This document shows, piece after piece, positions 1 through 64,000 of a stretch of DNA of 64,000 bases. The stretch comes from Antrihabitans cavernicola (GTDB lineage Bacteria; Actinomycetota; Actinomycetes; Mycobacteriales; Mycobacteriaceae). Each line of letters begins with the position of its first letter. Position 1 is the first letter of the stretch. A model generated the notes under the pieces. It saw only the letters and a list, made by a program, of their open reading frames with translations, did no database searches and was not told the origin of the DNA. The position numbers were made by a program, and so were the translations under genes. The DNA lies in contig NZ_VLNY01000001.1 of NCBI RefSeq assembly GCF_008297975.1, forward strand, positions 620,001-684,000, in the 5' to 3' direction.

Positions 1-1044
1 GACGACGTCGGCAAGTTGCATCAACAGTGCCGCCGGTATTCGCTCGGAGAGGTCGAGGATCCATCGATTGCGCAGCGCCGCCGTATCCACACCCTTGTAC
101 CCGCGGCGGCGTAGATGTTCGCTGACCCGGTTCACGATGTTGCGTTCGGCGAACTCGCTACTCGGCGCCAGCACCAACCCGTTCCCCGTCCTCGCCGCGA
201 GACCGATCAGCCGCGCACTGATCGCCTCGTCGATGACCGGAACCTGCCGCACACCGCCCGCCGAATTCGGCAACGCGACAACACTGATCGCCCGCCCACT
301 CATCACCGTGCTGGTGAGTGCGGTACCGCGCAACGATTTGAAATCGGCCGGACGCGCTCCGGCACCCCAACACAGATCGACCAACACCTGCACCCGCGTT
401 CCGAGCGAGGTCGGCAATCCCGGAATCAGCGCGTACAGGTCACGGATCTCATGGGCAGTTGCCGCGGGTTGACGTTTGAACCGCGGCGCCGGCAACACCC
501 GGGCCGCCGGGTACTCCCGCGGATGTAGCACCCGCCCTGCCGCGTAGAGGATGTTGCGGCACTCACGCGTCGATCGTTCGGTCCCGCGCTGCGCCCGCAA
601 CGTCAGGTAGCGATCGACGTTGGCACGCCGAAACGCGGTCCGTTCCTCGACGACACCGACCGCTTCGCCCTCGGCCACCAAGAACCGCGCGATCAGCGCC
701 GTCGCGTTGCGGTCCGTATTCGCAGCCGAGATCGGCATCCTCGCCCGCAGACGTGCAGCAGCGTCGACCGCCGCCTCCGCCAACACGCGGTCCCGGGTAC
801 GCACCGACATCGACCGCAACCGCTCGAAACGCTGATCTTCGCTATCGATCGAGTCAGTCACCGCGATCGCAGTGTGCGTAGATGCTGTCGGTGCCCCGCC
901 TGGTGACGGCACTTCCGTGACGATCGGTGCGATGATGGTCGGTGCGGGTCCGGGCTTCGGGGCTTTGAATCTCGCCATCAGCACACGCCGCCCAACACGC
1001 CGCGCGAACGATTGCGAAAAGCATGCAGGCATGCTGAAATACAC
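1..1044 (-). CDS. Tyrosine-recombinase-like (phage/integrase family) protein, C-terminus cut by window edge
   Basis: The frame is open from 1044 to the window edge, giving 348 visible residues without a stop. A GTG at 1044 follows a GGAGGG ribosome site at 1050-1055 by a good spacing; ATGs at 1032 and 978 are alternatives. The visible part looks like a Xer/phage-integrase catalytic domain: an Arg-I-like box GARPADFKSLRG (codons near 330-360) after a helical stretch, then a beta hairpin, and near the edge AALRNRW in the place of the HxLR box. The usual His there is Ala, and the catalytic Tyr would lie outside the window. The N-terminal half, rich in Arg and Ala helices, would be the SAM-like core-binding domain. 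If active it would integrate or excise an element; the odd HxxR box makes activity uncertain. Family assignment comes from pattern, not from a search. Confidence 0.62.
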   Translation of the reverse strand, partial: MYFSMPACFSQSFARRVGRRVLMARFKAPKPGPAPTIIAPIVTEVPSPGGAPTASTHTAIAVTDSIDSEDQRFERLRSMSVRTRDRVLAEAAVDAAARLRARMPISAANTDRNATALIARFLVAEGEAVGVVEERTAFRRANVDRYLTLRAQRGTERSTRECRNILYAAGRVLHPREYPAARVLPAPRFKRQPAATAHEIRDLYALIPGLPTSLGTRVQVLVDLCWGAGARPADFKSLRGTALTSTVMSGRAISVVALPNSAGGVRQVPVIDEAISARLIGLAARTGNGLVLAPSSEFAERNIVNRVSEHLRRRGYKGVDTAALRNRWILDLSERIPAALLMQLADVV

Positions 1045-1100
1045 ACAGTCCCTCCAAGGGATCTCGAAGTGATTTATTTGGCTCTTGGCCAAACGCGGAG

Positions 1101-1123
1101 GCCGGGTTGCAGCCCGGCTTTTT
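1101..1123 (+). terminator. Rho-independent-like hairpin with T run
   Basis: GCCGGG (1101-1106) pairs with CCCGGC (1113-1118) over a 6-nt loop and is followed by five Ts, the form of an intrinsic terminator on the plus strand. No convincing plus-strand gene lies upstream; the recombinase-like gene starts at 1044 on the other strand. It may end a small RNA or an antisense transcript. Confidence 0.55.
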
Positions 1124-1235
1124 GCGTTGAATGGGGTGGCTGGCCCTGTCTGCCAGCATGTTTCAGTCAGTAGCAGCCGTTACGGTTCCTCCTTGATGCT
1201 TGTTTGTGACGAGTCGCGGATCGGGGCGACGAAAG

Positions 1236-1412
1236 TCAGGCTTCCGCGTCGCGGTCCAGTTGAGCGAGACCGAGCTCGATCAATCTGGTGCCGGCCTGCG
1301 AGAGCGTGACGTCCCACATGTCGACGCAGCGATAGACCGCCGTCGCGGTGTCTCGTGGCAGGCGGAACTCCACCCGCACGCGGTCACGTCGCCCGACCAT
1401 CGGTCGATCCAT
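1236..1412 (-). CDS. Small hypothetical protein, possibly ribbon-helix-helix-like
   Basis: A 58-codon reading frame. The start ATG at 1412 has CGGGG a suitable distance upstream; a second ATG lies at 1400. The product has a basic start, then RVRVEFRLPRDT followed by two probable helices ending LIELGLAQLDRDAEA. A short beta strand followed by two helices is the layout of ribbon-helix-helix DNA-binding proteins such as antitoxins or element regulators, but no diagnostic motif is present. The frame stays open further upstream (to 1568) with less protein-like composition. Its place next to a recombinase-like gene fits an element-borne regulator. It could also be a chance frame. Confidence 0.35.
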   Translation of the reverse strand: MDRPMVGRRDRVRVEFRLPRDTATAVYRCVDMWDVTLSQAGTRLIELGLAQLDRDAEA

Positions 1413-1854
1413 TCGATACCCCGATCCCAGGTGTGCTTTACCGGCATGTGCCGAGCACATACCGATGAAGCTAACCCGCCGAGCAAGGACTGCGCATACA
1501 CGACACGAACACGCCGTTCGCACGCGAAAGTTGTTGTCCCACTGGTGGGAACACCGTGGTCGCCACATCGCCGTCAGCCCTGATCAGCGCGTGCAGAACT
1601 TGCGTGGAAAGCGCTCAACCAGGCTACCAAATGTGAGGTAACTCACACTCGATGTGGCGTTATCGTTCTGCGGCTCTCGCAAGCGCTCAGTCTCCTGCGC
1701 GACTGCTCACTCGGGGCTCATGATCTACGCGGCCCCCGGGCAGCGATCGGCCTTCCGATAGCGCGTCAGCCGGGTTCCGGGGCTTCACCTCAGCCACCGC
1801 GAAGGGTAGCGTCGAAATCTTCGCCTTTCGCGAAGTCCCGCTGAGGAAGTACCA
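1413..1854. other. Non-coding stretch with one palindrome
   Basis: No reading frame here has convincing protein character on either strand. The one clear structure is the inverted repeat TGTGAG-GTAA-CTCACA at 1632-1647, reported separately. The last 30 bases hold the GAGGAAG ribosome site of the next gene. Confidence 0.5.
1632..1647. promoter_or_regulatory. Operator-like palindrome TGTGAG-N4-CTCACA
   Basis: Perfect 6-bp arms around GTAA. Size and symmetry suit a dimeric regulator (GntR- or CRP-like half-sites). It lies about 220 bp upstream of the start at 1855 and 220 bp upstream of the minus-strand start at 1412. No regulator can be named. Confidence 0.35.
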
Positions 1855-2151
1855 ATGTCCCGGACCGACAAGACAAACCCGTTTGGCGTGAAGATCGACC
1901 GCCGCGATGTTGATTCGGTGGAAGTCCACGACCACCGTCACGGAACCTGCGATTTGCCGCCAACGTGGCGTGCGCAATTCGATGAAACAGGCCGGCGCAA
2001 GACCAGTTGCTACCGCGAGTTCAACTACACCGGAACCAATGTGTGCTGCTGCCCGATGTGTCACACATCTGGTTGGCGCGAAACCGAGCCCCAGCGCCGA
2101 CGACGCGAACGCCACCGAGCGAAGCAAGCACTGCACCACGAAGCATGTTGA
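1855..2151 (+). CDS. Conserved-looking small cysteine-rich protein (CCCxxCH)
   Basis: A 98-residue protein with a clear ribosome site, GAGGAAG, 6 nt before the ATG. The sequence begins MSRTDKTNPF, has an acidic/His patch EVHDHRHGTCDLP, then an aromatic segment and the motif NVCCCPMCH (residues about 67-75), and ends in a very basic Arg/Gln/His tail (RRRRERHRAK). The C/H cluster together with Cys32 and Cys52 could bind zinc. The Cys cluster and basic tail suggest a nucleic-acid-associated small protein, but I do not know its function. It stands alone: the nearest downstream gene, 2408-4051, is on the other strand. Confidence 0.72.
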   Translation: MSRTDKTNPFGVKIDRRDVDSVEVHDHRHGTCDLPPTWRAQFDETGRRKTSCYREFNYTGTNVCCCPMCHTSGWRETEPQRRRRERHRAKQALHHEAC

Positions 2152-2407
2152 GACACAGTGTGTTGCAGGCACTTCGGCCTGTGATCTGGGGCCATATTCA
2201 GACCCGAGCATCCAGTTTGCCGATTCGAGACCACAACGCATAGATTAGTGCCAATCGTTCGGCCCGCCCCGAAGTTCGAACTCGGGTGTGGGCCGGATTT
2301 CGTTCGCTTTGTTTCGCGACAAACTGATGCACATGCGGTTCACCGTCGCCGAGGGACTGCGGTTCAGATTCGTTCCTTCCCACCTCAGACGAGTGCGTTC
2401 ACGTTCA

Positions 2408-4051
2408 TCATCCGCCGCAGTCGCTTGGGGTTACGTTCGGTCCGCCTACGATGCGGACGATTTTTCCGTTGTGGATCGAGAAGGCGAGGACGCCGCTCTT
2501 CTCGGCTATTACGTATCCAGCGCTAGGAGTCCGCCCGAATGGGGGCGCTGGCACGTACTGTGCAAGGTCGCCGTAGACACGTTTCACCTCGTCTTCGTTG
2601 TCGCCAAGACGGACACCCTCTGCGGTAGCGATGATTTGAGGCGGCGTCCCAGTGTTGTCGCCGCTCGCGCCAACGCACTGGACTGAATTCCCGACGACAT
2701 ACAGCTCTGGTCGCCCATTCTTGGGGACCGGATAGTGGGCCCCGTCGCCGGAGCCATCGAATACTGAACCGGCTGCTTCTTGGGCTTGGTCGAGAGTCAT
2801 CCCGACCTTCACTGCGCCGAGCGTAGACGCTGAGATTGACAAATTGGCCTCGCTCCACTGCCCGCTCGGCGCTTGCGCACTGCCTGGGCCGGGTTGTGCA
2901 AGTTGGGTTTTGAGCGAATCAGCCACGGCATCGAAGGATTCGTTGTTGTTGAGCATGGCGTTGTGGCTACACGGGTAGAGCAGGGCAGCGACGGCGAGCA
3001 TGACTTCGAGGTTGGGTCCAAGGTGTCCACTGTTGATCTGATCGAGCACTGCGCTGTCGTTCCACAGGGCACCGATTGCGGTGATCTCGGCACTGATGAT
3101 CGCGGCGGGGATGTTGCCGCCCCGGAACGATCGCATCAGGCTCAGCGTCTGATCGGAAGTAACCTTGCACGTCACGTCGTGCATGGTTGCGCCACGCATC
3201 GGCGGATACTTGGTGCCGGGCGGCCCCGACGAGGCGAGGTAACCGGTGGAGGAGTCGACACCGACAACGCTGTCGCTGCGCAGGTCGATGTCATAAAGCG
3301 GGACCCCAAACAAAGTGCGTTGCAGCGTGTTGTCGCCGGAGATCTGCCCGAGAGGGGATCCTTCGGGTAGATATGGCGCAGTAGAGCAATCCTGCGGCAG
3401 GTCCTGGTGGGATCCGTGCAATGCGAGGCACCGGATTGCGTCCGTGTGGCGCTCTGGCAGTAGGTGATTGCCCCATAGGAAGTCCCACGCCACTTTCCCG
3501 TCTTGGTACAAGTCGGCTTCGGCGGTGCCGCCGAAGGGGGATCCCAGGTGCGGGGTGTCGATTGTGGTGAGCCCGCCGAGGACGTCGGAGCCGACCGGAT
3601 CGTCGGTGAACGCGCTGTTCGTGGCGAAGCGGGTGGCGAGCCCGCCCATCGAGTGCGCGACTACATAGACGCGCCCGTCGCCGCCGGCCTTCTTGTGGCT
3701 GTCGGAGATGTCGTGCAGGTAGTGGGCCAGGCACGATGCCACGATCGGGCGCGCGGCCCAGTCCGTGTGGGCGTTGCGGTAGTCGAAATAGCGATAGTCG
3801 AACGTGCGCGGTGTCCGCTTATCGATCGCGGCGGCGACGTTGTGCAGGTCTTCAGCGCTGCCGATCCAGCCGTGTACGAGCACAATCGGGTGGCGGGCGG
3901 GATCGAAAGTTCCGACTTTGGTCGACGGACCAGGGCTGATGGGGCACCCCAGGTCAGTTGCCGAAACCTGGCCCGTGGCGGTGAGTGCGGTAGCGAGTAC
4001 AGCCAGTATCACCATCCATGCGGTGAGGATATTGCGTCTCAGCACAATCAT
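2408..4051 (-). CDS. Secreted alpha/beta-hydrolase (lipase/esterase-like) with C-terminal repeat domain
   Basis: 547 residues. An N-terminal signal peptide (about 1-31, ending VSATD) indicates export. PIVLVHGW (55-62) is the oxyanion-hole strand and VAHSMGGLA (131-139) is the nucleophile elbow with Ser134, typical of lipases and PGAP1-like esterases. A His in ATMHDVTC and an Asp in VVGVDSSTG could complete the triad. From about residue 400 a separate domain follows, beginning LGAVKVGMTLDQAQEAAG and later VRLGDNEDEVKRVYG, with two Cys (QCVG and DCGG). Its paired half-repeats recall SmpA/OmlA-like (BLIP) folds. It is the last gene of a three-gene operon and overlaps the preceding gene by 4 nt, so translation is coupled. 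The natural ester substrate cannot be told. Confidence 0.85.
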   Translation of the reverse strand: MIVLRRNILTAWMVILAVLATALTATGQVSATDLGCPISPGPSTKVGTFDPARHPIVLVHGWIGSAEDLHNVAAAIDKRTPRTFDYRYFDYRNAHTDWAARPIVASCLAHYLHDISDSHKKAGGDGRVYVVAHSMGGLATRFATNSAFTDDPVGSDVLGGLTTIDTPHLGSPFGGTAEADLYQDGKVAWDFLWGNHLLPERHTDAIRCLALHGSHQDLPQDCSTAPYLPEGSPLGQISGDNTLQRTLFGVPLYDIDLRSDSVVGVDSSTGYLASSGPPGTKYPPMRGATMHDVTCKVTSDQTLSLMRSFRGGNIPAAIISAEITAIGALWNDSAVLDQINSGHLGPNLEVMLAVAALLYPCSHNAMLNNNESFDAVADSLKTQLAQPGPGSAQAPSGQWSEANLSISASTLGAVKVGMTLDQAQEAAGSVFDGSGDGAHYPVPKNGRPELYVVGNSVQCVGASGDNTGTPPQIIATAEGVRLGDNEDEVKRVYGDLAQYVPAPPFGRTPSAGYVIAEKSGVLAFSIHNGKIVRIVGGPNVTPSDCGG

Positions 4052-4524
4052 GATGTGCCGTCCGTAGTGGCCACGACCTTCCAGATCGAGTTGTCCACCG
4101 ACAGAAACACCGTCCAGGCGGTTGCTTGCGTTCCGGCGGTAGCGATCACGGTTGCGCTGCTGTCACTGTTAGCGTGAAACGTGTTGATGTCGAACGTGAT
4201 CGGTGTCAACTTCGCAATTTGCGTCGCGGTGCTGGGTGGCAGCGCTTGGTTCGCATTGAGCAAGACTGCGCTACGTAGCGCCGACTCTGAGCCGGCGGCA
4301 AGAGCGTCGGCTATCTGGGCAGCACGTTCCCGAGTGAATGCAGGTGCCCTGGTCGGTGCGAATTGCTCGGTGCTCGCGTTTACATCGGGCGCCAGATAAT
4401 CTCCGGGTGCTGGCGAGTGGTAAACCAGATGGGCCCCGACTCCGGCAGCGATGGCCACCAAGGGCAGCACAGCGACGAAAACGGCTATGCGTTTCGACGC
4501 CCATCTCGACAAGCCTGGCCGCAT
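4048..4524 (-). CDS. Membrane-anchored hypothetical protein with extracytoplasmic domain
   Basis: 158 residues from the ATG at 4524, chosen because TAGGA lies 5-6 nt upstream; an earlier in-frame ATG at 4581 would add 19 residues. One membrane segment (about RIAVFVAVLPLVAIAAGVGA) is followed by an extracytoplasmic domain of about 120 residues with helices (RERAAQIADALAAGSESALRSAV) and a strand-rich end (TAWTVFLSVDNSIWKVV). It has the look of small NTF2-like or Mce-associated-type outer domains, but no motif settles it. Its stop overlaps the start of the hydrolase by 4 nt, so it may be an accessory or anchoring partner of that enzyme. Confidence 0.68.
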   Translation of the reverse strand: MRPGLSRWASKRIAVFVAVLPLVAIAAGVGAHLVYHSPAPGDYLAPDVNASTEQFAPTRAPAFTRERAAQIADALAAGSESALRSAVLLNANQALPPSTATQIAKLTPITFDINTFHANSDSSATVIATAGTQATAWTVFLSVDNSIWKVVATTDGTS

Positions 4525-4605
4525 TTCGTTCCTACCGGTTGGATTCTGACCATCCGCGCGGAATCCAGGCAACTTCATCATGCATCAACCACTTCAACGG
4601 AACGG

Positions 4606-5331
4606 TTACGAATCTGACGCCGCAACGGCTTCTGCCAGCGCCAGCAGCTTTGCCTCATCGTCATATAACGAAAGATCACATTCGTACCAGTACTTTCCAG
4701 GACCAGCCAGATAAAACGAGTCAGAACCCGAAGTGACGAGTCCTTTGCCGATATCCGGATGCAGCACGGAACTGACCTGGAGAGTGTTCAGAGTCGCTGC
4801 TACCGATGTGTAAACCTCAGTGGGACTGGAACCACCGTAGGTGCTTTCGACATAGTTGTCCTGCAATTTTGCCATCGAGGTAGTCTTCTTATTGTCGACG
4901 TATGCGTAACGGCTAAGATCGAAATGTTCTTGCTCACCGTTGTTATTAGGCGGAAGCCAAGCGTATGTGCAATTTTCAGCCGCACTTTCCTTACCTTTGT
5001 TGATGTATTCCGAGTTGTCGAGGGTCACCGCTGTGACTGGCTGGACGATTGCCGCTACCTGATTGGGTGTCAGAACGCAAGGACTGCTCGCCGAAGCAAT
5101 CGCCACAGGAGAAGTGGTGGCCGCTCCCGCTAGAGACGATGATTGGGCCATCGTTCGGGCTGGCTGACGGTTGTTGGTGCAACTCGATACGAAGCAGCAT
5201 GCGATAACCGCTGTGGTGCAAAGCGCGACGGCTCTCAGTACGCGGACATCGGCCCACCGCAGGCGCCAGCTCGCTGACTGAGCTGAAATCTGGACAACCC
5301 CAGATTCTGTCGCTCCCATTGGTTCATGCAT
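4606..5331 (-). CDS. Lipoprotein of unknown function
   Basis: 241 residues from the ATG at 5331, which has AAGGAG 6 nt upstream; the frame extends to 5352. A long N-terminal region precedes a hydrophobic segment and a lipobox-like VSSC (Cys51), after which a Ser/Ala/Thr-rich linker leads to a folded domain starting CVLTPNQVAAIV. Two Cys pairs (CVL..., ENCTYAW, YECDLSLYD) could form disulfides. The pattern 'lipobox, STA linker, small Cys domain with C-T-Y/W' resembles the DUF3558 lipoproteins of actinobacteria, an inference only. It is the first gene of the operon with the membrane-anchored protein (81-nt gap) and the hydrolase. Base composition is AT-richer than the core genes, in line with an acquired region. 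Confidence 0.72.
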   Translation of the reverse strand: MHEPMGATESGVVQISAQSASWRLRWADVRVLRAVALCTTAVIACCFVSSCTNNRQPARTMAQSSSLAGAATTSPVAIASASSPCVLTPNQVAAIVQPVTAVTLDNSEYINKGKESAAENCTYAWLPPNNNGEQEHFDLSRYAYVDNKKTTSMAKLQDNYVESTYGGSSPTEVYTSVAATLNTLQVSSVLHPDIGKGLVTSGSDSFYLAGPGKYWYECDLSLYDDEAKLLALAEAVAASDS

Positions 5332-5659
5332 TTGCAGCTCCTTGTCAGTCAAAAGTTGCGCCGGTAAGGCCCGAGGCGATCACAGACCATTCCGCGGTCT
5401 GAGTGCGATATCGCCACCGCCATCCGAGATTCGAAGCCGGATCATGAACGTTGCGTCAGAGCATTCCTTGCCTGCAACTCGTTGGAAGCCATTTTGATTC
5501 GTACCCACGCACTTTGTCGAGGCTGTATGACATTCGACTGACACTGCTAGCGGTGCTCTGCTCTACTTCACTATCCTCGTGTTGGCCTTTGCTGAGCGCG
5601 AATGGACAGCTCGACGTGTTGCCCGGCCTTCTTTGCGAAGGGCCGAATCGGAGGGGCAT
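5332..5659. other. Divergent intergenic region between lipoprotein operon and histidine kinase
   Basis: About 330 bp between two divergent transcription units, so it must hold both promoters. Short frames here have no protein character. No strong palindrome or repeat was seen. If the kinase starts at the upstream GTG (5579) instead of 5660, the gap shrinks to 247 bp. Confidence 0.45.
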
Positions 5660-7933
5660 GTGTTAAAGCGCAGCGTGTCCCACCAAGTTCCCCTCGTCGA
5701 GGGGGCGAGCGTCGCGTACACCGGCGTGTTACGGCAGATTGGCCTGCTTGCACTCATGTTGCGGCACATAGCTTTCGCTCTGGCTGGTTGCGTTTATGTT
5801 GTCCAGCCTGTTCATACAGCAATCGGTCTGGTGCTCAGTGGAATGCTTGCTCTGTGGGCGATCGTCCGGTTAGCGACACGTAGGCTGGGTATGAGCTGGC
5901 TCGTCGCTGACATCTGCGCGGTACAGGTCTTCCTCGTATCTACGCCGTTCGTGATCGGCAATTTCGATGTCGCGAGTGAGCCGAGCGTTCCACTCCTCGT
6001 CGCAGGCTCTACCGTTATCGCGATCGGCATCGCAGAGTCCGCTTCGAGGTCGCTACTGACGACTGCGCTGACCATGGCCATTTGGGCGTACGGGTGCTCG
6101 AACCTCGCCGGGGTCGAGAATCCGTTCACAATCTTCAATCTCGACTATCTTCTCGTCGAGTGGGCGTTGGCTGCTGCGGTACGCAGGCTTGTCGTGGGTT
6201 CAGCTCGGAATACCGACACAGCAACAGCAGCGGTGAACGCGGCGCATGTTGCCAGCGAGGTGTCAGACGCTCGGCGTCGATACGAACGCGAGCAGTGGGC
6301 CTTGATGCACGACACCGCGGCGTCGACATTGCTGATGGTGGGTCAGGCTTCGGCACTAAATACGGCGCGTTTGGCCGAACAAGCCAAACGCGATATCGCC
6401 GCGATCGAACTTGTGCCCCATCCCGACGACGAAGGGCCGATCGACCTGGTCCCAATGCTTCGCGACATCTGCACCGAGTGTGTGACGCCGGTACAGTTCG
6501 TTGGTCGAAATGAGCTTGATGTCGATCCAATTATCGGGCGCGCGATCACTGCTGCAACGCGCGAGGCGTTGAACAACGTCGATCGACACTCCAACGCCAC
6601 AGTCGCCGTCGTAAGCATCGAGGAACACGCAATTTCGGTCAAAGACGACGGCGTCGGATTCGATTGCGCGAGCGACCTGAGCACCACCAGGCACGGTATT
6701 CGCAACTCCATAGTCGGTCGGCTACGCGATGTCCATGGCGAGGCCACGATAACGTCCGAACCCGAAATGGGCACCGATGTCGAAATGACGTGGACTGACA
6801 ACGCTACCGTCGAGACGTCGGTCGATCACGACAAGTCAGAAATCGACATCGCGCGGATACTACATCGGTACGGGTACGGGCTGGTCACCGTCGCTGTCGT
6901 CGTCGCCCTCCTCGGGACGATTCCAATGTGGTCAGGACACAGTCCACTGGGTTGGAAGGCCGAGCTGCTCGTCGCCTTCGATATTGCCGCCGCCGTCGTC
7001 GCCGCAGCGGCGATTCGACGGCCAGTTCCGGGGTTGGCGTTATGGCAGCTTGCCGTGATCTGCACCGCTCCAGCACAGCAGCTCATGATCGATGCCGGCC
7101 ATCTGACCGACATCGAGGGAATCAAGATTGCGACTACTTGGACACTCGTAGCCCTGACATTTCGCAGTACTCCCAGAAAATCGTTGCTTCTACTTGCTGG
7201 AGGCTGGTTCCTCGCCTGCGCCGTCGAGCTGGTGCGGTCGCCCACGCGGGAGACAGCCGCGATTCTTGGCTGCGATATTGCGGGTATCGCGTTTGTGCAG
7301 GGGATCGCCATCATCTTCGTTGTTCTACTGCGCAGCGGGTGGTCCCAGTGGCGCGAACTAGCACACCAGTACGCGCGCATTTCGGCATTACAAGCCATCA
7401 ACCAAGCGCTGCAACGGGACTACTACCGCCGATACGAGGAACTGTCTCGGAGCGTAGTTCCGTTGCTACGAGGTCTCGCGGACCGAACACTCTCGCCGTG
7501 TGACCCCGGTATGCGGGCGCGAGCGCTCATCGATGCTGCACGGCTGAGGCGACTGTTCGCCCAGTCCGACAGCTTCGATCACCCATTGCTGCAGGAGCTA
7601 CGTCCGAGCATCGATCGCGCCGAGGCCGAAGGCGTCAACGTGACGTTCGATATCGCCGCCGCCTTACCGGAACTTACCGACGATGCACGGTGTGAGCTCT
7701 TGGCCGCACCCATGCTTTTGCTCGCGAGGAGTAGATCGCAGGCACGGATCGTGGTCACGACAGGACCTGGGTCCGTGACGTTGAGTGTTGTGTGCGACTG
7801 CACAGCCGAAGCGCGCAACGCGGTCGAGGGACTACCGAATACCGCACGATTCGAACTGACGACACTCGGCGAACTTACCTGGATCAAGTTGCACCACACA
7901 CTCATCGAATCGACAGGACAGCTACAGCTATGA
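5660..7933 (+). CDS. Tandem sensor histidine kinase (NarL/DesK-type half plus degenerate second half)
   Basis: 757 residues from the GTG at 5660, preceded by GGAGGGG; an upstream GTG at 5579 adds 27. The first half has about four to five membrane segments (residues about 25-175), then WALMHDTAAST with His217 as the HisKA_3-type phospho-acceptor, an N box REALNNVDRHSNA (302-313), G1 DDGVGF (329-334) and HGIRNSI. This half is a complete NarL-family kinase. The second half repeats the plan: membrane segments (about 400-575), a helical linker (QALQRDYYRRYEELSRSVVPLLRGL) and a beta-rich end, but without a phospho-acceptor HD motif or N/G boxes. It therefore looks like a sensor plus pseudokinase domain. 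The gene overlaps the next by 4 nt (ATGA), so kinase and regulator form a pair. Signal unknown. Confidence 0.83.
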   Translation: MLKRSVSHQVPLVEGASVAYTGVLRQIGLLALMLRHIAFALAGCVYVVQPVHTAIGLVLSGMLALWAIVRLATRRLGMSWLVADICAVQVFLVSTPFVIGNFDVASEPSVPLLVAGSTVIAIGIAESASRSLLTTALTMAIWAYGCSNLAGVENPFTIFNLDYLLVEWALAAAVRRLVVGSARNTDTATAAVNAAHVASEVSDARRRYEREQWALMHDTAASTLLMVGQASALNTARLAEQAKRDIAAIELVPHPDDEGPIDLVPMLRDICTECVTPVQFVGRNELDVDPIIGRAITAATREALNNVDRHSNATVAVVSIEEHAISVKDDGVGFDCASDLSTTRHGIRNSIVGRLRDVHGEATITSEPEMGTDVEMTWTDNATVETSVDHDKSEIDIARILHRYGYGLVTVAVVVALLGTIPMWSGHSPLGWKAELLVAFDIAAAVVAAAAIRRPVPGLALWQLAVICTAPAQQLMIDAGHLTDIEGIKIATTWTLVALTFRSTPRKSLLLLAGGWFLACAVELVRSPTRETAAILGCDIAGIAFVQGIAIIFVVLLRSGWSQWRELAHQYARISALQAINQALQRDYYRRYEELSRSVVPLLRGLADRTLSPCDPGMRARALIDAARLRRLFAQSDSFDHPLLQELRPSIDRAEAEGVNVTFDIAAALPELTDDARCELLAAPMLLLARSRSQARIVVTTGPGSVTLSVVCDCTAEARNAVEGLPNTARFELTTLGELTWIKLHHTLIESTGQLQL

Positions 7934-8607
7934 CCGCAAGCGACAACCCCACTCAACGAAAACTTCGAGCCGTGATCATCGACGATCATGCGGTGATTCA
8001 TGACGGAATCCAAGCATGGTGCGATGCAGCAGTTCCACCGATATCGGTCGCGGACCGATACACCGACCCGCATGAATTCATCCGAGCGTTTCCCATCCAC
8101 GATCGCATTGATGTCGTGGTACTCGACCTACAATTCGAGCAACACGAGCCGGACCTCGCGGCATTGCGCACCATCTGCGAAGATGGGTATCGGGTCATCA
8201 TCTACTCCCAACACACCGAGCCAATTCTCGTGCTCAACTGCCTGGACATGGGTGCGGTCACCTACCTGTCGAAAACAGAAGGCCGCGACCATCTCGTGGC
8301 AGCACTTCACGCCGCGATAACAGACCGCCCCTACCTGAGCCCGACCATGGCAAAAGCAATGACGATCGACCACGCACCCTCGCGCCCGCGCCTGTCGCAT
8401 CGTGAACGTGAAGTCCTATTGAACTGGTTTCAAACCGAATCGAAAATACTTGTCGGTCAAAGCCTGTACATAACCGTAGGCACTGTAAACACGCATCTCG
8501 CGCGAATCCGAACAAAGTATGCGTCGGTCGGCCGACCCGCACCGACCAAAGCAGCTCTCGTTGCCCGCGCAATCCAGGACGGACTCATCCGTCCCGACGA
8601 ACTCTGA
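7930..8607 (+). CDS. NarL/LuxR-type two-component response regulator
   Basis: 225 residues. The ATG overlaps the kinase stop by 4 nt. The receiver domain has the acidic pair DD (18-19), the phospho-acceptor Asp66 in VVVLDLQ, a Ser/Thr site in IIYSQH and the conserved Lys in LSKTEG. The C-terminal LuxR-type helix-turn-helix begins LSHREREVL (about 158) and includes TVGTVNTHLARIRTKY. The turn region (NWFQTESKILVGQSLYI) departs from the usual 'GLSNKEIA' pattern, so DNA recognition may be unusual. It is the natural partner of the tandem kinase upstream. Downstream, the gene ends 129 bp before a convergent gene. Confidence 0.87.
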   Translation: MTASDNPTQRKLRAVIIDDHAVIHDGIQAWCDAAVPPISVADRYTDPHEFIRAFPIHDRIDVVVLDLQFEQHEPDLAALRTICEDGYRVIIYSQHTEPILVLNCLDMGAVTYLSKTEGRDHLVAALHAAITDRPYLSPTMAKAMTIDHAPSRPRLSHREREVLLNWFQTESKILVGQSLYITVGTVNTHLARIRTKYASVGRPAPTKAALVARAIQDGLIRPDEL

Positions 8608-8736
8608 ACAGATGATCACGATGGATTCCAAACCCACCACAAATGAGTATTTGTTCAGTACGAGCTGAACTTGATTGGCCGACGGCGCACTGTATTTCAA
8701 ACTCCCAGATTGCAGGAAATCTAACTCACAAGCGGA

Positions 8737-9249
8737 TTACGCTGCCGGTGTGTATTTGATCTGAATGTTGGGATCTGCGGCTCGAAACGCGGCAACGACG
8801 GAGTCCATGAACTGCTGCATCGCTTTGATACCTGCGCGCCGGGTTACCCCGTCTTTCTCACGCCACTGGTCGATACTTATGACGGCGCTGAGATGATCGT
8901 CTTTGGGCGGGCGGAATGTGATGCTGGCGGAAAAGTGATCGCCATCGCCACCGCTTGTGATCTTGCTGCTGTGTTGATATACCGTCCGAAGATCGGATCG
9001 ATTTTGCACCTTGATCGCGCCACCAAAAAAGACTGCGCGCGCCGAATCGTCTGACACAACGTGCCGATCCAAGCTTCGCCGGACGTCCTTGATATCTGCA
9101 GTCGTTGTGATTACCAAATTTCTGTGCGTAAGCGATCTTTGCGAATCATATTGATGTTTGAAGAACACTTTCCGCTTCGCTCTCTGCTTGGCAGCGTAGT
9201 AAAGATAGCTGCCACCAATAAAAATAGCAACGAACAGGATTGCCTCCAT
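8737..9249 (-). CDS. Single-pass membrane protein of unknown function
   Basis: 170 residues. The ATG at 9249 has a strong AGGAGGA site 6 nt upstream and overlaps the upstream gene's stop as TGATG, so the two are translationally coupled. Residues 2-22 form a membrane segment followed by positive charges (KQRAKRK), and the remaining 140 residues form a soluble domain with strands (NLVITTTADIKDVRRSLDRHV, HFSASITFRP) and a C-terminal helix (GIKAMQQFMDSVVAAFRAAD). I do not recognise the family. The gene is AT-richer than the core genes. Confidence 0.68.
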   Translation of the reverse strand: MEAILFVAIFIGGSYLYYAAKQRAKRKVFFKHQYDSQRSLTHRNLVITTTADIKDVRRSLDRHVVSDDSARAVFFGGAIKVQNRSDLRTVYQHSSKITSGGDGDHFSASITFRPPKDDHLSAVISIDQWREKDGVTRRAGIKAMQQFMDSVVAAFRAADPNIQIKYTPAA

Positions 9250-9497
9250 CAACTTCCTCCTGGACTGTTCCGCTTCGAATTCTTGACCTGCTTCGAGATG
9301 GCGGAAAACCCAGCCTGGGCGCCTCGGCACACAACCTTTTCAACAGCTCGGATCGCATACCAGCCCGCGATACTCGAGGCGATAGCTACAACTATTCCCA
9401 GCGCAGCGTTTCCCGACGTAAGCCCGACTATGAAACCGAGAAACACTCCGATGTAGATTCCCGTCGGCGCAGAAGTCCATCGCATTAAATACTCCAT
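9249..9497 (-). CDS. Small two-helix membrane protein
   Basis: 82 residues from ATG 9497; a second ATG four codons later (9485) has GGAG at good spacing and may be the true start. One or two hydrophobic segments (GIYIGVFLGFIVGLTSG and ALGIVVAIASSIAGWYAI) are followed by a basic tail. Its stop overlaps the start of the next membrane protein gene, so the two are probably made together and may interact. Family unknown. Confidence 0.62.
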   Translation of the reverse strand: MEYLMRWTSAPTGIYIGVFLGFIVGLTSGNAALGIVVAIASSIAGWYAIRAVEKVVCRGAQAGFSAISKQVKNSKRNSPGGS

Positions 9498-9688
9498 TTC
9501 TAGGGAAGAACGTTGAGGAACTCACATGACATCGGCCGGCCGCTATTTCGAATAGAGTTGCACCCGTTGGACAGTGCCCGAAGTGCGGTACCGAATTGGA
9601 GATAAGACAATGTGTGCTGATTCGATGGCAGGCGAAGACGTCGGGTCAGAAGTCTGGGCTGGAATCTGCATATGATTCTCGCCGTGCG

Positions 9689-10036
9689 CTACTTCTTGAA
9701 CGCAGACCAGTCGAGTGCACCCTCGATTGACCGCGATTGGTTGTCAGTGACCTGCTGAACTCCGTTGATCACTCCGCAATACTCGTCAATTTTGTTTAAC
9801 ACCGCCTCGAAATTTGAGCCGTAAAGCCCATCAGAAGAATCGAAATAGGCCGATGCGTTCGGATCGATCCCGTGGCCATTGATGAGGTCATAGATCTTGC
9901 TATCTCGCTGCACGACATTTGTCGATTCGTATTCTGAACAAGTCGGCGCTCGTGCAGGGGAGGCAGCACAGCCCGCGACGAGCGCGCCAGCGCAGACCGT
10001 GAGTGCGACAGCAATTGCTGATGCGATCGTATTCAT
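9689..10036 (-). CDS. Small lipoprotein (DUF732-like)
   Basis: 115 residues. A signal peptide ends in the lipobox LVAGC (Cys23), and an AGAGAAG ribosome site lies upstream. The mature part has two further Cys (PTCSEYE and DEYCGVI), and phrases such as YFDSSDGLYGSNFEAVLNKIDEYC and QQVTDNQSRSIEGALDW. Small secreted helical proteins with a late Cys pair are common in Mycobacteriales (DUF732 type); this match is suggestive only. It lies 191 bp upstream of the two-gene membrane operon on the same strand. Confidence 0.7.
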   Translation of the reverse strand: MNTIASAIAVALTVCAGALVAGCAASPARAPTCSEYESTNVVQRDSKIYDLINGHGIDPNASAYFDSSDGLYGSNFEAVLNKIDEYCGVINGVQQVTDNQSRSIEGALDWSAFKK

Positions 10037-10772
10037 GGGTTCGCTTCTCTCAAAAAGTGGATCAGGCGCCGGCGGGTTCGAAACGATTGATACAACGCGA
10101 ACGATCTTGTCGCGACGCTATGCAATTTTTCACGAAAGCTGGGTTCAGGAATGTCTCACATTTGACGGACACTGACGATGGGCAAGTCCGCGCCAACGAC
10201 CACCAGGTCTGTCCACGAACTTGCAAGCTGGCGTCTGCGGGTCGACAACACGCCCGGCAAGGTCGGGCAGATTTCGACATCAAGACCGCTAGCGGACTCC
10301 GGTGATGCGCCCTCGATGATGCTGTGCGCCAACGTCTTCAGGGCGTCGCAGGATATGGCTTGGGATGTTCTTCATGCCCAGGCGGGGGCCTGCCATGTCT
10401 GCTATTCGGAATACAGACGACTTCCCATCCGGGACCGACAATCGAACGATACAGCCGACCCAACAACGAGGGACAATGTGAAATTTCGCAGGCTCCGCGG
10501 CCCAGCGCCAGCTCGGCGACCCTTCGTTCATCCACCAACGACGGCGTGCTCTGGCGACGCCAGCTCCTCGATGGGCCGATCGACAACGGCATCCGCAGCG
10601 TCCACGCCCATGTCCGCCACGACCCGGTAACCAACGACGAATCCAGCATTTTCGCGTTGCAGCCAACGTCCCCCACGGTTCACATCCGCCGCCATCCTGA
10701 ACGGCGACGGCCAAAAGTCGTGTTACGAGCCAACGGGCTTCCAATACAGGACAAAGCAATAGGAAGATCGCC
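10037..10772. other. 736-bp stretch without a convincing gene
   Basis: Several frames are open here on both strands, but all have the random, Arg/Ser/Pro-rich look of shadow frames in GC-rich DNA and none has a ribosome site. The last bases hold AGGAAG, the site of the next gene. It may be degraded coding DNA; no repeat, insertion sequence or RNA gene was recognised. Confidence 0.45.
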
Positions 10773-12005
10773 ATGAAATTCAATCCACCACCAGGCTGGC
10801 CCGCCCCACCGGAGCGTTGGGCCCCCGACTCGAGTTGGCAACCGGACCCGTCGTGGCCTGCACCTCCTGATGGGTGGCCGCTGTGGCTCCCGGTCACCAA
10901 CGACGTCACAAAAACCAAGGTCCTCGAGGCCTATTTCGACGGCGCGAGAGCAGCACTGCCGGAACCTCCGCTGATCGCCACCACCCCGCACGCCATCCAG
11001 GAACAGGCAGCACAATCACATCCCCGACGGGTTAGCACTACCTCACCATCCAGCTCGGCACTTCAGTGGCGTCCGCGACATCGGGCTGTGATCGTCTGCG
11101 TGGTTGTCGTCGCGGCGATTGTCGTGTCGGCTGCACTCACGGCGGTGAAGTTCGCCGGATCGTCCGATGTCAGCAGCTACACGTCACCGAACACTGGGGC
11201 GCTCACGAGTCTCAACGGACCCGCAGATGTTGCGATCACGCCGGTTGGGGATCTCTACGTCGTGGACGGCAAGAACAACCGCGTATTCGAACTCCTGGCT
11301 GGCTCCTCCAATCAAACCGAGCTGCCATTCATCGGACTCAACCAACCCGACGGTATCGCGGTCACCACCAACGGTGATGTCTACGTCTCCGACTCCAACA
11401 ACAACCGTGTGTTGAAATTAGCGGGCGGATCGAAAACGCAAGCAGCGGTGCCTTTCACCGGGCTGAAGAACCCCGGCGGTCTTGCGGTCACGGCCGATGG
11501 CGTTGTCTACGTTGCCGACATGGGAAACAACCGCGTGCTGAAACTGACGCCCGGGTCGTCGGCCCAAACTGGTGTGCTCTTCAGCAACCTGAGAAACCCG
11601 ACAGCCGTGGCGGTCGACGCCGCAGGCGATCTGTTCGTCGCCGACAGCGGCAACAACCAGGTAAGAAAGCTAACGGCCGCTACGAACACGCAAACCGTAT
11701 TGCCGTTCACCGTTCTCGACGCGCCCAACGCTATTGCGGCGACGGCCGACGGCGATGTCTATGTCACAGACGGCAACGACAGCGACAGGGTGTTCGAGCT
11801 GCCCGCCGCGTCGAACACCCAGTCCGTGTTGCCCTTCACCGGGCTCAAGGACCCTGGCGGCCTCGCAGTCACAGCCGGTCGAGACATCGTCGTCGCTGAA
11901 TACGGGAACAATCGCGTAGTGAAGCTGTCGATATCCCCAAAACACGGCGGGTCGTTCGCCTGTTGGGACGGAGCAGCGGCAGCGCAGGGCATTGTCGACC
12001 GCTAG
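10773..12005 (+). CDS. NHL-repeat beta-propeller membrane protein, C-terminus lost by frameshift
   Basis: 410 residues with AGGAAG 6 nt before the ATG. The N-terminus has two short 'PPGWP/PPDGWP' motifs (residues 5-35). A membrane segment (about AVIVCVVVVAAIVVSAAL, 105-122) is followed by six NHL repeats, each of the form LxxPxGIAVTxxGDVYVxDxxNNRVLKL (about 145-390). They would fold as an extracellular beta propeller like the sensor domain of PknD; no kinase domain is present. After the last repeat the frame reads SFACWDGAAAAQGIVD and stops at 12005, where related proteins would continue into a Cys-containing domain. That domain is present in another frame (next entry), so the gene is frameshifted near 11987-11990 or there is a sequence error. 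Confidence 0.8.
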   Translation: MKFNPPPGWPAPPERWAPDSSWQPDPSWPAPPDGWPLWLPVTNDVTKTKVLEAYFDGARAALPEPPLIATTPHAIQEQAAQSHPRRVSTTSPSSSALQWRPRHRAVIVCVVVVAAIVVSAALTAVKFAGSSDVSSYTSPNTGALTSLNGPADVAITPVGDLYVVDGKNNRVFELLAGSSNQTELPFIGLNQPDGIAVTTNGDVYVSDSNNNRVLKLAGGSKTQAAVPFTGLKNPGGLAVTADGVVYVADMGNNRVLKLTPGSSAQTGVLFSNLRNPTAVAVDAAGDLFVADSGNNQVRKLTAATNTQTVLPFTVLDAPNAIAATADGDVYVTDGNDSDRVFELPAASNTQSVLPFTGLKDPGGLAVTAGRDIVVAEYGNNRVVKLSISPKHGGSFACWDGAAAAQGIVDR

Positions 12006-12424
12006 AGGGCGAAGCAGCGCTGCATTGGGTGTTTCCAGCAAAAGGGGGGAACCCTGGATGTTTGGTCGCGCACGACCTTTCCCAAGCACAGAGTGCTGCA
12101 GCCGAATCGTACAATTGCACCTTTGTCGGCACCTCCTCTTATGTAACCCTGCAACGGTGGGCCAGCTCGGACGACGCCGCGAAGTACGCGAATAGCGGCG
12201 GCGAAGTGCCCTGGACGGTCGACGGCGTCGTGTACGGCACCAAGGAGGTGGGGTATCTGGGAGGTTATCCGGGAATCGGCTTCGAGAAAGAGCAAGACAC
12301 ATACGCCTATAACGGCTTGCCATTCACCATCGACGTGTACACCGATGAGGGAACTGCGCCCGACAAACTGCTTGCGCTGCAAGGGTTTCGAAACCCGGAC
12401 TCAATCAGGAACGGCGGCAGCTGA
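11990..12424 (+). pseudogene. Frame-shifted C-terminal CWDG-type domain of the NHL protein
   Basis: Read one frame over from the NHL protein, the DNA continues HCRPLEGEAALHWVFPAKGG and then GCLVAHDLS, SYNCTF, LQRWASSDDAAKYA and ends FRNPDSIRNGGS. The phrase 'CWDG ... C-P-L-x-GEAAL-WVFP' runs across the two frames. Adding one G to the GGG at 11987-11989 would join them into one protein of about 550 residues. The domain is the Cys-containing extracytoplasmic type found after membrane segments in actinobacterial kinases and lipoproteins (from memory, not a search). There is no ribosome site for separate translation. Confidence 0.62.
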
Positions 12425-12664
12425 CACATCAACCGAGCAGCCCCGGCCGGGAGCCCGTGCACCTGGATGGGCGCGACACCAATGATCCCGTTTCCGCAGG
12501 CCAAAACCAAGTGCCCCGGCGTTGTTTGGTCGCAGCGACATGTTGGAATCATCGGTCTGGCTCGCTAGCCTCGCTACCGAAGTGCCTGGCAGAAGGGACT
12601 TGCACGCCCAAGTCCCGGATCGTCGTAGCAGGCTCACTACGGAGAGATGTCCTAACAAACACAA

Positions 12665-12694
12665 AGGTCACGACCTCTTTCGAGTTCGTGACCT
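12665..12694 (-). terminator. Hairpin terminator of tRNA-Leu
   Basis: AGGTCACGA (12665-12673) and TCGTGACCT (12686-12694) form a perfect 9-bp stem. On the minus strand it is followed by TTTGTGTTTGTT. It lies about 30 nt past the tRNA 3' end, so it most likely ends the tRNA transcript. Confidence 0.65.
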
Positions 12695-12725
12695 GATGCG
12701 CCGCAGTTCATGGAACTGCACTCTG

Positions 12726-12808
12726 TGGGCGAAGGGGGACTTGAACCCCCACGTCCCGAAGGACACTGGCACCTGAAGCCAGCGCGTCTGCCATTCCGCC
12801 ACTCGCCC
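12726..12808 (-). tRNA. tRNA-Leu(CAG)
   Basis: On the minus strand the sequence starts GGGCGAGTGGCGGAATGGCA and folds as a class II tRNA: a 7-bp acceptor stem (GGGCGAG with TTCGCCC), a D arm, an anticodon stem CTGGC/GCCAG with loop TTCAGGT (anticodon CAG), a long variable arm GTGTCC-TTC-GGGACG, and a T arm GGGGG-TTCAAGT-CCCCC. The long variable arm supports Leu. No CCA is encoded. In Mycobacterium tuberculosis a leucine tRNA also sits next to fhaA, so this tRNA belongs to the core block. Confidence 0.95.
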
Positions 12809-12935
12809 GAGCAACGGCGGAAAGAGTATCACGGCGGTCGCTGCGATCCAGAATCCGGCCGGTCGGAGCCGATATCCCCACGTCGAGTGTTACGGGTGTG
12901 GACGATGATAGATATCATGCAGTGAGTGCTCCGGT

Positions 12936-12966
12936 ACGCCGACACGCTGAGCAGGCGTGTCGGCGT
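12936..12966. promoter_or_regulatory. Perfect 12-bp hairpin in the fhaA leader
   Basis: ACGCCGACACGC (12936-12947) and GCGTGTCGGCGT (12955-12966) are exact inverted repeats around a 7-nt loop, 46 nt before the fhaA start. No T run follows. It could be a leader structure controlling the whole fhaA-pknB operon, or a large operator. The sequence just upstream (GATAGATATCAT, 12907-12918) could be a -10 region. Confidence 0.55.
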
Positions 12967-13012
12967 GACGAGCAGGCACGACCGCACCGATGTTGCCGGA
13001 GGGAGGCACGCA

Positions 13013-14323
13013 ATGGGAATCGTTCAACGCTTCGAGCGCAAGCTCCAGGGCGCTGTAGGCGACGCCTTCGCCCGTGTTTTCGGCGGCAGCGTGGTGCCGC
13101 AAGAAGTGGAAACGGCGCTGCAACATCAAGCCGCTGACCATGTGCAAGAACTTGAGGGTGGGCATCTGCTGGCCTCGAACAGCTACGTGATCACGATCAA
13201 TTCCTCCGATTACGACAAGCTTGCCTCCGACCACGACCTCACCGTCAAAGCGTTCGCCCGCCATCTCGAGGACTACATCCGCGAGCAGGGTTGGCAGACG
13301 TATGGCGACATCCACGTCGAGTTCGAGGCGTCGCCGACACTGCATACTGGGCAATTCAGAACCCGTGGGCGCGTCGATCCCGACGCGGGTCTCGCACAGC
13401 AGAGGCCGCTCGCTGCCCCATCCGCCCCCAACCGAAATCAACCAGGAGCTGGTCCAATGACGCAGAACTCAGGGTATGACCCGAGCCGTGAGCCCGCGGA
13501 CAACTCCGAAGAGGACCAGCGTCGCTCTCCGGCCGAAGACCCCCGCTACGCCCGTGGCGGCTACCAGCAGCAGCCCTACCAGAACGGCGCCTACCAGGAT
13601 CGCGGCTACCAGAACGGCCAGCAGCGCTACAGCGACTACCCGCAGGGCCAGGAAGCTCGGCCCAGCGCATTCGGCGCCGGCTACGACCGGCCGCCCGCAC
13701 AGGATCGCTACGCGCCACCGCCGCAGCAGCCCTACCAGGGTGGCGGCTACCAAGATCAGCCGTATCAGGACCAGGGCTACCAGGACCAGGGATACGACCA
13801 GCCGTATCAAGAGCAGGGCTATCAAGAGCCCCATCACGATCAGGGTTACCAGGACCGCGGCTACGCACCGCAACAGCCCGGCTACGCCGATCAGGGCTAC
13901 CAGGATCAGGGTTACCAAGACCAGCACTACCAAGATCAGGGCTATGCACCGCCCGCGCAGTACGGTGCCGGCAACCAGCCCAATTACAACGAACCTGCCT
14001 ACAGCGGCGGCAACTACGCCCCGCAGGGTGGCGCGACCTATTCGGCGACGCTGCAACTCGACGACGGCAGTGGCCGCACGTACCAGTTGCGTGAGGGCGC
14101 CAACATCATCGGTCGCGGCCAGGAGGCACACTTCCGGCTACCCGACACCGGCGTCTCGCGTCGTCATATCGAGGTTCGGTGGGACGGCCAGATGGCGATG
14201 CTTTCCGATCTCGGTTCCACCAACGGCACCTCGGTGAACGGTGCGCCCGTGCAAGATTGGCAGTTGGCCGACGGCGACATGATTCGGGCCGGACACTCCG
14301 AGATCTTGATCAGAATCGTCTGA
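13013..14323 (+). CDS. fhaA: FHA-domain protein FhaA (DUF3662-FHA)
   Basis: 436 residues from the ATG at 13013, which has GGAGGGAGG upstream and gives the conserved start MGIVQRFERKLQGAVGDAFARVF. The first 125 residues are the DUF3662 domain (VVPQEVETALQHQA, YVITINSSDYDKL). Residues about 180-345 are low-complexity, built of Tyr-Gln-Asp-Gly units (YQDQGY repeats). The last 90 residues are an FHA domain (IIGRGQEAHFRLPDTGVSRRHIEV, DLGSTNGTSVNG), which binds phosphothreonine. In mycobacteria FhaA binds phosphorylated PknB targets, including the MurJ pseudokinase domain, and tunes peptidoglycan synthesis. First gene of the morphogenesis operon. Confidence 0.95.
   Translation: MGIVQRFERKLQGAVGDAFARVFGGSVVPQEVETALQHQAADHVQELEGGHLLASNSYVITINSSDYDKLASDHDLTVKAFARHLEDYIREQGWQTYGDIHVEFEASPTLHTGQFRTRGRVDPDAGLAQQRPLAAPSAPNRNQPGAGPMTQNSGYDPSREPADNSEEDQRRSPAEDPRYARGGYQQQPYQNGAYQDRGYQNGQQRYSDYPQGQEARPSAFGAGYDRPPAQDRYAPPPQQPYQGGGYQDQPYQDQGYQDQGYDQPYQEQGYQEPHHDQGYQDRGYAPQQPGYADQGYQDQGYQDQHYQDQGYAPPAQYGAGNQPNYNEPAYSGGNYAPQGGATYSATLQLDDGSGRTYQLREGANIIGRGQEAHFRLPDTGVSRRHIEVRWDGQMAMLSDLGSTNGTSVNGAPVQDWQLADGDMIRAGHSEILIRIV
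13560..13980 (+). repeat. Degenerate YQDQG-coding repeats inside fhaA
   Basis: Many imperfect copies of a 15-nt unit encoding Tyr-Gln-Asp-Gln-Gly, with variants YQNG, YQEQG and YQDRG, make up the linker between the DUF3662 and FHA domains. Tandem units of this kind change length readily and are expected to be disordered. Confidence 0.75.
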
Positions 14324-14329
14324 CGCTCA

Positions 14330-14353
14330 GCGGATTACGTATCGTAAATCCGC
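14330..14353. promoter_or_regulatory. Hairpin between fhaA and fhaB
   Basis: GCGGATTAC (14330-14338) pairs with GTAAATCCGC (14344-14353) with one bulged A around a 5-nt loop, 7 nt after the fhaA stop. It lacks a T run and could stabilise or partly terminate the fhaA transcript. Confidence 0.45.
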
Positions 14354-14477
14354 GCCCTTATCGTGATCGAGAACAGCTGGCGGCACCATATGATGCTGCC
14401 AGCGAAACTGTGCACCGGAGCGTCACCTCCGGAGGCGCCGTAGCGAATGTCGGAGCCGAACGAGGAGGTGGAACGCC

Positions 14478-14942
14478 GTGCAAGGCATCATCTTGCAACT
14501 GACGCGCGCGGGGTTCCTGCTGATCCTGTGGCTGTTCGTATGGGCCGTTCTGCGGACCTTGCGCAGTGACATCTATGCGGCGTCGGGCATCCGAATCGCG
14601 CCGCGGTCGTCTCGTAGCAGTGCCGTTCTCCCGTCGTTCAACAGGCAGAAGGGCGCCAAGCATCTTGTCGTCACCCAGGGCGCTCTCGCAGGCACCCGCA
14701 TCTCGCTCGGAGCGCAGCCGGTGCTGATCGGTCGCGCCGACGATTCGACGCTGGTCCTCACCGACGACTACGCATCGACCCGTCATGCCCGCATCTCGCC
14801 ACGTGGATCGGATTGGTACGTGGAAGATCTCGGTTCCACCAACGGCACCTACCTCGACCGTGCGAAGGTCACCACCGCCGTCAAGGTCCCGCTCGGCACC
14901 CCTGTGCGCGTCGGCAAAACAGTGATCGAGCTGCGCTCGTGA
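14478..14942 (+). CDS. fhaB: FHA-domain membrane protein FhaB (FipA)
   Basis: 154 residues from a GTG with GAGGAGG upstream. An N-terminal membrane segment (about 5-27, GIILQLTRAGFLLILWLFVWAVLRTL) is followed by a linker and an FHA domain (VLIGRADDSTLVLTDDYASTRHARI, DLGSTNGTYLDRAKV). In M. tuberculosis FhaB/FipA is a PknA/PknB substrate and links FtsZ and FtsQ under stress. It binds phosphothreonine, so it reads kinase output at the septum. Its stop overlaps the start of pstP by 4 nt. Confidence 0.95.
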   Translation: MQGIILQLTRAGFLLILWLFVWAVLRTLRSDIYAASGIRIAPRSSRSSAVLPSFNRQKGAKHLVVTQGALAGTRISLGAQPVLIGRADDSTLVLTDDYASTRHARISPRGSDWYVEDLGSTNGTYLDRAKVTTAVKVPLGTPVRVGKTVIELRS

Positions 14943-16372
14943 CCCTGGTTCTCCGGTATGCCGCCCGCAGCGACCGCGGCCTCGTGCGCTCCAACAACGA
15001 AGACTCCGTCTACGCCGGTGCCCGCCTGCTGGCGCTGGCCGACGGCATGGGCGGGCACGCGGCAGGCGAGGTCGCGTCGCAGTTGATGATCGCGGCGCTC
15101 GCTCACCTCGACGACGACGAGCCCGGCGACGACCTGCTCGGCAAGCTCGAGCGCGCCACTCGCGAAGGCAACGCCGCCATCGCCGATCAGGTCGACGAAG
15201 AGCCCGAGCTCGACGGCATGGGCACCACGCTCACCGCAATCCTGTTCGCGGGCAAGAAACTTGGCCTTGTTCACATCGGCGATTCCCGGGCCTACCTGCT
15301 CCGCGACGACCAGCTGACGCAGATCACGCGTGACGACACGTTCGTCCAGTCGTTGGTCGACGAAGGTCGCATCACCGCCGAGCAGGCGCACTCGCATCCG
15401 CAGCGCTCGCTGATCATGCGCGCGCTCACCGGCAACGAGATCGAGCCGACCCTGACGGTCCGCGAATCTCGGATGGGCGACCGGTACCTGCTGTGCTCGG
15501 ACGGCCTGTCCGACGTGGTGAGCGACGAAACCATCGAAAACACGATGCGTGAAGGCAGCAACGACGAGTGCGCCGACCGGCTCATCGAACTCGCCCTGCG
15601 CAGCGGCGGCCCGGACAACGTCACGGTCGTGATCGCCGATGTCCTCGACGTCGACTACGGCCAGAGCCATCCGATCGTTGCAGGTGCGGCCTCCACCGAA
15701 GACGAAGAAGACGCGCCGCCGCCCAACACCGCCGCAGGCCGTGCCGCCGCCATGCGCCCGCCGCGGGTTGCACCGAAGCGCGTCACCGTCGCTGCCGAAC
15801 CGGAGCCGAAGAAGAGCCACAAACTGCGGTGGACGCTGGTGGCACTGGGTCTGGTGATCGCCGCGGTGATCGCACTGCTGATCGGCGGCAAACTGATCCG
15901 CGGCAACTATTACGTCAGTGACGACAACGGCCACGTCGCGATCCTGCGCGGCGTACCCGGATCGGTACTCGGCTACTCGTTGCAAGACGTCAACCAGCTG
16001 GGCTGCGTCACCAAGTCCGGCACGCTGAGCCTGGTCAGCCCCGACGAATCGCACTCTTCCTGCGTGATTCTCGACGTCGACGACCTGCAACAAACCGCCC
16101 GCGAGCAGGTGCGCGCCGGACTGCCCTCGGGTTCGCTCGACGAGGCCAAGGGCCAGATGCACCGTCTCGCCAGCAGCGATCTGCTGCCGCTGTGCGAGGA
16201 GAAGAAGCCCACCCCGGCACCGACCCCGACGCCTGTCCCGGTCCCAGCTCCCACCGCTCCTCCCGCGCCCGGCGAGCCCGCCCAGCCGCCCGCGCCGGAG
16301 CCGACTCCCACGACGACCGCTGCACCGACACCGGCCCAGGTCCCCGGCCAGACTTGTAGGACCGGTACCTGA
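14939..16372 (+). CDS. pstP: PP2C-type Ser/Thr phosphatase PstP
   Basis: 477 residues from a GTG that overlaps fhaB by 4 nt. The PP2C motifs are in order: GLVRSNNEDS, ALADGMGGHAAGE (metal-binding Asp), VHIGDSRAYLLR, DGLSDVVSDE and GGPDNVTVV. A membrane segment (about 301-320, TLVALGLVIAAVIALLIGG) separates the cytoplasmic catalytic domain from an outer domain, which ends in a Pro/Ala/Thr-rich tail. PstP reverses PknA/PknB phosphorylation on wall and division proteins. Its stop overlaps the rodA start (TGATG). Confidence 0.96.
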   Translation: MTLVLRYAARSDRGLVRSNNEDSVYAGARLLALADGMGGHAAGEVASQLMIAALAHLDDDEPGDDLLGKLERATREGNAAIADQVDEEPELDGMGTTLTAILFAGKKLGLVHIGDSRAYLLRDDQLTQITRDDTFVQSLVDEGRITAEQAHSHPQRSLIMRALTGNEIEPTLTVRESRMGDRYLLCSDGLSDVVSDETIENTMREGSNDECADRLIELALRSGGPDNVTVVIADVLDVDYGQSHPIVAGAASTEDEEDAPPPNTAAGRAAAMRPPRVAPKRVTVAAEPEPKKSHKLRWTLVALGLVIAAVIALLIGGKLIRGNYYVSDDNGHVAILRGVPGSVLGYSLQDVNQLGCVTKSGTLSLVSPDESHSSCVILDVDDLQQTAREQVRAGLPSGSLDEAKGQMHRLASSDLLPLCEEKKPTPAPTPTPVPVPAPTAPPAPGEPAQPPAPEPTPTTTAAPTPAQVPGQTCRTGT

Positions 16373-17823
16373 TGACGGCCAGCGCGTTGTCGGCGTCGTC
16401 GTTTCCCAGTCCGCCTGGAGGATTCGCTCCGGCTCCCGTCCAATCCACTCGACGCGGCGTCGAGTTGCTGCTCCTCGGCTTCGCCGTGGTCATCACGACG
16501 TTGTCGCTGGTGTTGGTCGAAGCGAGCCAAGAGCAAGAGATCACCTGGGACCTGGCCAAGTACGCGGTCGCCTACCTCGCGCTGTTCACGATCGCGCACC
16601 TCGGGGTGCGTCGGTTCGCGCCGTACGCCGATCCGCTGCTGCTGCCGATCGTCGCGATCCTGAACGGCATCGGCCTGGTCCTGATCCACCGACTCGACCT
16701 CGCGGACGCACAGAACGCCTCCTACAACGCGCTGCCCATCCCGTCGCCGGACGCCAACCAGCAGGTGCTGTGGACCGCACTCGCGATGGCAGGTTTTCTC
16801 GCCGTGCTGATCGTTTTGCGCGACTACCGCACACTGGCCCGCTACGGCTACACGCTCGGCCTCGCCGGTCTGATCCTGCTGGCGCTGCCGGCGATCCTGC
16901 CGTCGAGCCTGTCCGAGGTGAACGGCTCCAAGATCTGGATTCGCTTGCCCGGCTTCAGTGTTCAGCCCGGCGAGTTCGCAAAGATCTTGCTGATCATCTT
17001 CTTCGCATCAGTTCTGGTGGCGAAACGCGATCTGTTCACGGTGGCAGGCAAGCACGTGTTCGGCATGGATTTGCCGCGTGCGCGGGACCTCGGCCCAATC
17101 CTGGTCGCGTGGATCGTGTCGGTCGGCGTGCTGGTGTTCGAGAAGGATCTCGGCACGTCGCTGCTGATCTTCGGCACCGTGCTGGTGATGCTCTACATCG
17201 CCACCGAGCGCGTCGGCTGGCTGCTGATCGGCGGCGTGCTGCTGGCCGTCGGGTTCGTGTTCGCGTATCAGGCCTTCGGCCACGTCCGGATCCGCACCCA
17301 GACCTGGCTGGACCCGTTCAAGGACTATGCCGACACGGGCTACCAGATTTCGCAATCGTTGTTCGGCCTGGCCACCGGTGGGGTCGCGGGCACCGGTCTC
17401 GGCAGCGGACGGCCGTCGCAGGTCCCGTTCGCCAAAACGGACTTCATCATCGCCACCATCGGTGAGGAACTCGGCCTGATCGGGCTGACGGCCGTACTGA
17501 TGCTGTATTTGGTGTTCATCCTGCGAGGGCTGCGCACCGCACTCGCCGTCCGCGACAGCTTCGGCAAGCTGCTCGCCGCAGGCCTGTCGTTCACCATCGC
17601 GATCCAGCTGTTCGTGGTGGTCGGCGGTGTCACCAAGCTGATTCCGCTGACCGGTCTGACAACGCCGTTCATCTCCTACGGCGGATCGTCGCTGTTGGCG
17701 AACTACCTGCTGCTTGCGCTGTTGATCAAGATTTCGCACTCCGCTCGGTCGCCAGCACCGGTCAAGAAGAAAGAGCCGGCCCCCATCGCCGACGCGCCCA
17801 CAGAAATGCTCAAGAAGACGTGA
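16372..17823 (+). CDS. rodA: SEDS peptidoglycan polymerase RodA/FtsW family
   Basis: 483 residues with about 12 membrane segments starting near residue 25. Conserved SEDS phrases include GSKIWIRLPGFSVQPGEFAKI, DLGTSLLIFG, DTGYQISQSLFGLATGG, TDFIIATIGEELGLIG and GLTTPFISYGGSSLLANYLLLALL. The catalytic Asp of RodA-type enzymes lies near WLDPFKDYADTGYQ. It polymerises lipid II into glycan strands with its partner transpeptidase PbpA, encoded next with a 4-nt overlap. The tail after residue 460 is Pro/Lys-rich and cytoplasmic. Confidence 0.95.
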   Translation: MTASALSASSFPSPPGGFAPAPVQSTRRGVELLLLGFAVVITTLSLVLVEASQEQEITWDLAKYAVAYLALFTIAHLGVRRFAPYADPLLLPIVAILNGIGLVLIHRLDLADAQNASYNALPIPSPDANQQVLWTALAMAGFLAVLIVLRDYRTLARYGYTLGLAGLILLALPAILPSSLSEVNGSKIWIRLPGFSVQPGEFAKILLIIFFASVLVAKRDLFTVAGKHVFGMDLPRARDLGPILVAWIVSVGVLVFEKDLGTSLLIFGTVLVMLYIATERVGWLLIGGVLLAVGFVFAYQAFGHVRIRTQTWLDPFKDYADTGYQISQSLFGLATGGVAGTGLGSGRPSQVPFAKTDFIIATIGEELGLIGLTAVLMLYLVFILRGLRTALAVRDSFGKLLAAGLSFTIAIQLFVVVGGVTKLIPLTGLTTPFISYGGSSLLANYLLLALLIKISHSARSPAPVKKKEPAPIADAPTEMLKKT

Positions 17824-19307
17824 ACACACCACTCCGCAGGGTCGCAGTCGCCGTCATGGTCATGGTCGTCGCTTTGCTCGCCAACGCCACCTACGTCCAG
17901 GTCATCAAGGCCGACAAGCTGCGCACCGACCCGCGCAACTCACGTGTGCTGCTCGACGAGTACTCCCGCCAGCGCGGGCAGATCTCCGCGAGCGGCCAGG
18001 TCCTCGCGGTGTCGACACCGACCAGCGACCGCTACAAGTATCTGCGCACCTATCCGGCGAACCCGGCCGCGACGTCGAGCCCCGAGGCATACGCGCCGGT
18101 CACCGGCTTCTACTCGATGCAGTACGGCAGCACCGGACTCGAACGGTCCGAGGACGCGGTGCTCAACGGGTCGGACACCCGCCTGTTCGGCCGCCGATTC
18201 TTCGACCTGGTCTCCGGTCGCGATCCGCGCGGCGGCAACGTCACCACCACGCTGAACCCGGTGATGCAGCAGGTCGCCTACGACCAGCTCTCCAGCAAAG
18301 GTTTCAAGGGATCCGTCGTCGCAATCGAGCCGAGCACCGGCAACATCCTCGCGATGGCGTCCACGCCCAGCTTCGATCCGAACCGGCTCTCCGGCCACGA
18401 CGGCGCTCAGAGCACACAGGCGTGGGATCAGCTGAGCGCGGATCCGGACCACCCGATGGTCAACCGTGCGATCTCGCAGACCTACCCGCCCGGATCGACG
18501 TTCAAGGTGGTCGTCACCGCCGCGGCACTGGCCGCAGGCGAGAAACCCGAAGACCAGTTGACCGCCGCGCCACAGATCACATTGCCCGGAACCAGCACCA
18601 CCCTGGAGAATTACGACGGCACGCCGTGCGGCGGAGCACCGACCGCATCGTTGCGTGAGGCGTTCGCGCGTTCCTGCAACACGGCTTTCGTCGAACTCGG
18701 CATCAAGACGGGTGCGTCCAAACTCAAAGATCAGGCAAGTGCGCTCGGTATCGGTGGCGACAGCTCGGGCATTCCGATGCCGGTAGCTGACAGCACCGTC
18801 GGATCCATGGGCGACGACGCCGCCGTCGGCCAGTCCAGCATCGGGCAGCGCGACGTTGCGTTGACACCGCTGGACAACGCCGTGATCGCGGCTACCGTGG
18901 CCAACGGCGGTTCCCGCATGGAGCCGCACCTGGTCGCAGGCATGCAAGGTCCGGATCTCAAGAACCTGGCCACCACCAATCCGGTCTCGGTGGGGCAGGC
19001 GATGAGCCCGGAGGTGGCGTCGACGCTGACGGATCTGATGGTCGGATCCGAAAACGCGACAGGTGGTGGCGGGAAGATCCCCGGCGTCCAGATAGCGTCG
19101 AAGACGGGCACCGCCGAACACGGCACCGATCCTCGCAACACACCGCCGCACGCCTGGTACATCGCATTCGCACCCGCCGAGAAGCCGACGATCGCGATTG
19201 CGGTGATCGTCGAAGACGGCGGCGACCGCGCACTTGCGGCAACCGGCGGTTCGGTGGCCGCCCCGATCGGGCGTGCGGTGATAGCCGCCGGATTGCAGGG
19301 CCGTTGA
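17820..19307 (+). CDS. pbpA: Class B penicillin-binding protein PbpA
   Basis: 495 residues from a GTG overlapping rodA. An N-terminal membrane anchor (about 7-25) leads to a PBP dimerisation-like region and the transpeptidase domain with its three motifs: S226TFK (PPGSTFKV), S285CN (ARSCNTAF) and K428TG ([10 protein letters not shown]). It cross-links peptidoglycan with RodA. In mycobacteria PbpA is phosphorylated by PknB and needed for septation and rod shape. It is followed 61 nt later by pknA; no terminator is seen between them, so the operon probably continues. Confidence 0.95.
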
Positions 19308-19368
19308 CAATGACCGGAACGACATCGAAGAACATGGCACAGATCAGAACGAAGAACGGGAGGCGAGG

Positions 19369-20868
<1,500 letters not shown>

Positions 20869-20890
20869 TGCGCCGGGAGGTCAACCCCTC

Positions 20891-22819
20891 ATGACCACTC
20901 CGCGCAAGCTCTCCGAACGCTACGAACTCGGCGAAATCCTCGGCTTCGGCGGCATGTCCGAGGTGCACCTGGCCCGCGATCTGCGCCTCTCCCGTGATGT
21001 CGCGATCAAGGTGCTGCGCGCCGATCTGGCCCGTGACCCTACGTTCTACCTGCGGTTCCGTCGTGAGGCGCAGAACGCGGCCGCACTGAACCATCCCGCA
21101 ATCGTCGCTGTCTACGACACCGGCGAGGCCGAGACCGACGCCGGTCCGCTGCCGTACATCGTGATGGAGTACGTCGAAGGCGACACGCTTCGTGACATCG
21201 TTCGCGGCAAGGGCCCGATGGCACCGCGTCGCGCCATGGAAGTGATTGCCGACGTGTGCGCGGCGCTCGACTTCAGCCACCGCAATGGCATCGTCCACCG
21301 TGACATGAAGCCTGCGAACATCATGATCAACAAGTCCGGCGCCGTGAAGGTGATGGACTTCGGTATCGCCCGCGCGATCGCCGACAGTTCCAGCCCGATG
21401 ACGCAGACTGCCGCGGTGATCGGCACGGCGCAGTACCTCTCGCCGGAGCAGGCCCGTGGCGAGCAGGTCGACGCACGATCGGACGTCTACTCGTTGGGCT
21501 GCGTGCTCTACGAAATCCTCACCGGCGAGCCCCCGTTCACCGGCGATTCGCCGGTTGCCGTTGCCTACCAACATGTTCGGGAAGATCCGCAGCTGCCGTC
21601 ACGCGTCTACAAGGGCGTGCCACGCGAGTTGGACTCGGTGATCCTCAAGGCGATGAGCAAGAACCCCGCCAACCGCTACCAGAGCGCCGCCGAGATGCGC
21701 AGCGACCTGGTGCGGGTGCTCGGTGGGCAGAAGCCCAGCGCTCCGATGGTGATGACGGACGAGGATCGCACCACCATCATCGGTTCCGTCGACGGTCGGG
21801 CCCGTCGCTACGGCGCGGCGGACACGTCGTCGACGTCGGTCACCACGCACGCGAAGGATGATCCGGACGACGAGCCGCCGCGCAGTCGTCGCGGTCTCAA
21901 GATCGCCGCGCTGCTCGTCGCGGCGCTTGCGATCGTCGCGGTGGTCGGTGCGTTCCTGTGGAAGTCCGGTCCGGGCGCCACCACCGATCAGATCGCAGTT
22001 CCGGATCTGGCGAACAAGACGTCGCAGGCTGCGCAGACGGCACTGCAGAACCTCGGGTTCCGTGTCGATACCACCGAGAAGTTCGACAAGGTGGTCGCTG
22101 CGGGGAACGTGATCACCACCCGGCCGCTGGCGGGCTCGCGCGTGGACGAGGGCAGCACCATCAGCCTCGACGTGTCGAAGGGGCCGGAGCAGGTCGCTGT
22201 GCCGAAGCTCGACGGCATGACCCAGTCGCAGGCGACGCAGGCACTCACCGCGGTCGGGTTGAAGCTCGACCCGACGGTGAACCGGGCGGCCTCCAGTTCC
22301 TCGGAGATCGATCAGATCGTCGAGCAGGACCCGTCGGCAGGCGCGAACATCGACGTCTCCACACCGGTGAAGATCACGCTTGGCTCCGGTCCTGCGCAGA
22401 TTCGTGTGCCGAACGTGGTCGGGCAGACCATCGACGTCGCCCAGGGCAACCTGGAAGGTGCCGGGTTCACCGTCACGGTGGACAACGTCGCGTCGTCGAA
22501 GCCGAAGGGCGAGGTCATCGCGACCAGCCCGTCCGGCGGCAGCTCGGCGGACCAAGGTGCCACCGTCAAGGTGCAGGTGTCCGAGGGCGACAAGTTCACC
22601 ATGCCGGACCTCAGCAACCAGACCGTCTCGCAGGCCCTGGACACGCTCAAGGGTGCGGGCTGGACCGGATCGGCGACTCAGCTGATCCAGATACCGGCGT
22701 TCTCGCTGGCACCCGATTCCGTGGGCAAGGTAGTGACTCAGCAACCGCCCGCGGGAACCCAGCAGACCAACTCGTCGCCGGTGACCGTCGGCATCGCTCA
22801 GCTCGGCATCCCGAGGTAG
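20891..22819 (+). CDS. pknB: PASTA-domain Ser/Thr protein kinase PknB
   Basis: 642 residues from the ATG at 20891, with GGGAGG upstream, 22 nt after pknA. Kinase domain: YELGEILGFGGMSEVHLARD, Lys40, HRDMKPAN with Asp138, DFG 156-158 and TAQYLSPEQA. A membrane segment (about 337-356) is followed by four PASTA domains, each starting with a proline phrase: VPDLANKT, VPKLDGMT, VPNVVGQT and MPDLSNQT. PASTA domains bind muropeptides and lipid II, so the kinase senses wall status. It is the last gene of the operon and is followed by a long hairpin. Confidence 0.97.
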   Translation: MTTPRKLSERYELGEILGFGGMSEVHLARDLRLSRDVAIKVLRADLARDPTFYLRFRREAQNAAALNHPAIVAVYDTGEAETDAGPLPYIVMEYVEGDTLRDIVRGKGPMAPRRAMEVIADVCAALDFSHRNGIVHRDMKPANIMINKSGAVKVMDFGIARAIADSSSPMTQTAAVIGTAQYLSPEQARGEQVDARSDVYSLGCVLYEILTGEPPFTGDSPVAVAYQHVREDPQLPSRVYKGVPRELDSVILKAMSKNPANRYQSAAEMRSDLVRVLGGQKPSAPMVMTDEDRTTIIGSVDGRARRYGAADTSSTSVTTHAKDDPDDEPPRSRRGLKIAALLVAALAIVAVVGAFLWKSGPGATTDQIAVPDLANKTSQAAQTALQNLGFRVDTTEKFDKVVAAGNVITTRPLAGSRVDEGSTISLDVSKGPEQVAVPKLDGMTQSQATQALTAVGLKLDPTVNRAASSSSEIDQIVEQDPSAGANIDVSTPVKITLGSGPAQIRVPNVVGQTIDVAQGNLEGAGFTVTVDNVASSKPKGEVIATSPSGGSSADQGATVKVQVSEGDKFTMPDLSNQTVSQALDTLKGAGWTGSATQLIQIPAFSLAPDSVGKVVTQQPPAGTQQTNSSPVTVGIAQLGIPR

Positions 22820-22833
22820 CGCGGCTTCGCCGC

Positions 22834-22877
22834 AGGTGAGCGTTTAGTTGGGGTGGGGACCAATTAACCGCTCACCT
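22834..22877. terminator. Long hairpin between convergent pknB and trpG
   Basis: An 18-nt arm at 22834-22851 (starting AGGTGAGCG) pairs with 22860-22877 (ending CGCTCACCT) with two mismatches around an 8-nt loop. It lies 15 nt past the pknB stop and reaches the trpG stop on the other strand. Without T runs it probably works as a bidirectional terminator of the actinobacterial kind. Confidence 0.65.
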
Positions 22878-23517
22878 ACGCGGTGAGCGCGCCCATCTCG
22901 GCCTCGAGCTGCGAGATCAAACCTTCGGCGGGACGCTCACCGCACACCTCGAGCCAGTTGGCGAGCATGCGGTGTCCGCCCTGGGTGAGCACCGATTCCG
23001 GGTGGAACTGCACGCCGTGTATGGGTAGTTCGCGGTGGCGCATGGCCATCACCACTCCGCTTTCGGAGTGCGCGGTCACCAACAGCTCGGTTGGAATGGT
23101 CTCTTCGAGCACCGTCAACGAGTGGTAGCGGGTTGCGGTGAACGGATCGGGCAGCCCGGCGAGCACGCCCGTCCCGTCGTGGTGAACCGAGCTGATCTTG
23201 CCGTGTAGCAGCTCCGGCGCGCGTTCGACCGTGCCGCCGAATGCGGCACCGATCGCCTGATGCCCCAGACACACACCCAACAGCGGAGTCTTCGCAGTGG
23301 CACAGGCCGTAACCAGACCCATCGTCGCGCCCGCGCGCTGCGGGGTGCCGGGGCCGGGGCTGAGCAGGATTCCGTCGTACTCGGCGGCCACGGCGTCCAG
23401 GTCGGCGAGCTTCTGGTCGTCGTTGCGCCACACGTCTGCCGTCGTTCCCAACTGGCCGAGGTATTGCACCAGGTTGAACACGAAGCTGTCGTAATTGTCG
23501 ACGACCAGAATCCTCAT
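22876..23517 (-). CDS. trpG: Glutamine amidotransferase, anthranilate/aminodeoxychorismate synthase component II
   Basis: 213 residues. Class I amidotransferase triad: Cys83 in [10 protein letters not shown], with His172 and Glu174 in VQFHPES. SPGPGTP (53-59) and [20 protein letters not shown] at the start are typical of TrpG/PabA. It supplies ammonia to a chorismate-using partner for tryptophan or folate synthesis; the partner is not in the window. The gene next to pknB in M. tuberculosis (Rv0013) is annotated trpG and may serve both pathways. Transcribed toward pknB. Confidence 0.92.
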
Positions 23518-23659
23518 GCGCCCAGGCTACCTGGGCCTTTTTGTAGTCGTCCTGTGGATTTGGCTACCATGGGCCACACCACGGGTGGCCGCGAGCTCTA
23601 TCGGGGCGATACCGCTCTGTTCGTCGAACCCGCATATCTGTAGACCCGAAGAGGACGTA

Positions 23660-23923
23660 ATGCCCAAGTCGAAGGTCCGGAAGAAGACCGACTACACGAT
23701 CAACCCCGCCAGCCGCACTCCGGTGAAGGTGAAGGCCGGCCCGTCGCCGGTCTGGTACGTCAGCGTCATGCTCGGTTTCATGGTGGCCGGCCTGGTCTGG
23801 CTGATCGTCTACTACCTCGCCGCCGACAAGATCGGGTGGATGGGCAGCCTGAATGCCTGGAACTTCCTGATCGGTTTCGGCCTGATGGTCATCGGCCTGG
23901 TCATGACCATGCGGTGGCGTTGA
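23660..23923 (+). CDS. crgA: Cell division protein CrgA
   Basis: 87 residues. The ATG at 23660 has GAAGAGGA upstream. The basic start [25 protein letters not shown] and two membrane segments (about 31-52, and 66-84 ending MVMTMRWR after the loop [12 protein letters not shown]) are the signature of CrgA (Rv0011c, formerly whiP). In mycobacteria CrgA recruits FtsI/PBPB and CwsA to the septum. Divergent from trpG with a 142-bp gap. In M. tuberculosis a DUF881 gene (Rv0012) separates crgA from trpG; here it is absent. Confidence 0.94.
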
Positions 23924-23956
23924 CCCCGATCGGGAAACGAATTACATCTTTGTTGT

Positions 23957-23988
23957 TTATCCCCATTGTGGATAACACCTGTGGATAA
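23957..23988. promoter_or_regulatory. Cluster of DnaA boxes downstream of crgA
   Basis: Two perfect copies of TGTGGATAA (the DnaA box TTATCCACA on the other strand) lie at 23967-23975 and 23980-23988, 13 bp apart and in the same orientation. A one-mismatch copy, TTATCCCCA (23957-23965), lies in the opposite orientation. They span the start of the PH-domain gene. Their presence fits a locus close to oriC and suggests DnaA binding. Confidence 0.7.
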
Positions 23989-24433
23989 CTCCGAACCCCT
24001 GTTGGCGTGGTCCACGCCGATCGTCGCGCTGGTCGTCGCTGCCGGTGGTGGGCTCGCCCTCGGAATTGCAGCTCTAGCTGCACCGATAGAGGGTCCTGGG
24101 CGACTGTTGGTCGGTCTCGCGGCGCTCGGATTGCTGGTGATCGCCGGACTCGGTTTCCGCCAACGACCACGGATTCTGGTCTCGTCGACGACGCCACCAG
24201 GCCTGGTTGTGAACAGGCTGCGGGGTCCGGTCGAGTACCGGCGCGATCAAATCACCCGGGTGCGCATCGTGACCTATCCGCGGCTCGGTCGCCGGGTTCC
24301 GATGCTCGAAATCGACGTTGCCGCCGGCGACGACGAGCGGTTGCTCATCTTCGGTCGCTGGGACCTCGGGACCCATCCACAGGATGTCTTCGACGCTCTC
24401 GCCGTCCAAGGTCTGGTGCCAGGCGAAAACTAG
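23981..24433 (+). CDS. PH-domain membrane protein (Rv0010c-like)
   Basis: 150 residues from the GTG at 23981; a TTG at 23966 would add five. Two membrane segments (about 10-29 and 37-56) precede a bacterial PH-like domain with RPRILVSSTTPPGLVVNRLRGPVEYRRDQITRVRI and the end LLIFGRWDLGTHPQDVFDAL. That last phrase closely matches the PH-domain protein beside crgA in M. tuberculosis (Rv0010c). Function unknown; position suggests an envelope role. The start lies inside the second DnaA box and lacks a clear ribosome site, so the mRNA may be leaderless. Confidence 0.8.
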   Translation: MDNSEPLLAWSTPIVALVVAAGGGLALGIAALAAPIEGPGRLLVGLAALGLLVIAGLGFRQRPRILVSSTTPPGLVVNRLRGPVEYRRDQITRVRIVTYPRLGRRVPMLEIDVAAGDDERLLIFGRWDLGTHPQDVFDALAVQGLVPGEN

Positions 24434-24448
24434 ATCGCGAGCGGTTGA

Positions 24449-24691
24449 CTACCCGGAGCAGTACTCGAATCCCGGGATGCCACCGATCTCGGGCGGCCCT
24501 ACCGTGTCACCGCCGATCGCGAATCCAATCAGGTCGCCGGGATTGCCATTGCCGACCGCGTTGGGATCGCCCGTGGTTGCAAATATCGCTGAACCTGCCT
24601 GCGTTTGGATGACTTTCACGGCGTGGTCCGATCCATAAGCCGACTCGATCTGTTCGGTGGTCGATCCATCGCCCACCTGGCGATCCGTCAT
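24449..24691 (-). CDS. Orphan C-terminal domain fragment, probably degenerate
   Basis: 80 residues from the first in-frame ATG, which has no good ribosome site. The frame stays open and protein-like upstream to a TGA at 24776-24778 (reading DIADECEQVVLKRDAVIAIATPP) but has no start codon there. The whole piece resembles the end of the hydrolase domain at 2408-4051: QVGDGSTTEQIESAYG aligns with RLGDNEDEVKRVYG, and IGG...P...CSG with VGG...P...DCGG. It therefore looks like the second half of a SmpA/OmlA-like repeat domain whose beginning is lost. It overlaps in space the end of the lipoprotein gene upstream, perhaps after a frame change. Confidence 0.45.
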   Translation of the reverse strand: MTDRQVGDGSTTEQIESAYGSDHAVKVIQTQAGSAIFATTGDPNAVGNGNPGDLIGFAIGGDTVGPPEIGGIPGFEYCSG

Positions 24692-24738
24692 GGTTCCGGG
24701 CGGTGTCGCGATGGCGATAACTGCGTCACGTTTGAGGA

Positions 24739-25569
24739 CTACCTGCTCGCACTCGTCGGCGATGTCACCGATTGCTCACTGCTCGCTTGGGACGAGCCGA
24801 CAAAGTACGTCTTGGCCACCGCCACGGTATGCAATGGTCCGGTCCCATTACTCACTTGGACGGACCAGGCGCCGGCGCTTTTGTCGATGCCGTTCCCGTC
24901 GCGCGGCCCCCATACGGCGCCGGCCGAGGTGCCCGTGCACGAATACCAGCCGACGTAATCCGGGTGTGAGTCCAGTCGTGGCCAGGAGCCACCGTTGCGG
25001 ATTCGACAGTGCGTGCCGTCGTTCAATTCGAGGCCGATCGGCGCAGGATCCGCAGGGGCGGTTGCGTTGCCGACAGGTCCGTTGACCTGCATAGACATCA
25101 GGCGGGTAGAGAATGGGTCGGTGAGACAGAGGGCCGATTGGGTGCCGTCGACTATCCAGCAGGTGTCGGCCGATGCAGCGGTTGGCGAGCAACTGTGCAC
25201 ACCGTCGGTCATCGCGCTCGGTGCAGACGAGGGGTAGCTGCAGTCGATCTCGACGGACCCGTTGGACGTATCGACAGTCCAACCCGGCGCAGCGGCTCCG
25301 TCAGCGTCCACTGGCTCGAGTACGGTCGTTTCGGGGCCATTCGCTGTGGCCGACGTCGCCACCGTCGCGGTCCCTTCGGAGGTCGTCGCAACGGCGCTCG
25401 ATCGGACATCGGCATTTGCCGAGCGACTCGGGCCGGTCGGCGCCACCGGCTGGTTGTTGCCAGAACAACCGGCCGTCACGAGACCGCAGACCGCGACCAG
25501 CAGTACGACAGCTCCCGACACGGGATGTCGTACAGAAACCGTCCGACGGGTATCTCGAACTCGAGCCAT
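24739..25569 (-). CDS. Lipoprotein of unknown function with Cys-rich C-terminal domain
   Basis: 276 residues from the ATG at 25569, supported by GGGGAG 5 nt upstream; the frame extends to 25602. Signal peptide with lipobox VTAGC (Cys35), then a Ser/Ala/Thr linker to about 100. The rest is a Cys-containing domain (IDCSYPSS, HSCSP, DTCWIVDG, ALCLTDPF, HCRIRNGGSW, YSCTGT) ending VAVAKTYFVGSSQ. Paired Cys indicate disulfides outside the cell. The family is known to me only as actinobacterial hypothetical lipoproteins. The last 15 residues (SEQSVTSPTSASR) look unlike the rest and may come from a frame change. Confidence 0.72.
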   Translation of the reverse strand: MARVRDTRRTVSVRHPVSGAVVLLVAVCGLVTAGCSGNNQPVAPTGPSRSANADVRSSAVATTSEGTATVATSATANGPETTVLEPVDADGAAAPGWTVDTSNGSVEIDCSYPSSAPSAMTDGVHSCSPTAASADTCWIVDGTQSALCLTDPFSTRLMSMQVNGPVGNATAPADPAPIGLELNDGTHCRIRNGGSWPRLDSHPDYVGWYSCTGTSAGAVWGPRDGNGIDKSAGAWSVQVSNGTGPLHTVAVAKTYFVGSSQASSEQSVTSPTSASR

Positions 25570-25704
25570 GCCGCTCCCCTGTCCTTCGATTAGATGGAGC
25601 ATTCACGTCGCATTTACACGTTGCCGCCCTTCGATTCTCGATCGTTCGTCGCTTGCTGGATGTAGTACGACCGGCTGACAACGGGTCCGGGTGGCGTGTT
25701 GTCG

Positions 25705-26601
25705 CTACGACTGAAAATCGGTCGCCAGCCGACAAGCATGGACGCAACCTTGAACGAGGGGGCGGTTGTCGCCACGACGCCAGGCCAGCGCCAGCTCGCT
25801 GGGTGAGAGACCGCGAACACCTCGCACGACCACATCGCCCCTGGCGATCAGGTCGGCGTTGCCCGCCGCCAGCAGTACGACGCCGTCACCACTGTGGACG
25901 GCCTCGTAGGTTTCCTCCGCGCTCGCCACCTCGGCGCCGATCAGCGGCGCTCGCCCCCGCCGTTCGTCGAGAGCCAACCAGTAGTCCCGCAGGGGACCAG
26001 CCGATGCGGGCAGCGCGAGAAATGGTTCGTCGGCGAGGTCGGCGAAGTCGATCGGATCGGTGGCCGCAAGGCGATGCGATGCGGGCAACGCGACCATCCG
26101 CGGTTCGCGGGCCACCACGATCAGGTCGTAGCGCTCGAGGTCGGGCATGGGCAGCCAGACGAACGCGACATCGGCACCCCCGTCGGCGAGACCGGCGGTC
26201 GGATCGCCCCAGCCGCATTGTCGAACGACCAATTGCGCATCGGGAAAGGTATCCGCGAAGCGCGACCGTATCGATGGCAACAGGCCTCGGCCGGGACTCG
26301 TGCTGATTCCGACGACGACCGTCGCGTGCTGCAGACGCTTCGCCACCTCGACCGCGTCGCTCGCCGCGTCCCATTCGAGCAGCACCCGCCGTGCATGCGG
26401 CAGCAGAGCGACCCCCACCGGGGTGAGCTGCACCTGCCTGCGGTCGCGTTCGAACAGCGCCGCTCCTACCTGCGCTTCGAGCATCCGGATCTGCTTGCTC
26501 AGGGCAGGCTGGGAGATGAACAGACCTTCCGCGGCCCGCGTGAAATTCAGTTGCTCGGCCACGGCGACGAAGTACCTCAGGTCGCGACCGTGCACATCCA
26601 T
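25705..26601 (-). CDS. LysR-family transcriptional regulator
   Basis: 298 residues. The N-terminal winged helix (residues 4-62) reads LRYFVAVAEQLNFTRAAEGLFISQPALSKQIRMLEAQVGAALFERDRRQVQLTPVG. The effector domain follows (VVVGISTSPGRGLLPSIRSRF, DVAFVWLPM, RMVALPASHRL). It is divergent from a short-chain dehydrogenase with 87 bp between starts, the usual layout for a LysR regulator and its target. A perfect palindrome overlaps its own start codon, so autorepression is likely. The effector is unknown. Confidence 0.93.
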   Translation of the reverse strand: MDVHGRDLRYFVAVAEQLNFTRAAEGLFISQPALSKQIRMLEAQVGAALFERDRRQVQLTPVGVALLPHARRVLLEWDAASDAVEVAKRLQHATVVVGISTSPGRGLLPSIRSRFADTFPDAQLVVRQCGWGDPTAGLADGGADVAFVWLPMPDLERYDLIVVAREPRMVALPASHRLAATDPIDFADLADEPFLALPASAGPLRDYWLALDERRGRAPLIGAEVASAEETYEAVHSGDGVVLLAAGNADLIARGDVVVRGVRGLSPSELALAWRRGDNRPLVQGCVHACRLATDFQS

Positions 26602-26614
26602 AACTCATGGTTAT
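26600..26614. promoter_or_regulatory. LysR-type operator ATAAC-N5-GTTAT
   Basis: Perfect 5-bp arms (26600-26604 and 26610-26614) around TCATG, a 15-bp dyad of LysR-box size. It overlaps the LysR start codon at 26601 and lies 75 bp before the divergent SDR start, so it could control both genes. Confidence 0.55.
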
Positions 26615-26688
26615 CACAGAAGGTCTTGGACGCGCGGCGTCGAGCGCGGCAATGTCGGGTGCATACCCCGACGCATGAGGAGATTTCG

Positions 26689-27531
26689 ATGAGCAACCCC
26701 AAGGTCTGGCTGATCACGGGAGCGAGCAGTGGCTTCGGCCGGGCATTGACGGTGGCCGCCGTTGCCGCCGGCGACACGGTCGTTGCGACGGCTCGTCGCA
26801 CGTCCGCGCTGGCGGATCTTGTCACGGATCATCCCGACCAGGTCGATGCCGTCGAGCTCGACGTCACCGATGTTGCCGCGGCCGACGCGGTCGTCGGTGC
26901 GGCGATTGCCCGGTACGGACGAATCGACGTGTTGGTCAACAACGCCGGGCGGACTCAGGTGGGCGCAGTCGAGGAGACCACGGATGGCGAACTTCGCGAT
27001 CTGTTCGACGTCCACTTCTTCGGACCGGCGGCGCTCACCCGCGCGGTGCTGCCGCACATGCGGAGTCGACGCAGCGGCACGATCGTGATGATGAGCAGCA
27101 TCGGCGGCCAGCTGTCGTTCGCGGGATTCTCCGCCTACAGCGCAACCAAGTTCGCACTCGAAGGCTTGTCCGAGGCGCTCGCCGAAGAAGTTCGACCCTT
27201 CGGCATCCGGGTGCTCGTGGTCGAGCCAGGCGCGTTTCGGACCAACCTGTTCGGTGCAGGGGCTGCGTACTTCAGCACCGAAGATCCGGCCTACGCCGAG
27301 ACAGCGGGGGCGACTCGACGAATGGTCGAAACCGGTGGCGGCAGCCAACCCGGTGATCCTGCCAAAGCCGCAGCCGCGATCCGATCGGCGATCGACGCCC
27401 CGAATCCACCGCTGCGGCTACCCCTCGGCGGCGACGCAGTGGACGCGATTCTCGAGCACAACTATCGCGTGCGCGCCGACGTCACCCAATGGCAATCGAT
27501 TTCGCGCGCAACGACGTTCGGCGATCAGTAG
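26689..27531 (+). CDS. Short-chain dehydrogenase/reductase
   Basis: 280 residues from the ATG at 26689, with GAGGAG upstream. Classical SDR: cofactor motif TGASSGFG (10-17), NNAG (84-87), and the active site Ser137, Tyr150, Lys154 (YSATK). The Arg-Arg after the second strand (ATARRTS, 34-40) favours NADP(H). VEPGAFRTNLF is the usual 'PG' loop. Substrate unknown. Under probable control of the divergent LysR regulator. Confidence 0.93.
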   Translation: MSNPKVWLITGASSGFGRALTVAAVAAGDTVVATARRTSALADLVTDHPDQVDAVELDVTDVAAADAVVGAAIARYGRIDVLVNNAGRTQVGAVEETTDGELRDLFDVHFFGPAALTRAVLPHMRSRRSGTIVMMSSIGGQLSFAGFSAYSATKFALEGLSEALAEEVRPFGIRVLVVEPGAFRTNLFGAGAAYFSTEDPAYAETAGATRRMVETGGGSQPGDPAKAAAAIRSAIDAPNPPLRLPLGGDAVDAILEHNYRVRADVTQWQSISRATTFGDQ

Positions 27532-28451
27532 GCAAGTTGGCTGTGCAGCTGCGTCATGCGCAGCAAGATCACGCCGATCACGATCACCGCAACCGCGGCA
27601 ACAGAGACCCAGCCGATCGTCCGGGCGCTCGAGGTCGACTGCCCGCCCTTCGAAACCAGTCCGGGACCGAACAGCAGCCCTGCGGTAGCGATCGTTCCGG
27701 CGGCGAGTCCGCCCATGTGTCCCCACAGCGAGATGCCGGGCAGGGAGACGCTGATGACGACGTTGATGAAGATGATCGCGAGAACCGGTCCCGGACTCTG
27801 CTTGAGGCGCAACAGAATTACGGCCTGCGCGCCGAAGAGGCCGAAGATAGCGCCCGACGCGCCGGCTGTCGCCGCATTCGGTTGCAGCGCAAGAACGGAC
27901 GCCGAACCACCGAGCAGCGCAACGAAGTACACCGCCGCATACCGTGCGCGACCGAGGATCAGTTCCACGTCACGGCCGACGATGTAGAGAGCGAACATGT
28001 TGGCCAGCAGGTGAATCGGGCCGAAATGCAGGAACCCGCTGCCGAGAACACGGATCAATTGACCATCGCCCACCGCGGGGCCGTAGAGGGCCCACGAGTT
28101 GAACAGCGCGGATCGCTGGTTGTCCATGATCGAATGCGCCTGCGCCGCAGTCACTCCGAACACGATCACATTGATCGCGACAAGCGCATAGGTGACGTAG
28201 GGCGTGGGACGGGAGTTGGCGCGCGCACCGGCAACAGTGCGAACCTGGGCCGTGCTCCTGTTGCCTTCACGCACGCAGTCGACGCATTGATAACCGACTG
28301 CGGCCTCGCGCAGGCACTCCGGGCAGGCAGGCCTCCCGCAGCGGTTGCACGAGAGCGCCGTCGGTCGATCGGGATGTCGTACACACGCCGGCTGGGCCGG
28401 TCCCCCGACGGGGCCACCTGGTGGCGGGCCGTATCCGCCGGGGGAAGTCAT
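27525..28451 (-). CDS. Rhomboid family intramembrane serine protease with N-terminal zinc-binding domain
   Basis: 308 residues. An N-terminal Cys/His domain (CVRHPDRPTALSCNRCGRP, CPECL, YQCVDC, residues 23-59) looks like a B-box-like zinc binder. Six or seven membrane segments follow from about 85. The rhomboid dyad is Ser199 in GASGAIFG and His245 in LWGHMGG; His147 and Asn151 in HLLANMF are the conserved partners. It cleaves membrane proteins within the bilayer; substrates are unknown. Its start lies 7 nt after the stop of ppiA, so the two are an operon. Its end overlaps the convergent SDR gene by 7 nt. Confidence 0.93.
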   Translation of the reverse strand: MTSPGGYGPPPGGPVGGPAQPACVRHPDRPTALSCNRCGRPACPECLREAAVGYQCVDCVREGNRSTAQVRTVAGARANSRPTPYVTYALVAINVIVFGVTAAQAHSIMDNQRSALFNSWALYGPAVGDGQLIRVLGSGFLHFGPIHLLANMFALYIVGRDVELILGRARYAAVYFVALLGGSASVLALQPNAATAGASGAIFGLFGAQAVILLRLKQSPGPVLAIIFINVVISVSLPGISLWGHMGGLAAGTIATAGLLFGPGLVSKGGQSTSSARTIGWVSVAAVAVIVIGVILLRMTQLHSQLAY

Positions 28452-28458
28452 CCGTCGC

Positions 28459-28989
28459 TCAGGAAATGGTGACGCTGTTGATGATGACGTCGTCCTGCGG
28501 GCGATCCCGCCGGTCGGTCGGGGTCTTCTCGATGGCGTCGACCACCTTCTTCGACTCCGGGTCCACAACCTCACCGAAGATGGTGTGCTTGCGGTTGAGG
28601 TGGGGCGTGGGTCCCGCGGTGATGAAGAACTGCGAACCGTTGGTGCCCGGTCCGGCGTTGGCCATGGCCAGCAGGTAGCCGCGATCGAACTTGAGTTCCG
28701 GGTGGAACTCGTCCTCGAACTCGTATCCTGGGCCGCCCGCACCGGTACCTGTGGGATCGCCGCCCTGGATCATGAAGCCGGAGATGACGCGATGGAACGG
28801 CGCGCCGTCGTAGAACGGACCGGAGTTGCCACCGGAGGCGTTCTTGGTCGTGTACGCCTTGGATCCGTCGGCGAGGCCGACGAAGTTGGCGACCGTCTTC
28901 GGCGCATGATTGCCGAAGAGTGCGATCTTGATGTCGCCGCGGTTGGTGTGCAACGTCGCTGTCGATGTCTGATTCGGTGAGGTCACCAC
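28459..28989 (-). CDS. ppiA: Cyclophilin-type peptidyl-prolyl isomerase
   Basis: 176 residues from a GTG at 28989 (a second GTG follows at 28986). Cyclophilin motifs: [84 protein letters not shown]. The catalytic Arg of FHRV and the active-site residues FxMxQGGD are present. There is no signal peptide, so it is cytoplasmic. It speeds proline isomerisation in folding. Matches the gene in the same place in M. tuberculosis (Rv0009). Confidence 0.95.
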
Positions 28990-29086
28990 AACATGGTGCC
29001 ACGACAGTCCGATTCCCCGACGAAGATGGCACACCAACGTCGGCGATGTGCTGGGCGCATGGCGGCACCTGTGCCAAGGTAGATGC

Positions 29087-29557
29087 ATGAGCCGCGCGAG
29101 CAAGTCCGCCCCTCCAGAGCCCGCCGAGGCGCTCGGCACCGATACGGTCGACGAGTCGGCGCCCAGCTACTCGAAGGCCCTCCGTCTGACAGGTGCCGGA
29201 GCCTCCGCACTCGCCAAGGGATCGGGCGGCATCGGTCTCCTCCTCGCTCGCCACGCGTTCAGCCTCGCGCGCAAGGGTGTGGCAAAGGCGCGCGAATCCA
29301 GCACGGACATCGCGCAGATCGCGTCGATCGACCGCTCCGCCGTCGCCGACACCCCCAAGACCGCGCGCCCACGCGCCCGACTGGTCGTTGCGGCAACCGT
29401 GATCGCCGCACTGGCCGGTGGCGCAGTCCTGTTCCGCCAGAGCAGGCGCAAGTTGCCGCCGCCGGTCGCGGACGCGCCGCCGACGCTCGGCCCGACCGCC
29501 AACGGCTCGTCGGCACCGAAGCATGCGTTGGTCGAGCCCAGTACAGCTCCTGAATAA
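29087..29557 (+). CDS. cwsA: Cell wall synthesis protein CwsA
   Basis: 156 residues from the ATG at 29087. The N-terminal half is cytoplasmic and Ala/Ser-rich ([53 protein letters not shown]), followed by one membrane segment (about 98-116) and a short basic and Pro-rich tail. Layout and position divergent from ppiA match CwsA (Rv0008c), which works with CrgA and the polar protein Wag31 in growth and division. Sequence conservation is low in this family, so synteny carries much of the call. Confidence 0.82.
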
Positions 29558-29564
29558 TCCCTGA

Positions 29565-30596
29565 TCACGGTCTTACCGACGCATCGGCCAAGATGGTGCG
29601 CGCAGGAACTCCCTGCTCGTGGGCGTTTGGATGATCGTCGACGACCCTGGCCCGCCGTGCTGCTCCGATGACGGCAAGTCCAACACCGAGCACGGCCCAC
29701 CCCGCAAGGATGGCGAGCGGCTTCCCGCTACCCTCACCGTCGAAGTAGGACACCGAGCGCAGCAGGCTGCCCAACGCCCCCGGCGGTAGCCATTGCCCGA
29801 GCTCACCCCATCCGGTCGGCAACAGCTCCGGCGCACTCGTCACGCCGGAGAACGGGTTGCCGAGCACCATGAGCAGGGCGGCTCCCACGCCGATTCCGGG
29901 CTGACCGAGCAGTGACGAAAACCCGACGATCGTCGCACCGCCCGCAAAGATGCCCAGCGCGAGAGCGCCTGCGGTGATAGCGAAGCCGCCGGGCAGGATG
30001 CCCAGCCACGGTCCAAGTACGGCCGCCGCACCAAGGCCCGCGACGACCGCCGCGAGCGTGAGCGTTGTCAGACGTTGTGCGATCGTCGAAAAGATCAGTG
30101 TGGCAACGACTCCCGTCAGTAGTGCACCGAGGACCATCGGCAGCGAACCTGCCGAGAAGCCGATCCCCCGCGGATCGCCCGCCGGCAACGCGACCACCTG
30201 CGTGCTTGTCGGGGCGGGTCCTGCGACGCCGTGTGCTCGGCCGAGTTGACTGCCCAAGGTGTCGAGAATCTGCGCCACCGCCGTGCTGCCCGCGGGTGCG
30301 GTGAGTACCGTCGGCGGCTGGCCGGCCACGATCGCGCCGTACACCTCGCGATTCTCGATCGCGCTACGCGCCTGACCGGGATCGGCGTACGACGTCACAT
30401 CGAACGCATCCGGTTGCACCTGATCGAGCTTTTGCGTCACCTGCCCGACGAATTCTGCACTGCCTGCGACCCCGATCGGCACGTGCCGCGGCGCGATGTT
30501 GGCCGCCGGCCAGGCAAAGGCGATCACCAGCACCGATATCGCAACAGCGATTCCAACCGCCGCCGCGAGCACCCGATTCCAACCCTGTGGTTTCAT
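29565..30596 (-). CDS. YhgE/ABC-2-like integral membrane protein
   Basis: 343 residues from the ATG at 30596, which follows GGAGGCGAAG; the frame extends to 30608. One membrane segment (about 8-30), a large outer domain (about 31-165; HVPIGVAGS, ARSAIENREVYGAIVAG), then five more segments (TGVVATLIFSTIAQRL onward). This 1+5 arrangement is that of YhgE/Pip and ABC-2 membrane components that act in export. A TetR-type gene is divergent with two operator-like sites between them, so it is likely a repressible export component. Confidence 0.8.
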   Translation of the reverse strand: MKPQGWNRVLAAAVGIAVAISVLVIAFAWPAANIAPRHVPIGVAGSAEFVGQVTQKLDQVQPDAFDVTSYADPGQARSAIENREVYGAIVAGQPPTVLTAPAGSTAVAQILDTLGSQLGRAHGVAGPAPTSTQVVALPAGDPRGIGFSAGSLPMVLGALLTGVVATLIFSTIAQRLTTLTLAAVVAGLGAAAVLGPWLGILPGGFAITAGALALGIFAGGATIVGFSSLLGQPGIGVGAALLMVLGNPFSGVTSAPELLPTGWGELGQWLPPGALGSLLRSVSYFDGEGSGKPLAILAGWAVLGVGLAVIGAARRARVVDDHPNAHEQGVPARTILADASVRP

Positions 30597-30612
30597 CTTC
30601 GCCTCCAATAGC

Positions 30613-30679
30613 GAACGTACGTTCTTTATTTGTTCTGAGTCTGCGACCCGGCAGAGTGAGTTGTCAAGAACGGTCGTTC
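30613..30679. promoter_or_regulatory. Two GAACG-type palindromes between TetR and membrane-protein genes
   Basis: GAACGTACGTTC at 30613-30624 is a perfect 12-bp palindrome; GAACGGTCGTTC at 30668-30679 shares its arms. Both fit a TetR dimer and flank the divergent promoters. Each also differs by one base from the actinobacterial LexA site CGAAC-N4-GTTCG, so LexA is a competing reading. A weaker copy is found before the MmpL gene. Confidence 0.6.
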
Positions 30680-30696
30680 GCTTTTATCCTCCGTGT

Positions 30697-31296
30697 ATGC
30701 CCAAGGTCAGTGCCGAACATCGGGCCGCGCGCCGAACACAGATCATCGATGCAGCTCGCCGCCGTTTTGCGGACAACGGTTTCCACATGACGTCGATGGA
30801 CGATGTGATTTCCGAGTCCGGACTGTCAGCGGGTGCTCTCTACCGCTACTTCCCGAGCAAGGAGTCGCTGATCCTCGCCACCATCGATGAGTCGCTGGAG
30901 GCCGTGACGGCACTTGGCCGCCGGGTGATGGACGAATCGGTCGATGCGTCGCCTGGGCAGACCGTCGTAGCCGTCTTGGACCGCGTCGTGTCGTCGATGC
31001 TGCTGGGCGATGTCGCCAACACCCGCATCGCGCTCTACGCGTGGACCGAGGCGCAACGTAGTCCCGCCGTACGCGAGGTACTGATCGTGCGATATCTAGC
31101 GATTCGACAGGGGCTGCGAAGCGTTGCCGTTCGGTGGCTCGACAGTCGCGGTGAGCCCTACGAATCCGACCGGGCCGATGCTATCGCCAAGACATTGCTT
31201 TCCGTGCTGATGGGCTTCCTCGCCCAACGGGCAATCCTCGGCGACGTCACGCAATACGACGTGGGTCAGGGTCTCGACGCAATCGCTCACCGCTGA
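30697..31296 (+). CDS. TetR-family transcriptional regulator
   Basis: 199 residues from the ATG at 30697. The TetR helix-turn-helix is clear: RTQIIDAARRRFADNGFHMTSMDDVISESGLSAGALYRYFPSKESLILATID. The C-terminal ligand domain is helical. Divergent from the YhgE-like membrane protein gene, which is the obvious target. No strong ribosome site precedes the ATG. Confidence 0.93.
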   Translation: MPKVSAEHRAARRTQIIDAARRRFADNGFHMTSMDDVISESGLSAGALYRYFPSKESLILATIDESLEAVTALGRRVMDESVDASPGQTVVAVLDRVVSSMLLGDVANTRIALYAWTEAQRSPAVREVLIVRYLAIRQGLRSVAVRWLDSRGEPYESDRADAIAKTLLSVLMGFLAQRAILGDVTQYDVGQGLDAIAHR

Positions 31297-31327
31297 CCTG
31301 TCGTAGCCCGCGTGCACAATCAGCCGT

Positions 31328-31723
31328 ATGACCTCGACCACGCTCACCGCCGCCACCCTGGCCCAGAAATGGACCGACCTCTGGAACGGCGAGCTGGACC
31401 TCTCCGCGCGGATCCTCACGGACGATTTCGTCATCCGATTCGGCTCTGCTGCTTCGGTTCCCGCCGACGCACTGCGCGGCGGCGCACAGTTCGCGGAGTT
31501 CGTCGATAATTTCCGCGCCACCAGGCCGGGCCTGACCTTTACGGTCGACGGCGCCCCGGCAGGCACTCTCGACTCCAGCGGCAACGGCAGGTTCGCGATC
31601 TGCTGGTTTGTCGATCTTCCTGAACAGCCGCGCCGCAGTGGCATCGATCTCTTCGACGCTGTCGACGGCCGGATCGTCAGGGTGTGGTCGGTAACCGCCG
31701 AACGTGAGTTCGGAGCCGTTTAG
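31328..31723 (+). CDS. SnoaL/NTF2-like protein
   Basis: 131 residues. The start MTSTTLTAATLAQKWTDLWNGELDLSARILTDDFVIRFGS and the end SGIDLFDAVDGRIVRVWSVT are typical of the NTF2-like cone fold used by SnoaL-type cyclases, isomerases and many non-enzymatic binding proteins. No catalytic residue can be assigned. Ends 4 nt into the convergent MmpL gene. Confidence 0.8.
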   Translation: MTSTTLTAATLAQKWTDLWNGELDLSARILTDDFVIRFGSAASVPADALRGGAQFAEFVDNFRATRPGLTFTVDGAPAGTLDSSGNGRFAICWFVDLPEQPRRSGIDLFDAVDGRIVRVWSVTAEREFGAV

Positions 31724-33939
31724 TCCTTCGCGGTCGACAAGGCCGATGGCCACCAGATCTTCTTGCCGATGTCATGCGAGAGGGCCGGTACCAGGATGCT
31801 GCGAACCAGAATCGTGTCCAGCAGCACGCCGAACGCGACCGCGAAGCCGATCTCGGCAAGGAACACCAGCGGGATCACCGTGAGCACGGCAAAGGTTGCC
31901 GCCAGCACGATGCCCGCCGAGGTGATCACGCCGCCGGTCACGGACAGTCCACGTCGAATGCCCTCGCGGGTGCCGAATTCCAGAGACTCCTCGCGCACCC
32001 GGGTCATCAGGAAGATGTTGTAGTCGATACCCAGCGCGACCAGGAACACGAACGCGAACAGCGGGAACGACTGGTCGGCGCCCGCGAAGTGGAAGATGTG
32101 CTCGAACGCGAACGCGCTGACACCCAGAGTCGCGCCGAAGGACAGCACCACCGACGCGATCAGCAGCACCGGCGCCAGCAGCGACCGGAGCAGCAGCGCA
32201 AGCACCACGAAGATCACCGCAAGCACGATCGGAATGATCAGGTTGCGGTCGTGTACGGCGGCCTGCTGCACGTCCAGGGTGGAGGCGGTGCTCCCGCCGA
32301 TCATCACGTCCGCGTTCGGGATCGCGTGCAAGGCAGATCGCAGCCGCTTCACGGTGTCGATGGCGGCGGGCGAATCGTAGGAGTCCACCAGGTTGGCGTT
32401 GACCACGGTACGACCGTCGATCGGCTCCACCTGCAGGGCAGCCGGCGGACACGCAGCAGCCGCAGGAGCACCACCGCCACCTGACTGTCCCGCCAGCGCT
32501 GTCACCTTGGCGATGTCGACCTGCACGCAGACCGATCCCGGTTTCTGCGCAACGCCCTCGATACTCGACGCCCTTTTGATCACCTCGTCCGCGGCGGCGG
32601 CGTTGGTGACGATGACGGCGGGCGCGCCTGCCCCCTTGTCGAACTTGGCGTCGTAGAGCCGTTGCCCCACAACGGCATCCGGGTTGGTGGTGAAGCTGTC
32701 CTGCACGGTGAGACCGCTGGTGTTCAGCATCGTGACGCCCAGGACGCAGAACAGCAGAATGACCGTCGCCCCGATCCACGCGGGCCGACGCCGCCCGACC
32801 ACCGTGCCCGCGATCCGACCCCACAACCCGTGCGTCGAAATGTCGGATTGATGATCGGTTCGCGGCCGACGCGGCCAGAACACCCAGCGCCCCGCCAACG
32901 CGAGCGCCACCGGCAGGAACGTCATCATCACAAGAACGGTGCAGGCGATGCCGATGGCCGCGACCGGACCGAGGCCCTTGTTGGAGTTGAGCTCGGAAAA
33001 CGTCAGACACAACAGACCTGCGATGACGGTGGCGGCAGACGCGAAAATCGCCGCAGCCGATTCCTTCCACGCGGTGATCATGGCGTCGAATCGGTTGTCG
33101 TACTCGTGCAGTTCTTCCCGATACCGAGAGGTCAACAACAGCGCGTAATCGGTTCCCGCGCCGAGCACAAGGACCGACAGAATGCCCTGACTCTGCCCGT
33201 TCAACGTGATCACATCGTGTTTGGCGAGGTAGTAGATCACCAGTGACGCGATGCCGAGCGCCAGCACGTCGGCGAGGATCGGGAAGATCCACAACACCGG
33301 CGATCGATACACGAACAGCAAGATCACAATCACGACGATCAGCGCCGACCCCAACAGTGCGCCGTCGAGGCCGTTGAACGAATCGATGAACGCCACCAGC
33401 AGACCGCCCGGGCCGGCCGGAAGCACCTCGAGCCCGTCGGCAGTCGCCGCTTGACGAGCCGCGTCGACCACGTTCTGCTCGTTCGTCGACAGATCCTGAC
33501 CGTTGACCGTGACACCGTTGTCCTTGGCGACCAGCGGAACGAAAAGCGATGCCGTAGTGGCGTCGTCGGAGAACTGTGCAGGCAGCAGACCCTGCTTGTC
33601 GACGCCCGGAACAGCAGCGACCGCAGCACGGGCCTTCTCGATACGGCCCTTGTCGTCGGCCGTCAGCCCGGAATCACGATGGAAGACAACGAAGCCGGGA
33701 ATGCTCTCGATCTTCAGGAACTTCGCGGACTCGTCGCTGGCCTTGGTGGACTCCGCGGACCCGGGAAGAAACGATGCGTTGTCGTTCTTCTGAACCTCGC
33801 CGAGCTTGCCCTGATAGGAACCACCGAAGCCGCCCGCGAGAAAAGCCATGATGGCGACGGCAATGATGGCGAACACGGGCCACCCACGCGCAACACGCCT
33901 GGCCGTCGGCTTCTGCTGGATTTCGGCCTTGTCGCCCAT
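31720..33939 (-). CDS. MmpL/RND-family transporter
   Basis: 739 residues from the ATG at 33939, with GGGGGAA upstream. Two halves, each one membrane segment, a porter domain, and five further segments. Motifs: VLGAGTDYALLLTSRYREEL in the first half and ALGIDYNIFLMTRVREES in the second, with the Asp-Tyr pairs that carry protons in MmpL proteins. The short porter domains with few Cys match the small MmpL class (as in MmpL11- or YdfJ-like proteins). Such proteins export lipids, siderophores or lipopeptides. It is divergent from the peptide synthetase, with 265 bp between starts, making it a candidate exporter of the product. Confidence 0.9.
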   Translation of the reverse strand: MGDKAEIQQKPTARRVARGWPVFAIIAVAIMAFLAGGFGGSYQGKLGEVQKNDNASFLPGSAESTKASDESAKFLKIESIPGFVVFHRDSGLTADDKGRIEKARAAVAAVPGVDKQGLLPAQFSDDATTASLFVPLVAKDNGVTVNGQDLSTNEQNVVDAARQAATADGLEVLPAGPGGLLVAFIDSFNGLDGALLGSALIVVIVILLFVYRSPVLWIFPILADVLALGIASLVIYYLAKHDVITLNGQSQGILSVLVLGAGTDYALLLTSRYREELHEYDNRFDAMITAWKESAAAIFASAATVIAGLLCLTFSELNSNKGLGPVAAIGIACTVLVMMTFLPVALALAGRWVFWPRRPRTDHQSDISTHGLWGRIAGTVVGRRRPAWIGATVILLFCVLGVTMLNTSGLTVQDSFTTNPDAVVGQRLYDAKFDKGAGAPAVIVTNAAAADEVIKRASSIEGVAQKPGSVCVQVDIAKVTALAGQSGGGGAPAAAACPPAALQVEPIDGRTVVNANLVDSYDSPAAIDTVKRLRSALHAIPNADVMIGGSTASTLDVQQAAVHDRNLIIPIVLAVIFVVLALLLRSLLAPVLLIASVVLSFGATLGVSAFAFEHIFHFAGADQSFPLFAFVFLVALGIDYNIFLMTRVREESLEFGTREGIRRGLSVTGGVITSAGIVLAATFAVLTVIPLVFLAEIGFAVAFGVLLDTILVRSILVPALSHDIGKKIWWPSALSTAKD

Positions 33940-33961
33940 CCGATTCCCCCGGGATTCACAC

Positions 33962-33973
33962 GCACGGTCGTTT
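33962..33973. promoter_or_regulatory. Third GAACG-like operator, before the MmpL gene
   Basis: GCACGGTCGTTT matches the site GAACGGTCGTTC (30668-30679) at 10 of 12 positions, including the whole core ACGGTCGTT. It lies 23 bp upstream of the MmpL start. It may place the transporter under the nearby TetR regulator. Confidence 0.35.
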
Positions 33974-34204
33974 CGCCAACAGTATCGACAAGGACCGACA
34001 AAAGGGGATGATGAGGAACGATGTCGTGCCGGACGGGCCACTGCGCGTGGTTAGCCAAGACGATGCCAACGGCCTGTGACGGTGCGCACTGGTTAATGAT
34101 GGGCATCGAAGAACCGATAACGTGAACGCGTCGAAACGGCTGTTCCGGCCCTGAGCCGACGCCGGGCCGATCGACTTCGGCACACCGACGAGAAGGACGA
34201 CTGC

Positions 34205-37200
34205 ATGGGCGAGGCCACCGGCGCGGAAGTGCCGTCGGCGCGAACCCGCCGTCGACCACGCACTCGACCCGCCGCCGGGAGAAGCGGTGGGACGCTGGCC
34301 GCGCTGTTGACCACCGCGGTCGAGCGCAACCCCGATGCCGTCGCGCTGATTTTCGGCAGCACTCGGATCACGTATCGCGAACTGGACGAGCGGTCCTCGC
34401 GGATGGCACGGCTGCTGATCACTGCGGGCGCCGGACCAGAATCAGCGATCGCGGTGGCCATCGATCGGTCCGTCGAATCGGTTCTCGCGGTGTGGTCCAT
34501 CGCCAAGACCGGTGCCGCATTTGTCCCTATCGACCCACATCATCCGCAGTCTTGGATCGAATTCCAGGTTGCAGACGCGGACATAGAACTCGGCGTGACG
34601 ATCGGCGAAACGGCCGAGTCGCTTCCGGCCTGGGTGCGCTGGCTCGAGATCGATTCGCCCGCGGTGGCGGCCCAACTCGCCAACCTATCGGCAGAGCCGG
34701 TCAGCTACGCCGACCGAACCTTCCCATTGCGCGCAGAGAATCCGGCTTACCTCTTCTACACCTCCGGCTCCACCGGCACCCCCCGCGGCGTGGTCGTCAC
34801 GAATACCGGACTAGCCGCACTTGCAGACGAGGTCAACGACCGCTACGGCGTCACGCCCGAATCGCGGATTCTGCACTCGTCGGCACCCACCTTCGACGCC
34901 GCGGTACTCGAGCTGTTGCTCGCCGTCCGCGCAGGCTCCACGCTGGTGATCGCACGGCCGGGGATCGACACCGCAGCCACGATAGCGAGAATGTTGCGGA
35001 GAGAGCGTGTCACCCACGCCTTCGCGACGCCGTCAGCGCTTGCGACCCTGTCGCCCGATGAGGTACCGGACGAGCTGCAGGTCCTGATCGTCGGCGGCGA
35101 AGTTTGCACACCGGCTCTGCTGGAACGCTGGTCGGCGCCGGGCCGCACGGTTTTCAACGCGTACGGCCCCACCGAAGCGACGGTCGTATCGCACGCAAGC
35201 AGCGCACTGGCGGTCGGCGATCCGGTGACCATCGGGCCGCCGATCCGCGGAGTCCAGGCCTACGTGCTCGATGCCCGCATGCACCTGGTGCCGGTCGGTG
35301 TGGCAGGCGAGCTGTACCTGGCGGGGCCCGCGGTGGCACGCGGCTATCGGAACGGTTCCACCACCGCGCAGCGCTTCGTCGCAGATCCGTTCGCCGCCGA
35401 CGGATCGCGCATGTACCGCACCGGCGACCTGGTGCGCGCTGCTGGAACGGACTCGGGCGCTGTCGAATTCGTCGGCCGCACCGACCGACAGATCAAAGTC
35501 GACGGCGTTCGGATCGAGGGCGGCGAGATCGATGCCGTCCTCGCCGACCATCCCGATGTTCTGCAGTGCGTGACGGTCGGGCGCGACGGCGAATCGGGCA
35601 CCACCGAGCTCGTGTCCTACGTGGTTGCCGCGTCCGGTCACATCCCCAGCTACGACGACCTCGCCGAGCACATCGCACACCAACTACCGCGCTACATGGT
35701 GCCGACGTCGATCACGACGGTCGACGAGCTCCCACAGACCGATTCGGGCAAGGTGGATGTCGCGGCGCTGAGCGAACCCGCGACCGCCGTTGCGGAGTAC
35801 CGCGCACCCACCCGATCCACCGAAGAAGTGGTGGCATCGGTCTTCGCCGAGGTACTGCGGCTCGAGCGCGTCGGGGCGGACGACGACTTCTTCGAACTCG
35901 GCGGTAACTCTCTGATAGCCACGCACCTGTTGGCGAGGTTGAGCACCGCACTGGACGCGCGCATCCCCACCCGAACGGTATTCGAGAACTCCACGGTTGC
36001 CGCGTTGGCGCGCGCGGCGGAGGCGCATCGCGGCGAGGGAGCGAGCCCAGCGCTGGTCGCGCGTCCACGCATGCAGCGCGTCCCCGTGTCGTACGCCCAA
36101 CGACGGTACTGGTTCCTCAATCAGTTCGACACGTCGTCGGCTGCCGACAACATCCCGGTGGCTCTTCGCCTGACCGGCGATCTGGATGTCGTTGCACTGC
36201 AGGCAGCGATCGTCGACGTGGTGACCCGACACGAGAGTCTGCGCACCGTCTACCCGTCGGATCAAGACGGCCCGCACCAGGTGGTGCTCGCACCCGGTCG
36301 CGCGGATGTTGCGTTGTCGCCCATCACGATCGACGAAGACGACGTTCTGCCTCGCGTCCTCGAGGTGGCGCTGCACACCTTCGACGTCTCGGTGGAGCCG
36401 CCGCTGCGGGTTCGGCTCTTCCGCACTCCGACCGATCACGTCCTTGCATTCGTCGTCCACCACATCTCCGCCGACGGATCGTCCACCGTTCCGTTCGCAC
36501 GAGATCTGGTGGGCGCGTACAGCGCTCGTGCCCAGCGCCGCTCCCCCGACTGGAGCCCGCTCGAGGTGCAGTACTCCGACTACACACTCTGGCAACGCGC
36601 GGTTCTCGGCGCCGATGACGATCCACAGTCGGTAGCTGCTCGCCAGATCGCCTACTGGACACAACAGTTGGCGGGGATGCCCGAGCAACTGGAGTTGCCG
36701 ACAGATCGCCCGCGCCCCGCAGTGCAGTCGTTCGGCGGCTCGGCAATCGCGTTCACGCTGCAACCGTCGGTGCATCGCGATCTGCTCGCGCTGGGAAAGG
36801 CCAACGGCGCAACGCTGTTCATGGTGATGCAGGCCGCGCTCACGGTGCTCCTCGCTCGAACGGCAGGGACGGACGACGTGGCCGTCGGCACACCGATCGC
36901 CGGTCGCGGCGAACCGGCACTCGACGATCTGATCGGCATGTTCGTCAACACCCTGGTCTTCCGCACCCGTGTCGACGGCAGCGCCTCGTTCACCGAACTG
37001 CTTGCCCAGGTGCGCGAAACCGACCTACAAGGGTTCGCCAACGCGGATGTGCCGTTCGAGCGGCTTGTCGAAGCGATCAACCCGACTCGCTCCGTTGCCC
37101 GAAACCCGCTGTTCCAGATCGGCTTTGCGTTCCAGAACTTCTCGACAGCCAAGCTCGAGCTGCCCGGACTGGCCGTAGAGATGGTCGAGTTCGATTCCCG

Positions 37201-40200
37201 ACTGGCAAAGACCGACCTCCATGTCGGCGTCTACGACAACCACGACGCCGATGGAGCGCCCGGCACCATCGAGATCGAATTCGGCTACGTCACAGCACTG
37301 TTCGACGAGTCGACGATGCAAGGCCTGGCGCGCCGCTACCAGCAGATCCTGGGTGCGGTCATCGCGCACGCAGAACAACCTGTCGGCGATATTCCGTTGC
37401 TGGACGATTCGGAGCGCGCTGCCGTCACCGCGCTGTCCGCCGGACCGGACTGTGTGGTTGCTGCCCACACGCTGGTGGAGTTGTTCGACGCCCAAGTGGC
37501 TGCCGATCCCGGTGCGCTCGCTGTCGTCGCAGGAGCCGACCGACTCAGTTACGCCGAGTTCGATGCTCGCGTGAATCAGTTGGCTCGCTACCTGATCTCG
37601 GCGGGTGTCGGTCCGGAAACCATTGTCGCACTGTCGATGCGCCGTTCACTCGACCAGCTGGTGACGATGTACGCCATCGTCAAGGCCGGTGGGGCGTATC
37701 TGCCGATCGATCCTGACCAACCACAAGATCGCACCGACTACATTCTCGACGCGGCAGATCCGCGGCTGGTGCTGACCGGACTCGACACCCTCGATCTTGC
37801 GGGTTTCTCGACAGCGCCGGTGACCGACCGCGATCGGACGATTCCACTCGGCCCCGACCACGCCGCCTACGTGATCTTCACGTCCGGTTCCACCGGAACA
37901 CCGAAGGGTGTGGTGGTACCGCATCGTGCCATCGTCAACCAGCTCGTCTGGAAGACAACGGAATTCGGATTGAGTGCGGAAGACATCGTCGCGATCAAGA
38001 CGCCTGCCACCTTCGACCTGTCGGTCTGGGAGTACTGGTCGGCGTTGCTCTCCGGCGGCAGCGTGGTGCTGGCATCGCCGACCGGACACCGTGACGTCGA
38101 CTATTTGCTGCGCCTGCTCGCAGACCATTCGGTGACCACGCTGCACGTGGTGCCGACGCTGTTGGACGCACTGGAGACGGGGTCCGATGTGGCACTGCCC
38201 GCATCGTTGCGCCGCGTGCTGGCGATCGGCGAGGCGCTGCCCAGTGCTGTCGCCGCGAAGTTCCGCGGCTGGAACGATGCCGATCTCTTCAACGTCTACG
38301 GTCCGACCGAGGCCGCGGTGTCCATCACCGCACAGCAGGTGACGGCAACGTCCGATGCGGTCGTCCCGATCGGCACGCCCGAGTGGAACAGCCAGGTCTT
38401 CGTGCTCGACGAGCGGCTGCACGCGGTCCCCACGGGTGTCGTCGGCGAGATATACCTGGCAGGCGTGCAGCTGGCTCGCGGCTACATCGGACGCGTCGAC
38501 TTGACGTCGGATCGGTTCGTGGCCAACCCGTTCGGCGCGCCGGGTGCGCGAATGTATCGAACCGGTGATCTCGCGAAATGGCATTCCGGTGCACTCGAGT
38601 ATCTGGGTCGCACCGACTTCCAGGTGAAGGTCCGTGGCTTCCGCATCGAGCTCGGTGAGGTCGAGGCGGTCCTGGCGGGAAACCCTGCGGTCGCGGCGGC
38701 CGTGGCCGTTGCGCAAAAGGATGTCTCGAGCGGCGATCGGCTGATCGCGTACGTGACGACGTTGCCGGGCCAGACCGTCACCACCGGCGCGTTGCAGGAC
38801 ACAGCGCGCGCAGGCCTCCCGTCGTACATGGTGCCCGCGGCGTTTGTGATCCTCGACGAGTTCCCACTCGGGGTGAACGGCAAGGTGGATCGAAAAGCAC
38901 TGCCGGAGCCGGTCTTCGAGCCGCGGACGTACCGTTCGCCGAGCACACCCATCGAGCAGGTGGTCGCGAACAGCTACGGTGACGTGCTCGGGATCGGGCG
39001 CGTCGGTCTCGATGACGACTTCTTCGCGCTCGGTGGGAACTCGTTGATCGCGACCCAGGTGGTGACCCGAATCGGCCGGGCGCTCGACACTCGCGTCACG
39101 GTGCGAATGTTGTTCGAGGCGCCCACCGTCGGCTCGCTCGCGGTCCGCGTCGAGCAACATGCCGGGACCGACGGCAGACCGCCCCTGGTGGCGGGGCGAC
39201 GACCCGACGTGCTACCGCTTTCGCTTGCCCAGCAACGGATGTGGTTTCTCAACAGGTTCGATTCGGGCTCGGCCGCATACAACATGCCCAGTGCTGTCCG
39301 GTTGAGCGGCGAGCTGAATCTGCCTGCACTGCAGGCGGCGATCCAAGACGTACTCGCACGCCATGAGTCCTTGCGAACCGTCTACCCGGAGACTCCGGAC
39401 GGTCCGGTGCAGGTGATCGTACCGATTGCCGAGGCCGAGCTCACGGTGCCCGTGACCACGGTCGCAGAAGACCAGGTGATCCCGCGGGTGGCGGCGTTGG
39501 CAGCGACATTGTTCGATGTCACCGCCGAAATACCTCTTCGCGCAGAGATTTTCGCTATATCGGCCACCGATCACGTGCTGGCGGTGGTGATCCACCACAT
39601 CTCGGCCGATGGCTCGTCGGTCGGACCACTGACCCGCGACATCATGCTCGCGTACACCGCGCGATCGATCGACGAGGCACCCACCTGGGCGCCGCTGCCC
39701 GTCCAGTATGCCGACTTCGCTCTCTGGCAGCGCCGCGTCCTCGGCGCGGACGACGACCCGGGATCGCTGACGTCGCAACAAATTGCCTACTGGAGCGACG
39801 CTCTGGCCGACTTGCCTGCGCAGATCGAGCTACCCATCGACAGACCGCGCCCTGCCACCGCGTCCTTTGCCGGCAACACCGAAAACGTCACGATCGACGA
39901 CTCCACCCATAGGGCTCTGGTCGACCTCGCACGTGAGCGTGGCGTGACGCTGTTCATGGTGATACACACCGCATTTGCGGTGTTGATCGCCCGGCTGTCC
40001 GGTTCGGACGACATCGCGATCGGCACCCCCATCGCCGGTCGTGGCGAGCGCGAACTCGACGATCTGATCGGCATGTTCGTCAACACGCTCGTGCTTCGGA
40101 CCCAACTCGATCGTGGCGCCCCGTTCATCGACGTGCTCGACCGGCAGCGCGATGTGAACCTCAATGCCTATGCCAATGCGGATATTCCGTTCGAGCAACT

Positions 40201-43200
40201 GGTCGAGGTACTCAATCCCGATCGCTCGACCGCCGCCCACCCCCTGTTTCAGGTCGGCCTCTCGTTCCAGAACCTGGCACCGGTGACGCTCGAGCTGCCC
40301 GGTCTGACCATCGGCGGCATTCCGATCGAGACCACTGTGTCGCAGTTCGACCTGCAACTCACCGTCGCCGACCGATACGACGACGACGGTGAGCCCGCCG
40401 GCATCGCGACCGTGTTCACGTATGCAACCGATCTTTTCGATGCCGCGACGGTCGCGGATATCGCTGCGCGGTTCCATCGGCTGCTGCGCTCGGTTGCCGC
40501 CGAGCCGAAGGAGCGGGTCGGTGAACTGGACATCGCCATCGCCGAAGACATCGGCGCGGCTGCGGCGTTCGACGACACCGAGCGCGCTGTCGACGGCGCT
40601 GCGACCCTGCCCGCGATGTTCGACGCACAGGTCGCTGCATCTCCGGACGCTGTGGCCGTCGTCGCGGACCACGAGTGGCTGTCGTACCGCGCCGTAGACT
40701 CACGCGCAAATCGCCTGGCGCGGTGGCTGATCCGCAAGGGCGTAGGCCCTGACGTGACAGTCGCACTCGCGATCGAGAGGTCCATCGATCTCGTCGTCGC
40801 AGTCCATGCCGTAGCCAAGGCGGGCGGGACCTACCTCCCCATCGATCCCGATCATCCGGCGGATCGGATCGACTACATTCTCTCCGTTGCACGCCCGAGT
40901 GTGGTGCTGGCGTCGTCGGCGACGGTTCTCGACGGGCGGGTGGGCGAGCGCGTCGACCTCGACACGCTCGATCTGTCGGAATTCGACGATGCCCCTGTCA
41001 CGGACGCCGAGCGAGCCGGCACGCTGAACGCAGCTACCACCGCATATCTGATCTTCACGTCGGGCTCGACAGGGCGACCCAAGGGTGTTGCGATCAGTTA
41101 CGGCGCTATCGCCAACCAGCTTTCCTGGCACCGAACAGAATTCGGGATGAGCACGACGGACGTCGGCGTGCTCAAGACCTCCGCGACCTTCGACCTGTCG
41201 ATCTGGGAGTTGTGGTCTTCGCTGATCAGCGGTGGTCGACTTGTCGTCGCGGCACCGGACCGTCAGGGCGATCCGCACTACCTCGACACCCTGATGCGCG
41301 AGCACGACGTGAGCGTGTTGCACGTGGTTCCGTCCATGCTCGACGCGATGCTGGCCGACGCAGGCGGGGTGCTCGCGCCGTCGCTGCGTGCGGTGCTCAC
41401 GGGCGGTGAACCGCTTGGGCCTGCGACCGCCCGGACGTTCCTCGACGGGAACGCCGTGGAGTTGTTCAACGTGTACGGCCCTACCGAGACGGCGATCTCG
41501 GCAACCTGGCATCGGGTGCGCACCGATATCGTCGGCTCGGTCCCGATCGGCGCACCTGTGTGGAATACCCAAGTCTGGGTGCTGGATTCGCGGTTGCGTC
41601 GCGTGCCTGTCGGCGTCACCGGCGAGGTGTACATCGGCGGCGTTCAGCTTGCTCGCGGCTACGCGCATCGAGCCGGTCTCACCGCCGAACGGTTCGTGGC
41701 GAATCCGTTCGGGCCACCGGGCACCCGGATGTATCGAAGCGGCGATCTCGCAGCACAGCGCAACGGCGTCCTCGAGTACCGCGGTCGATCCGACCTGCAG
41801 GTGAAGGTGCGCGGCTTCCGCATCGAATTGGGCGAGATCGAATCTGTCCTGACCGCTTTGCCGTCGGTGTCACGGGCAGCGGTGATCGCCCGCGCCGACG
41901 CATACGGCGACCAGTATCTGGCGGCCTATGTCGTTGCGGCGCAGGGCAGCACCGCCACCACCGACGATCTGCGGAAGACGCTCCGAGCAACGCTCCCCGC
42001 CTACATGGTGCCGAACGCGGTACTGATGCTGGATGCGCTGCCGTTCACCAGCAGCGGCAAGCTCGACCGAAAGGCGTTGCCGGAGCCGCAGATCGAGCTG
42101 AAGACGTTCCGGTCGCCGACCAACCCGGTGGAGGAGATCGTCGCAGACGTCTACCGTTCGGTGCTCGATCTCGACCGAGTGGGACTCGACGACGACTTCT
42201 TCGATCTCGGCGGCAACTCGTTGGTCGCGACACGGGTGGTTGCCCGTATCGGCCACGCACTCGACACCGTCGTCTCGGTTCGCACGCTCTTCGAGGCTCC
42301 CACGGTTGCGGCACTGGCCGCGCGGGTGGAAAGCCATGCCGGTGCCGGCGGCACGATCCCGCTCACAGCTGGGCGCCGACCCGAATACATACCGCTGTCG
42401 CTTGCTCAACAACGCATGTGGTTTCTGAATCGTTTCGACACCGCATCGGCCGCGTACACCGTGCCCATCGCGGTGCGGTTGACCGGCGACCTCGACGTTG
42501 CCGCGTTGCGCGCGGCAATCCACGACGTGATCGTCCGACACGAGGTGCTTCGCACCGTCTACCCGGAGCGATCAGGGGGTCCGGTTCAGCAGATCGAGTC
42601 GGTCGACCAGGCGTGTGCCCCGCTGCCACTGACGCCGACTGGTGCGGACGAGATCCAGTCGCGCATCCGTGCGATGACGTCGTCGGGCTTCGACGTGACC
42701 ACCGAAATACCCTTGCGCGCCGAACTGTTCGAGATCTCCAGCACCGATCACGTACTGGCCGTGGCCGTTCACCACATCGCGGCCGACGGTTCGTCGATCG
42801 GCCCGCTGACGCGCGACCTCATGCTCGCGTACGCGGCCCGCGTTGCGGAACACGCCCCCGACTGGACTCCGCTGCCGGTCCAGTACGCCGATTACGCTCT
42901 CTGGCAGCGTCGCGTGCTCGGCTCGGCCGACGATCCGGCGTCGTTGATGTCCCGGCAACTCGCGTTTTGGACGAAGTCGCTCGCGGACCTGCCGCGTCTG
43001 CTCGAGCTACCGATGGACAATCCGCGGCCCGCCGTGCAGTCGACCGCCGGCAGCGCTATCGACCTGCATATAGCTGCGGACACCCACCAGGCCCTCGTCG
43101 ACCTCGCCCGCAGCAGCGGGGCAACGCTGTTCATGGTGATGCATACCGCGCTCGCGGTGCTGCTTGCCAAGCTGTCCGGTACCGACGACATTGCGATCGG

Positions 43201-46200
43201 GACGCCTATCGCAGGCCGGGGGGAACGCGAACTCGACGATCTGATCGGCATGTTCGTCAACACTCTCGTGCTTCGAACCCACGTCGACGGAAACGCGTCG
43301 TTCGTCGACCTGCTCGCCCGCCAACGCGAGATCGACCTGCTCGCATTCTCTAACGCGCACATACCGTTCGAGCAATTGGTGGAGGTGATCGACCCCGACC
43401 GATCGGCGGCGGCCAATCCCCTCTTCCAGGTCGCACTGGCGTTCCAGAACCTTGGGCACACCACCCTCGGACTGCCGGGTCTGACGGTTGCCGCTGTCCC
43501 GTTCGACACCCAGGTCTCCCAATTCGATCTGTTGCTGACGCTGACCGATCAGTATTCCGAGGACGGCGTTCCAGCGGGCATAGCCGGCGTATTGGGTTAC
43601 GCAACGGACCTTTTCGAACGCCGGACCGTGCAGGAGTTCACCGCCTACTTCGGCAGGCTGCTGGCATCGCTGGTCGCCGACCCACGCCTGCCGGTCGGCG
43701 ACGTCACACTCGCACCGATCGCCGATCAGCTGCCACAGCGCAGTGCGGAGCCTGCGGTACTCCCGGCCGCACTGCTCGATGCTCGAGTTGCTGCGAGCCC
43801 GGACGCGACCGCGATTCGCATGGCATCGGAGACGCTGACGTACCGCGAATTCGACTCGCGGGCAAACACGCTCGCCCGACGACTGATCGCACGCGGGGTG
43901 GGCCCGGAGAGCTTGGTCGCTGTGGCGCTGCACCGCTCGATCGAGCTGGTGGTGGCGATCCATGCCATCGCGAAGACCGGCGGCGCGTACGTCCCGATCG
44001 ATCCCGACCATCCCGCCGACCGCTCCGCGTATGTGCTGACCACCGCGCAACCGGCGCTGATACTGACCACCACCTCGGTGAGGAACGTTCGCGACACGTC
44101 GTTCGATCTGATCGATCTCGACGAGCCGCCGCTAGACGATGTCGACGACACACCGGTCACCGACGGCGATCGGCTCGGCATCCTTCGCCCGGGCAACACC
44201 GCGTACGTCCTTTTCACCTCCGGCTCCACCGGGCGCCCCAAGGGTGTCGCGGTGAGCCATGGCGCTGTCGGGCGCCAGTTGGTCTGGCACACAAACGAGT
44301 TCGCAGCCACCGCCGAGGATGTCGGATTGTTCAAGACATCGCCGACGTTCGATCTGTCCGTGTGGGAACTGTGGTCGTCGTTGATCACCGGCGGCACCCT
44401 CGTCATTGCCGCGCCGGACGGTCAGCGCGATCCCCGCTATCTCGACAACCTGATGCGCGATACGGGCATCACGGTGTTGCACGTGGTCCCGTCGATGCTC
44501 GACGCACTGCTGACCGAGAGCGGCGGCGTACTCGCGCCCTCCCTGCGGACGGTGGTGACTGCAGGCGAAACATTCCCTGCCACAACTGTTAGCGCCTTCC
44601 TAGCAGGCAATGCGGCCGCGCTGTACAACGTCTACGGCCCCACCGAGGCCGCGGTGTCGGCGACAGCGCACCGGGTCGCGTCGGTGGGTTCGGGCGCGGT
44701 GCCGATCGGATATGCCGAACGCTACGTCACCGTGCACGTGCTCGACCGCCGGTTGCATCCGGTTCCGCCGGGTGTGGCAGGCGAAATCTATCTGTCCGGT
44801 GAGCAGTTGGCGCGGGGCTATCACGCCCGACCGGAACTGACCGCAGATCGTTTCGTGGCCAGCCCATTCGGCCCTGCGGGATCCCGGCTCTATCGCACCG
44901 GTGACGTTGCGGTACAACGCGACGGCCTGCTCGAGTATCGGGGTCGCTCCGACTTCCAGGTGAAGGTCCGCGGCTTCCGTATCGAGCCGGGTGAGGTGGA
45001 GGCCGCCCTCGTCGCACATCCATCGGTGGGGCAGGCCGTCGTGGTAGCTCGCACCGATCCGCACGGTGACGCTCGACTGGCCGGCTACGTCGTTCCCGCA
45101 CTATCGAGGTTCGTCGACACCGACCGCGTCCGTCAGGACGTCGCTACGGCGCTGCCGCCGTACATGGTGCCGTCGTCGTTGACGGTGCTGTCCGCACTGC
45201 CCCGCACCACCAGCGGCAAGGTGGATCGAAAGTCGTTGCCGGAACCGGTCTTCGAAGTTCGGTCCTTCCGCGCGCCGACCAATCCGATCGAGGAGACGGT
45301 GGCTTCGGTATTCGGCGAACTGTTGGGTATCGACCGGGTCGGTTTGGACGACGACTTCTTCGCCTTGGGCGGCAACTCGTTGTCTGCCACGCGAGCGGTG
45401 TCGCGAATCGGTGCCGCACTCGACACCACCGTGGCAGTGCGCACGTTGTTCGAGGCATCCACTGTCGCGACTCTCGCTGCGCGCGTTGGCAAACCGAATG
45501 GCGAGCAACGGCCCGCACTCGTGGGCGGTGCCCGGACCGAGCCCATTCCGCTGTCGCTCGCGCAGCAGCGGCTGTGGATTCTCAATCAGTTCGACACGGC
45601 GTCCACCGCGTACAACGTGCCGGTGGCGCTGCGGCTGCACGGCAGGCTTAACGTGGCGGCTCTGACCGCTGCCATCCACGACGTGATCGCGCGTCACGAG
45701 GTGCTTCGCACCTATTACCCGGAAACCACCGACGGTCCGGCGCAGGTCATCGAGTCGGCAAGCGCCGTCGGCACCGACATCCCCGTCATCGATGTCGACG
45801 AGTCCGAAATCGCCGACCGTGTACGAGGTTTCATCGGAACCACGTTCGACGTCGCCGCGGAGGTTCCACTCCGTATCGCCGTCTATCGCATCCGCGCGGA
45901 CGACTACGTGCTCGCACTGGTGACGCATCACATCGCTGCCGACGGTTCCTCCATCGCGCCGATGACCCGTGACGTCATGCTTGCCTACGGGGCGCGGATC
46001 GCGGACGCCGCACCGGGATGGACGCCGTTGGCGGTCCAGTACGCCGACTTCACCCTGTGGCAGCGGACGGTGCTCGGGTCCGACGACGATCCGGAATCGC
46101 TGGCAGCTCAGCAGATCTCCTACTGGCAGTCCGCGCTGGCAGGCCTGCCGGACGAGCTGAACCTGCCCTACGACCGGCCACGCCCGGCCATGCAGTCGTT

Positions 46201-49200
46201 TGCGGGCGAGCACATCGATTTCCGGATCGGAGCCGACACCCATCGCGCGCTGTCTGCGGTCGCACGCGGCAACGGTGCAACGCTGTTCATGGTGATGCAC
46301 ACCGCGCTCGCCGTTCTGCTTGCTCGGACGTCCAGCAGCGACGACATCGCGATCGGTACTCCGGTCGCGGGTCGCGGTGACCGTGCCCTCGACGACCTGA
46401 TCGGCATGTTCGTCAACACCCTCGTACTGCGGAGCACGGTCGATGTCAACGAGTCGTTCACCGACCTGCTCGCGCGTCAACGCGAGACCGCGCTCGAGGC
46501 ATTCACCAACGCGGACATACCGTTCGAGCGGTTGGTCGAGGTGCTCAATCCGGTCCGATCGACCGGCCGCCACCCGCTCTTCCAGGTCGGTATGGCATTC
46601 CAGAATCTGGAGCACTCGTCACTCGAACTGCCAGATCTGACCCTGACGAGCTTCGACTTCGACGCCGGCATCGCCAAGTACGACCTCGATCTCACCCTGA
46701 CCGATCACTACGGTGCCGACGGCGAACCGCTGGGCATCACCGGCGCTCTCACCTACGCCACCGACCTGTTCGACGAGTCGACCGCCCAATCGCTGATACA
46801 CCGATTCGAGCGCATCGCAGACTCCGTTGCAGCACAACCGGGCTCCGCTGTCGGTGACATCGATCTCGTCGCAGCCAACGAGCGCGCCGTATCGGCAAGG
46901 CGCAACACCACCGATCACGACGGGTTCGGATGGGACCTCACCATCGCATTCGCGGCACAGGTGGCGAAGACGCCCGACGCCGTTGCGGTGATCGCCGACG
47001 ACACGCGCATGACCTACGCAGAGCTGGATACCCGAGCAAATCGGTTGGCGCGCTGGCTGATCGACCACGGTATCGGCGGCGAGCGCGCCGTCGCTGTTGC
47101 AATCCGAAGAACGGGAGATCTGGTGGTGGCGTTGCACGCCGTCGCCAAGGCCGGCGGCATCTACGTGCCTGTCGATCCCGACCATCCCGAGGACCGGATC
47201 CGCTACGTCCTCGACATCGTTGCGCCCGACGTCGTGCTGACCGTCTCCGACGTCGGTTTCACCACCACGGCCGCAACAGCCATCGACACCCTCGACCTCT
47301 CGTCGTATTCGGCGCAACCCGTGGTGGATTCGGAGTTGTCGGCACCGCGCCTGCCGAGCAACGCCGCTTACATCACGTTCACCTCTGGATCGACCGGGCG
47401 GCCCAAGGGCGTGACCAATACCTTCGAGGGGATCGCAACGCACAGCGCGTGGATGCAGGCGGAGTACGCATTCGGTGCGGACGACGTGTACCTGCAGAAG
47501 ACCGCACCCACCTTCGACGTCTCCCTGTGGGGCTACTGGCTGCCGCTGCTCACCGGTTCCCATGTGGTGCTGGCGAAACCGGACGGCCACCTCGACCCGG
47601 CGTACATCGCAGCGCAGATCGCGGACCACTCGGTGACGATCACCGACTTCGTGCCGTCACCGCTGTCGGTCTTCGTGGAGGTCGCGACGGCCGAACAACT
47701 CGTGTCGTTGCGCGATGTCATCGTCATCGGCGAGATCCTGTCCCCTGCGCTGGTCCGCGCGTTTGCCGAGTTGTCGAGCGCGCGCGTGCACAACCTGTAC
47801 GGTCCCACCGAGGCGGCGATCGCCACCACCGCCCACACCGTCACGGGTGCCGAGCCAGGCCCGATCCCCATCGGCTTGCCCATGTGGAATACCCAGGTGT
47901 ACGTGCTGGATTCGCGCCTGCGGCAGGTTCCCGACGGCGTGTCGGGCGAGCTGTATCTGGGTGGTCTTCAGTTGGCCCGCGGCTATCGCAATCGCCCCGA
48001 TCTGACCGCGGACCGGTTCATCGCGAACCCCCTCGGTACCTCCGGCAGCAGGCTCTACCGCACCGGCGACGAAGTCCGCTGGGTCGGTGGCGAACTCGAC
48101 TACATCGGGCGCACCGATCAGCAGGTGAAACTGCGCGGGCAACGCATCGAGTTGGGCGAGATCGCCGCGGCGTTGAAGCTCGACCCGACGGTGCGCCACG
48201 CGGCAGCCAACGTCTTCACCACCGGCACCGATCAACACCTGATCGGCTATGTGACCGCATGCGACGGTGCCGTCGTCGACACCGATGTGGTGCGCGATCG
48301 CATGCGACTCACTTTGCCGCATTACATGATCCCCGCTCAGGTGATCCTCCTCGATGCCTTGCCCGCCACGTCGACCGGAAAGTTGGATCGCAAAGCGTTG
48401 CCCGATCCGCTCTTCACCGCTGCCGCGTTCCGTGCTCCGAGCACGCGCGAGCAAAAGATCGTGGCCGAGGCTTTCGCCGATGTCCTCGGCATCGACCGAG
48501 TCGGAGTCGACGACGACTTCTTCGAGCTCGGCGGCACGTCGTTGTTGGCGTTCACGTTGCGCAGCGAGCTGTCGGCGAGATTGGGTGTCGATGTGCCGGC
48601 CGCGGTGATTCTGCGATCGCCGTCGGTGCGGCGGCTCGCCGATCTAGGCAGCGCCGTTGATCCAGGCAGCACCGTTGATCTAGGCAGCACCGACGAGGCA
48701 GCCGAATCCGACGTGGACCGGATGATCGCCGACTCGCACCTGACCATCGACTTGACCGGCGTAGCACCGGCCCGAGTCGGACCGCCGCGGCACGTATTGC
48801 TCACCGGTGCAACGGGATTCCTCGGCGCATACCTGCTACGCGCGCTGCTGGACGCCACCGACGCAGACGTGTGGTGCCTGGTCCGTGCGGACGACGTCGA
48901 GTCGGCGCGACGACGCATCCGCGAGAATCTCGAAACCTACGCCCTGTGGGATCACGCGCTCGAGCACCGAATCGTCTTGCTACCGGGCGATCTCGCCGCG
49001 GCGTCGCTGGGACTCTCGGACGCCGAGTTCGGCCGAGTTGCCGAAGAGGTCGATCTGATCGTCCACAACGGTGCCCGGGTGAACCACCTGGACCCGTACG
49101 AGCGGCTTCGAGCGGCGAACGTCGCAGGCACCGTGGAGGTGTTGCGGCTCGCGGCGACGACAAGGATCAAACCTGTCCATTTCGTGTCGACCAGCTCCGC

Positions 49201-49906
49201 AGCCGTTCGCGCGGACCAGGCGGCGTCCGACATCGTCACGGAAACAACGGAACTCGCCGCCGATGCCGTTGCCGCCAACGGCTACGTCCAGAGCAAGTGG
49301 GTCGGCGAGCAACTCGTTCGTAGCGCGGGGACTCGCGGTCTCCCGGTCGCCATACACCGACCAGGTCTGATCTCCGGCGATCGTCGCAGCGGTGTGATGA
49401 GCGCCGACGATTCGTTCTGGAATATGATCCGCGCCGTTGCCATTCTCGGTATGGCTCCCGATGTCGGCAGTGCGGCAATCGAATTGGTGCCCGTCGACTA
49501 TGTCGCACGGGCAATCGTCGAGATTGCGAGCCTGCCGAGGGACGAGCTGGTGTATCACCTGGTGAACACGCGACCCGTCCCGGTCGAGGACATCTTCGCG
49601 GTACTCGCGACCCGCGGACTGCCGATCCACACAGCCACCCTGGATGAGGTCGGTGCTGCTCTGGCTCGCGAGGCCGAGCTCCGCAACGCCGAGGGCGACG
49701 ACTCGCTCGTGCGCGCGGCGTTGCTGAGCGGCAACTACGCCGCCGAACGGACCGCGCTGCAGTGGGACGACGCGCATACCCGATCCGCCCTGGCAGGCAC
49801 GGACATCGAATGCCCTGTCGTCGACAAATCGCTCATCGAGATCTACATCGACGCGTTCGTCGAATCCGGTTTCCTACCTGGGCCTTCCGGCGATCGTTCG
49901 CGTTGA
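34205..49906 (+). CDS. Five-module non-ribosomal peptide synthetase with terminal reductase domain
   Basis: 5233 residues; AAGGA precedes the ATG. Order: A1 (about 29-520), T1 (Ser569), C1 (624-1062, HHISADG from 752), A2 (1084-1569), T2 (Ser1613), C2 (1668-2110, HH 1797), A3 (2132-2626), T3 (Ser2672), C3 (2725-3170, HH 2856), A4 (3187-3677), T4 (Ser3725), C4 (3778-4222, HH 3908), A5 (4242-4729), T5 (Ser4779), R (4860-5229). All four C domains keep HHxxxDG; all T domains keep GG(N/T)S. The R domain has GATGFLG (4868) and Tyr5027-Lys5031 and should release the peptide as an aldehyde or alcohol using NAD(P)H. There is no starter C domain, epimerase, methyltransferase or thioesterase. Pocket residues read by eye: A1 DALFIGAVVK (aliphatic), A2 DLWHLIVVSK, A3 DLWHLGVISK, A4 DLWHVAVVSK, A5 DVWDIILIAK; none of the last four matches a code I know. 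Confidence 0.95.
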   Translation: MGEATGAEVPSARTRRRPRTRPAAGRSGGTLAALLTTAVERNPDAVALIFGSTRITYRELDERSSRMARLLITAGAGPESAIAVAIDRSVESVLAVWSIAKTGAAFVPIDPHHPQSWIEFQVADADIELGVTIGETAESLPAWVRWLEIDSPAVAAQLANLSAEPVSYADRTFPLRAENPAYLFYTSGSTGTPRGVVVTNTGLAALADEVNDRYGVTPESRILHSSAPTFDAAVLELLLAVRAGSTLVIARPGIDTAATIARMLRRERVTHAFATPSALATLSPDEVPDELQVLIVGGEVCTPALLERWSAPGRTVFNAYGPTEATVVSHASSALAVGDPVTIGPPIRGVQAYVLDARMHLVPVGVAGELYLAGPAVARGYRNGSTTAQRFVADPFAADGSRMYRTGDLVRAAGTDSGAVEFVGRTDRQIKVDGVRIEGGEIDAVLADHPDVLQCVTVGRDGESGTTELVSYVVAASGHIPSYDDLAEHIAHQLPRYMVPTSITTVDELPQTDSGKVDVAALSEPATAVAEYRAPTRSTEEVVASVFAEVLRLERVGADDDFFELGGNSLIATHLLARLSTALDARIPTRTVFENSTVAALARAAEAHRGEGASPALVARPRMQRVPVSYAQRRYWFLNQFDTSSAADNIPVALRLTGDLDVVALQAAIVDVVTRHESLRTVYPSDQDGPHQVVLAPGRADVALSPITIDEDDVLPRVLEVALHTFDVSVEPPLRVRLFRTPTDHVLAFVVHHISADGSSTVPFARDLVGAYSARAQRRSPDWSPLEVQYSDYTLWQRAVLGADDDPQSVAARQIAYWTQQLAGMPEQLELPTDRPRPAVQSFGGSAIAFTLQPSVHRDLLALGKANGATLFMVMQAALTVLLARTAGTDDVAVGTPIAGRGEPALDDLIGMFVNTLVFRTRVDGSASFTELLAQVRETDLQGFANADVPFERLVEAINPTRSVARNPLFQIGFAFQNFSTAKLELPGLAVEMVEFDSRLAKTDLHVGVYDNHDADGAPGTIEIEFGYVTALFDESTMQGLARRYQQILGAVIAHAEQPVGDIPLLDDSERAAVTALSAGPDCVVAAHTLVELFDAQVAADPGALAVVAGADRLSYAEFDARVNQLARYLISAGVGPETIVALSMRRSLDQLVTMYAIVKAGGAYLPIDPDQPQDRTDYILDAADPRLVLTGLDTLDLAGFSTAPVTDRDRTIPLGPDHAAYVIFTSGSTGTPKGVVVPHRAIVNQLVWKTTEFGLSAEDIVAIKTPATFDLSVWEYWSALLSGGSVVLASPTGHRDVDYLLRLLADHSVTTLHVVPTLLDALETGSDVALPASLRRVLAIGEALPSAVAAKFRGWNDADLFNVYGPTEAAVSITAQQVTATSDAVVPIGTPEWNSQVFVLDERLHAVPTGVVGEIYLAGVQLARGYIGRVDLTSDRFVANPFGAPGARMYRTGDLAKWHSGALEYLGRTDFQVKVRGFRIELGEVEAVLAGNPAVAAAVAVAQKDVSSGDRLIAYVTTLPGQTVTTGALQDTARAGLPSYMVPAAFVILDEFPLGVNGKVDRKALPEPVFEPRTYRSPSTPIEQVVANSYGDVLGIGRVGLDDDFFALGGNSLIATQVVTRIGRALDTRVTVRMLFEAPTVGSLAVRVEQHAGTDGRPPLVAGRRPDVLPLSLAQQRMWFLNRFDSGSAAYNMPSAVRLSGELNLPALQAAIQDVLARHESLRTVYPETPDGPVQVIVPIAEAELTVPVTTVAEDQVIPRVAALAATLFDVTAEIPLRAEIFAISATDHVLAVVIHHISADGSSVGPLTRDIMLAYTARSIDEAPTWAPLPVQYADFALWQRRVLGADDDPGSLTSQQIAYWSDALADLPAQIELPIDRPRPATASFAGNTENVTIDDSTHRALVDLARERGVTLFMVIHTAFAVLIARLSGSDDIAIGTPIAGRGERELDDLIGMFVNTLVLRTQLDRGAPFIDVLDRQRDVNLNAYANADIPFEQLVEVLNPDRSTAAHPLFQVGLSFQNLAPVTLELPGLTIGGIPIETTVSQFDLQLTVADRYDDDGEPAGIATVFTYATDLFDAATVADIAARFHRLLRSVAAEPKERVGELDIAIAEDIGAAAAFDDTERAVDGAATLPAMFDAQVAASPDAVAVVADHEWLSYRAVDSRANRLARWLIRKGVGPDVTVALAIERSIDLVVAVHAVAKAGGTYLPIDPDHPADRIDYILSVARPSVVLASSATVLDGRVGERVDLDTLDLSEFDDAPVTDAERAGTLNAATTAYLIFTSGSTGRPKGVAISYGAIANQLSWHRTEFGMSTTDVGVLKTSATFDLSIWELWSSLISGGRLVVAAPDRQGDPHYLDTLMREHDVSVLHVVPSMLDAMLADAGGVLAPSLRAVLTGGEPLGPATARTFLDGNAVELFNVYGPTETAISATWHRVRTDIVGSVPIGAPVWNTQVWVLDSRLRRVPVGVTGEVYIGGVQLARGYAHRAGLTAERFVANPFGPPGTRMYRSGDLAAQRNGVLEYRGRSDLQVKVRGFRIELGEIESVLTALPSVSRAAVIARADAYGDQYLAAYVVAAQGSTATTDDLRKTLRATLPAYMVPNAVLMLDALPFTSSGKLDRKALPEPQIELKTFRSPTNPVEEIVADVYRSVLDLDRVGLDDDFFDLGGNSLVATRVVARIGHALDTVVSVRTLFEAPTVAALAARVESHAGAGGTIPLTAGRRPEYIPLSLAQQRMWFLNRFDTASAAYTVPIAVRLTGDLDVAALRAAIHDVIVRHEVLRTVYPERSGGPVQQIESVDQACAPLPLTPTGADEIQSRIRAMTSSGFDVTTEIPLRAELFEISSTDHVLAVAVHHIAADGSSIGPLTRDLMLAYAARVAEHAPDWTPLPVQYADYALWQRRVLGSADDPASLMSRQLAFWTKSLADLPRLLELPMDNPRPAVQSTAGSAIDLHIAADTHQALVDLARSSGATLFMVMHTALAVLLAKLSGTDDIAIGTPIAGRGERELDDLIGMFVNTLVLRTHVDGNASFVDLLARQREIDLLAFSNAHIPFEQLVEVIDPDRSAAANPLFQVALAFQNLGHTTLGLPGLTVAAVPFDTQVSQFDLLLTLTDQYSEDGVPAGIAGVLGYATDLFERRTVQEFTAYFGRLLASLVADPRLPVGDVTLAPIADQLPQRSAEPAVLPAALLDARVAASPDATAIRMASETLTYREFDSRANTLARRLIARGVGPESLVAVALHRSIELVVAIHAIAKTGGAYVPIDPDHPADRSAYVLTTAQPALILTTTSVRNVRDTSFDLIDLDEPPLDDVDDTPVTDGDRLGILRPGNTAYVLFTSGSTGRPKGVAVSHGAVGRQLVWHTNEFAATAEDVGLFKTSPTFDLSVWELWSSLITGGTLVIAAPDGQRDPRYLDNLMRDTGITVLHVVPSMLDALLTESGGVLAPSLRTVVTAGETFPATTVSAFLAGNAAALYNVYGPTEAAVSATAHRVASVGSGAVPIGYAERYVTVHVLDRRLHPVPPGVAGEIYLSGEQLARGYHARPELTADRFVASPFGPAGSRLYRTGDVAVQRDGLLEYRGRSDFQVKVRGFRIEPGEVEAALVAHPSVGQAVVVARTDPHGDARLAGYVVPALSRFVDTDRVRQDVATALPPYMVPSSLTVLSALPRTTSGKVDRKSLPEPVFEVRSFRAPTNPIEETVASVFGELLGIDRVGLDDDFFALGGNSLSATRAVSRIGAALDTTVAVRTLFEASTVATLAARVGKPNGEQRPALVGGARTEPIPLSLAQQRLWILNQFDTASTAYNVPVALRLHGRLNVAALTAAIHDVIARHEVLRTYYPETTDGPAQVIESASAVGTDIPVIDVDESEIADRVRGFIGTTFDVAAEVPLRIAVYRIRADDYVLALVTHHIAADGSSIAPMTRDVMLAYGARIADAAPGWTPLAVQYADFTLWQRTVLGSDDDPESLAAQQISYWQSALAGLPDELNLPYDRPRPAMQSFAGEHIDFRIGADTHRALSAVARGNGATLFMVMHTALAVLLARTSSSDDIAIGTPVAGRGDRALDDLIGMFVNTLVLRSTVDVNESFTDLLARQRETALEAFTNADIPFERLVEVLNPVRSTGRHPLFQVGMAFQNLEHSSLELPDLTLTSFDFDAGIAKYDLDLTLTDHYGADGEPLGITGALTYATDLFDESTAQSLIHRFERIADSVAAQPGSAVGDIDLVAANERAVSARRNTTDHDGFGWDLTIAFAAQVAKTPDAVAVIADDTRMTYAELDTRANRLARWLIDHGIGGERAVAVAIRRTGDLVVALHAVAKAGGIYVPVDPDHPEDRIRYVLDIVAPDVVLTVSDVGFTTTAATAIDTLDLSSYSAQPVVDSELSAPRLPSNAAYITFTSGSTGRPKGVTNTFEGIATHSAWMQAEYAFGADDVYLQKTAPTFDVSLWGYWLPLLTGSHVVLAKPDGHLDPAYIAAQIADHSVTITDFVPSPLSVFVEVATAEQLVSLRDVIVIGEILSPALVRAFAELSSARVHNLYGPTEAAIATTAHTVTGAEPGPIPIGLPMWNTQVYVLDSRLRQVPDGVSGELYLGGLQLARGYRNRPDLTADRFIANPLGTSGSRLYRTGDEVRWVGGELDYIGRTDQQVKLRGQRIELGEIAAALKLDPTVRHAAANVFTTGTDQHLIGYVTACDGAVVDTDVVRDRMRLTLPHYMIPAQVILLDALPATSTGKLDRKALPDPLFTAAAFRAPSTREQKIVAEAFADVLGIDRVGVDDDFFELGGTSLLAFTLRSELSARLGVDVPAAVILRSPSVRRLADLGSAVDPGSTVDLGSTDEAAESDVDRMIADSHLTIDLTGVAPARVGPPRHVLLTGATGFLGAYLLRALLDATDADVWCLVRADDVESARRRIRENLETYALWDHALEHRIVLLPGDLAAASLGLSDAEFGRVAEEVDLIVHNGARVNHLDPYERLRAANVAGTVEVLRLAATTRIKPVHFVSTSSAAVRADQAASDIVTETTELAADAVAANGYVQSKWVGEQLVRSAGTRGLPVAIHRPGLISGDRRSGVMSADDSFWNMIRAVAILGMAPDVGSAAIELVPVDYVARAIVEIASLPRDELVYHLVNTRPVPVEDIFAVLATRGLPIHTATLDEVGAALAREAELRNAEGDDSLVRAALLSGNYAAERTALQWDDAHTRSALAGTDIECPVVDKSLIEIYIDAFVESGFLPGPSGDRSR
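48641..48694 (+). repeat. Three 18-bp tandem repeats in the T5-reductase linker
   Basis: GATCTAGGCAGCGCCGTT, GATCCAGGCAGCACCGTT and GATCTAGGCAGCACCGAC follow one another exactly, coding DLGSAV-DPGSTV-DLGSTD between the last carrier domain and the reductase domain. The unit is a multiple of three, so copy changes keep the frame. Confidence 0.85.
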
Positions 49907-49942
49907 CGTTTGCGTGCACGGGAGCCGGGTACGCCTTCTTTC

Positions 49943-50860
49943 ATGAAGGCATACGGATTCACGGAATACGGCAACTCCGACACGCAGGACTTTCTCGATC
50001 TCGACACACCGTCGCCCATGCCTGGCGAGCTGTTGATCGAGGTCAAGGCGTCGGGCGTCAATCCGGTCGACTGGAAGATCCGATCCGGTCACCTGCGCGA
50101 GTTCCAGGAACGCGACATGCCCGCCGTGCTCGGATCGGAGGTCTCGGGGGTGGTTCGCAAGGTCGGCCAGGATGTCGACGGCTTCACCGAGGGTGACGAG
50201 GTGTTCGGTACCGTCGCGCCGAACTCCGGCAGCTTCGCCGAGTACACACTGACACCGGCAACCGCCACCTCGCACAAGCCTGCCCACGTGTCGTTCACCG
50301 ACGCGTCGACCTTGGGCGTGGCCGGTGCAACCGCATACGACGGCGTCACCCAACTCGGCTTGCAGAAGGGCCAGACCCTGCTGATCAATGGCATCAGCGG
50401 TGGCGTCGGGGTGGCTGCAGCCCAGATCGCACGCGATCTCGGCATCAACGTGGTCGGCACGGCGAGCCCCGACAAGCAAGAACTGATCGAGTCCCTCGGT
50501 GCGATCTTGGTCCCGTACGGCGATGGCGTTGCCGACCGGATCAGGCAGATCATGCCGGATGGCGTCGACGCGATCTTCGACCTCGCAGGCGGCGACGGCT
50601 TGCGTGCCGTTGTCGAACTCCTCACCGACCGCACCAAGCTCATCACCGCAGCCGATCCGGGCACCGCGGAAGAACTCGGCGGTCACCAGATCGAACGCGA
50701 CCGGACCAGTCGCGTGCTGGACGCAGTCGCGTCCTTGGTCGCAGACGGCAAGCTCGACCCGCACGTCGAGGACATCATCGCGCTCGACGATGCACCCGAT
50801 GCACTCGCCGCAGTGGAGAAGGGTCATGCCAAGGGCAAGGTCGTGATTCAGGTCGGCTAG
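49943..50860 (+). CDS. Quinone-oxidoreductase-like medium-chain dehydrogenase
   Basis: 305 residues from the ATG at 49943, 36 nt after the synthetase and on the same strand. MDR fold: MKAYGFTEYGN, DWKIRSGHLREF, VLGSEVSGVVRKVGQDVDGFTEGDEVFG, and the cofactor site GISGGVGVAAAQIARDLGINVVGTAS. No structural or catalytic zinc Cys set is present, so it is of the zinc-independent quinone reductase class and uses NADPH. Co-transcription with the synthetase is plausible and it could modify the released product, but this family is also widespread as stand-alone genes. Its end overlaps the convergent permease gene by 4 nt. Confidence 0.9.
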   Translation: MKAYGFTEYGNSDTQDFLDLDTPSPMPGELLIEVKASGVNPVDWKIRSGHLREFQERDMPAVLGSEVSGVVRKVGQDVDGFTEGDEVFGTVAPNSGSFAEYTLTPATATSHKPAHVSFTDASTLGVAGATAYDGVTQLGLQKGQTLLINGISGGVGVAAAQIARDLGINVVGTASPDKQELIESLGAILVPYGDGVADRIRQIMPDGVDAIFDLAGGDGLRAVVELLTDRTKLITAADPGTAEELGGHQIERDRTSRVLDAVASLVADGKLDPHVEDIIALDDAPDALAAVEKGHAKGKVVIQVG

Positions 50861-51660
50861 CGGCTGACCGTCTTCTGGTACTGGCGGATGGCCAGCGGCA
50901 CGAAGACCACCAGGAACAGGGCGGTCCACAGCAGCGATGCAAGTACCGAGTGCTGCAGTGGCCACGCCGTCGGTGGCGGCACGTCCGGATTGGTGTTGCC
51001 GAACAGTTCTCGCACGGCTTGGGTGAGCGCCGATACCGGATTCCATTCCGCGACCACCTTCAGGAAGCTGGGCAGACGCTCGGTGGGAACGAAGGTGTTC
51101 GCAAGGAAGGTGAGCGGGAAGATCACCATGAAGGTGGCGTTGTTGAACACTTCCGGCGTGCGGATCATCAACCCGACCACCGCCATCATCCAGGACAGTG
51201 CGTACGCGAACAGCAGCAGCAGGCCGAAGCCCGCGAGCGCTTCCAGGAACGACGTGCGGATACGCCACCCGATCGCGAGACCCGTCAATGCCATCACGAC
51301 AAGGCTGATCAGGTTGATGATGATGTCGCTGGTGGTCCGACCGATCAGCACTGCCGACGGCGCCATCGGCAGTGATCGGAATCTGTCGATGATGCCTTTC
51401 TGGATGTCCTCGACCAGGCCGAGGCCGGTCCAGGAAGCTCCGAAAATGACTGTCTGCGTGAAGATTCCGGCGATCAGGAACTCGCGGTAGGACATGCCTG
51501 GCAGGTCGATCGCGCTGCCGAAGATGTAGCCGAACAGCAGCACGAACATGATCGGCGACAAGATGGTGAACACCAGTAGGTCGGGTACCCGCTTGATCTT
51601 GATGACGTTGCGCTTGGCAATGGTGATTCCGTCGGCCGCCGCCATGGCAATGGCGTTCAT
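50857..51660 (-). CDS. ABC-2 type (DrrB-like) export permease
   Basis: 267 residues with six membrane segments. Typical DrrB phrases: KRVPDLLVFTILSPIMFVLLFGYIFGSAIDLPG, YREFLIAGIFTQTVIFGASWTGLGLVEDIQKGIIDRFRSLPMA and PLTFLANTFVPTERLPSFLKVVAEWNPVSALTQAVRELFGN. It pairs with the ATPase gene just upstream (4-nt overlap) as an exporter of the daunorubicin-resistance type, which removes hydrophobic compounds or lipids. Candidate self-resistance or export for the nearby synthetase product. Confidence 0.92.
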   Translation of the reverse strand: MNAIAMAAADGITIAKRNVIKIKRVPDLLVFTILSPIMFVLLFGYIFGSAIDLPGMSYREFLIAGIFTQTVIFGASWTGLGLVEDIQKGIIDRFRSLPMAPSAVLIGRTTSDIIINLISLVVMALTGLAIGWRIRTSFLEALAGFGLLLLFAYALSWMMAVVGLMIRTPEVFNNATFMVIFPLTFLANTFVPTERLPSFLKVVAEWNPVSALTQAVRELFGNTNPDVPPPTAWPLQHSVLASLLWTALFLVVFVPLAIRQYQKTVSR

Positions 51661-52643
51661 CGGTTCAGCTCCTTCGCGTCGATGGAATCCTCGTCTTGCA
51701 CCTCTTCGGCCTCATGGCCCGTCAACGAGAGGAACACGTCGTCGAGAGTGGGTCGTCGTAGTCCGACATCGCGCACCTTGATGCCCTCGTCTCTCAGACG
51801 GCCGAGCGCCGCAACCAGGGCCTCGGATCCGTCGGCGACGGGAACGGTGATCCGGCGGACGTTCGCTTCCACCGCAATGTCGCCGACCGCGAGCGGGGCG
51901 AGCAACACGCGAGCGGTCTCGAGCTGCGCCTGATCTTCGACCTTCAACTCGACGCGCTCACCGCCGACTTGATCCTTCAATTCGTCGGAGGTGCCGCGGG
52001 CGATCACCTTGCCGTGGTCGATCACCGCGATCCGATCGGCGAGACGGTCTGCCTCTTCCATGTATTGGCTGGTCAGCAGCAGGGTGGTGCCTTTCGCGAC
52101 CAGTTCGTCGATCACGTCCCACAGCCCGAGACGAGCACGCGGATCGAGGCCCGTGGTCGGCTCGTCCAGGAACAGCACCGGCGGATCGGCGACCAATGCG
52201 CCCGCGAGATCCAGCCTGCGCCGCATGCCGCCGGAGTACCCCTTGACCGGCCGATCACCGGCGTCGGTGAGATCGAACTGCTCGAGAAGGTCCCTGGCGC
52301 GCGCCTTCGAGTTCTTGATCCCCAGGTGGTAGAGCCTGCCCACCATCTCCAAATTCTCTGCGCCGGTGAGATATTCGTCGACCGCGGCGTACTGTCCGGA
52401 AGCGCCGATCTTCGAGCGCAACGCCCGCGCGTCCTTGATCACGTCGAGTCCCGCGACGGTACCGCGGCCGGAATCCGGTGCCAGTAAAGTCGTCAAGACC
52501 CGGACGGTGGTGGTCTTTCCCGCACCGTTCGGCCCGAGTAGCGCCATCACGGTGCCCTCGGCGACCGACAGATCCAATCCGTCGAGAGCGACTTGTTTTC
52601 CGTACTTCTTGACCAGTCCCTCGGCAACGATTGCGTCGGCCAT
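51657..52643 (-). CDS. DrrA-like ABC transporter ATP-binding protein
   Basis: 328 residues from the ATG at 52643, after GAGGGA. Walker A GPNGAGKTT (37-45), Q loop region SGQYAAVDEYLTGAENL, signature YSGGMRRRLDLA, Walker B PVLFLDEPTTGLD and H loop LTSQYMEEADRLADRI. The C-terminal 100 residues (GERVELKVEDQAQLETARVLL onward to RRPTLDDVFLSLTGHEAEE) form the domain typical of DrrA, needed for dimer stability. Energises the permease encoded next. Confidence 0.94.
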   Translation of the reverse strand: MADAIVAEGLVKKYGKQVALDGLDLSVAEGTVMALLGPNGAGKTTTVRVLTTLLAPDSGRGTVAGLDVIKDARALRSKIGASGQYAAVDEYLTGAENLEMVGRLYHLGIKNSKARARDLLEQFDLTDAGDRPVKGYSGGMRRRLDLAGALVADPPVLFLDEPTTGLDPRARLGLWDVIDELVAKGTTLLLTSQYMEEADRLADRIAVIDHGKVIARGTSDELKDQVGGERVELKVEDQAQLETARVLLAPLAVGDIAVEANVRRITVPVADGSEALVAALGRLRDEGIKVRDVGLRRPTLDDVFLSLTGHEAEEVQDEDSIDAKELNR

Positions 52644-52829
52644 ATGTCCCTCGTTCCGTGTGCGTCGACTGCAAGCGAGTATTGCGGAGCCCACCGACAA
52701 TGTCATCCTAATTGTCCGAATATGCAGGTGTCCGATTCGAGTAGTCCGCTACTCAAGCGCAGGTCACAGAGCGGTTCATCATCTTTCTCATCCGCGGAAC
52801 GCGGCGTTCGATCGAGAAAGAACAACACG

Positions 52830-53648
52830 ATGAGCACAGTTCGATTCACCCGCGGCGCAGCACTCGCTCTGGCCGCAGCCACCACCGTATTTCTCCTTCC
52901 GGCCTGCTCGAGCGACGCCGAGCCGGACAAGGCCGGAACGTTCTACGGTCCTTCGCAAACTCTCGGACACGGGACGGTGCGGACGTACGCAACCGTTGAC
53001 GGAGACGGCAACCCCACGGCGGTCGGCGTCCGCATGTCGGAGACCGCACTCGACGGGCTTCCCACCGAAGACGCCGTGCCGCCGGCCATGTCGATGATCG
53101 ATTTCCCGGATCAGGCGGCGCAGACCCCGTTCGACAGCGTCATGCTGAATTGGAACAGCCACGGTCACGACCCGGCACCGTTGTTCGGCAAGCCCCACTT
53201 CGACGTGCATTTCGACATGGTCGACATGGCCGCGATGGACGCCATCTCGCCCGCCGATCCGCAGTTCGCCGCTCGAGCCGAACGGTTGCCCGACCCGAAG
53301 TACACACCGCAGGACTACGTCACCCCGCCCGGACCACCGATCGCGCAGCAAGCCGTGCCCGGCATGGGAGTGCACATGTTGGACGGCTCGGCAATGCCGA
53401 TCCCCGGCCAGTACAACTTCGAGCAGATCTTCATCAACGGCAGCTGGAACGGGACCTACACGTTCATGGAGCCGATGATCACGCGCGAATGGCTGCTGAC
53501 CAAGCCCACGCTCCAGCAGCAGATCAAGCAGCCGCAGGCCTACCAGAAGACCGGCTACTACCCGACCACCTACAGCGTCCACTTCGACGACGCAGCAAAG
53601 GAATACGACATTCAACTCGGCAGCCTGACCCACCGAGAACAGTCCTGA
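52830..53648 (+). CDS. Secreted lipoprotein, TTHB210/DUF5602-like
   Basis: 272 residues. Signal peptide with lipobox LLPAC (Cys26). The mature domain has many Met, His and Asp residues: PHFDVHFDMVDMAAMDAI, GMGVHMLDGSAMPIPGQ, FIEQ-type strand YNFEQIFINGSWNGTYTFMEPMITREWLL. It matches the pattern of DUF5602 proteins, beta-rich secreted proteins of unknown role; the HxHFD and GxHM segments could bind a metal. It stands alone between divergent drrA and convergent dinB. Confidence 0.78.
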   Translation: MSTVRFTRGAALALAAATTVFLLPACSSDAEPDKAGTFYGPSQTLGHGTVRTYATVDGDGNPTAVGVRMSETALDGLPTEDAVPPAMSMIDFPDQAAQTPFDSVMLNWNSHGHDPAPLFGKPHFDVHFDMVDMAAMDAISPADPQFAARAERLPDPKYTPQDYVTPPGPPIAQQAVPGMGVHMLDGSAMPIPGQYNFEQIFINGSWNGTYTFMEPMITREWLLTKPTLQQQIKQPQAYQKTGYYPTTYSVHFDDAAKEYDIQLGSLTHREQS

Positions 53649-54848
53649 CTAGTCCGGCAGCATAGGCACCGAGATCCCCGGGTTACGTCCGAGCAGCACG
53701 GCCCGGGTGACCGCGGTCGACCCGAATCGGTCGCGAAGGTCGTCGATGGTGCCATCGAGTTCACCACCGGAATTGGGGTCGAACGGCAGCGCCAACTGGA
53801 CGGCGTCGTCGTTCTCCAGATTGCTCAGCGACATCCCGATCAGCGTGAGACCTCGGGTGCGAATCATGGGCATCGCTGCGTCGAGCAACCCGCGCGCGGT
53901 GACCATCAAGGTCTCGGTGTGGGCTGTCGGTTCGGCAAGGGTGTGCGACCGCGTCGCGCGGGTGAAATCGTCGAAACGCATGCGCAGCACCACGGTTCGA
54001 CACACCCGCTCGGCGGTCCGCATCCGCTTGCCCAACCGGTCGACGATCGCCACCATCGTTGCTTCGATGTCTTCCTGGGACTTGGGACGGCGCCCGAGCG
54101 CACGCTGCGAACCGATCGAACGCCGCCGCCGACCGACCTCGACGCGGCGCGGATCACGCGCCATAGACAGCGCATACAGGTGCCTACCCGAGGCCTTGCC
54201 CAACGCCGACGACAGGCTCGATTCACCGTGCTGAGCCAGCTGACCGACAGTGGTGATCCCGCGTTCGTGTAGCTTGCGCGCAGTGACAGCGCCTACGCCC
54301 CAGAGTCTTTCGACCGGAAGCGGGTGCAGAAACGTCAACTCGCCGTCGGGCGGAACCTCGAGCAGCCCGTCCGGCTTACCCACCGCACTGGCCACCTTCG
54401 CGAGAAACTTGGTGCGTGCGATCCCCACGGTGATCGGCAGGCCCACCTGCTCGCGCACCTCACGTCGCAGCCTGGTCGCGATGTCGACCGGTGTGCCCGC
54501 GATCCGGCGCAGGCCACCGACGTCCAGGAACGCCTCGTCGATCGAAATCCCTTCCACCAGCGGTGTGGTGTTCCGAAACACGTCGAACACCGCCTTGCTC
54601 GCTTCCACGTAGGCGTCGAAGCGCGGGGGCACGACGATCGCCTGCGGGCACAGCTGCAAGGCCTGGCGCCCCCCGCTCGCCGTGCGGACGCCGAACGCCT
54701 TCGCCTCGTAGCTGGCGGCGAGCACAACACCCCCACCCACGATCACCGGTTTGCCGCGCAGGCTCGGATCGTCGCGCTGCTCTACCGAAGCATAGAACGC
54801 ATCCAGATCGGCATGCAGAATCGTCGCCTCACCCGATCGCGACGCCAT
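53649..54848 (-). CDS. dinB: DNA polymerase IV (Y-family)
   Basis: 399 residues. The ATG at 54848 gives ILHADLDAFYASVEQRDDPSLRGKPVIVGG; catalytic acids lie in DLDAF and SIDEAFLDV. A helix-hairpin-helix (PVERLWGVGAVTARKLHERGITTVGQLAQ) and the little-finger domain follow. It copies across DNA lesions. An SOS-box-like palindrome lies 6 bp upstream of the start, so LexA control is likely, unlike the LexA-independent dinB genes of M. tuberculosis. Its beta-clamp motif may be VQLALPF near residue 357. Confidence 0.94.
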   Translation of the reverse strand: MASRSGEATILHADLDAFYASVEQRDDPSLRGKPVIVGGGVVLAASYEAKAFGVRTASGGRQALQLCPQAIVVPPRFDAYVEASKAVFDVFRNTTPLVEGISIDEAFLDVGGLRRIAGTPVDIATRLRREVREQVGLPITVGIARTKFLAKVASAVGKPDGLLEVPPDGELTFLHPLPVERLWGVGAVTARKLHERGITTVGQLAQHGESSLSSALGKASGRHLYALSMARDPRRVEVGRRRRSIGSQRALGRRPKSQEDIEATMVAIVDRLGKRMRTAERVCRTVVLRMRFDDFTRATRSHTLAEPTAHTETLMVTARGLLDAAMPMIRTRGLTLIGMSLSNLENDDAVQLALPFDPNSGGELDGTIDDLRDRFGSTAVTRAVLLGRNPGISVPMLPD

Positions 54849-54853
54849 GGACA

Positions 54854-54867
54854 CGAACGTATGTTCG
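54854..54867. promoter_or_regulatory. SOS-box-like LexA site before dinB
   Basis: CGAACGTATGTTCG fits the actinobacterial LexA consensus CGAAC-N4-GTTCG exactly. It ends 6 bp before the dinB ATG. Confidence 0.75.
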
Positions 54868-54892
54868 CATAGCCGTCCGACACGGCTCCGTG

Positions 54893-55651
54893 TCAGCGGG
54901 CGTTCAAGTACCCGGCCGCTCGCACCTCGTCGCCGACGACGAACCAGATGTCGACGGCAGTGCCTCGGCGATCGGCATGAATGGTGACCGCTTCGCCGAA
55001 CACGATGGGCTTGCGGTATTCGACGACCGCGCGGTGCGGCGACGCCGCGAGTTCCGGCGCCAGCCGAACGAGCACGTCGTGCATGCCGTGCCAGTAGACG
55101 GTGTTGGTGAGGTGTTCGAAATGATCGAGATCCGTTCGCCGCAAAGGAAATTCGGCAACATCCCCGGCGCGACGCGGTTCCTTCAGCCACGGCCGCCACC
55201 GCAATCGATGCTCGTCGGTAGTCGTGCCCATTTGAGCGAGGAATTCGTCGGAGATCCGCGCAGGCCCGCCCGCATCCTTGCTCATGTTGATCCAGAAGCC
55301 TTCGGTTTCGATCCTGCCGCCGTCGGCGCCGTCCAGACGCACGCGCATGGTCAACCACCGGGTGGACAGTGCCGAGCACCATCGGCGCAGGGTGATGGAG
55401 TTCGGCCACACGATCGGTTCGATGACATCGATGACGGTGCGCTGCACGATCCAATGCGGATGAGATTGCGTCTGCTTCGCATCCTCGAGGTGCTCGGCAC
55501 CGGTTTCCTGCGCGTACCGCGCTATGCCGTCCAGTCGGAGGCGGTAGTCCTCGTCCATGTCGTGTGTCCGCAGCGGCCACGACGTCCGATAGATGTAACC
55601 GTCGTCGGGCAATTCTTGGAGCTCGTGCCCCACCTCGGCCTCATCGGGCAT
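54893..55651 (-). CDS. Acyl-ACP thioesterase
   Basis: 252 residues from the ATG at 55651, preceded by GAAGGAG; an ATG at 55675 is an alternative. Double hot-dog layout of the FatA/FatB type: YRTSWPLRTHDMDEDYRLRLDGIARYAQETGAEHLED, PHWIVQRTVIDVIEPI, then RTDLDHFEHLTNTVYWHGMHDVLV, whose Asp/Asn...His are the catalytic region, and PHRAVVEYRKPIVFGEAV. It releases fatty acids from acyl carrier protein. It lies 44 bp upstream of dinB on the same strand, but the SOS site between them suggests dinB has its own promoter. Confidence 0.88.
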   Translation of the reverse strand: MPDEAEVGHELQELPDDGYIYRTSWPLRTHDMDEDYRLRLDGIARYAQETGAEHLEDAKQTQSHPHWIVQRTVIDVIEPIVWPNSITLRRWCSALSTRWLTMRVRLDGADGGRIETEGFWINMSKDAGGPARISDEFLAQMGTTTDEHRLRWRPWLKEPRRAGDVAEFPLRRTDLDHFEHLTNTVYWHGMHDVLVRLAPELAASPHRAVVEYRKPIVFGEAVTIHADRRGTAVDIWFVVGDEVRAAGYLNAR

Positions 55652-55683
55652 CTGCTGCTCCTTCGTTTCCGCCATGGTGCCAG

Positions 55684-56631
55684 TTATCTGATCGGCCGCG
55701 CAGCAAGAGCCACCAACGATCGGGCCGGTCCGGCAGGCGGTTGACTACCGTCGCGCCAGACCGCCCGCAGCTTCCGGGTCAGATCGAGGTCGGCAACCGG
55801 GACAGCGACCAGCCGCCCCAGTGCCAGGTCGTCGGCGACGGCGAGATCACTCATCGCGCCCGGTGCGGCGCCGGCCGCGATGGCGGCGCGCACAGCAGCT
55901 GCACTGGCGAGCTCCATCACCGGCGGCGCGAGAACCGTACCGCCGGGCAGGCTGTCGAGGAGCGCGCGCTCCAACGCCTGCCGAGTTCCCGATCCGGATT
56001 CTCTTGTCACGAAAGCGGTTTCGGCAAGGTCTCCGGCGTGCAACGGCCGTTTGCGACGTGCCCACGGGTGGTTCGGCGACACCACGACAACCAAGCGATC
56101 CTGGGCGACGACGCGCGAATGCAGCGCGGGAGCAACCTTCGGGCTCTCGATGAATCCGATGTCGGCATCGCCGTCGGCGACCGTGCGCATCACCACGTCG
56201 CTGTTGGCGGCAGTGAGCTCCACTTCGGTCTCCGGCTCGCCGAACGACCGTTGCTGCGCACGCAACGCGACCAACCATCGAGGCACCAGATGCTCGGCGA
56301 CGGTGACGCTCGACGCGACATGCAGATGTGCGGCAGTGTCGTTGCGCAGCGACGCGATACCCGCATCCAGACGTTCGGCGGCGGCGAGCACCGTGCCCGC
56401 CCACTGCGCCACAAGTAGGCCTGCCGACGTCAACCGCGATCCCTGCGGACTCCGTGCCAGCAGCGCCACACCCACCTGCGCTTCCATCGCCCGGATCCGC
56501 ATGGACGCGGCCTGCTGCGTTATGCCGACCATCGCCGCCGCGGCGTTCATGCTTCCTGCCGAATCGACGGCCAGCAGAATCTGCAATGCGTCCAGGTCAG
56601 GGACGTGCGAACTCAACCGCGTTACAACCAC
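55684..56631 (-). CDS. LysR-family regulator (CysB/ModE-like helix-turn-helix)
   Basis: 315 residues from a GTG at 56631. HTH: LDALQILLAVDSAGSMNAAAAMVGITQQAASMRIRAMEAQVGVALLARSPQGSRLTSAG. Effector domain: LHVASSVTVAEHLVPRWLVAL, DIGFIESP, LVVVVSPNHPWA. The family phrase 'VTVAEHLVPRWL' is seen in regulators of anion metabolism (CysB/CbbR relatives). Divergent from a TDT transporter, with a perfect palindrome covering the start codon, so a later start is possible. Confidence 0.9.
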   Translation of the reverse strand: MVVTRLSSHVPDLDALQILLAVDSAGSMNAAAAMVGITQQAASMRIRAMEAQVGVALLARSPQGSRLTSAGLLVAQWAGTVLAAAERLDAGIASLRNDTAAHLHVASSVTVAEHLVPRWLVALRAQQRSFGEPETEVELTAANSDVVMRTVADGDADIGFIESPKVAPALHSRVVAQDRLVVVVSPNHPWARRKRPLHAGDLAETAFVTRESGSGTRQALERALLDSLPGGTVLAPPVMELASAAAVRAAIAAGAAPGAMSDLAVADDLALGRLVAVPVADLDLTRKLRAVWRDGSQPPAGPARSLVALAARPIR

Positions 56632-56641
56632 AAGTTGTAAC
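56621..56641. promoter_or_regulatory. Perfect LysR operator GTTACAAC-N5-GTTGTAAC
   Basis: 8-bp arms at 56621-56628 and 56634-56641 around CACAA, with the T-N11-A core of LysR sites. It covers the annotated start of the LysR gene and lies 54 bp before the TDT transporter start. Confidence 0.75.
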
Positions 56642-56695
56642 GATACAAGAAATTGGCTGCTACCGGCACCGATCCGATCGGACCAGGCTTACTGC

Positions 56696-57856
56696 ATGGC
56701 CACCACCTACCTGCCGCGCACACATGCACCGCGCCCCGTCACATCCCAGACCGTCACACTTCAGCCCGTCACATCCCACGCTCGCACCTCGGCGCTGGCG
56801 AACATCACGCCCAACTGGTTCGCATCGGTGATGGGTACCGGAATCGTGGCAACCGCGGCAGCGACGCTCCCCGTGCACATCGTTGGCTTCCACACCTTCG
56901 CGACGTTGGTCTGGCTCCTGGCCGCAATTGCGTTGATCGGACTGAGCACCGCCTTCGGCCTGCATTGGACTCGGCACCGCGCCAACGCTCGCGCACACGC
57001 CGACCACCCGGTCATGTCGCAGTTCTACGGTGCGCCGCCGATGGCGATGCTCACCGTCGGCGCGGGCACCCTGTTGCTCGGGAAAGATGTGATCGGGCTC
57101 GACGCCGCACTTGGCATCGACTGGATTTTGTGGATCGGCGGCACACTGGCCGGACTCGCCACCAGCGTGTGGATCCCGTTTCGGATGATCACGGCACACG
57201 ACCACGCCACTGCCACAGCACTTCCCGCGTGGTTGATGCCGGTGGTCCCGCCGATGGTTTCCGCCTCGACCGGAGCACTGCTGCTCCCCCACGTGGCTGC
57301 GGGCCAGGCCCGACTGACGATGCTGCTCGCCTGCTACGCGATGTTCGGCCTCAGTCTGATCATCGGCCTGATGACGCTGACCCTGGTGTACTCCCGCCTG
57401 CTGCACAGCGGCATGCCGGCCGTCCACGCTGCGCCTACCGTCTGGATCTCCCTCGGCGTCATCGGCCAGTCCATCACTGCCGCAAACCTTCTCGGTGTCC
57501 GAGCCGACCTGGTGTTCACCGGCGATCAGGCCATGTTCGCCACCGGATTGCATGTGTTCGGCCTGATCTTCGGTGTGATCATGGGCGGCTTCGGCGTGCT
57601 CTTCTTCGCACTCGCGGTGGCCCTGACGATCCATGCCGCTCGGCAGGGTCTGCAGTTCACGCTTACCTGGTGGTCCTTCACCTTCCCCATCGGCACCTGT
57701 GTCACCGGGGCGACTGCACTGGGGACCACAGCCGGATCCACAGCGATCCACGGGCTGGCCGTGCTGCTCTACGTCCTTCTGCTCAGCGCGTGGGCCACCG
57801 TCGCAACGCACACCGTGCGAGGCTCGCTGAACGGACAGCTCTTCCTCCCCTCGTAA
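56696..57856 (+). CDS. TDT-family transporter (TehA/Mae1-like; sulfite/dicarboxylate type)
   Basis: 386 residues from the ATG at 56696. Ten membrane segments; the first reads PNWFASVMGTGIVATAAATLPV, the TDT hallmark (NWFxxVMGTGI). Others: PMAMLTVGAGTLLLGKDVIG, PPMVSASTGALLLPHV, WISLGVIGQSITAANLLG and WWSFTFPIGTCVTGATAL. The family includes tellurite/sulfite exporters and dicarboxylate carriers; fungal Ssu1 exports sulfite. The divergent LysR regulator of CysB-like type fits a sulfur-anion role, an inference. Confidence 0.88.
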   Translation: MATTYLPRTHAPRPVTSQTVTLQPVTSHARTSALANITPNWFASVMGTGIVATAAATLPVHIVGFHTFATLVWLLAAIALIGLSTAFGLHWTRHRANARAHADHPVMSQFYGAPPMAMLTVGAGTLLLGKDVIGLDAALGIDWILWIGGTLAGLATSVWIPFRMITAHDHATATALPAWLMPVVPPMVSASTGALLLPHVAAGQARLTMLLACYAMFGLSLIIGLMTLTLVYSRLLHSGMPAVHAAPTVWISLGVIGQSITAANLLGVRADLVFTGDQAMFATGLHVFGLIFGVIMGGFGVLFFALAVALTIHAARQGLQFTLTWWSFTFPIGTCVTGATALGTTAGSTAIHGLAVLLYVLLLSAWATVATHTVRGSLNGQLFLPS

Positions 57857-57857
57857 G

Positions 57858-59051
57858 TCAGCAATTGGTCGGTGCAGGCAAACCGGCGAACCGATCGGCG
57901 AAGAACTTCAGCACGGCAGGCGTTTCCGTGACGGACAGGCTCAGATGTTCGGCAACCTGCTCAGCCTGGAACCACACCTTCGAACCGCCCGCACACCAGT
58001 CCCGCGCCAATTGCTGGGCCGCGGCGAACGGCATGCCCTCGTCGTAAACGGCGTGATAGAGATACACAGGCGCGGTGGGAGCGGCGGCGCCGAGTTTGAG
58101 TTCCGCGAAGAACTTCTGGACTCGGGGATCGTCGAGCGGATTCGGGACGATGGTGAAATCGCCGAGCTGGCGAAACGGGTACGCGATCGCACCCTCCTCG
58201 ATGCATCGGCCGGACAGCACCTGTTCCGCTTGGCGCCCTTGATCGTTGAGCAGATCCCGCAGCCCTTGCATGTCCGGATACTCGCGGCTCACGCCGATCA
58301 CGCCCATCAGGTACACGCTCGACGCCGGCCCGCCGTTCATCTGACGGCCCGCGGCTTGCAGATCTGCCGGAGTACCTCCGGCCGCAACGGCTTTCACGTT
58401 CAGTTCGGGCGCATACGACGGTTGCAGCTGCGCCGCCCAACCGGTGGCCAATGCGCCACCCGAGTAGCCCCACATCGCCACAGGTGTTCGCACACCGTCG
58501 AATCCGGTATCCGGCAACGATTCGGCGGCCCGGATTCCGTCCAGCGTCGCGCGCCCGGACATCTTCCCGGCGCCGTAGGCATTGCGCGGACCTTGATGAT
58601 CGGTGACGACCACGCCGTAGCCCTGCTGCAGCAGCATCACCAGAACCCGCAGGTCGCCCTCGGTGCCGATCCGGAGGCGGTAGGACGGATTGCATTGCGC
58701 TGCAAGCCCATCGATGGCGATCTGATAGCTGATCACCGGATGGCCCGGTCGTGGTGTGCTCGACGGGATCACGGTGGTCACTGCCGTGACCGGCGCATCG
58801 TGTGAGTCCGCGGTGCGAAACAGGGCCTGTGTCGCTGTGATCGGCGTGGGAATTCCGTAGAAGGTCAACGCAACTGGACGGGTGCGAAAGACGGTGCCCG
58901 GCGCGGCGGTGGCGAAGCCTGCGGGGGCGTCGTAGAAGGCGTCCGCAGTCGGCTCCGGCAACGGATCTGCGCCCGCAGTCATCGGCTGCAGCCCGATTGC
59001 GCTGAACCACAAGGTAAGCAGTGCCAGTCGTGTTCCCGTGCGCATCCGCAT
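57858..59051 (-). CDS. Secretory lipase (LIP family)
   Basis: 397 residues. ATG at 59051 after GGGGAAG. Signal peptide about 1-28 (ending TAGA-D). Nucleophile Ser197 in MWGYSGGALATGWAAQL, Asp in VYLYHAVYDEGMPFA, and His in QAEQVAEHLSLSV complete the triad expected for secretory lipases. FYDAPAGFATAAPGTVFRTRPV at the start of the mature part is a family phrase. Cys120 with Cys273-like and the end TNC may form disulfides. It hydrolyses lipid esters outside the cell. Confidence 0.92.
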   Translation of the reverse strand: MRMRTGTRLALLTLWFSAIGLQPMTAGADPLPEPTADAFYDAPAGFATAAPGTVFRTRPVALTFYGIPTPITATQALFRTADSHDAPVTAVTTVIPSSTPRPGHPVISYQIAIDGLAAQCNPSYRLRIGTEGDLRVLVMLLQQGYGVVVTDHQGPRNAYGAGKMSGRATLDGIRAAESLPDTGFDGVRTPVAMWGYSGGALATGWAAQLQPSYAPELNVKAVAAGGTPADLQAAGRQMNGGPASSVYLMGVIGVSREYPDMQGLRDLLNDQGRQAEQVLSGRCIEEGAIAYPFRQLGDFTIVPNPLDDPRVQKFFAELKLGAAAPTAPVYLYHAVYDEGMPFAAAQQLARDWCAGGSKVWFQAEQVAEHLSLSVTETPAVLKFFADRFAGLPAPTNC

Positions 59052-59126
59052 GGCTTCCCCAGAACTGTCGTCGTTGACAGAAAGTGACTGCGGCCACAGT
59101 CTACGACGCGTAAGCCCGATCGTCGG

Positions 59127-59714
59127 TCAGCACGGATAGGGCGATTTCGCTCGCGCCGACCGCAACGCCGACGCCCACCACACAAGCTGATCGAGGGTGA
59201 CGGTGATGGCGTCGTCGAATCCCGACGTCTGCTTCGGCCAGCTCCCGTCGGCGGCAAACTGATCCCAATAACAGGGCAGGCTCACCGTGTTTCGGATCGC
59301 GACCGCATTCAGTTCGGCGAACACCTGCCGCAGTTGCGCGGTGGCATGCAGCCCGCCGGACTCACGTCCGTAGGACACGAAGGTGACCGGCTTCGCGGCC
59401 CATTCGTCGAAGTACCAGTCGATCACGGTCTTCACGGCTGCGGGAAAGCTGTGGTTGTACTCGGGAGTCACGACGACGAACGCGTCTGCCGCGCTCAGTC
59501 TCGGCGCCAATGCCTGTACCTGCGGCGGCACGTCCTCGTCCTGATCGCCCAACGCTTCGGGAAGATCCGTTTCGACGAGATCGACGACGTCGATGTCGAG
59601 TTCGCGCCTGCGCGACGCGTGGGCGGTGAACCAGTTGGCTGCGGTCGGCCCGAATCGACCGTGTCGGGTGCTACCGATGATCACGGCGACCCGGAGTTTC
59701 GCGTCGATCGACAT
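59127..59714 (-). CDS. NADPH-dependent FMN reductase family protein
   Basis: 195 residues from the ATG at 59714, with AGGAGG upstream. Flavodoxin-like fold: VAVIIGSTRHGRFGPTAANWF binds the FMN phosphate, and VVVTPEYNHSFPAAVKTVIDWYFDEW plus VSYGRESGG contact the isoalloxazine ring. Uses NADPH to reduce flavin, quinone or azo compounds. Divergent from a SARP-type regulator with 97 bp between starts. Confidence 0.92.
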   Translation of the reverse strand: MSIDAKLRVAVIIGSTRHGRFGPTAANWFTAHASRRRELDIDVVDLVETDLPEALGDQDEDVPPQVQALAPRLSAADAFVVVTPEYNHSFPAAVKTVIDWYFDEWAAKPVTFVSYGRESGGLHATAQLRQVFAELNAVAIRNTVSLPCYWDQFAADGSWPKQTSGFDDAITVTLDQLVWWASALRSARAKSPYPC

Positions 59715-59756
59715 GTCCGACCTCCTTGTTGTCACCTGAAACACTGCCTGAGTCCG

Positions 59757-59774
59757 CTTACGGTTTGTTTACGG
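59757..59774. promoter_or_regulatory. SARP-type direct repeats with 11-bp spacing
   Basis: CTTACGG (59757-59763) and TTTACGG (59768-59774) are heptamers repeated 11 bp apart, the arrangement bound by SARP regulators next to a -35 region. They lie between the FMN reductase and SARP genes. Confidence 0.5.
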
Positions 59775-59811
59775 ACAGAGTTCGCATCGAGCACTCACTA
59801 GGCTGCGTTGC

Positions 59812-62800
59812 ATGCGATTCGGTGTACTGGGGTCACTTGCGGTGTGGACGACGGCGGGCACGCCCGTCCCGATCCCCGGCTTGAAGGTCCGTGCAGTGCT
59901 GGCCGACCTGCTCGTTCATGCGGGTCGTCCGATCGCGGGCGATCGGTTGATCGACGACGTCTGGGGTGAACACCCACCCGGGAACGCCGCGGGGACGTTG
60001 TCCGCCAAGATCTCTCAGCTTCGACGAGCATTCGAGGACGCGGAGCCCGGCGCGCGCGAGTTGGTGGTGTCGCCGCCACCGGGTTACCGACTGAACGCCG
60101 CTGCCGATGCTGTGGACGCGAGCCAGTTCGAGTCGTTGATCGCCGACGCCGGTCGAGCCCACGATCCGCGCGCCGCCGCCGATTTACTCATCGACGCACT
60201 GGCGCTGTGGCGCGGCAGGGCCTACGCCGACTTCGCCGACGAGTCGTTCACGCAGCCTGCGATCACACGATTGGAGGAGCAGCGCCTGGTCGCCATCGAA
60301 GACTTGGCGCTGCTGCGCCTCGAGCTGGGTGAACATGCCCAGCTGGCCGGCGATCTGGCAGATCACGTTGCGGAACATCCACTGCGCGAACGCTTGCGGG
60401 CGGCACATATGCGCGCGCTGTACAGGGCTGGTCGGCAACGCGATGCGCTCGACAGTTTCGCCGAGCTGCGTACTCGGCTCGCCGACGAGTTGGGGCTCGA
60501 CCCCGGCCCCGAGGTCACCGATCTTCAGCGCGCGATCCTCGATCAGGATCCAGCTCTGGCCGCGCCGCCGGAACGAGTGCCTACCGTCGCTCGTCGGCAG
60601 TCGAACCTGCCGACACCCTTAGCGGGACTGATCGGACGCGACGACGTTCTCGACGAATTGCGCACCGCCATACCGGATACGCGGCTTCTGACGCTGACCG
60701 GACCCGGTGGCGTCGGCAAAACCCGGCTGGCCATCGCGGCAGCGCATTCCGTTGCCGAGTCGTTTCCGGGCGGCGCGCTGCTGGTGGAGCTGGCAGGTCT
60801 CGACCGAACCGGTGCGGCGTCGACAGCGGTGCTCGATGCTGTGTCGACCGTCCTCGACATTCGAGACTCCGCCGACGACCTGCCCATCCGCGATCGTATT
60901 GCGGCTGCAGTTCGCGAACGGCAGCTGCTGCTGGTCCTGGACAACTGTGAGCATCTGATCGATCCGGTTGCCGACATCGCAGAGCTGCTGGTCGAGGCTG
61001 CACCTGGGCTGCGCATCCTGGCAACCAGCCGTGAACCGATCAATCTGCCGGGTGAACTGGTGTGGAGCGTTGCGCCGCTGGAGATTCCGGCGCGCGGTGC
61101 CGATATTGCGGAGCTCGAGCGATCCAGCGCAGTCCAGCTGTTCGTCAGCCGCGCCGCCGCCGGGGCTCGCGATTTCGGCCTCGACGACTCCACGGCGGCA
61201 CCGGTCGCAACGCTGTGTCGTCGCCTCGACGGGATACCGTTGGCGCTCGAGCTCGCAGCGAATCGCGTTCGCACACTGGGTGTTCACGAGATGGTATCCC
61301 GCCTCGACGATCGATTCCGGTTGTTGGCAACCGGGCATCGCGGTGCACCACCGCGGCAGCAGACGCTCGCCGCGATGATCGACTGGAGTTGGGAACTGCT
61401 CGCCGAGCCCGAGCAGATCGCGTTGCGCAGGCTCGCCGTCCACGTCGACGGGTGCACGCTGGCTGCCGCGGAGTTCGTCTGTGCAGCTGACGATCTGCCC
61501 GTCGAGGACGTGTCCGAACTGGTCATCCGCCTGGTCGATCGATCCCTCGTCACGGTCGTCCATGCCAACGGACAGTCGCGCTACCGCCTGCTGGAATCGG
61601 TAGCGGCATACGCTCTTGCACGGCTGTCGGACGCAGGCGAGGTGCCCGCGGTTCAACACCGTCACCGCGCCTACTACACCCAGCTGGCACTCGATGCCGA
61701 GCCACAGCTCAACGGTCCGAATCAGCACGCCTGGCTACGACTCCTCGATTCCGAGAGTGCGAACCTCCGCAGCGCCTTCGACGGGGCGCTCGCCGCATCG
61801 GACTCGGATCAGGCTCTGCAACTTGCGAGTTCGCTTGTCTGGTACCGCTTTCTGCGCGGTCGGCTTGCCGAGGCTAAACGCACGCTGGATGCAGCCGCCG
61901 CCCTGCCTGATGCCGACCGGTCGGCCGTCGCTCGAGCGCGAGCCTGGTCGGTCGGGATCGCCCAGGAGCAGGGTTGCGCGTCGGACTCGCTGGCCGATGC
62001 CCTCGACGCGACCGCCGCTATCGTCGATCCGCATACGCGGGCCCGCGCCTACTGGTTCCTCGCCTTCACGGGTATGGATTCAGGGAATCTGAGCAGCGCG
62101 TCGGACCGCCTGGACACCGCCCTCGACGCATTCGCCGCCCTCGACGACCAGTGGGGAACGGCTGCAACGAAAGTCGCGAAAGCACACTTCGCACATATCC
62201 GCGGCGACGTCGCCCAACTCGAACTGCACGCGCGGAGTGCGGCGGAAATCTTCGACCGCCTCGGCGACCGTTGGGGTCAACTGCGCGCGACCGAATGGCT
62301 CGGAGGTCTTGCCGAGTTGACCGGCGACCTGGATTCGGCGGCCGACTATCACCGCAACGGCCTGGACATCGCGCAGGAGCTGGAATTGTGGCCGGACGTG
62401 TCGTCGCACCTGTCGTGGCTGGGCTGGATCGCTCATCAACGAGGTGACTACGTTGCCGCGCAAGAGTTGTGCGAGCCCGCGTTGCGCATGGCAAAGGAGC
62501 AGGGTTCGCGTTCAGGCGCGATCTTCGCGTCGCTCGGGCTGAGTTTCGCCGCACGCAAGGCAGGCGATCTCGACTCCGCGGAACCGTTGCTGCGCAGCAT
62601 GCTTCGAGACGCGGAGCCGACGGACGACACCGCAGAACCGCCGATCTACTTACCGATGATCCTGGCGGAACTCGGATTCGTGATGATCGCGCGAGGCGAC
62701 GCTGCTCGCGCGCGCGAGCTGCACCTGTCCGCACTGGACTATGCAATAACCCTCGATGCGCCGCGAGATACCGCGTACGGACTCGAGGGGTTGGCGACCG

Positions 62801-63036
62801 CGCTGGCCATGGTGAGTGAATTAGATGGTGCCGCAACACTGTTGGGCGCCGCCGCAGCTTTGCGAAAGTCGGCAGGCATGCCGCTGGCGCCGGCAGAGTC
62901 GAGCGATGTCGATCGAATCACCGAGTCCGTCGTAGCCGGTTTGGGGGTCGAGCCGATGGCGACTGCGCTGGCCACCGGTGCCGAATTGACACCGGTTCAG
63001 GCGCGCGCAGTCGCCATCGGACCCCTCATCGTCTAG
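59812..63036 (+). CDS. SARP/AfsR-like regulator with BTAD, NB-ARC and TPR-like domains
   Basis: 1074 residues. OmpR-like winged helix first (MRFGVLGSLAVW, AGDRLIDDVWGEHPPGNAAGTLSAKISQLRRAF, about 1-95), then the BTAD helical domain (about 97-243, LRERLRAAHMRALYRAGRQRDALDSFAELRTRLADELGLDPGPEVTDLQ). An ATPase domain follows with P-loop TGPGGVGKTR (about 296-305), LLLVLDNCEHL and TSREPINLPGE. The last 400 residues are TPR-like helical repeats (DLDSAADYHRNGLDIAQEL, GDYVAAQELCEPAL). Such proteins activate genes, often antibiotic clusters, in response to a ligand. The divergent FMN reductase is the likely target. Confidence 0.93.
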   Translation: MRFGVLGSLAVWTTAGTPVPIPGLKVRAVLADLLVHAGRPIAGDRLIDDVWGEHPPGNAAGTLSAKISQLRRAFEDAEPGARELVVSPPPGYRLNAAADAVDASQFESLIADAGRAHDPRAAADLLIDALALWRGRAYADFADESFTQPAITRLEEQRLVAIEDLALLRLELGEHAQLAGDLADHVAEHPLRERLRAAHMRALYRAGRQRDALDSFAELRTRLADELGLDPGPEVTDLQRAILDQDPALAAPPERVPTVARRQSNLPTPLAGLIGRDDVLDELRTAIPDTRLLTLTGPGGVGKTRLAIAAAHSVAESFPGGALLVELAGLDRTGAASTAVLDAVSTVLDIRDSADDLPIRDRIAAAVRERQLLLVLDNCEHLIDPVADIAELLVEAAPGLRILATSREPINLPGELVWSVAPLEIPARGADIAELERSSAVQLFVSRAAAGARDFGLDDSTAAPVATLCRRLDGIPLALELAANRVRTLGVHEMVSRLDDRFRLLATGHRGAPPRQQTLAAMIDWSWELLAEPEQIALRRLAVHVDGCTLAAAEFVCAADDLPVEDVSELVIRLVDRSLVTVVHANGQSRYRLLESVAAYALARLSDAGEVPAVQHRHRAYYTQLALDAEPQLNGPNQHAWLRLLDSESANLRSAFDGALAASDSDQALQLASSLVWYRFLRGRLAEAKRTLDAAAALPDADRSAVARARAWSVGIAQEQGCASDSLADALDATAAIVDPHTRARAYWFLAFTGMDSGNLSSASDRLDTALDAFAALDDQWGTAATKVAKAHFAHIRGDVAQLELHARSAAEIFDRLGDRWGQLRATEWLGGLAELTGDLDSAADYHRNGLDIAQELELWPDVSSHLSWLGWIAHQRGDYVAAQELCEPALRMAKEQGSRSGAIFASLGLSFAARKAGDLDSAEPLLRSMLRDAEPTDDTAEPPIYLPMILAELGFVMIARGDAARARELHLSALDYAITLDAPRDTAYGLEGLATALAMVSELDGAATLLGAAAALRKSAGMPLAPAESSDVDRITESVVAGLGVEPMATALATGAELTPVQARAVAIGPLIV

Positions 63037-63050
63037 CGCCCTCGCAAACG

Positions 63051-63392
63051 CTAGCTACTGCCGAACAGCCCGCTCGGCAGGAGGCCTCCAAGCCCGGGCG
63101 CGGGCGGCGGCGGGGGCGGCGGGAAGCCGATGCCCGGGAACCCGGGGAACCCTGGGAAGGCGGGACCCTGCTGCTGCCAGTGGTTGTCGCGGTCGTGACG
63201 GCCGTGGTCACGATCCCAGTTACCGTCGTGGTGGTTGTTGTCCCAGTTCCGGTCTGCCTGCACCACGCCCGGCGCGGGATCGGCCATTGCGGGGGCAGCC
63301 ACCACGGTCAGCGGTACCGCGGCGATCGCCCCGGTCACCACAATCCGCGTGATCAGGCGACGAGCGCCCATCTGCTTCGCTTTCTCGAGCAT
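63051..63392 (-). CDS. Small secreted His/Asp- and Pro/Gly-rich protein
   Basis: 113 residues; AGAAGGA precedes the ATG at 63392. Signal peptide with cleavage after APAMA (about 36). The mature protein has a charged segment rich in His, Asp, Asn and Arg (NWDNNHHDGNWDRDHGRHDRDNHW in pieces), then repeats of FPG and a run of eight Pro, ending LLPSGLFGSS. The His/Asp part could bind metal; the Pro/Gly tail is probably disordered. No family recognised. Confidence 0.75.
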   Translation of the reverse strand: MLEKAKQMGARRLITRIVVTGAIAAVPLTVVAAPAMADPAPGVVQADRNWDNNHHDGNWDRDHGRHDRDNHWQQQGPAFPGFPGFPGIGFPPPPPPPAPGLGGLLPSGLFGSS

Positions 63393-63498
63393 CTTCGATC
63401 CTTCTTCCTGTTCGGCGCACTGGTTGGTGCTGGTTTCAATCGAACGCCTTCGGACTGCGCAGTACCTGTTATCAACCTGTGAATCCGCTGGCTGCGGG

Positions 63499-64000
63499 TT
63501 AGGTCTTCGGGTGGAAAAGGGCGACGTTCTTCGCGATCCAGTCGGCGAAGGACGTCGGTTCCCGGCCCATCACATCGGCGAAAACGGTATTCGGCTGTTC
63601 GGGGTGCTCGACCAGCGACGCCAATCCTTCGAGGTACCACTGCGCGTGGTCGCCCATCGACGGTTGCAACACCTCGATGCCTTCGCCGAGCGACACGGTC
63701 TGGAAGTCGATGTGCCGGTCGAGCGCAATTGCGATCTGACGGACGCGTTCACGTCTGGTGAGGGATTGCGGCCCCGTCAGTCGATAGGCCTTGCCACGGT
63801 GGTCGTCGTCGACCAGGACCGCTGCCGCCATTGCCGCGATGTCGTCCATGGCCGTCGGCGCGTTGGCCGCCGTCGGATACGGTTCTCGAACCGTCCCGCC
63901 GCGGATCTGGTCGGCCCAGATCGCGGCGTTTTCCATGAACTCACCCGGCCACAAGTGTGTCCATTCCACGCCCGTCCGTTCGATAGCTTCGGAGATCGGG
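63499..64000 (-). CDS. NmrA/SDR-like NAD(P)-binding protein, N-terminus cut by window edge
   Basis: 167 residues visible; the frame runs off the right edge (reading ISEAIERTGVEWTHLWPGEFMENA at the edge). WTHLWPGEFMENA, the middle TAMDDIAAMAAAVLVDDDHRGKAYRLTGPQSLTRRERV and GREPTSFADWIAKN near the end are standard phrases of NmrA-like / NAD(P)H azoreductase-type atypical SDR proteins. The Rossmann cofactor motif lies outside the window. Substrate unknown. Confidence 0.85.
   Translation of the reverse strand, partial: PISEAIERTGVEWTHLWPGEFMENAAIWADQIRGGTVREPYPTAANAPTAMDDIAAMAAAVLVDDDHRGKAYRLTGPQSLTRRERVRQIAIALDRHIDFQTVSLGEGIEVLQPSMGDHAQWYLEGLASLVEHPEQPNTVFADVMGREPTSFADWIAKNVALFHPKT

Follow-up and report, generated by a model that had tools for sequence, protein, structure and literature searches.

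What product is delivered by a non-ribosomal peptide synthetase (NRPS) that starts without a condensation domain and ends in a reductase domain, and which of its neighbours take part? The question is raised by a gene of Antrihabitans cavernicola within the 64 kb of DNA analysed here (the window, to which all positions refer). A preliminary description had read this gene as a five-module synthetase, a candidate for an uncharacterised linear pentapeptide aldehyde or alcohol. We propose that it encodes a self-contained modular NRPS that would release a pentapeptide aldehyde reductively, and on the basis of the sequence we give this reading a probability of about 0.75.

Domain layout of the synthetase

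The NRPS is encoded by a single intact open reading frame (34205–49906, forward strand, 5233 amino acids) that begins with ATG at 34205 and whose stop codon ends at 49906. Pfam, NCBIfam, motif searches and domain models derived from the protein's own sequence concur on the layout A-T-(C-A-T)x4-R in this one frame (A, adenylation; T, carrier; C, condensation; R, thioester reductase), which is far beyond chance and bears out the five modules proposed before. The Pfam scan, run on five overlapping pieces of the protein, found the families AMP-binding, AMP-binding_C, PP-binding and Condensation, ordered as expected, with NAD_binding_4 last; the last AMP-binding_C, the C-terminal subdomain of A5, scored 24.1 bits and thus fell slightly below the Pfam cut-off of 24.5. 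No stops, frameshifts or lost motifs were found across the 5233 codons.

Module 1 comprises A1 (34313–35779) and T1 (35828–36022), both found with Pfam. It is followed by module 2 with C2 (36074–37423, also found with Pfam), A2 (37487–38911) and T2 (38960–39154), by module 3 with C3 (39206–40546), A3 (40622–42088) and T3 (42137–42331), by module 4 with C4 (42386–43732), A4 (43778–45247) and T4 (45296–45487), and by module 5 with C5 (45545–46891), A5 (46955–48409) and T5 (48458–48649), where C domains are numbered by their module. From A2 onwards, these domains were placed with the domain models. The R domain occupies 48782–49903. In the motif search, the carrier motif DFFxLGGxS was present in all five T domains and HHIxADG in all four C domains, in agreement with the intact carrier serines and four HHxxxDG motifs described earlier. 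Furthermore, the spacing from T to A is 483–490 amino acids at all four places, so that an epimerase domain would not fit, and the Pfam scan reported no thioesterase; the earlier statement that both domains are missing is thus upheld.

Start module and condensation domains

Both the reading frame and the domain models show that the NRPS opens with A1, as had been described, and its upstream neighbour lies in divergent orientation. This start is most simply read as leaving a free N-terminus: the lack of a first C domain stands as observed, whereas the free amine of the product would follow from that lack. Three other NRPS frames of the same genome open with A within about 55 residues (L118, L119 and L126). 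When R-bearing frames not truncated at the 5' end were compared (fetched loci, 30-bit cut-off, sample picked by R-domain similarity to the window NRPS), 19 of 20 opened with A; in this set, L136 and L068, which agree in contig and frame length, are probably one locus and L134, with a weak C-like stretch of 27 bits before A, is doubtful. A further 19 R-bearing frames are cut by the locus edge and are thus uninformative on the start. Starting with A and ending with R is therefore the usual plan among the relatives rather than an odd one. The preliminary description knew of no product of exactly this layout from Nocardiaceae. Among the matches listed in topical literature searches, no title names such a product from Nocardiaceae, which falls short of proving novelty.

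To classify the C domains, we inferred a tree from domains of the window, 13 further stretches of the same genome, four further genomes and 13 of the 31 Nocardia loci described below. Of 95 C domains cut, 10 without clear upstream context and one with odd spacing were dropped, which left 84; labels were assigned from spacing, with a T-to-A distance above 800 amino acids taken as epimerase plus DCL. The tree falls into three blocks: six starter rows, a block of 13 rows that holds all 11 rows labelled as following an epimerase together with one starter-labelled and one LCL-labelled row, and 65 LCL rows that include the four of the window. According to a warning of the tree program, the long starter and DCL branches meet; the window rows are unaffected by this. 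Since C2 to C5 all belong to the LCL clade, residues 1–4 should be in the L form at condensation, as judged from clade membership; residue 5 has no C domain downstream.

In the same tree, the C domain of the last module of R-terminated Nocardia NRPSs is sister to C3–C5 of the window. The first C domain of L126 (G000:C34), a 1956-amino-acid NRPS with the layout A-T-C-A-T and the codes DALFVGGIM and DLWHLILVS, pairs with C2 at 100/100, and L126 is possibly a relative of modules 1–2. In total, the genome (G000, 5.66 Mb) has 77 condensation-superfamily matches, a count that includes epimerase domains.

Adenylation domains and substrates

The specificity codes, motif-mapped from GrsA numbering, are DALFIGAVV for A1, DLWHLIVVS for A2, DLWHLGVIS for A3, DLWHVAVVS for A4 and DVWDIILIA for A5. 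Modules 2–4 thus share the code class DLWHxxVxS. A3 and A4 are 59% identical, and the nearest A domain to A2, also at 59%, belongs to another NRPS of its own genome and has the code DLWHLILVS. Three further NRPSs of the genome (L120, L121 and L126) show the class DLWHxILVS, and we know of no assigned substrate for codes of this type. A literature search that included the exact nine-letter codes and DLWHxxVxS found no paper.

For A1, a hydrophobic residue is suggested by the code with low confidence. The serine code is DVWHFSLVD, and by likeness to it one might guess at a small or polar substrate for the DLWH class. An alanine for A5, transferred from the terminal modules of the presumed Mps2 (L138), was considered and dropped because the codes differ (DVWCVAAVY and DVWYVAAIY in L138). 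The classes DLWHxxxVS and DVWDxILxx, for which the search likewise found no paper, recur in this genome and in its relatives, so that a single named product would decode many silent clusters.

Terminal reductase and its relatives

The R domain matches the NCBIfam thioester reductase model TIGR01746 with 336 bits (cut-off 213) over positions 1–371 of 371, and it carries GATGFLG at residue 4868 and YVQSKW, the YxxxK motif, at residue 5027. Both motifs named in the preliminary description were thus found. The nearest solved R domain is that of MxaA (4u7w, E 9.8e-85, full length), which is also a terminating R domain. In the alignment to MxaA, the nucleotide loop, YxxxK and the preceding Ser/Thr stretch are all aligned; the catalytic and nucleotide motifs are thus kept. 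The next structural matches are a type I polyketide synthase chain (8v1x, E 4.2e-63), the R domain of a Mycobacterium tuberculosis NRPS (4dqv, E 2.2e-36) and that of AusA (4f6c, E 9.3e-24). MxaA is a four-electron R enzyme and, as a difference from the NRPS studied here, belongs to a hybrid polyketide–peptide line.

At E ≤1e-60, an R domain was found in one of four species of the genus compared and, across the family, in at least 53 of 401 genomes, for which at most four candidates were scored per genome. A query with A1-T1 matched 302 of the 401 genomes (three candidates scored per genome); the best match outside the own genome had 55% identity, and no evident orthologue was found in this search. 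A pattern-based scan of named genomes yielded 31 R loci, all in Nocardia, with R domains 51–59% identical to the one in the window. These Nocardia NRPSs resemble the window NRPS in the A start and the T-R end. They differ in size, the complete examples having two (A-T-C-A-T-R) or four modules instead of five, and in their codes (DALFIGGIM and DVWDFILVS versus DLWHxxVxS). To our knowledge, none of their products has been described. L074, L075 and L076, from three further genomes, have no fewer than five T domains, four C domains and R last; their R domains are 48–49% identical, they have other codes, and their 5' ends are cut by contig ends that hide the true length.

Genomic neighbourhood

The NRPS is flanked by a divergent MmpL-family transporter gene (31720–34041, reverse strand; Pfam) on one side and, on the other, by genes for a DrrB-like ABC-2 permease (50857–51660, reverse strand) and a DrrA-like ABC ATPase (51657–52706, reverse strand), both identified with Pfam and NCBIfam. 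In all three congeners, which lack the NRPS, the MmpL gene (67–76% identical) adjoins DrrB-DrrA. The gap between MmpL and DrrB, measured on stretches without any N, is about 1.0 kb in G001, 0.17 kb in G002 and 0.86 kb in G003, compared to 16.8 kb in the window. MmpL and DrrAB also lie side by side in one genome of another genus (G046), with about 0.1 kb between them. We therefore reject the default view of MmpL and DrrAB as dedicated exporters; as gene order suggests, they are probably not dedicated to the NRPS. This empty-site comparison is a caution against counting MmpL or DrrAB neighbours into a cluster. In the nine other genomes listed with both R and MmpL matches, no pair of listed matches lay within 100 kb on one contig, the closest being 170 kb apart (G257).

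The gaps of the congeners are informative in themselves. In G002, 39 codons match residues 5192–5230, the end of R, with 49% identity (E 9.5e-8) and a stop at the end; the gap of G001 contains an A-domain fragment of 215 residues (E 8e-40, AMP-binding positions 1–238 of 384). In G003, the gap is occupied by a gene for an arylamine N-acetyltransferase (PF00797, E 1.7e-71) and shows no clear NRPS scrap (best E 0.08). The scraps indicate that an NRPS once stood there in two other species, R-terminated in one of them. However, Nocardia L053 is the closest match to the R tail of G002 (67%); the window NRPS, at 49%, ranks tenth among the 40 tails that matched out of 42, and the A fragment of G001 is nearest to another NRPS, L120 (42%). 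As neither scrap is a particularly close match to the window NRPS, both an ancestral locus and repeated occupation of the site are compatible with them. We also considered a recent foreign island, which is unsupported given a G+C of 0.62–0.68 over gene and flanks and the R-NRPS scrap in the same gap of G002.

A medium-chain oxidoreductase gene (quinone reductase or alcohol dehydrogenase-like; 49943–50860, forward strand; Pfam ADH_N and ADH_zinc_N) starts 36 bases past the NRPS stop. Its best NCBIfam model, PIG3 quinone reductase, scored 155 bits, below the cut-off of 297. A 71% relative is present elsewhere in G003, and the gap of G002 is too small for such a gene. As tblastn gave no matches at E 1e-15 in 38 R-NRPS loci (37 distinct), we reject the gene as a conserved partner of R-NRPSs; it is possible as a putative pathway partner in this locus. 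A promoter and terminator scan downstream of the NRPS found nothing.

No MbtH gene is present in the 64-kb window; the two of the genome are on other contigs. Ten kilobases downstream of the NRPS lies a gene for a 1074-amino-acid SARP/AfsR-like regulator with BTAD and NB-ARC-type regions (59812–63036, forward strand), possibly a candidate regulator of the NRPS. Between DrrA and a DNA polymerase IV gene is a frame of 281 amino acids (52788–53633, reverse strand) to which Pfam gave no match at E values up to 0.1; the corresponding interval in the congeners spans about 0.1 kb, and part of the frame has a 71% DNA match elsewhere in G003. The DNA polymerase IV frame (53649–55580, reverse strand) has about 240 residues before the match, which starts at residue 249–258 of 643; a later true start codon is the likeliest reading of this extra length. 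The window further contains a penicillin-binding protein and two Ser/Thr kinases, one with PASTA repeats (17820–22819, forward strand), which we take to be a conserved actinobacterial cell-division kinase locus.

Product and alternative readings

Domain order, intact motifs and LCL placement are properties of the sequence itself; substrate loading, colinearity and reductive release are inferred from family knowledge. On this reading, A1 would load the first, probably hydrophobic, amino acid onto T1, and the four LCL domains would append four L-activated residues in order, the middle three being of one substrate class. Using NAD(P)H, R would then reduce the thioester that holds the pentapeptide on T5 and release a chain that ends in a C-terminal aldehyde and whose N-terminal amine is free. 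R domains free their products as aldehydes or alcohols (PMC12783407). The earlier claim about release holds insofar as a reductive exit is the expected route; the sequence allows both aldehyde and alcohol, by two- and four-electron reduction respectively.

A second reduction by R would yield a linear pentapeptide alcohol, which we consider quite possible though short of an even chance. The closest solved R domain being that of a four-electron enzyme speaks for it, yet terminating R domains resemble MxaA in general. By analogy, the mycobacterial glycopeptidolipid, which ends in alaninol (PMC3537567), also points this way. A pentapeptide aldehyde, in turn, could be caught by its own N-terminal amine to form a five-residue macrocyclic imine, possibly reduced to the amine. 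As the NRPS lacks a starter C domain and none of the tested neighbours encodes a capping enzyme, a free amine is to be expected, and the oxidoreductase gene follows the NRPS closely. Nostocyclopeptides provide an analogy, as they close spontaneously onto an N-terminal Tyr following reductive release; however, they are heptapeptides with a D-residue and are mostly linear in cells (PMC7551626). In our judgement, a 15-atom all-L ring without Pro or a D-residue would be strained, and the oxidoreductase is not found beside other R-NRPSs, so that we regard the imine as somewhat unlikely. Its fully specified form, an all-L pentapeptide aldehyde with three adjacent residues of the same class that closes to the five-residue imine, which the adjacent oxidoreductase may reduce, is decidedly unlikely. 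We know of no example of this ring size among macrocyclic imines of this class. Of the earlier "linear pentapeptide aldehyde or alcohol", module count, order and reductive exit are thus retained, whereas "linear" is not, as the anatomy equally allows a cyclic imine.

The flanking MmpL and ABC genes could also suggest a peptide that is N-acylated in trans and exported as a lipopeptide by MmpL, and many rhodococcal NRPS clusters have been interpreted as lipopeptide clusters (PMC5550956). Against this stand the missing starter C domain, the lack of an acyl ligase among the tested neighbours and the conservation of the transporter genes in NRPS-less congeners, which make a lipopeptide highly improbable. 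Finally, the gene might be silent despite being intact, as the recent survivor of a locus under loss in the genus. The NRPS is present in one of four species of the genus compared, and the other three either lost it or were always without it, so that the gene may be dispensable or silent, and the scraps in two of three congener gaps fit such a history. Yet the frame is undamaged over its whole length and the scraps lack any specific closeness to it, and we think a silent survivor unlikely. The pentapeptide aldehyde remains our preferred product, and a single-protein assembly line with readable product logic is a good target for expression.

Comparison with known systems

In a survey of 28 strains, 79 NRPS families were found, 71 of them without known product, and the main text does not use the term "reductase" (PMC5550956). 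The preliminary description had likened the NRPS to the glycopeptidolipid and myxochelin synthetases. Mps1/Mps2 of mycobacterial glycopeptidolipid is likewise an actinobacterial NRPS with reductive release at its end, but it has D-residues, a lipid start and an MbtH gene in its cluster (PMC3537567). As the window NRPS has no epimerase domain, all C domains being LCL, no starter C domain, no MbtH gene beside it and different codes, the likeness holds for the reductive end and is otherwise weak. The second half of the protein, which includes the whole of module 5 and R, scored 1140.8 bits against a cut-off of 2300 for the myxochelin synthetase MxcG (NF038078), and the two halves scored 1491 and 1337.4 bits against a cut-off of 2500 for the aureusimine synthetase AusA (NF047350); neither model thus recognises it. 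The synthetases of antipain, chymostatin and omicsynin also make peptide aldehydes via a terminal R domain. However, their R domains have about 300 residues and are without the C-terminal helix-turn-helix, compared to 371 model positions covered here, and their products carry a ureido cap (PMC12783407). The nostocyclopeptide synthetase shares with the window NRPS the reductive release of a peptide aldehyde, the free N-terminal amine expected here and a first module without starter C domain; it differs in having seven residues, an epimerase and two proteins (PMC7551626). The NRPS of the window is thus an intact member of the known class of R-terminated NRPSs, whose machinery is not new and whose product may be.
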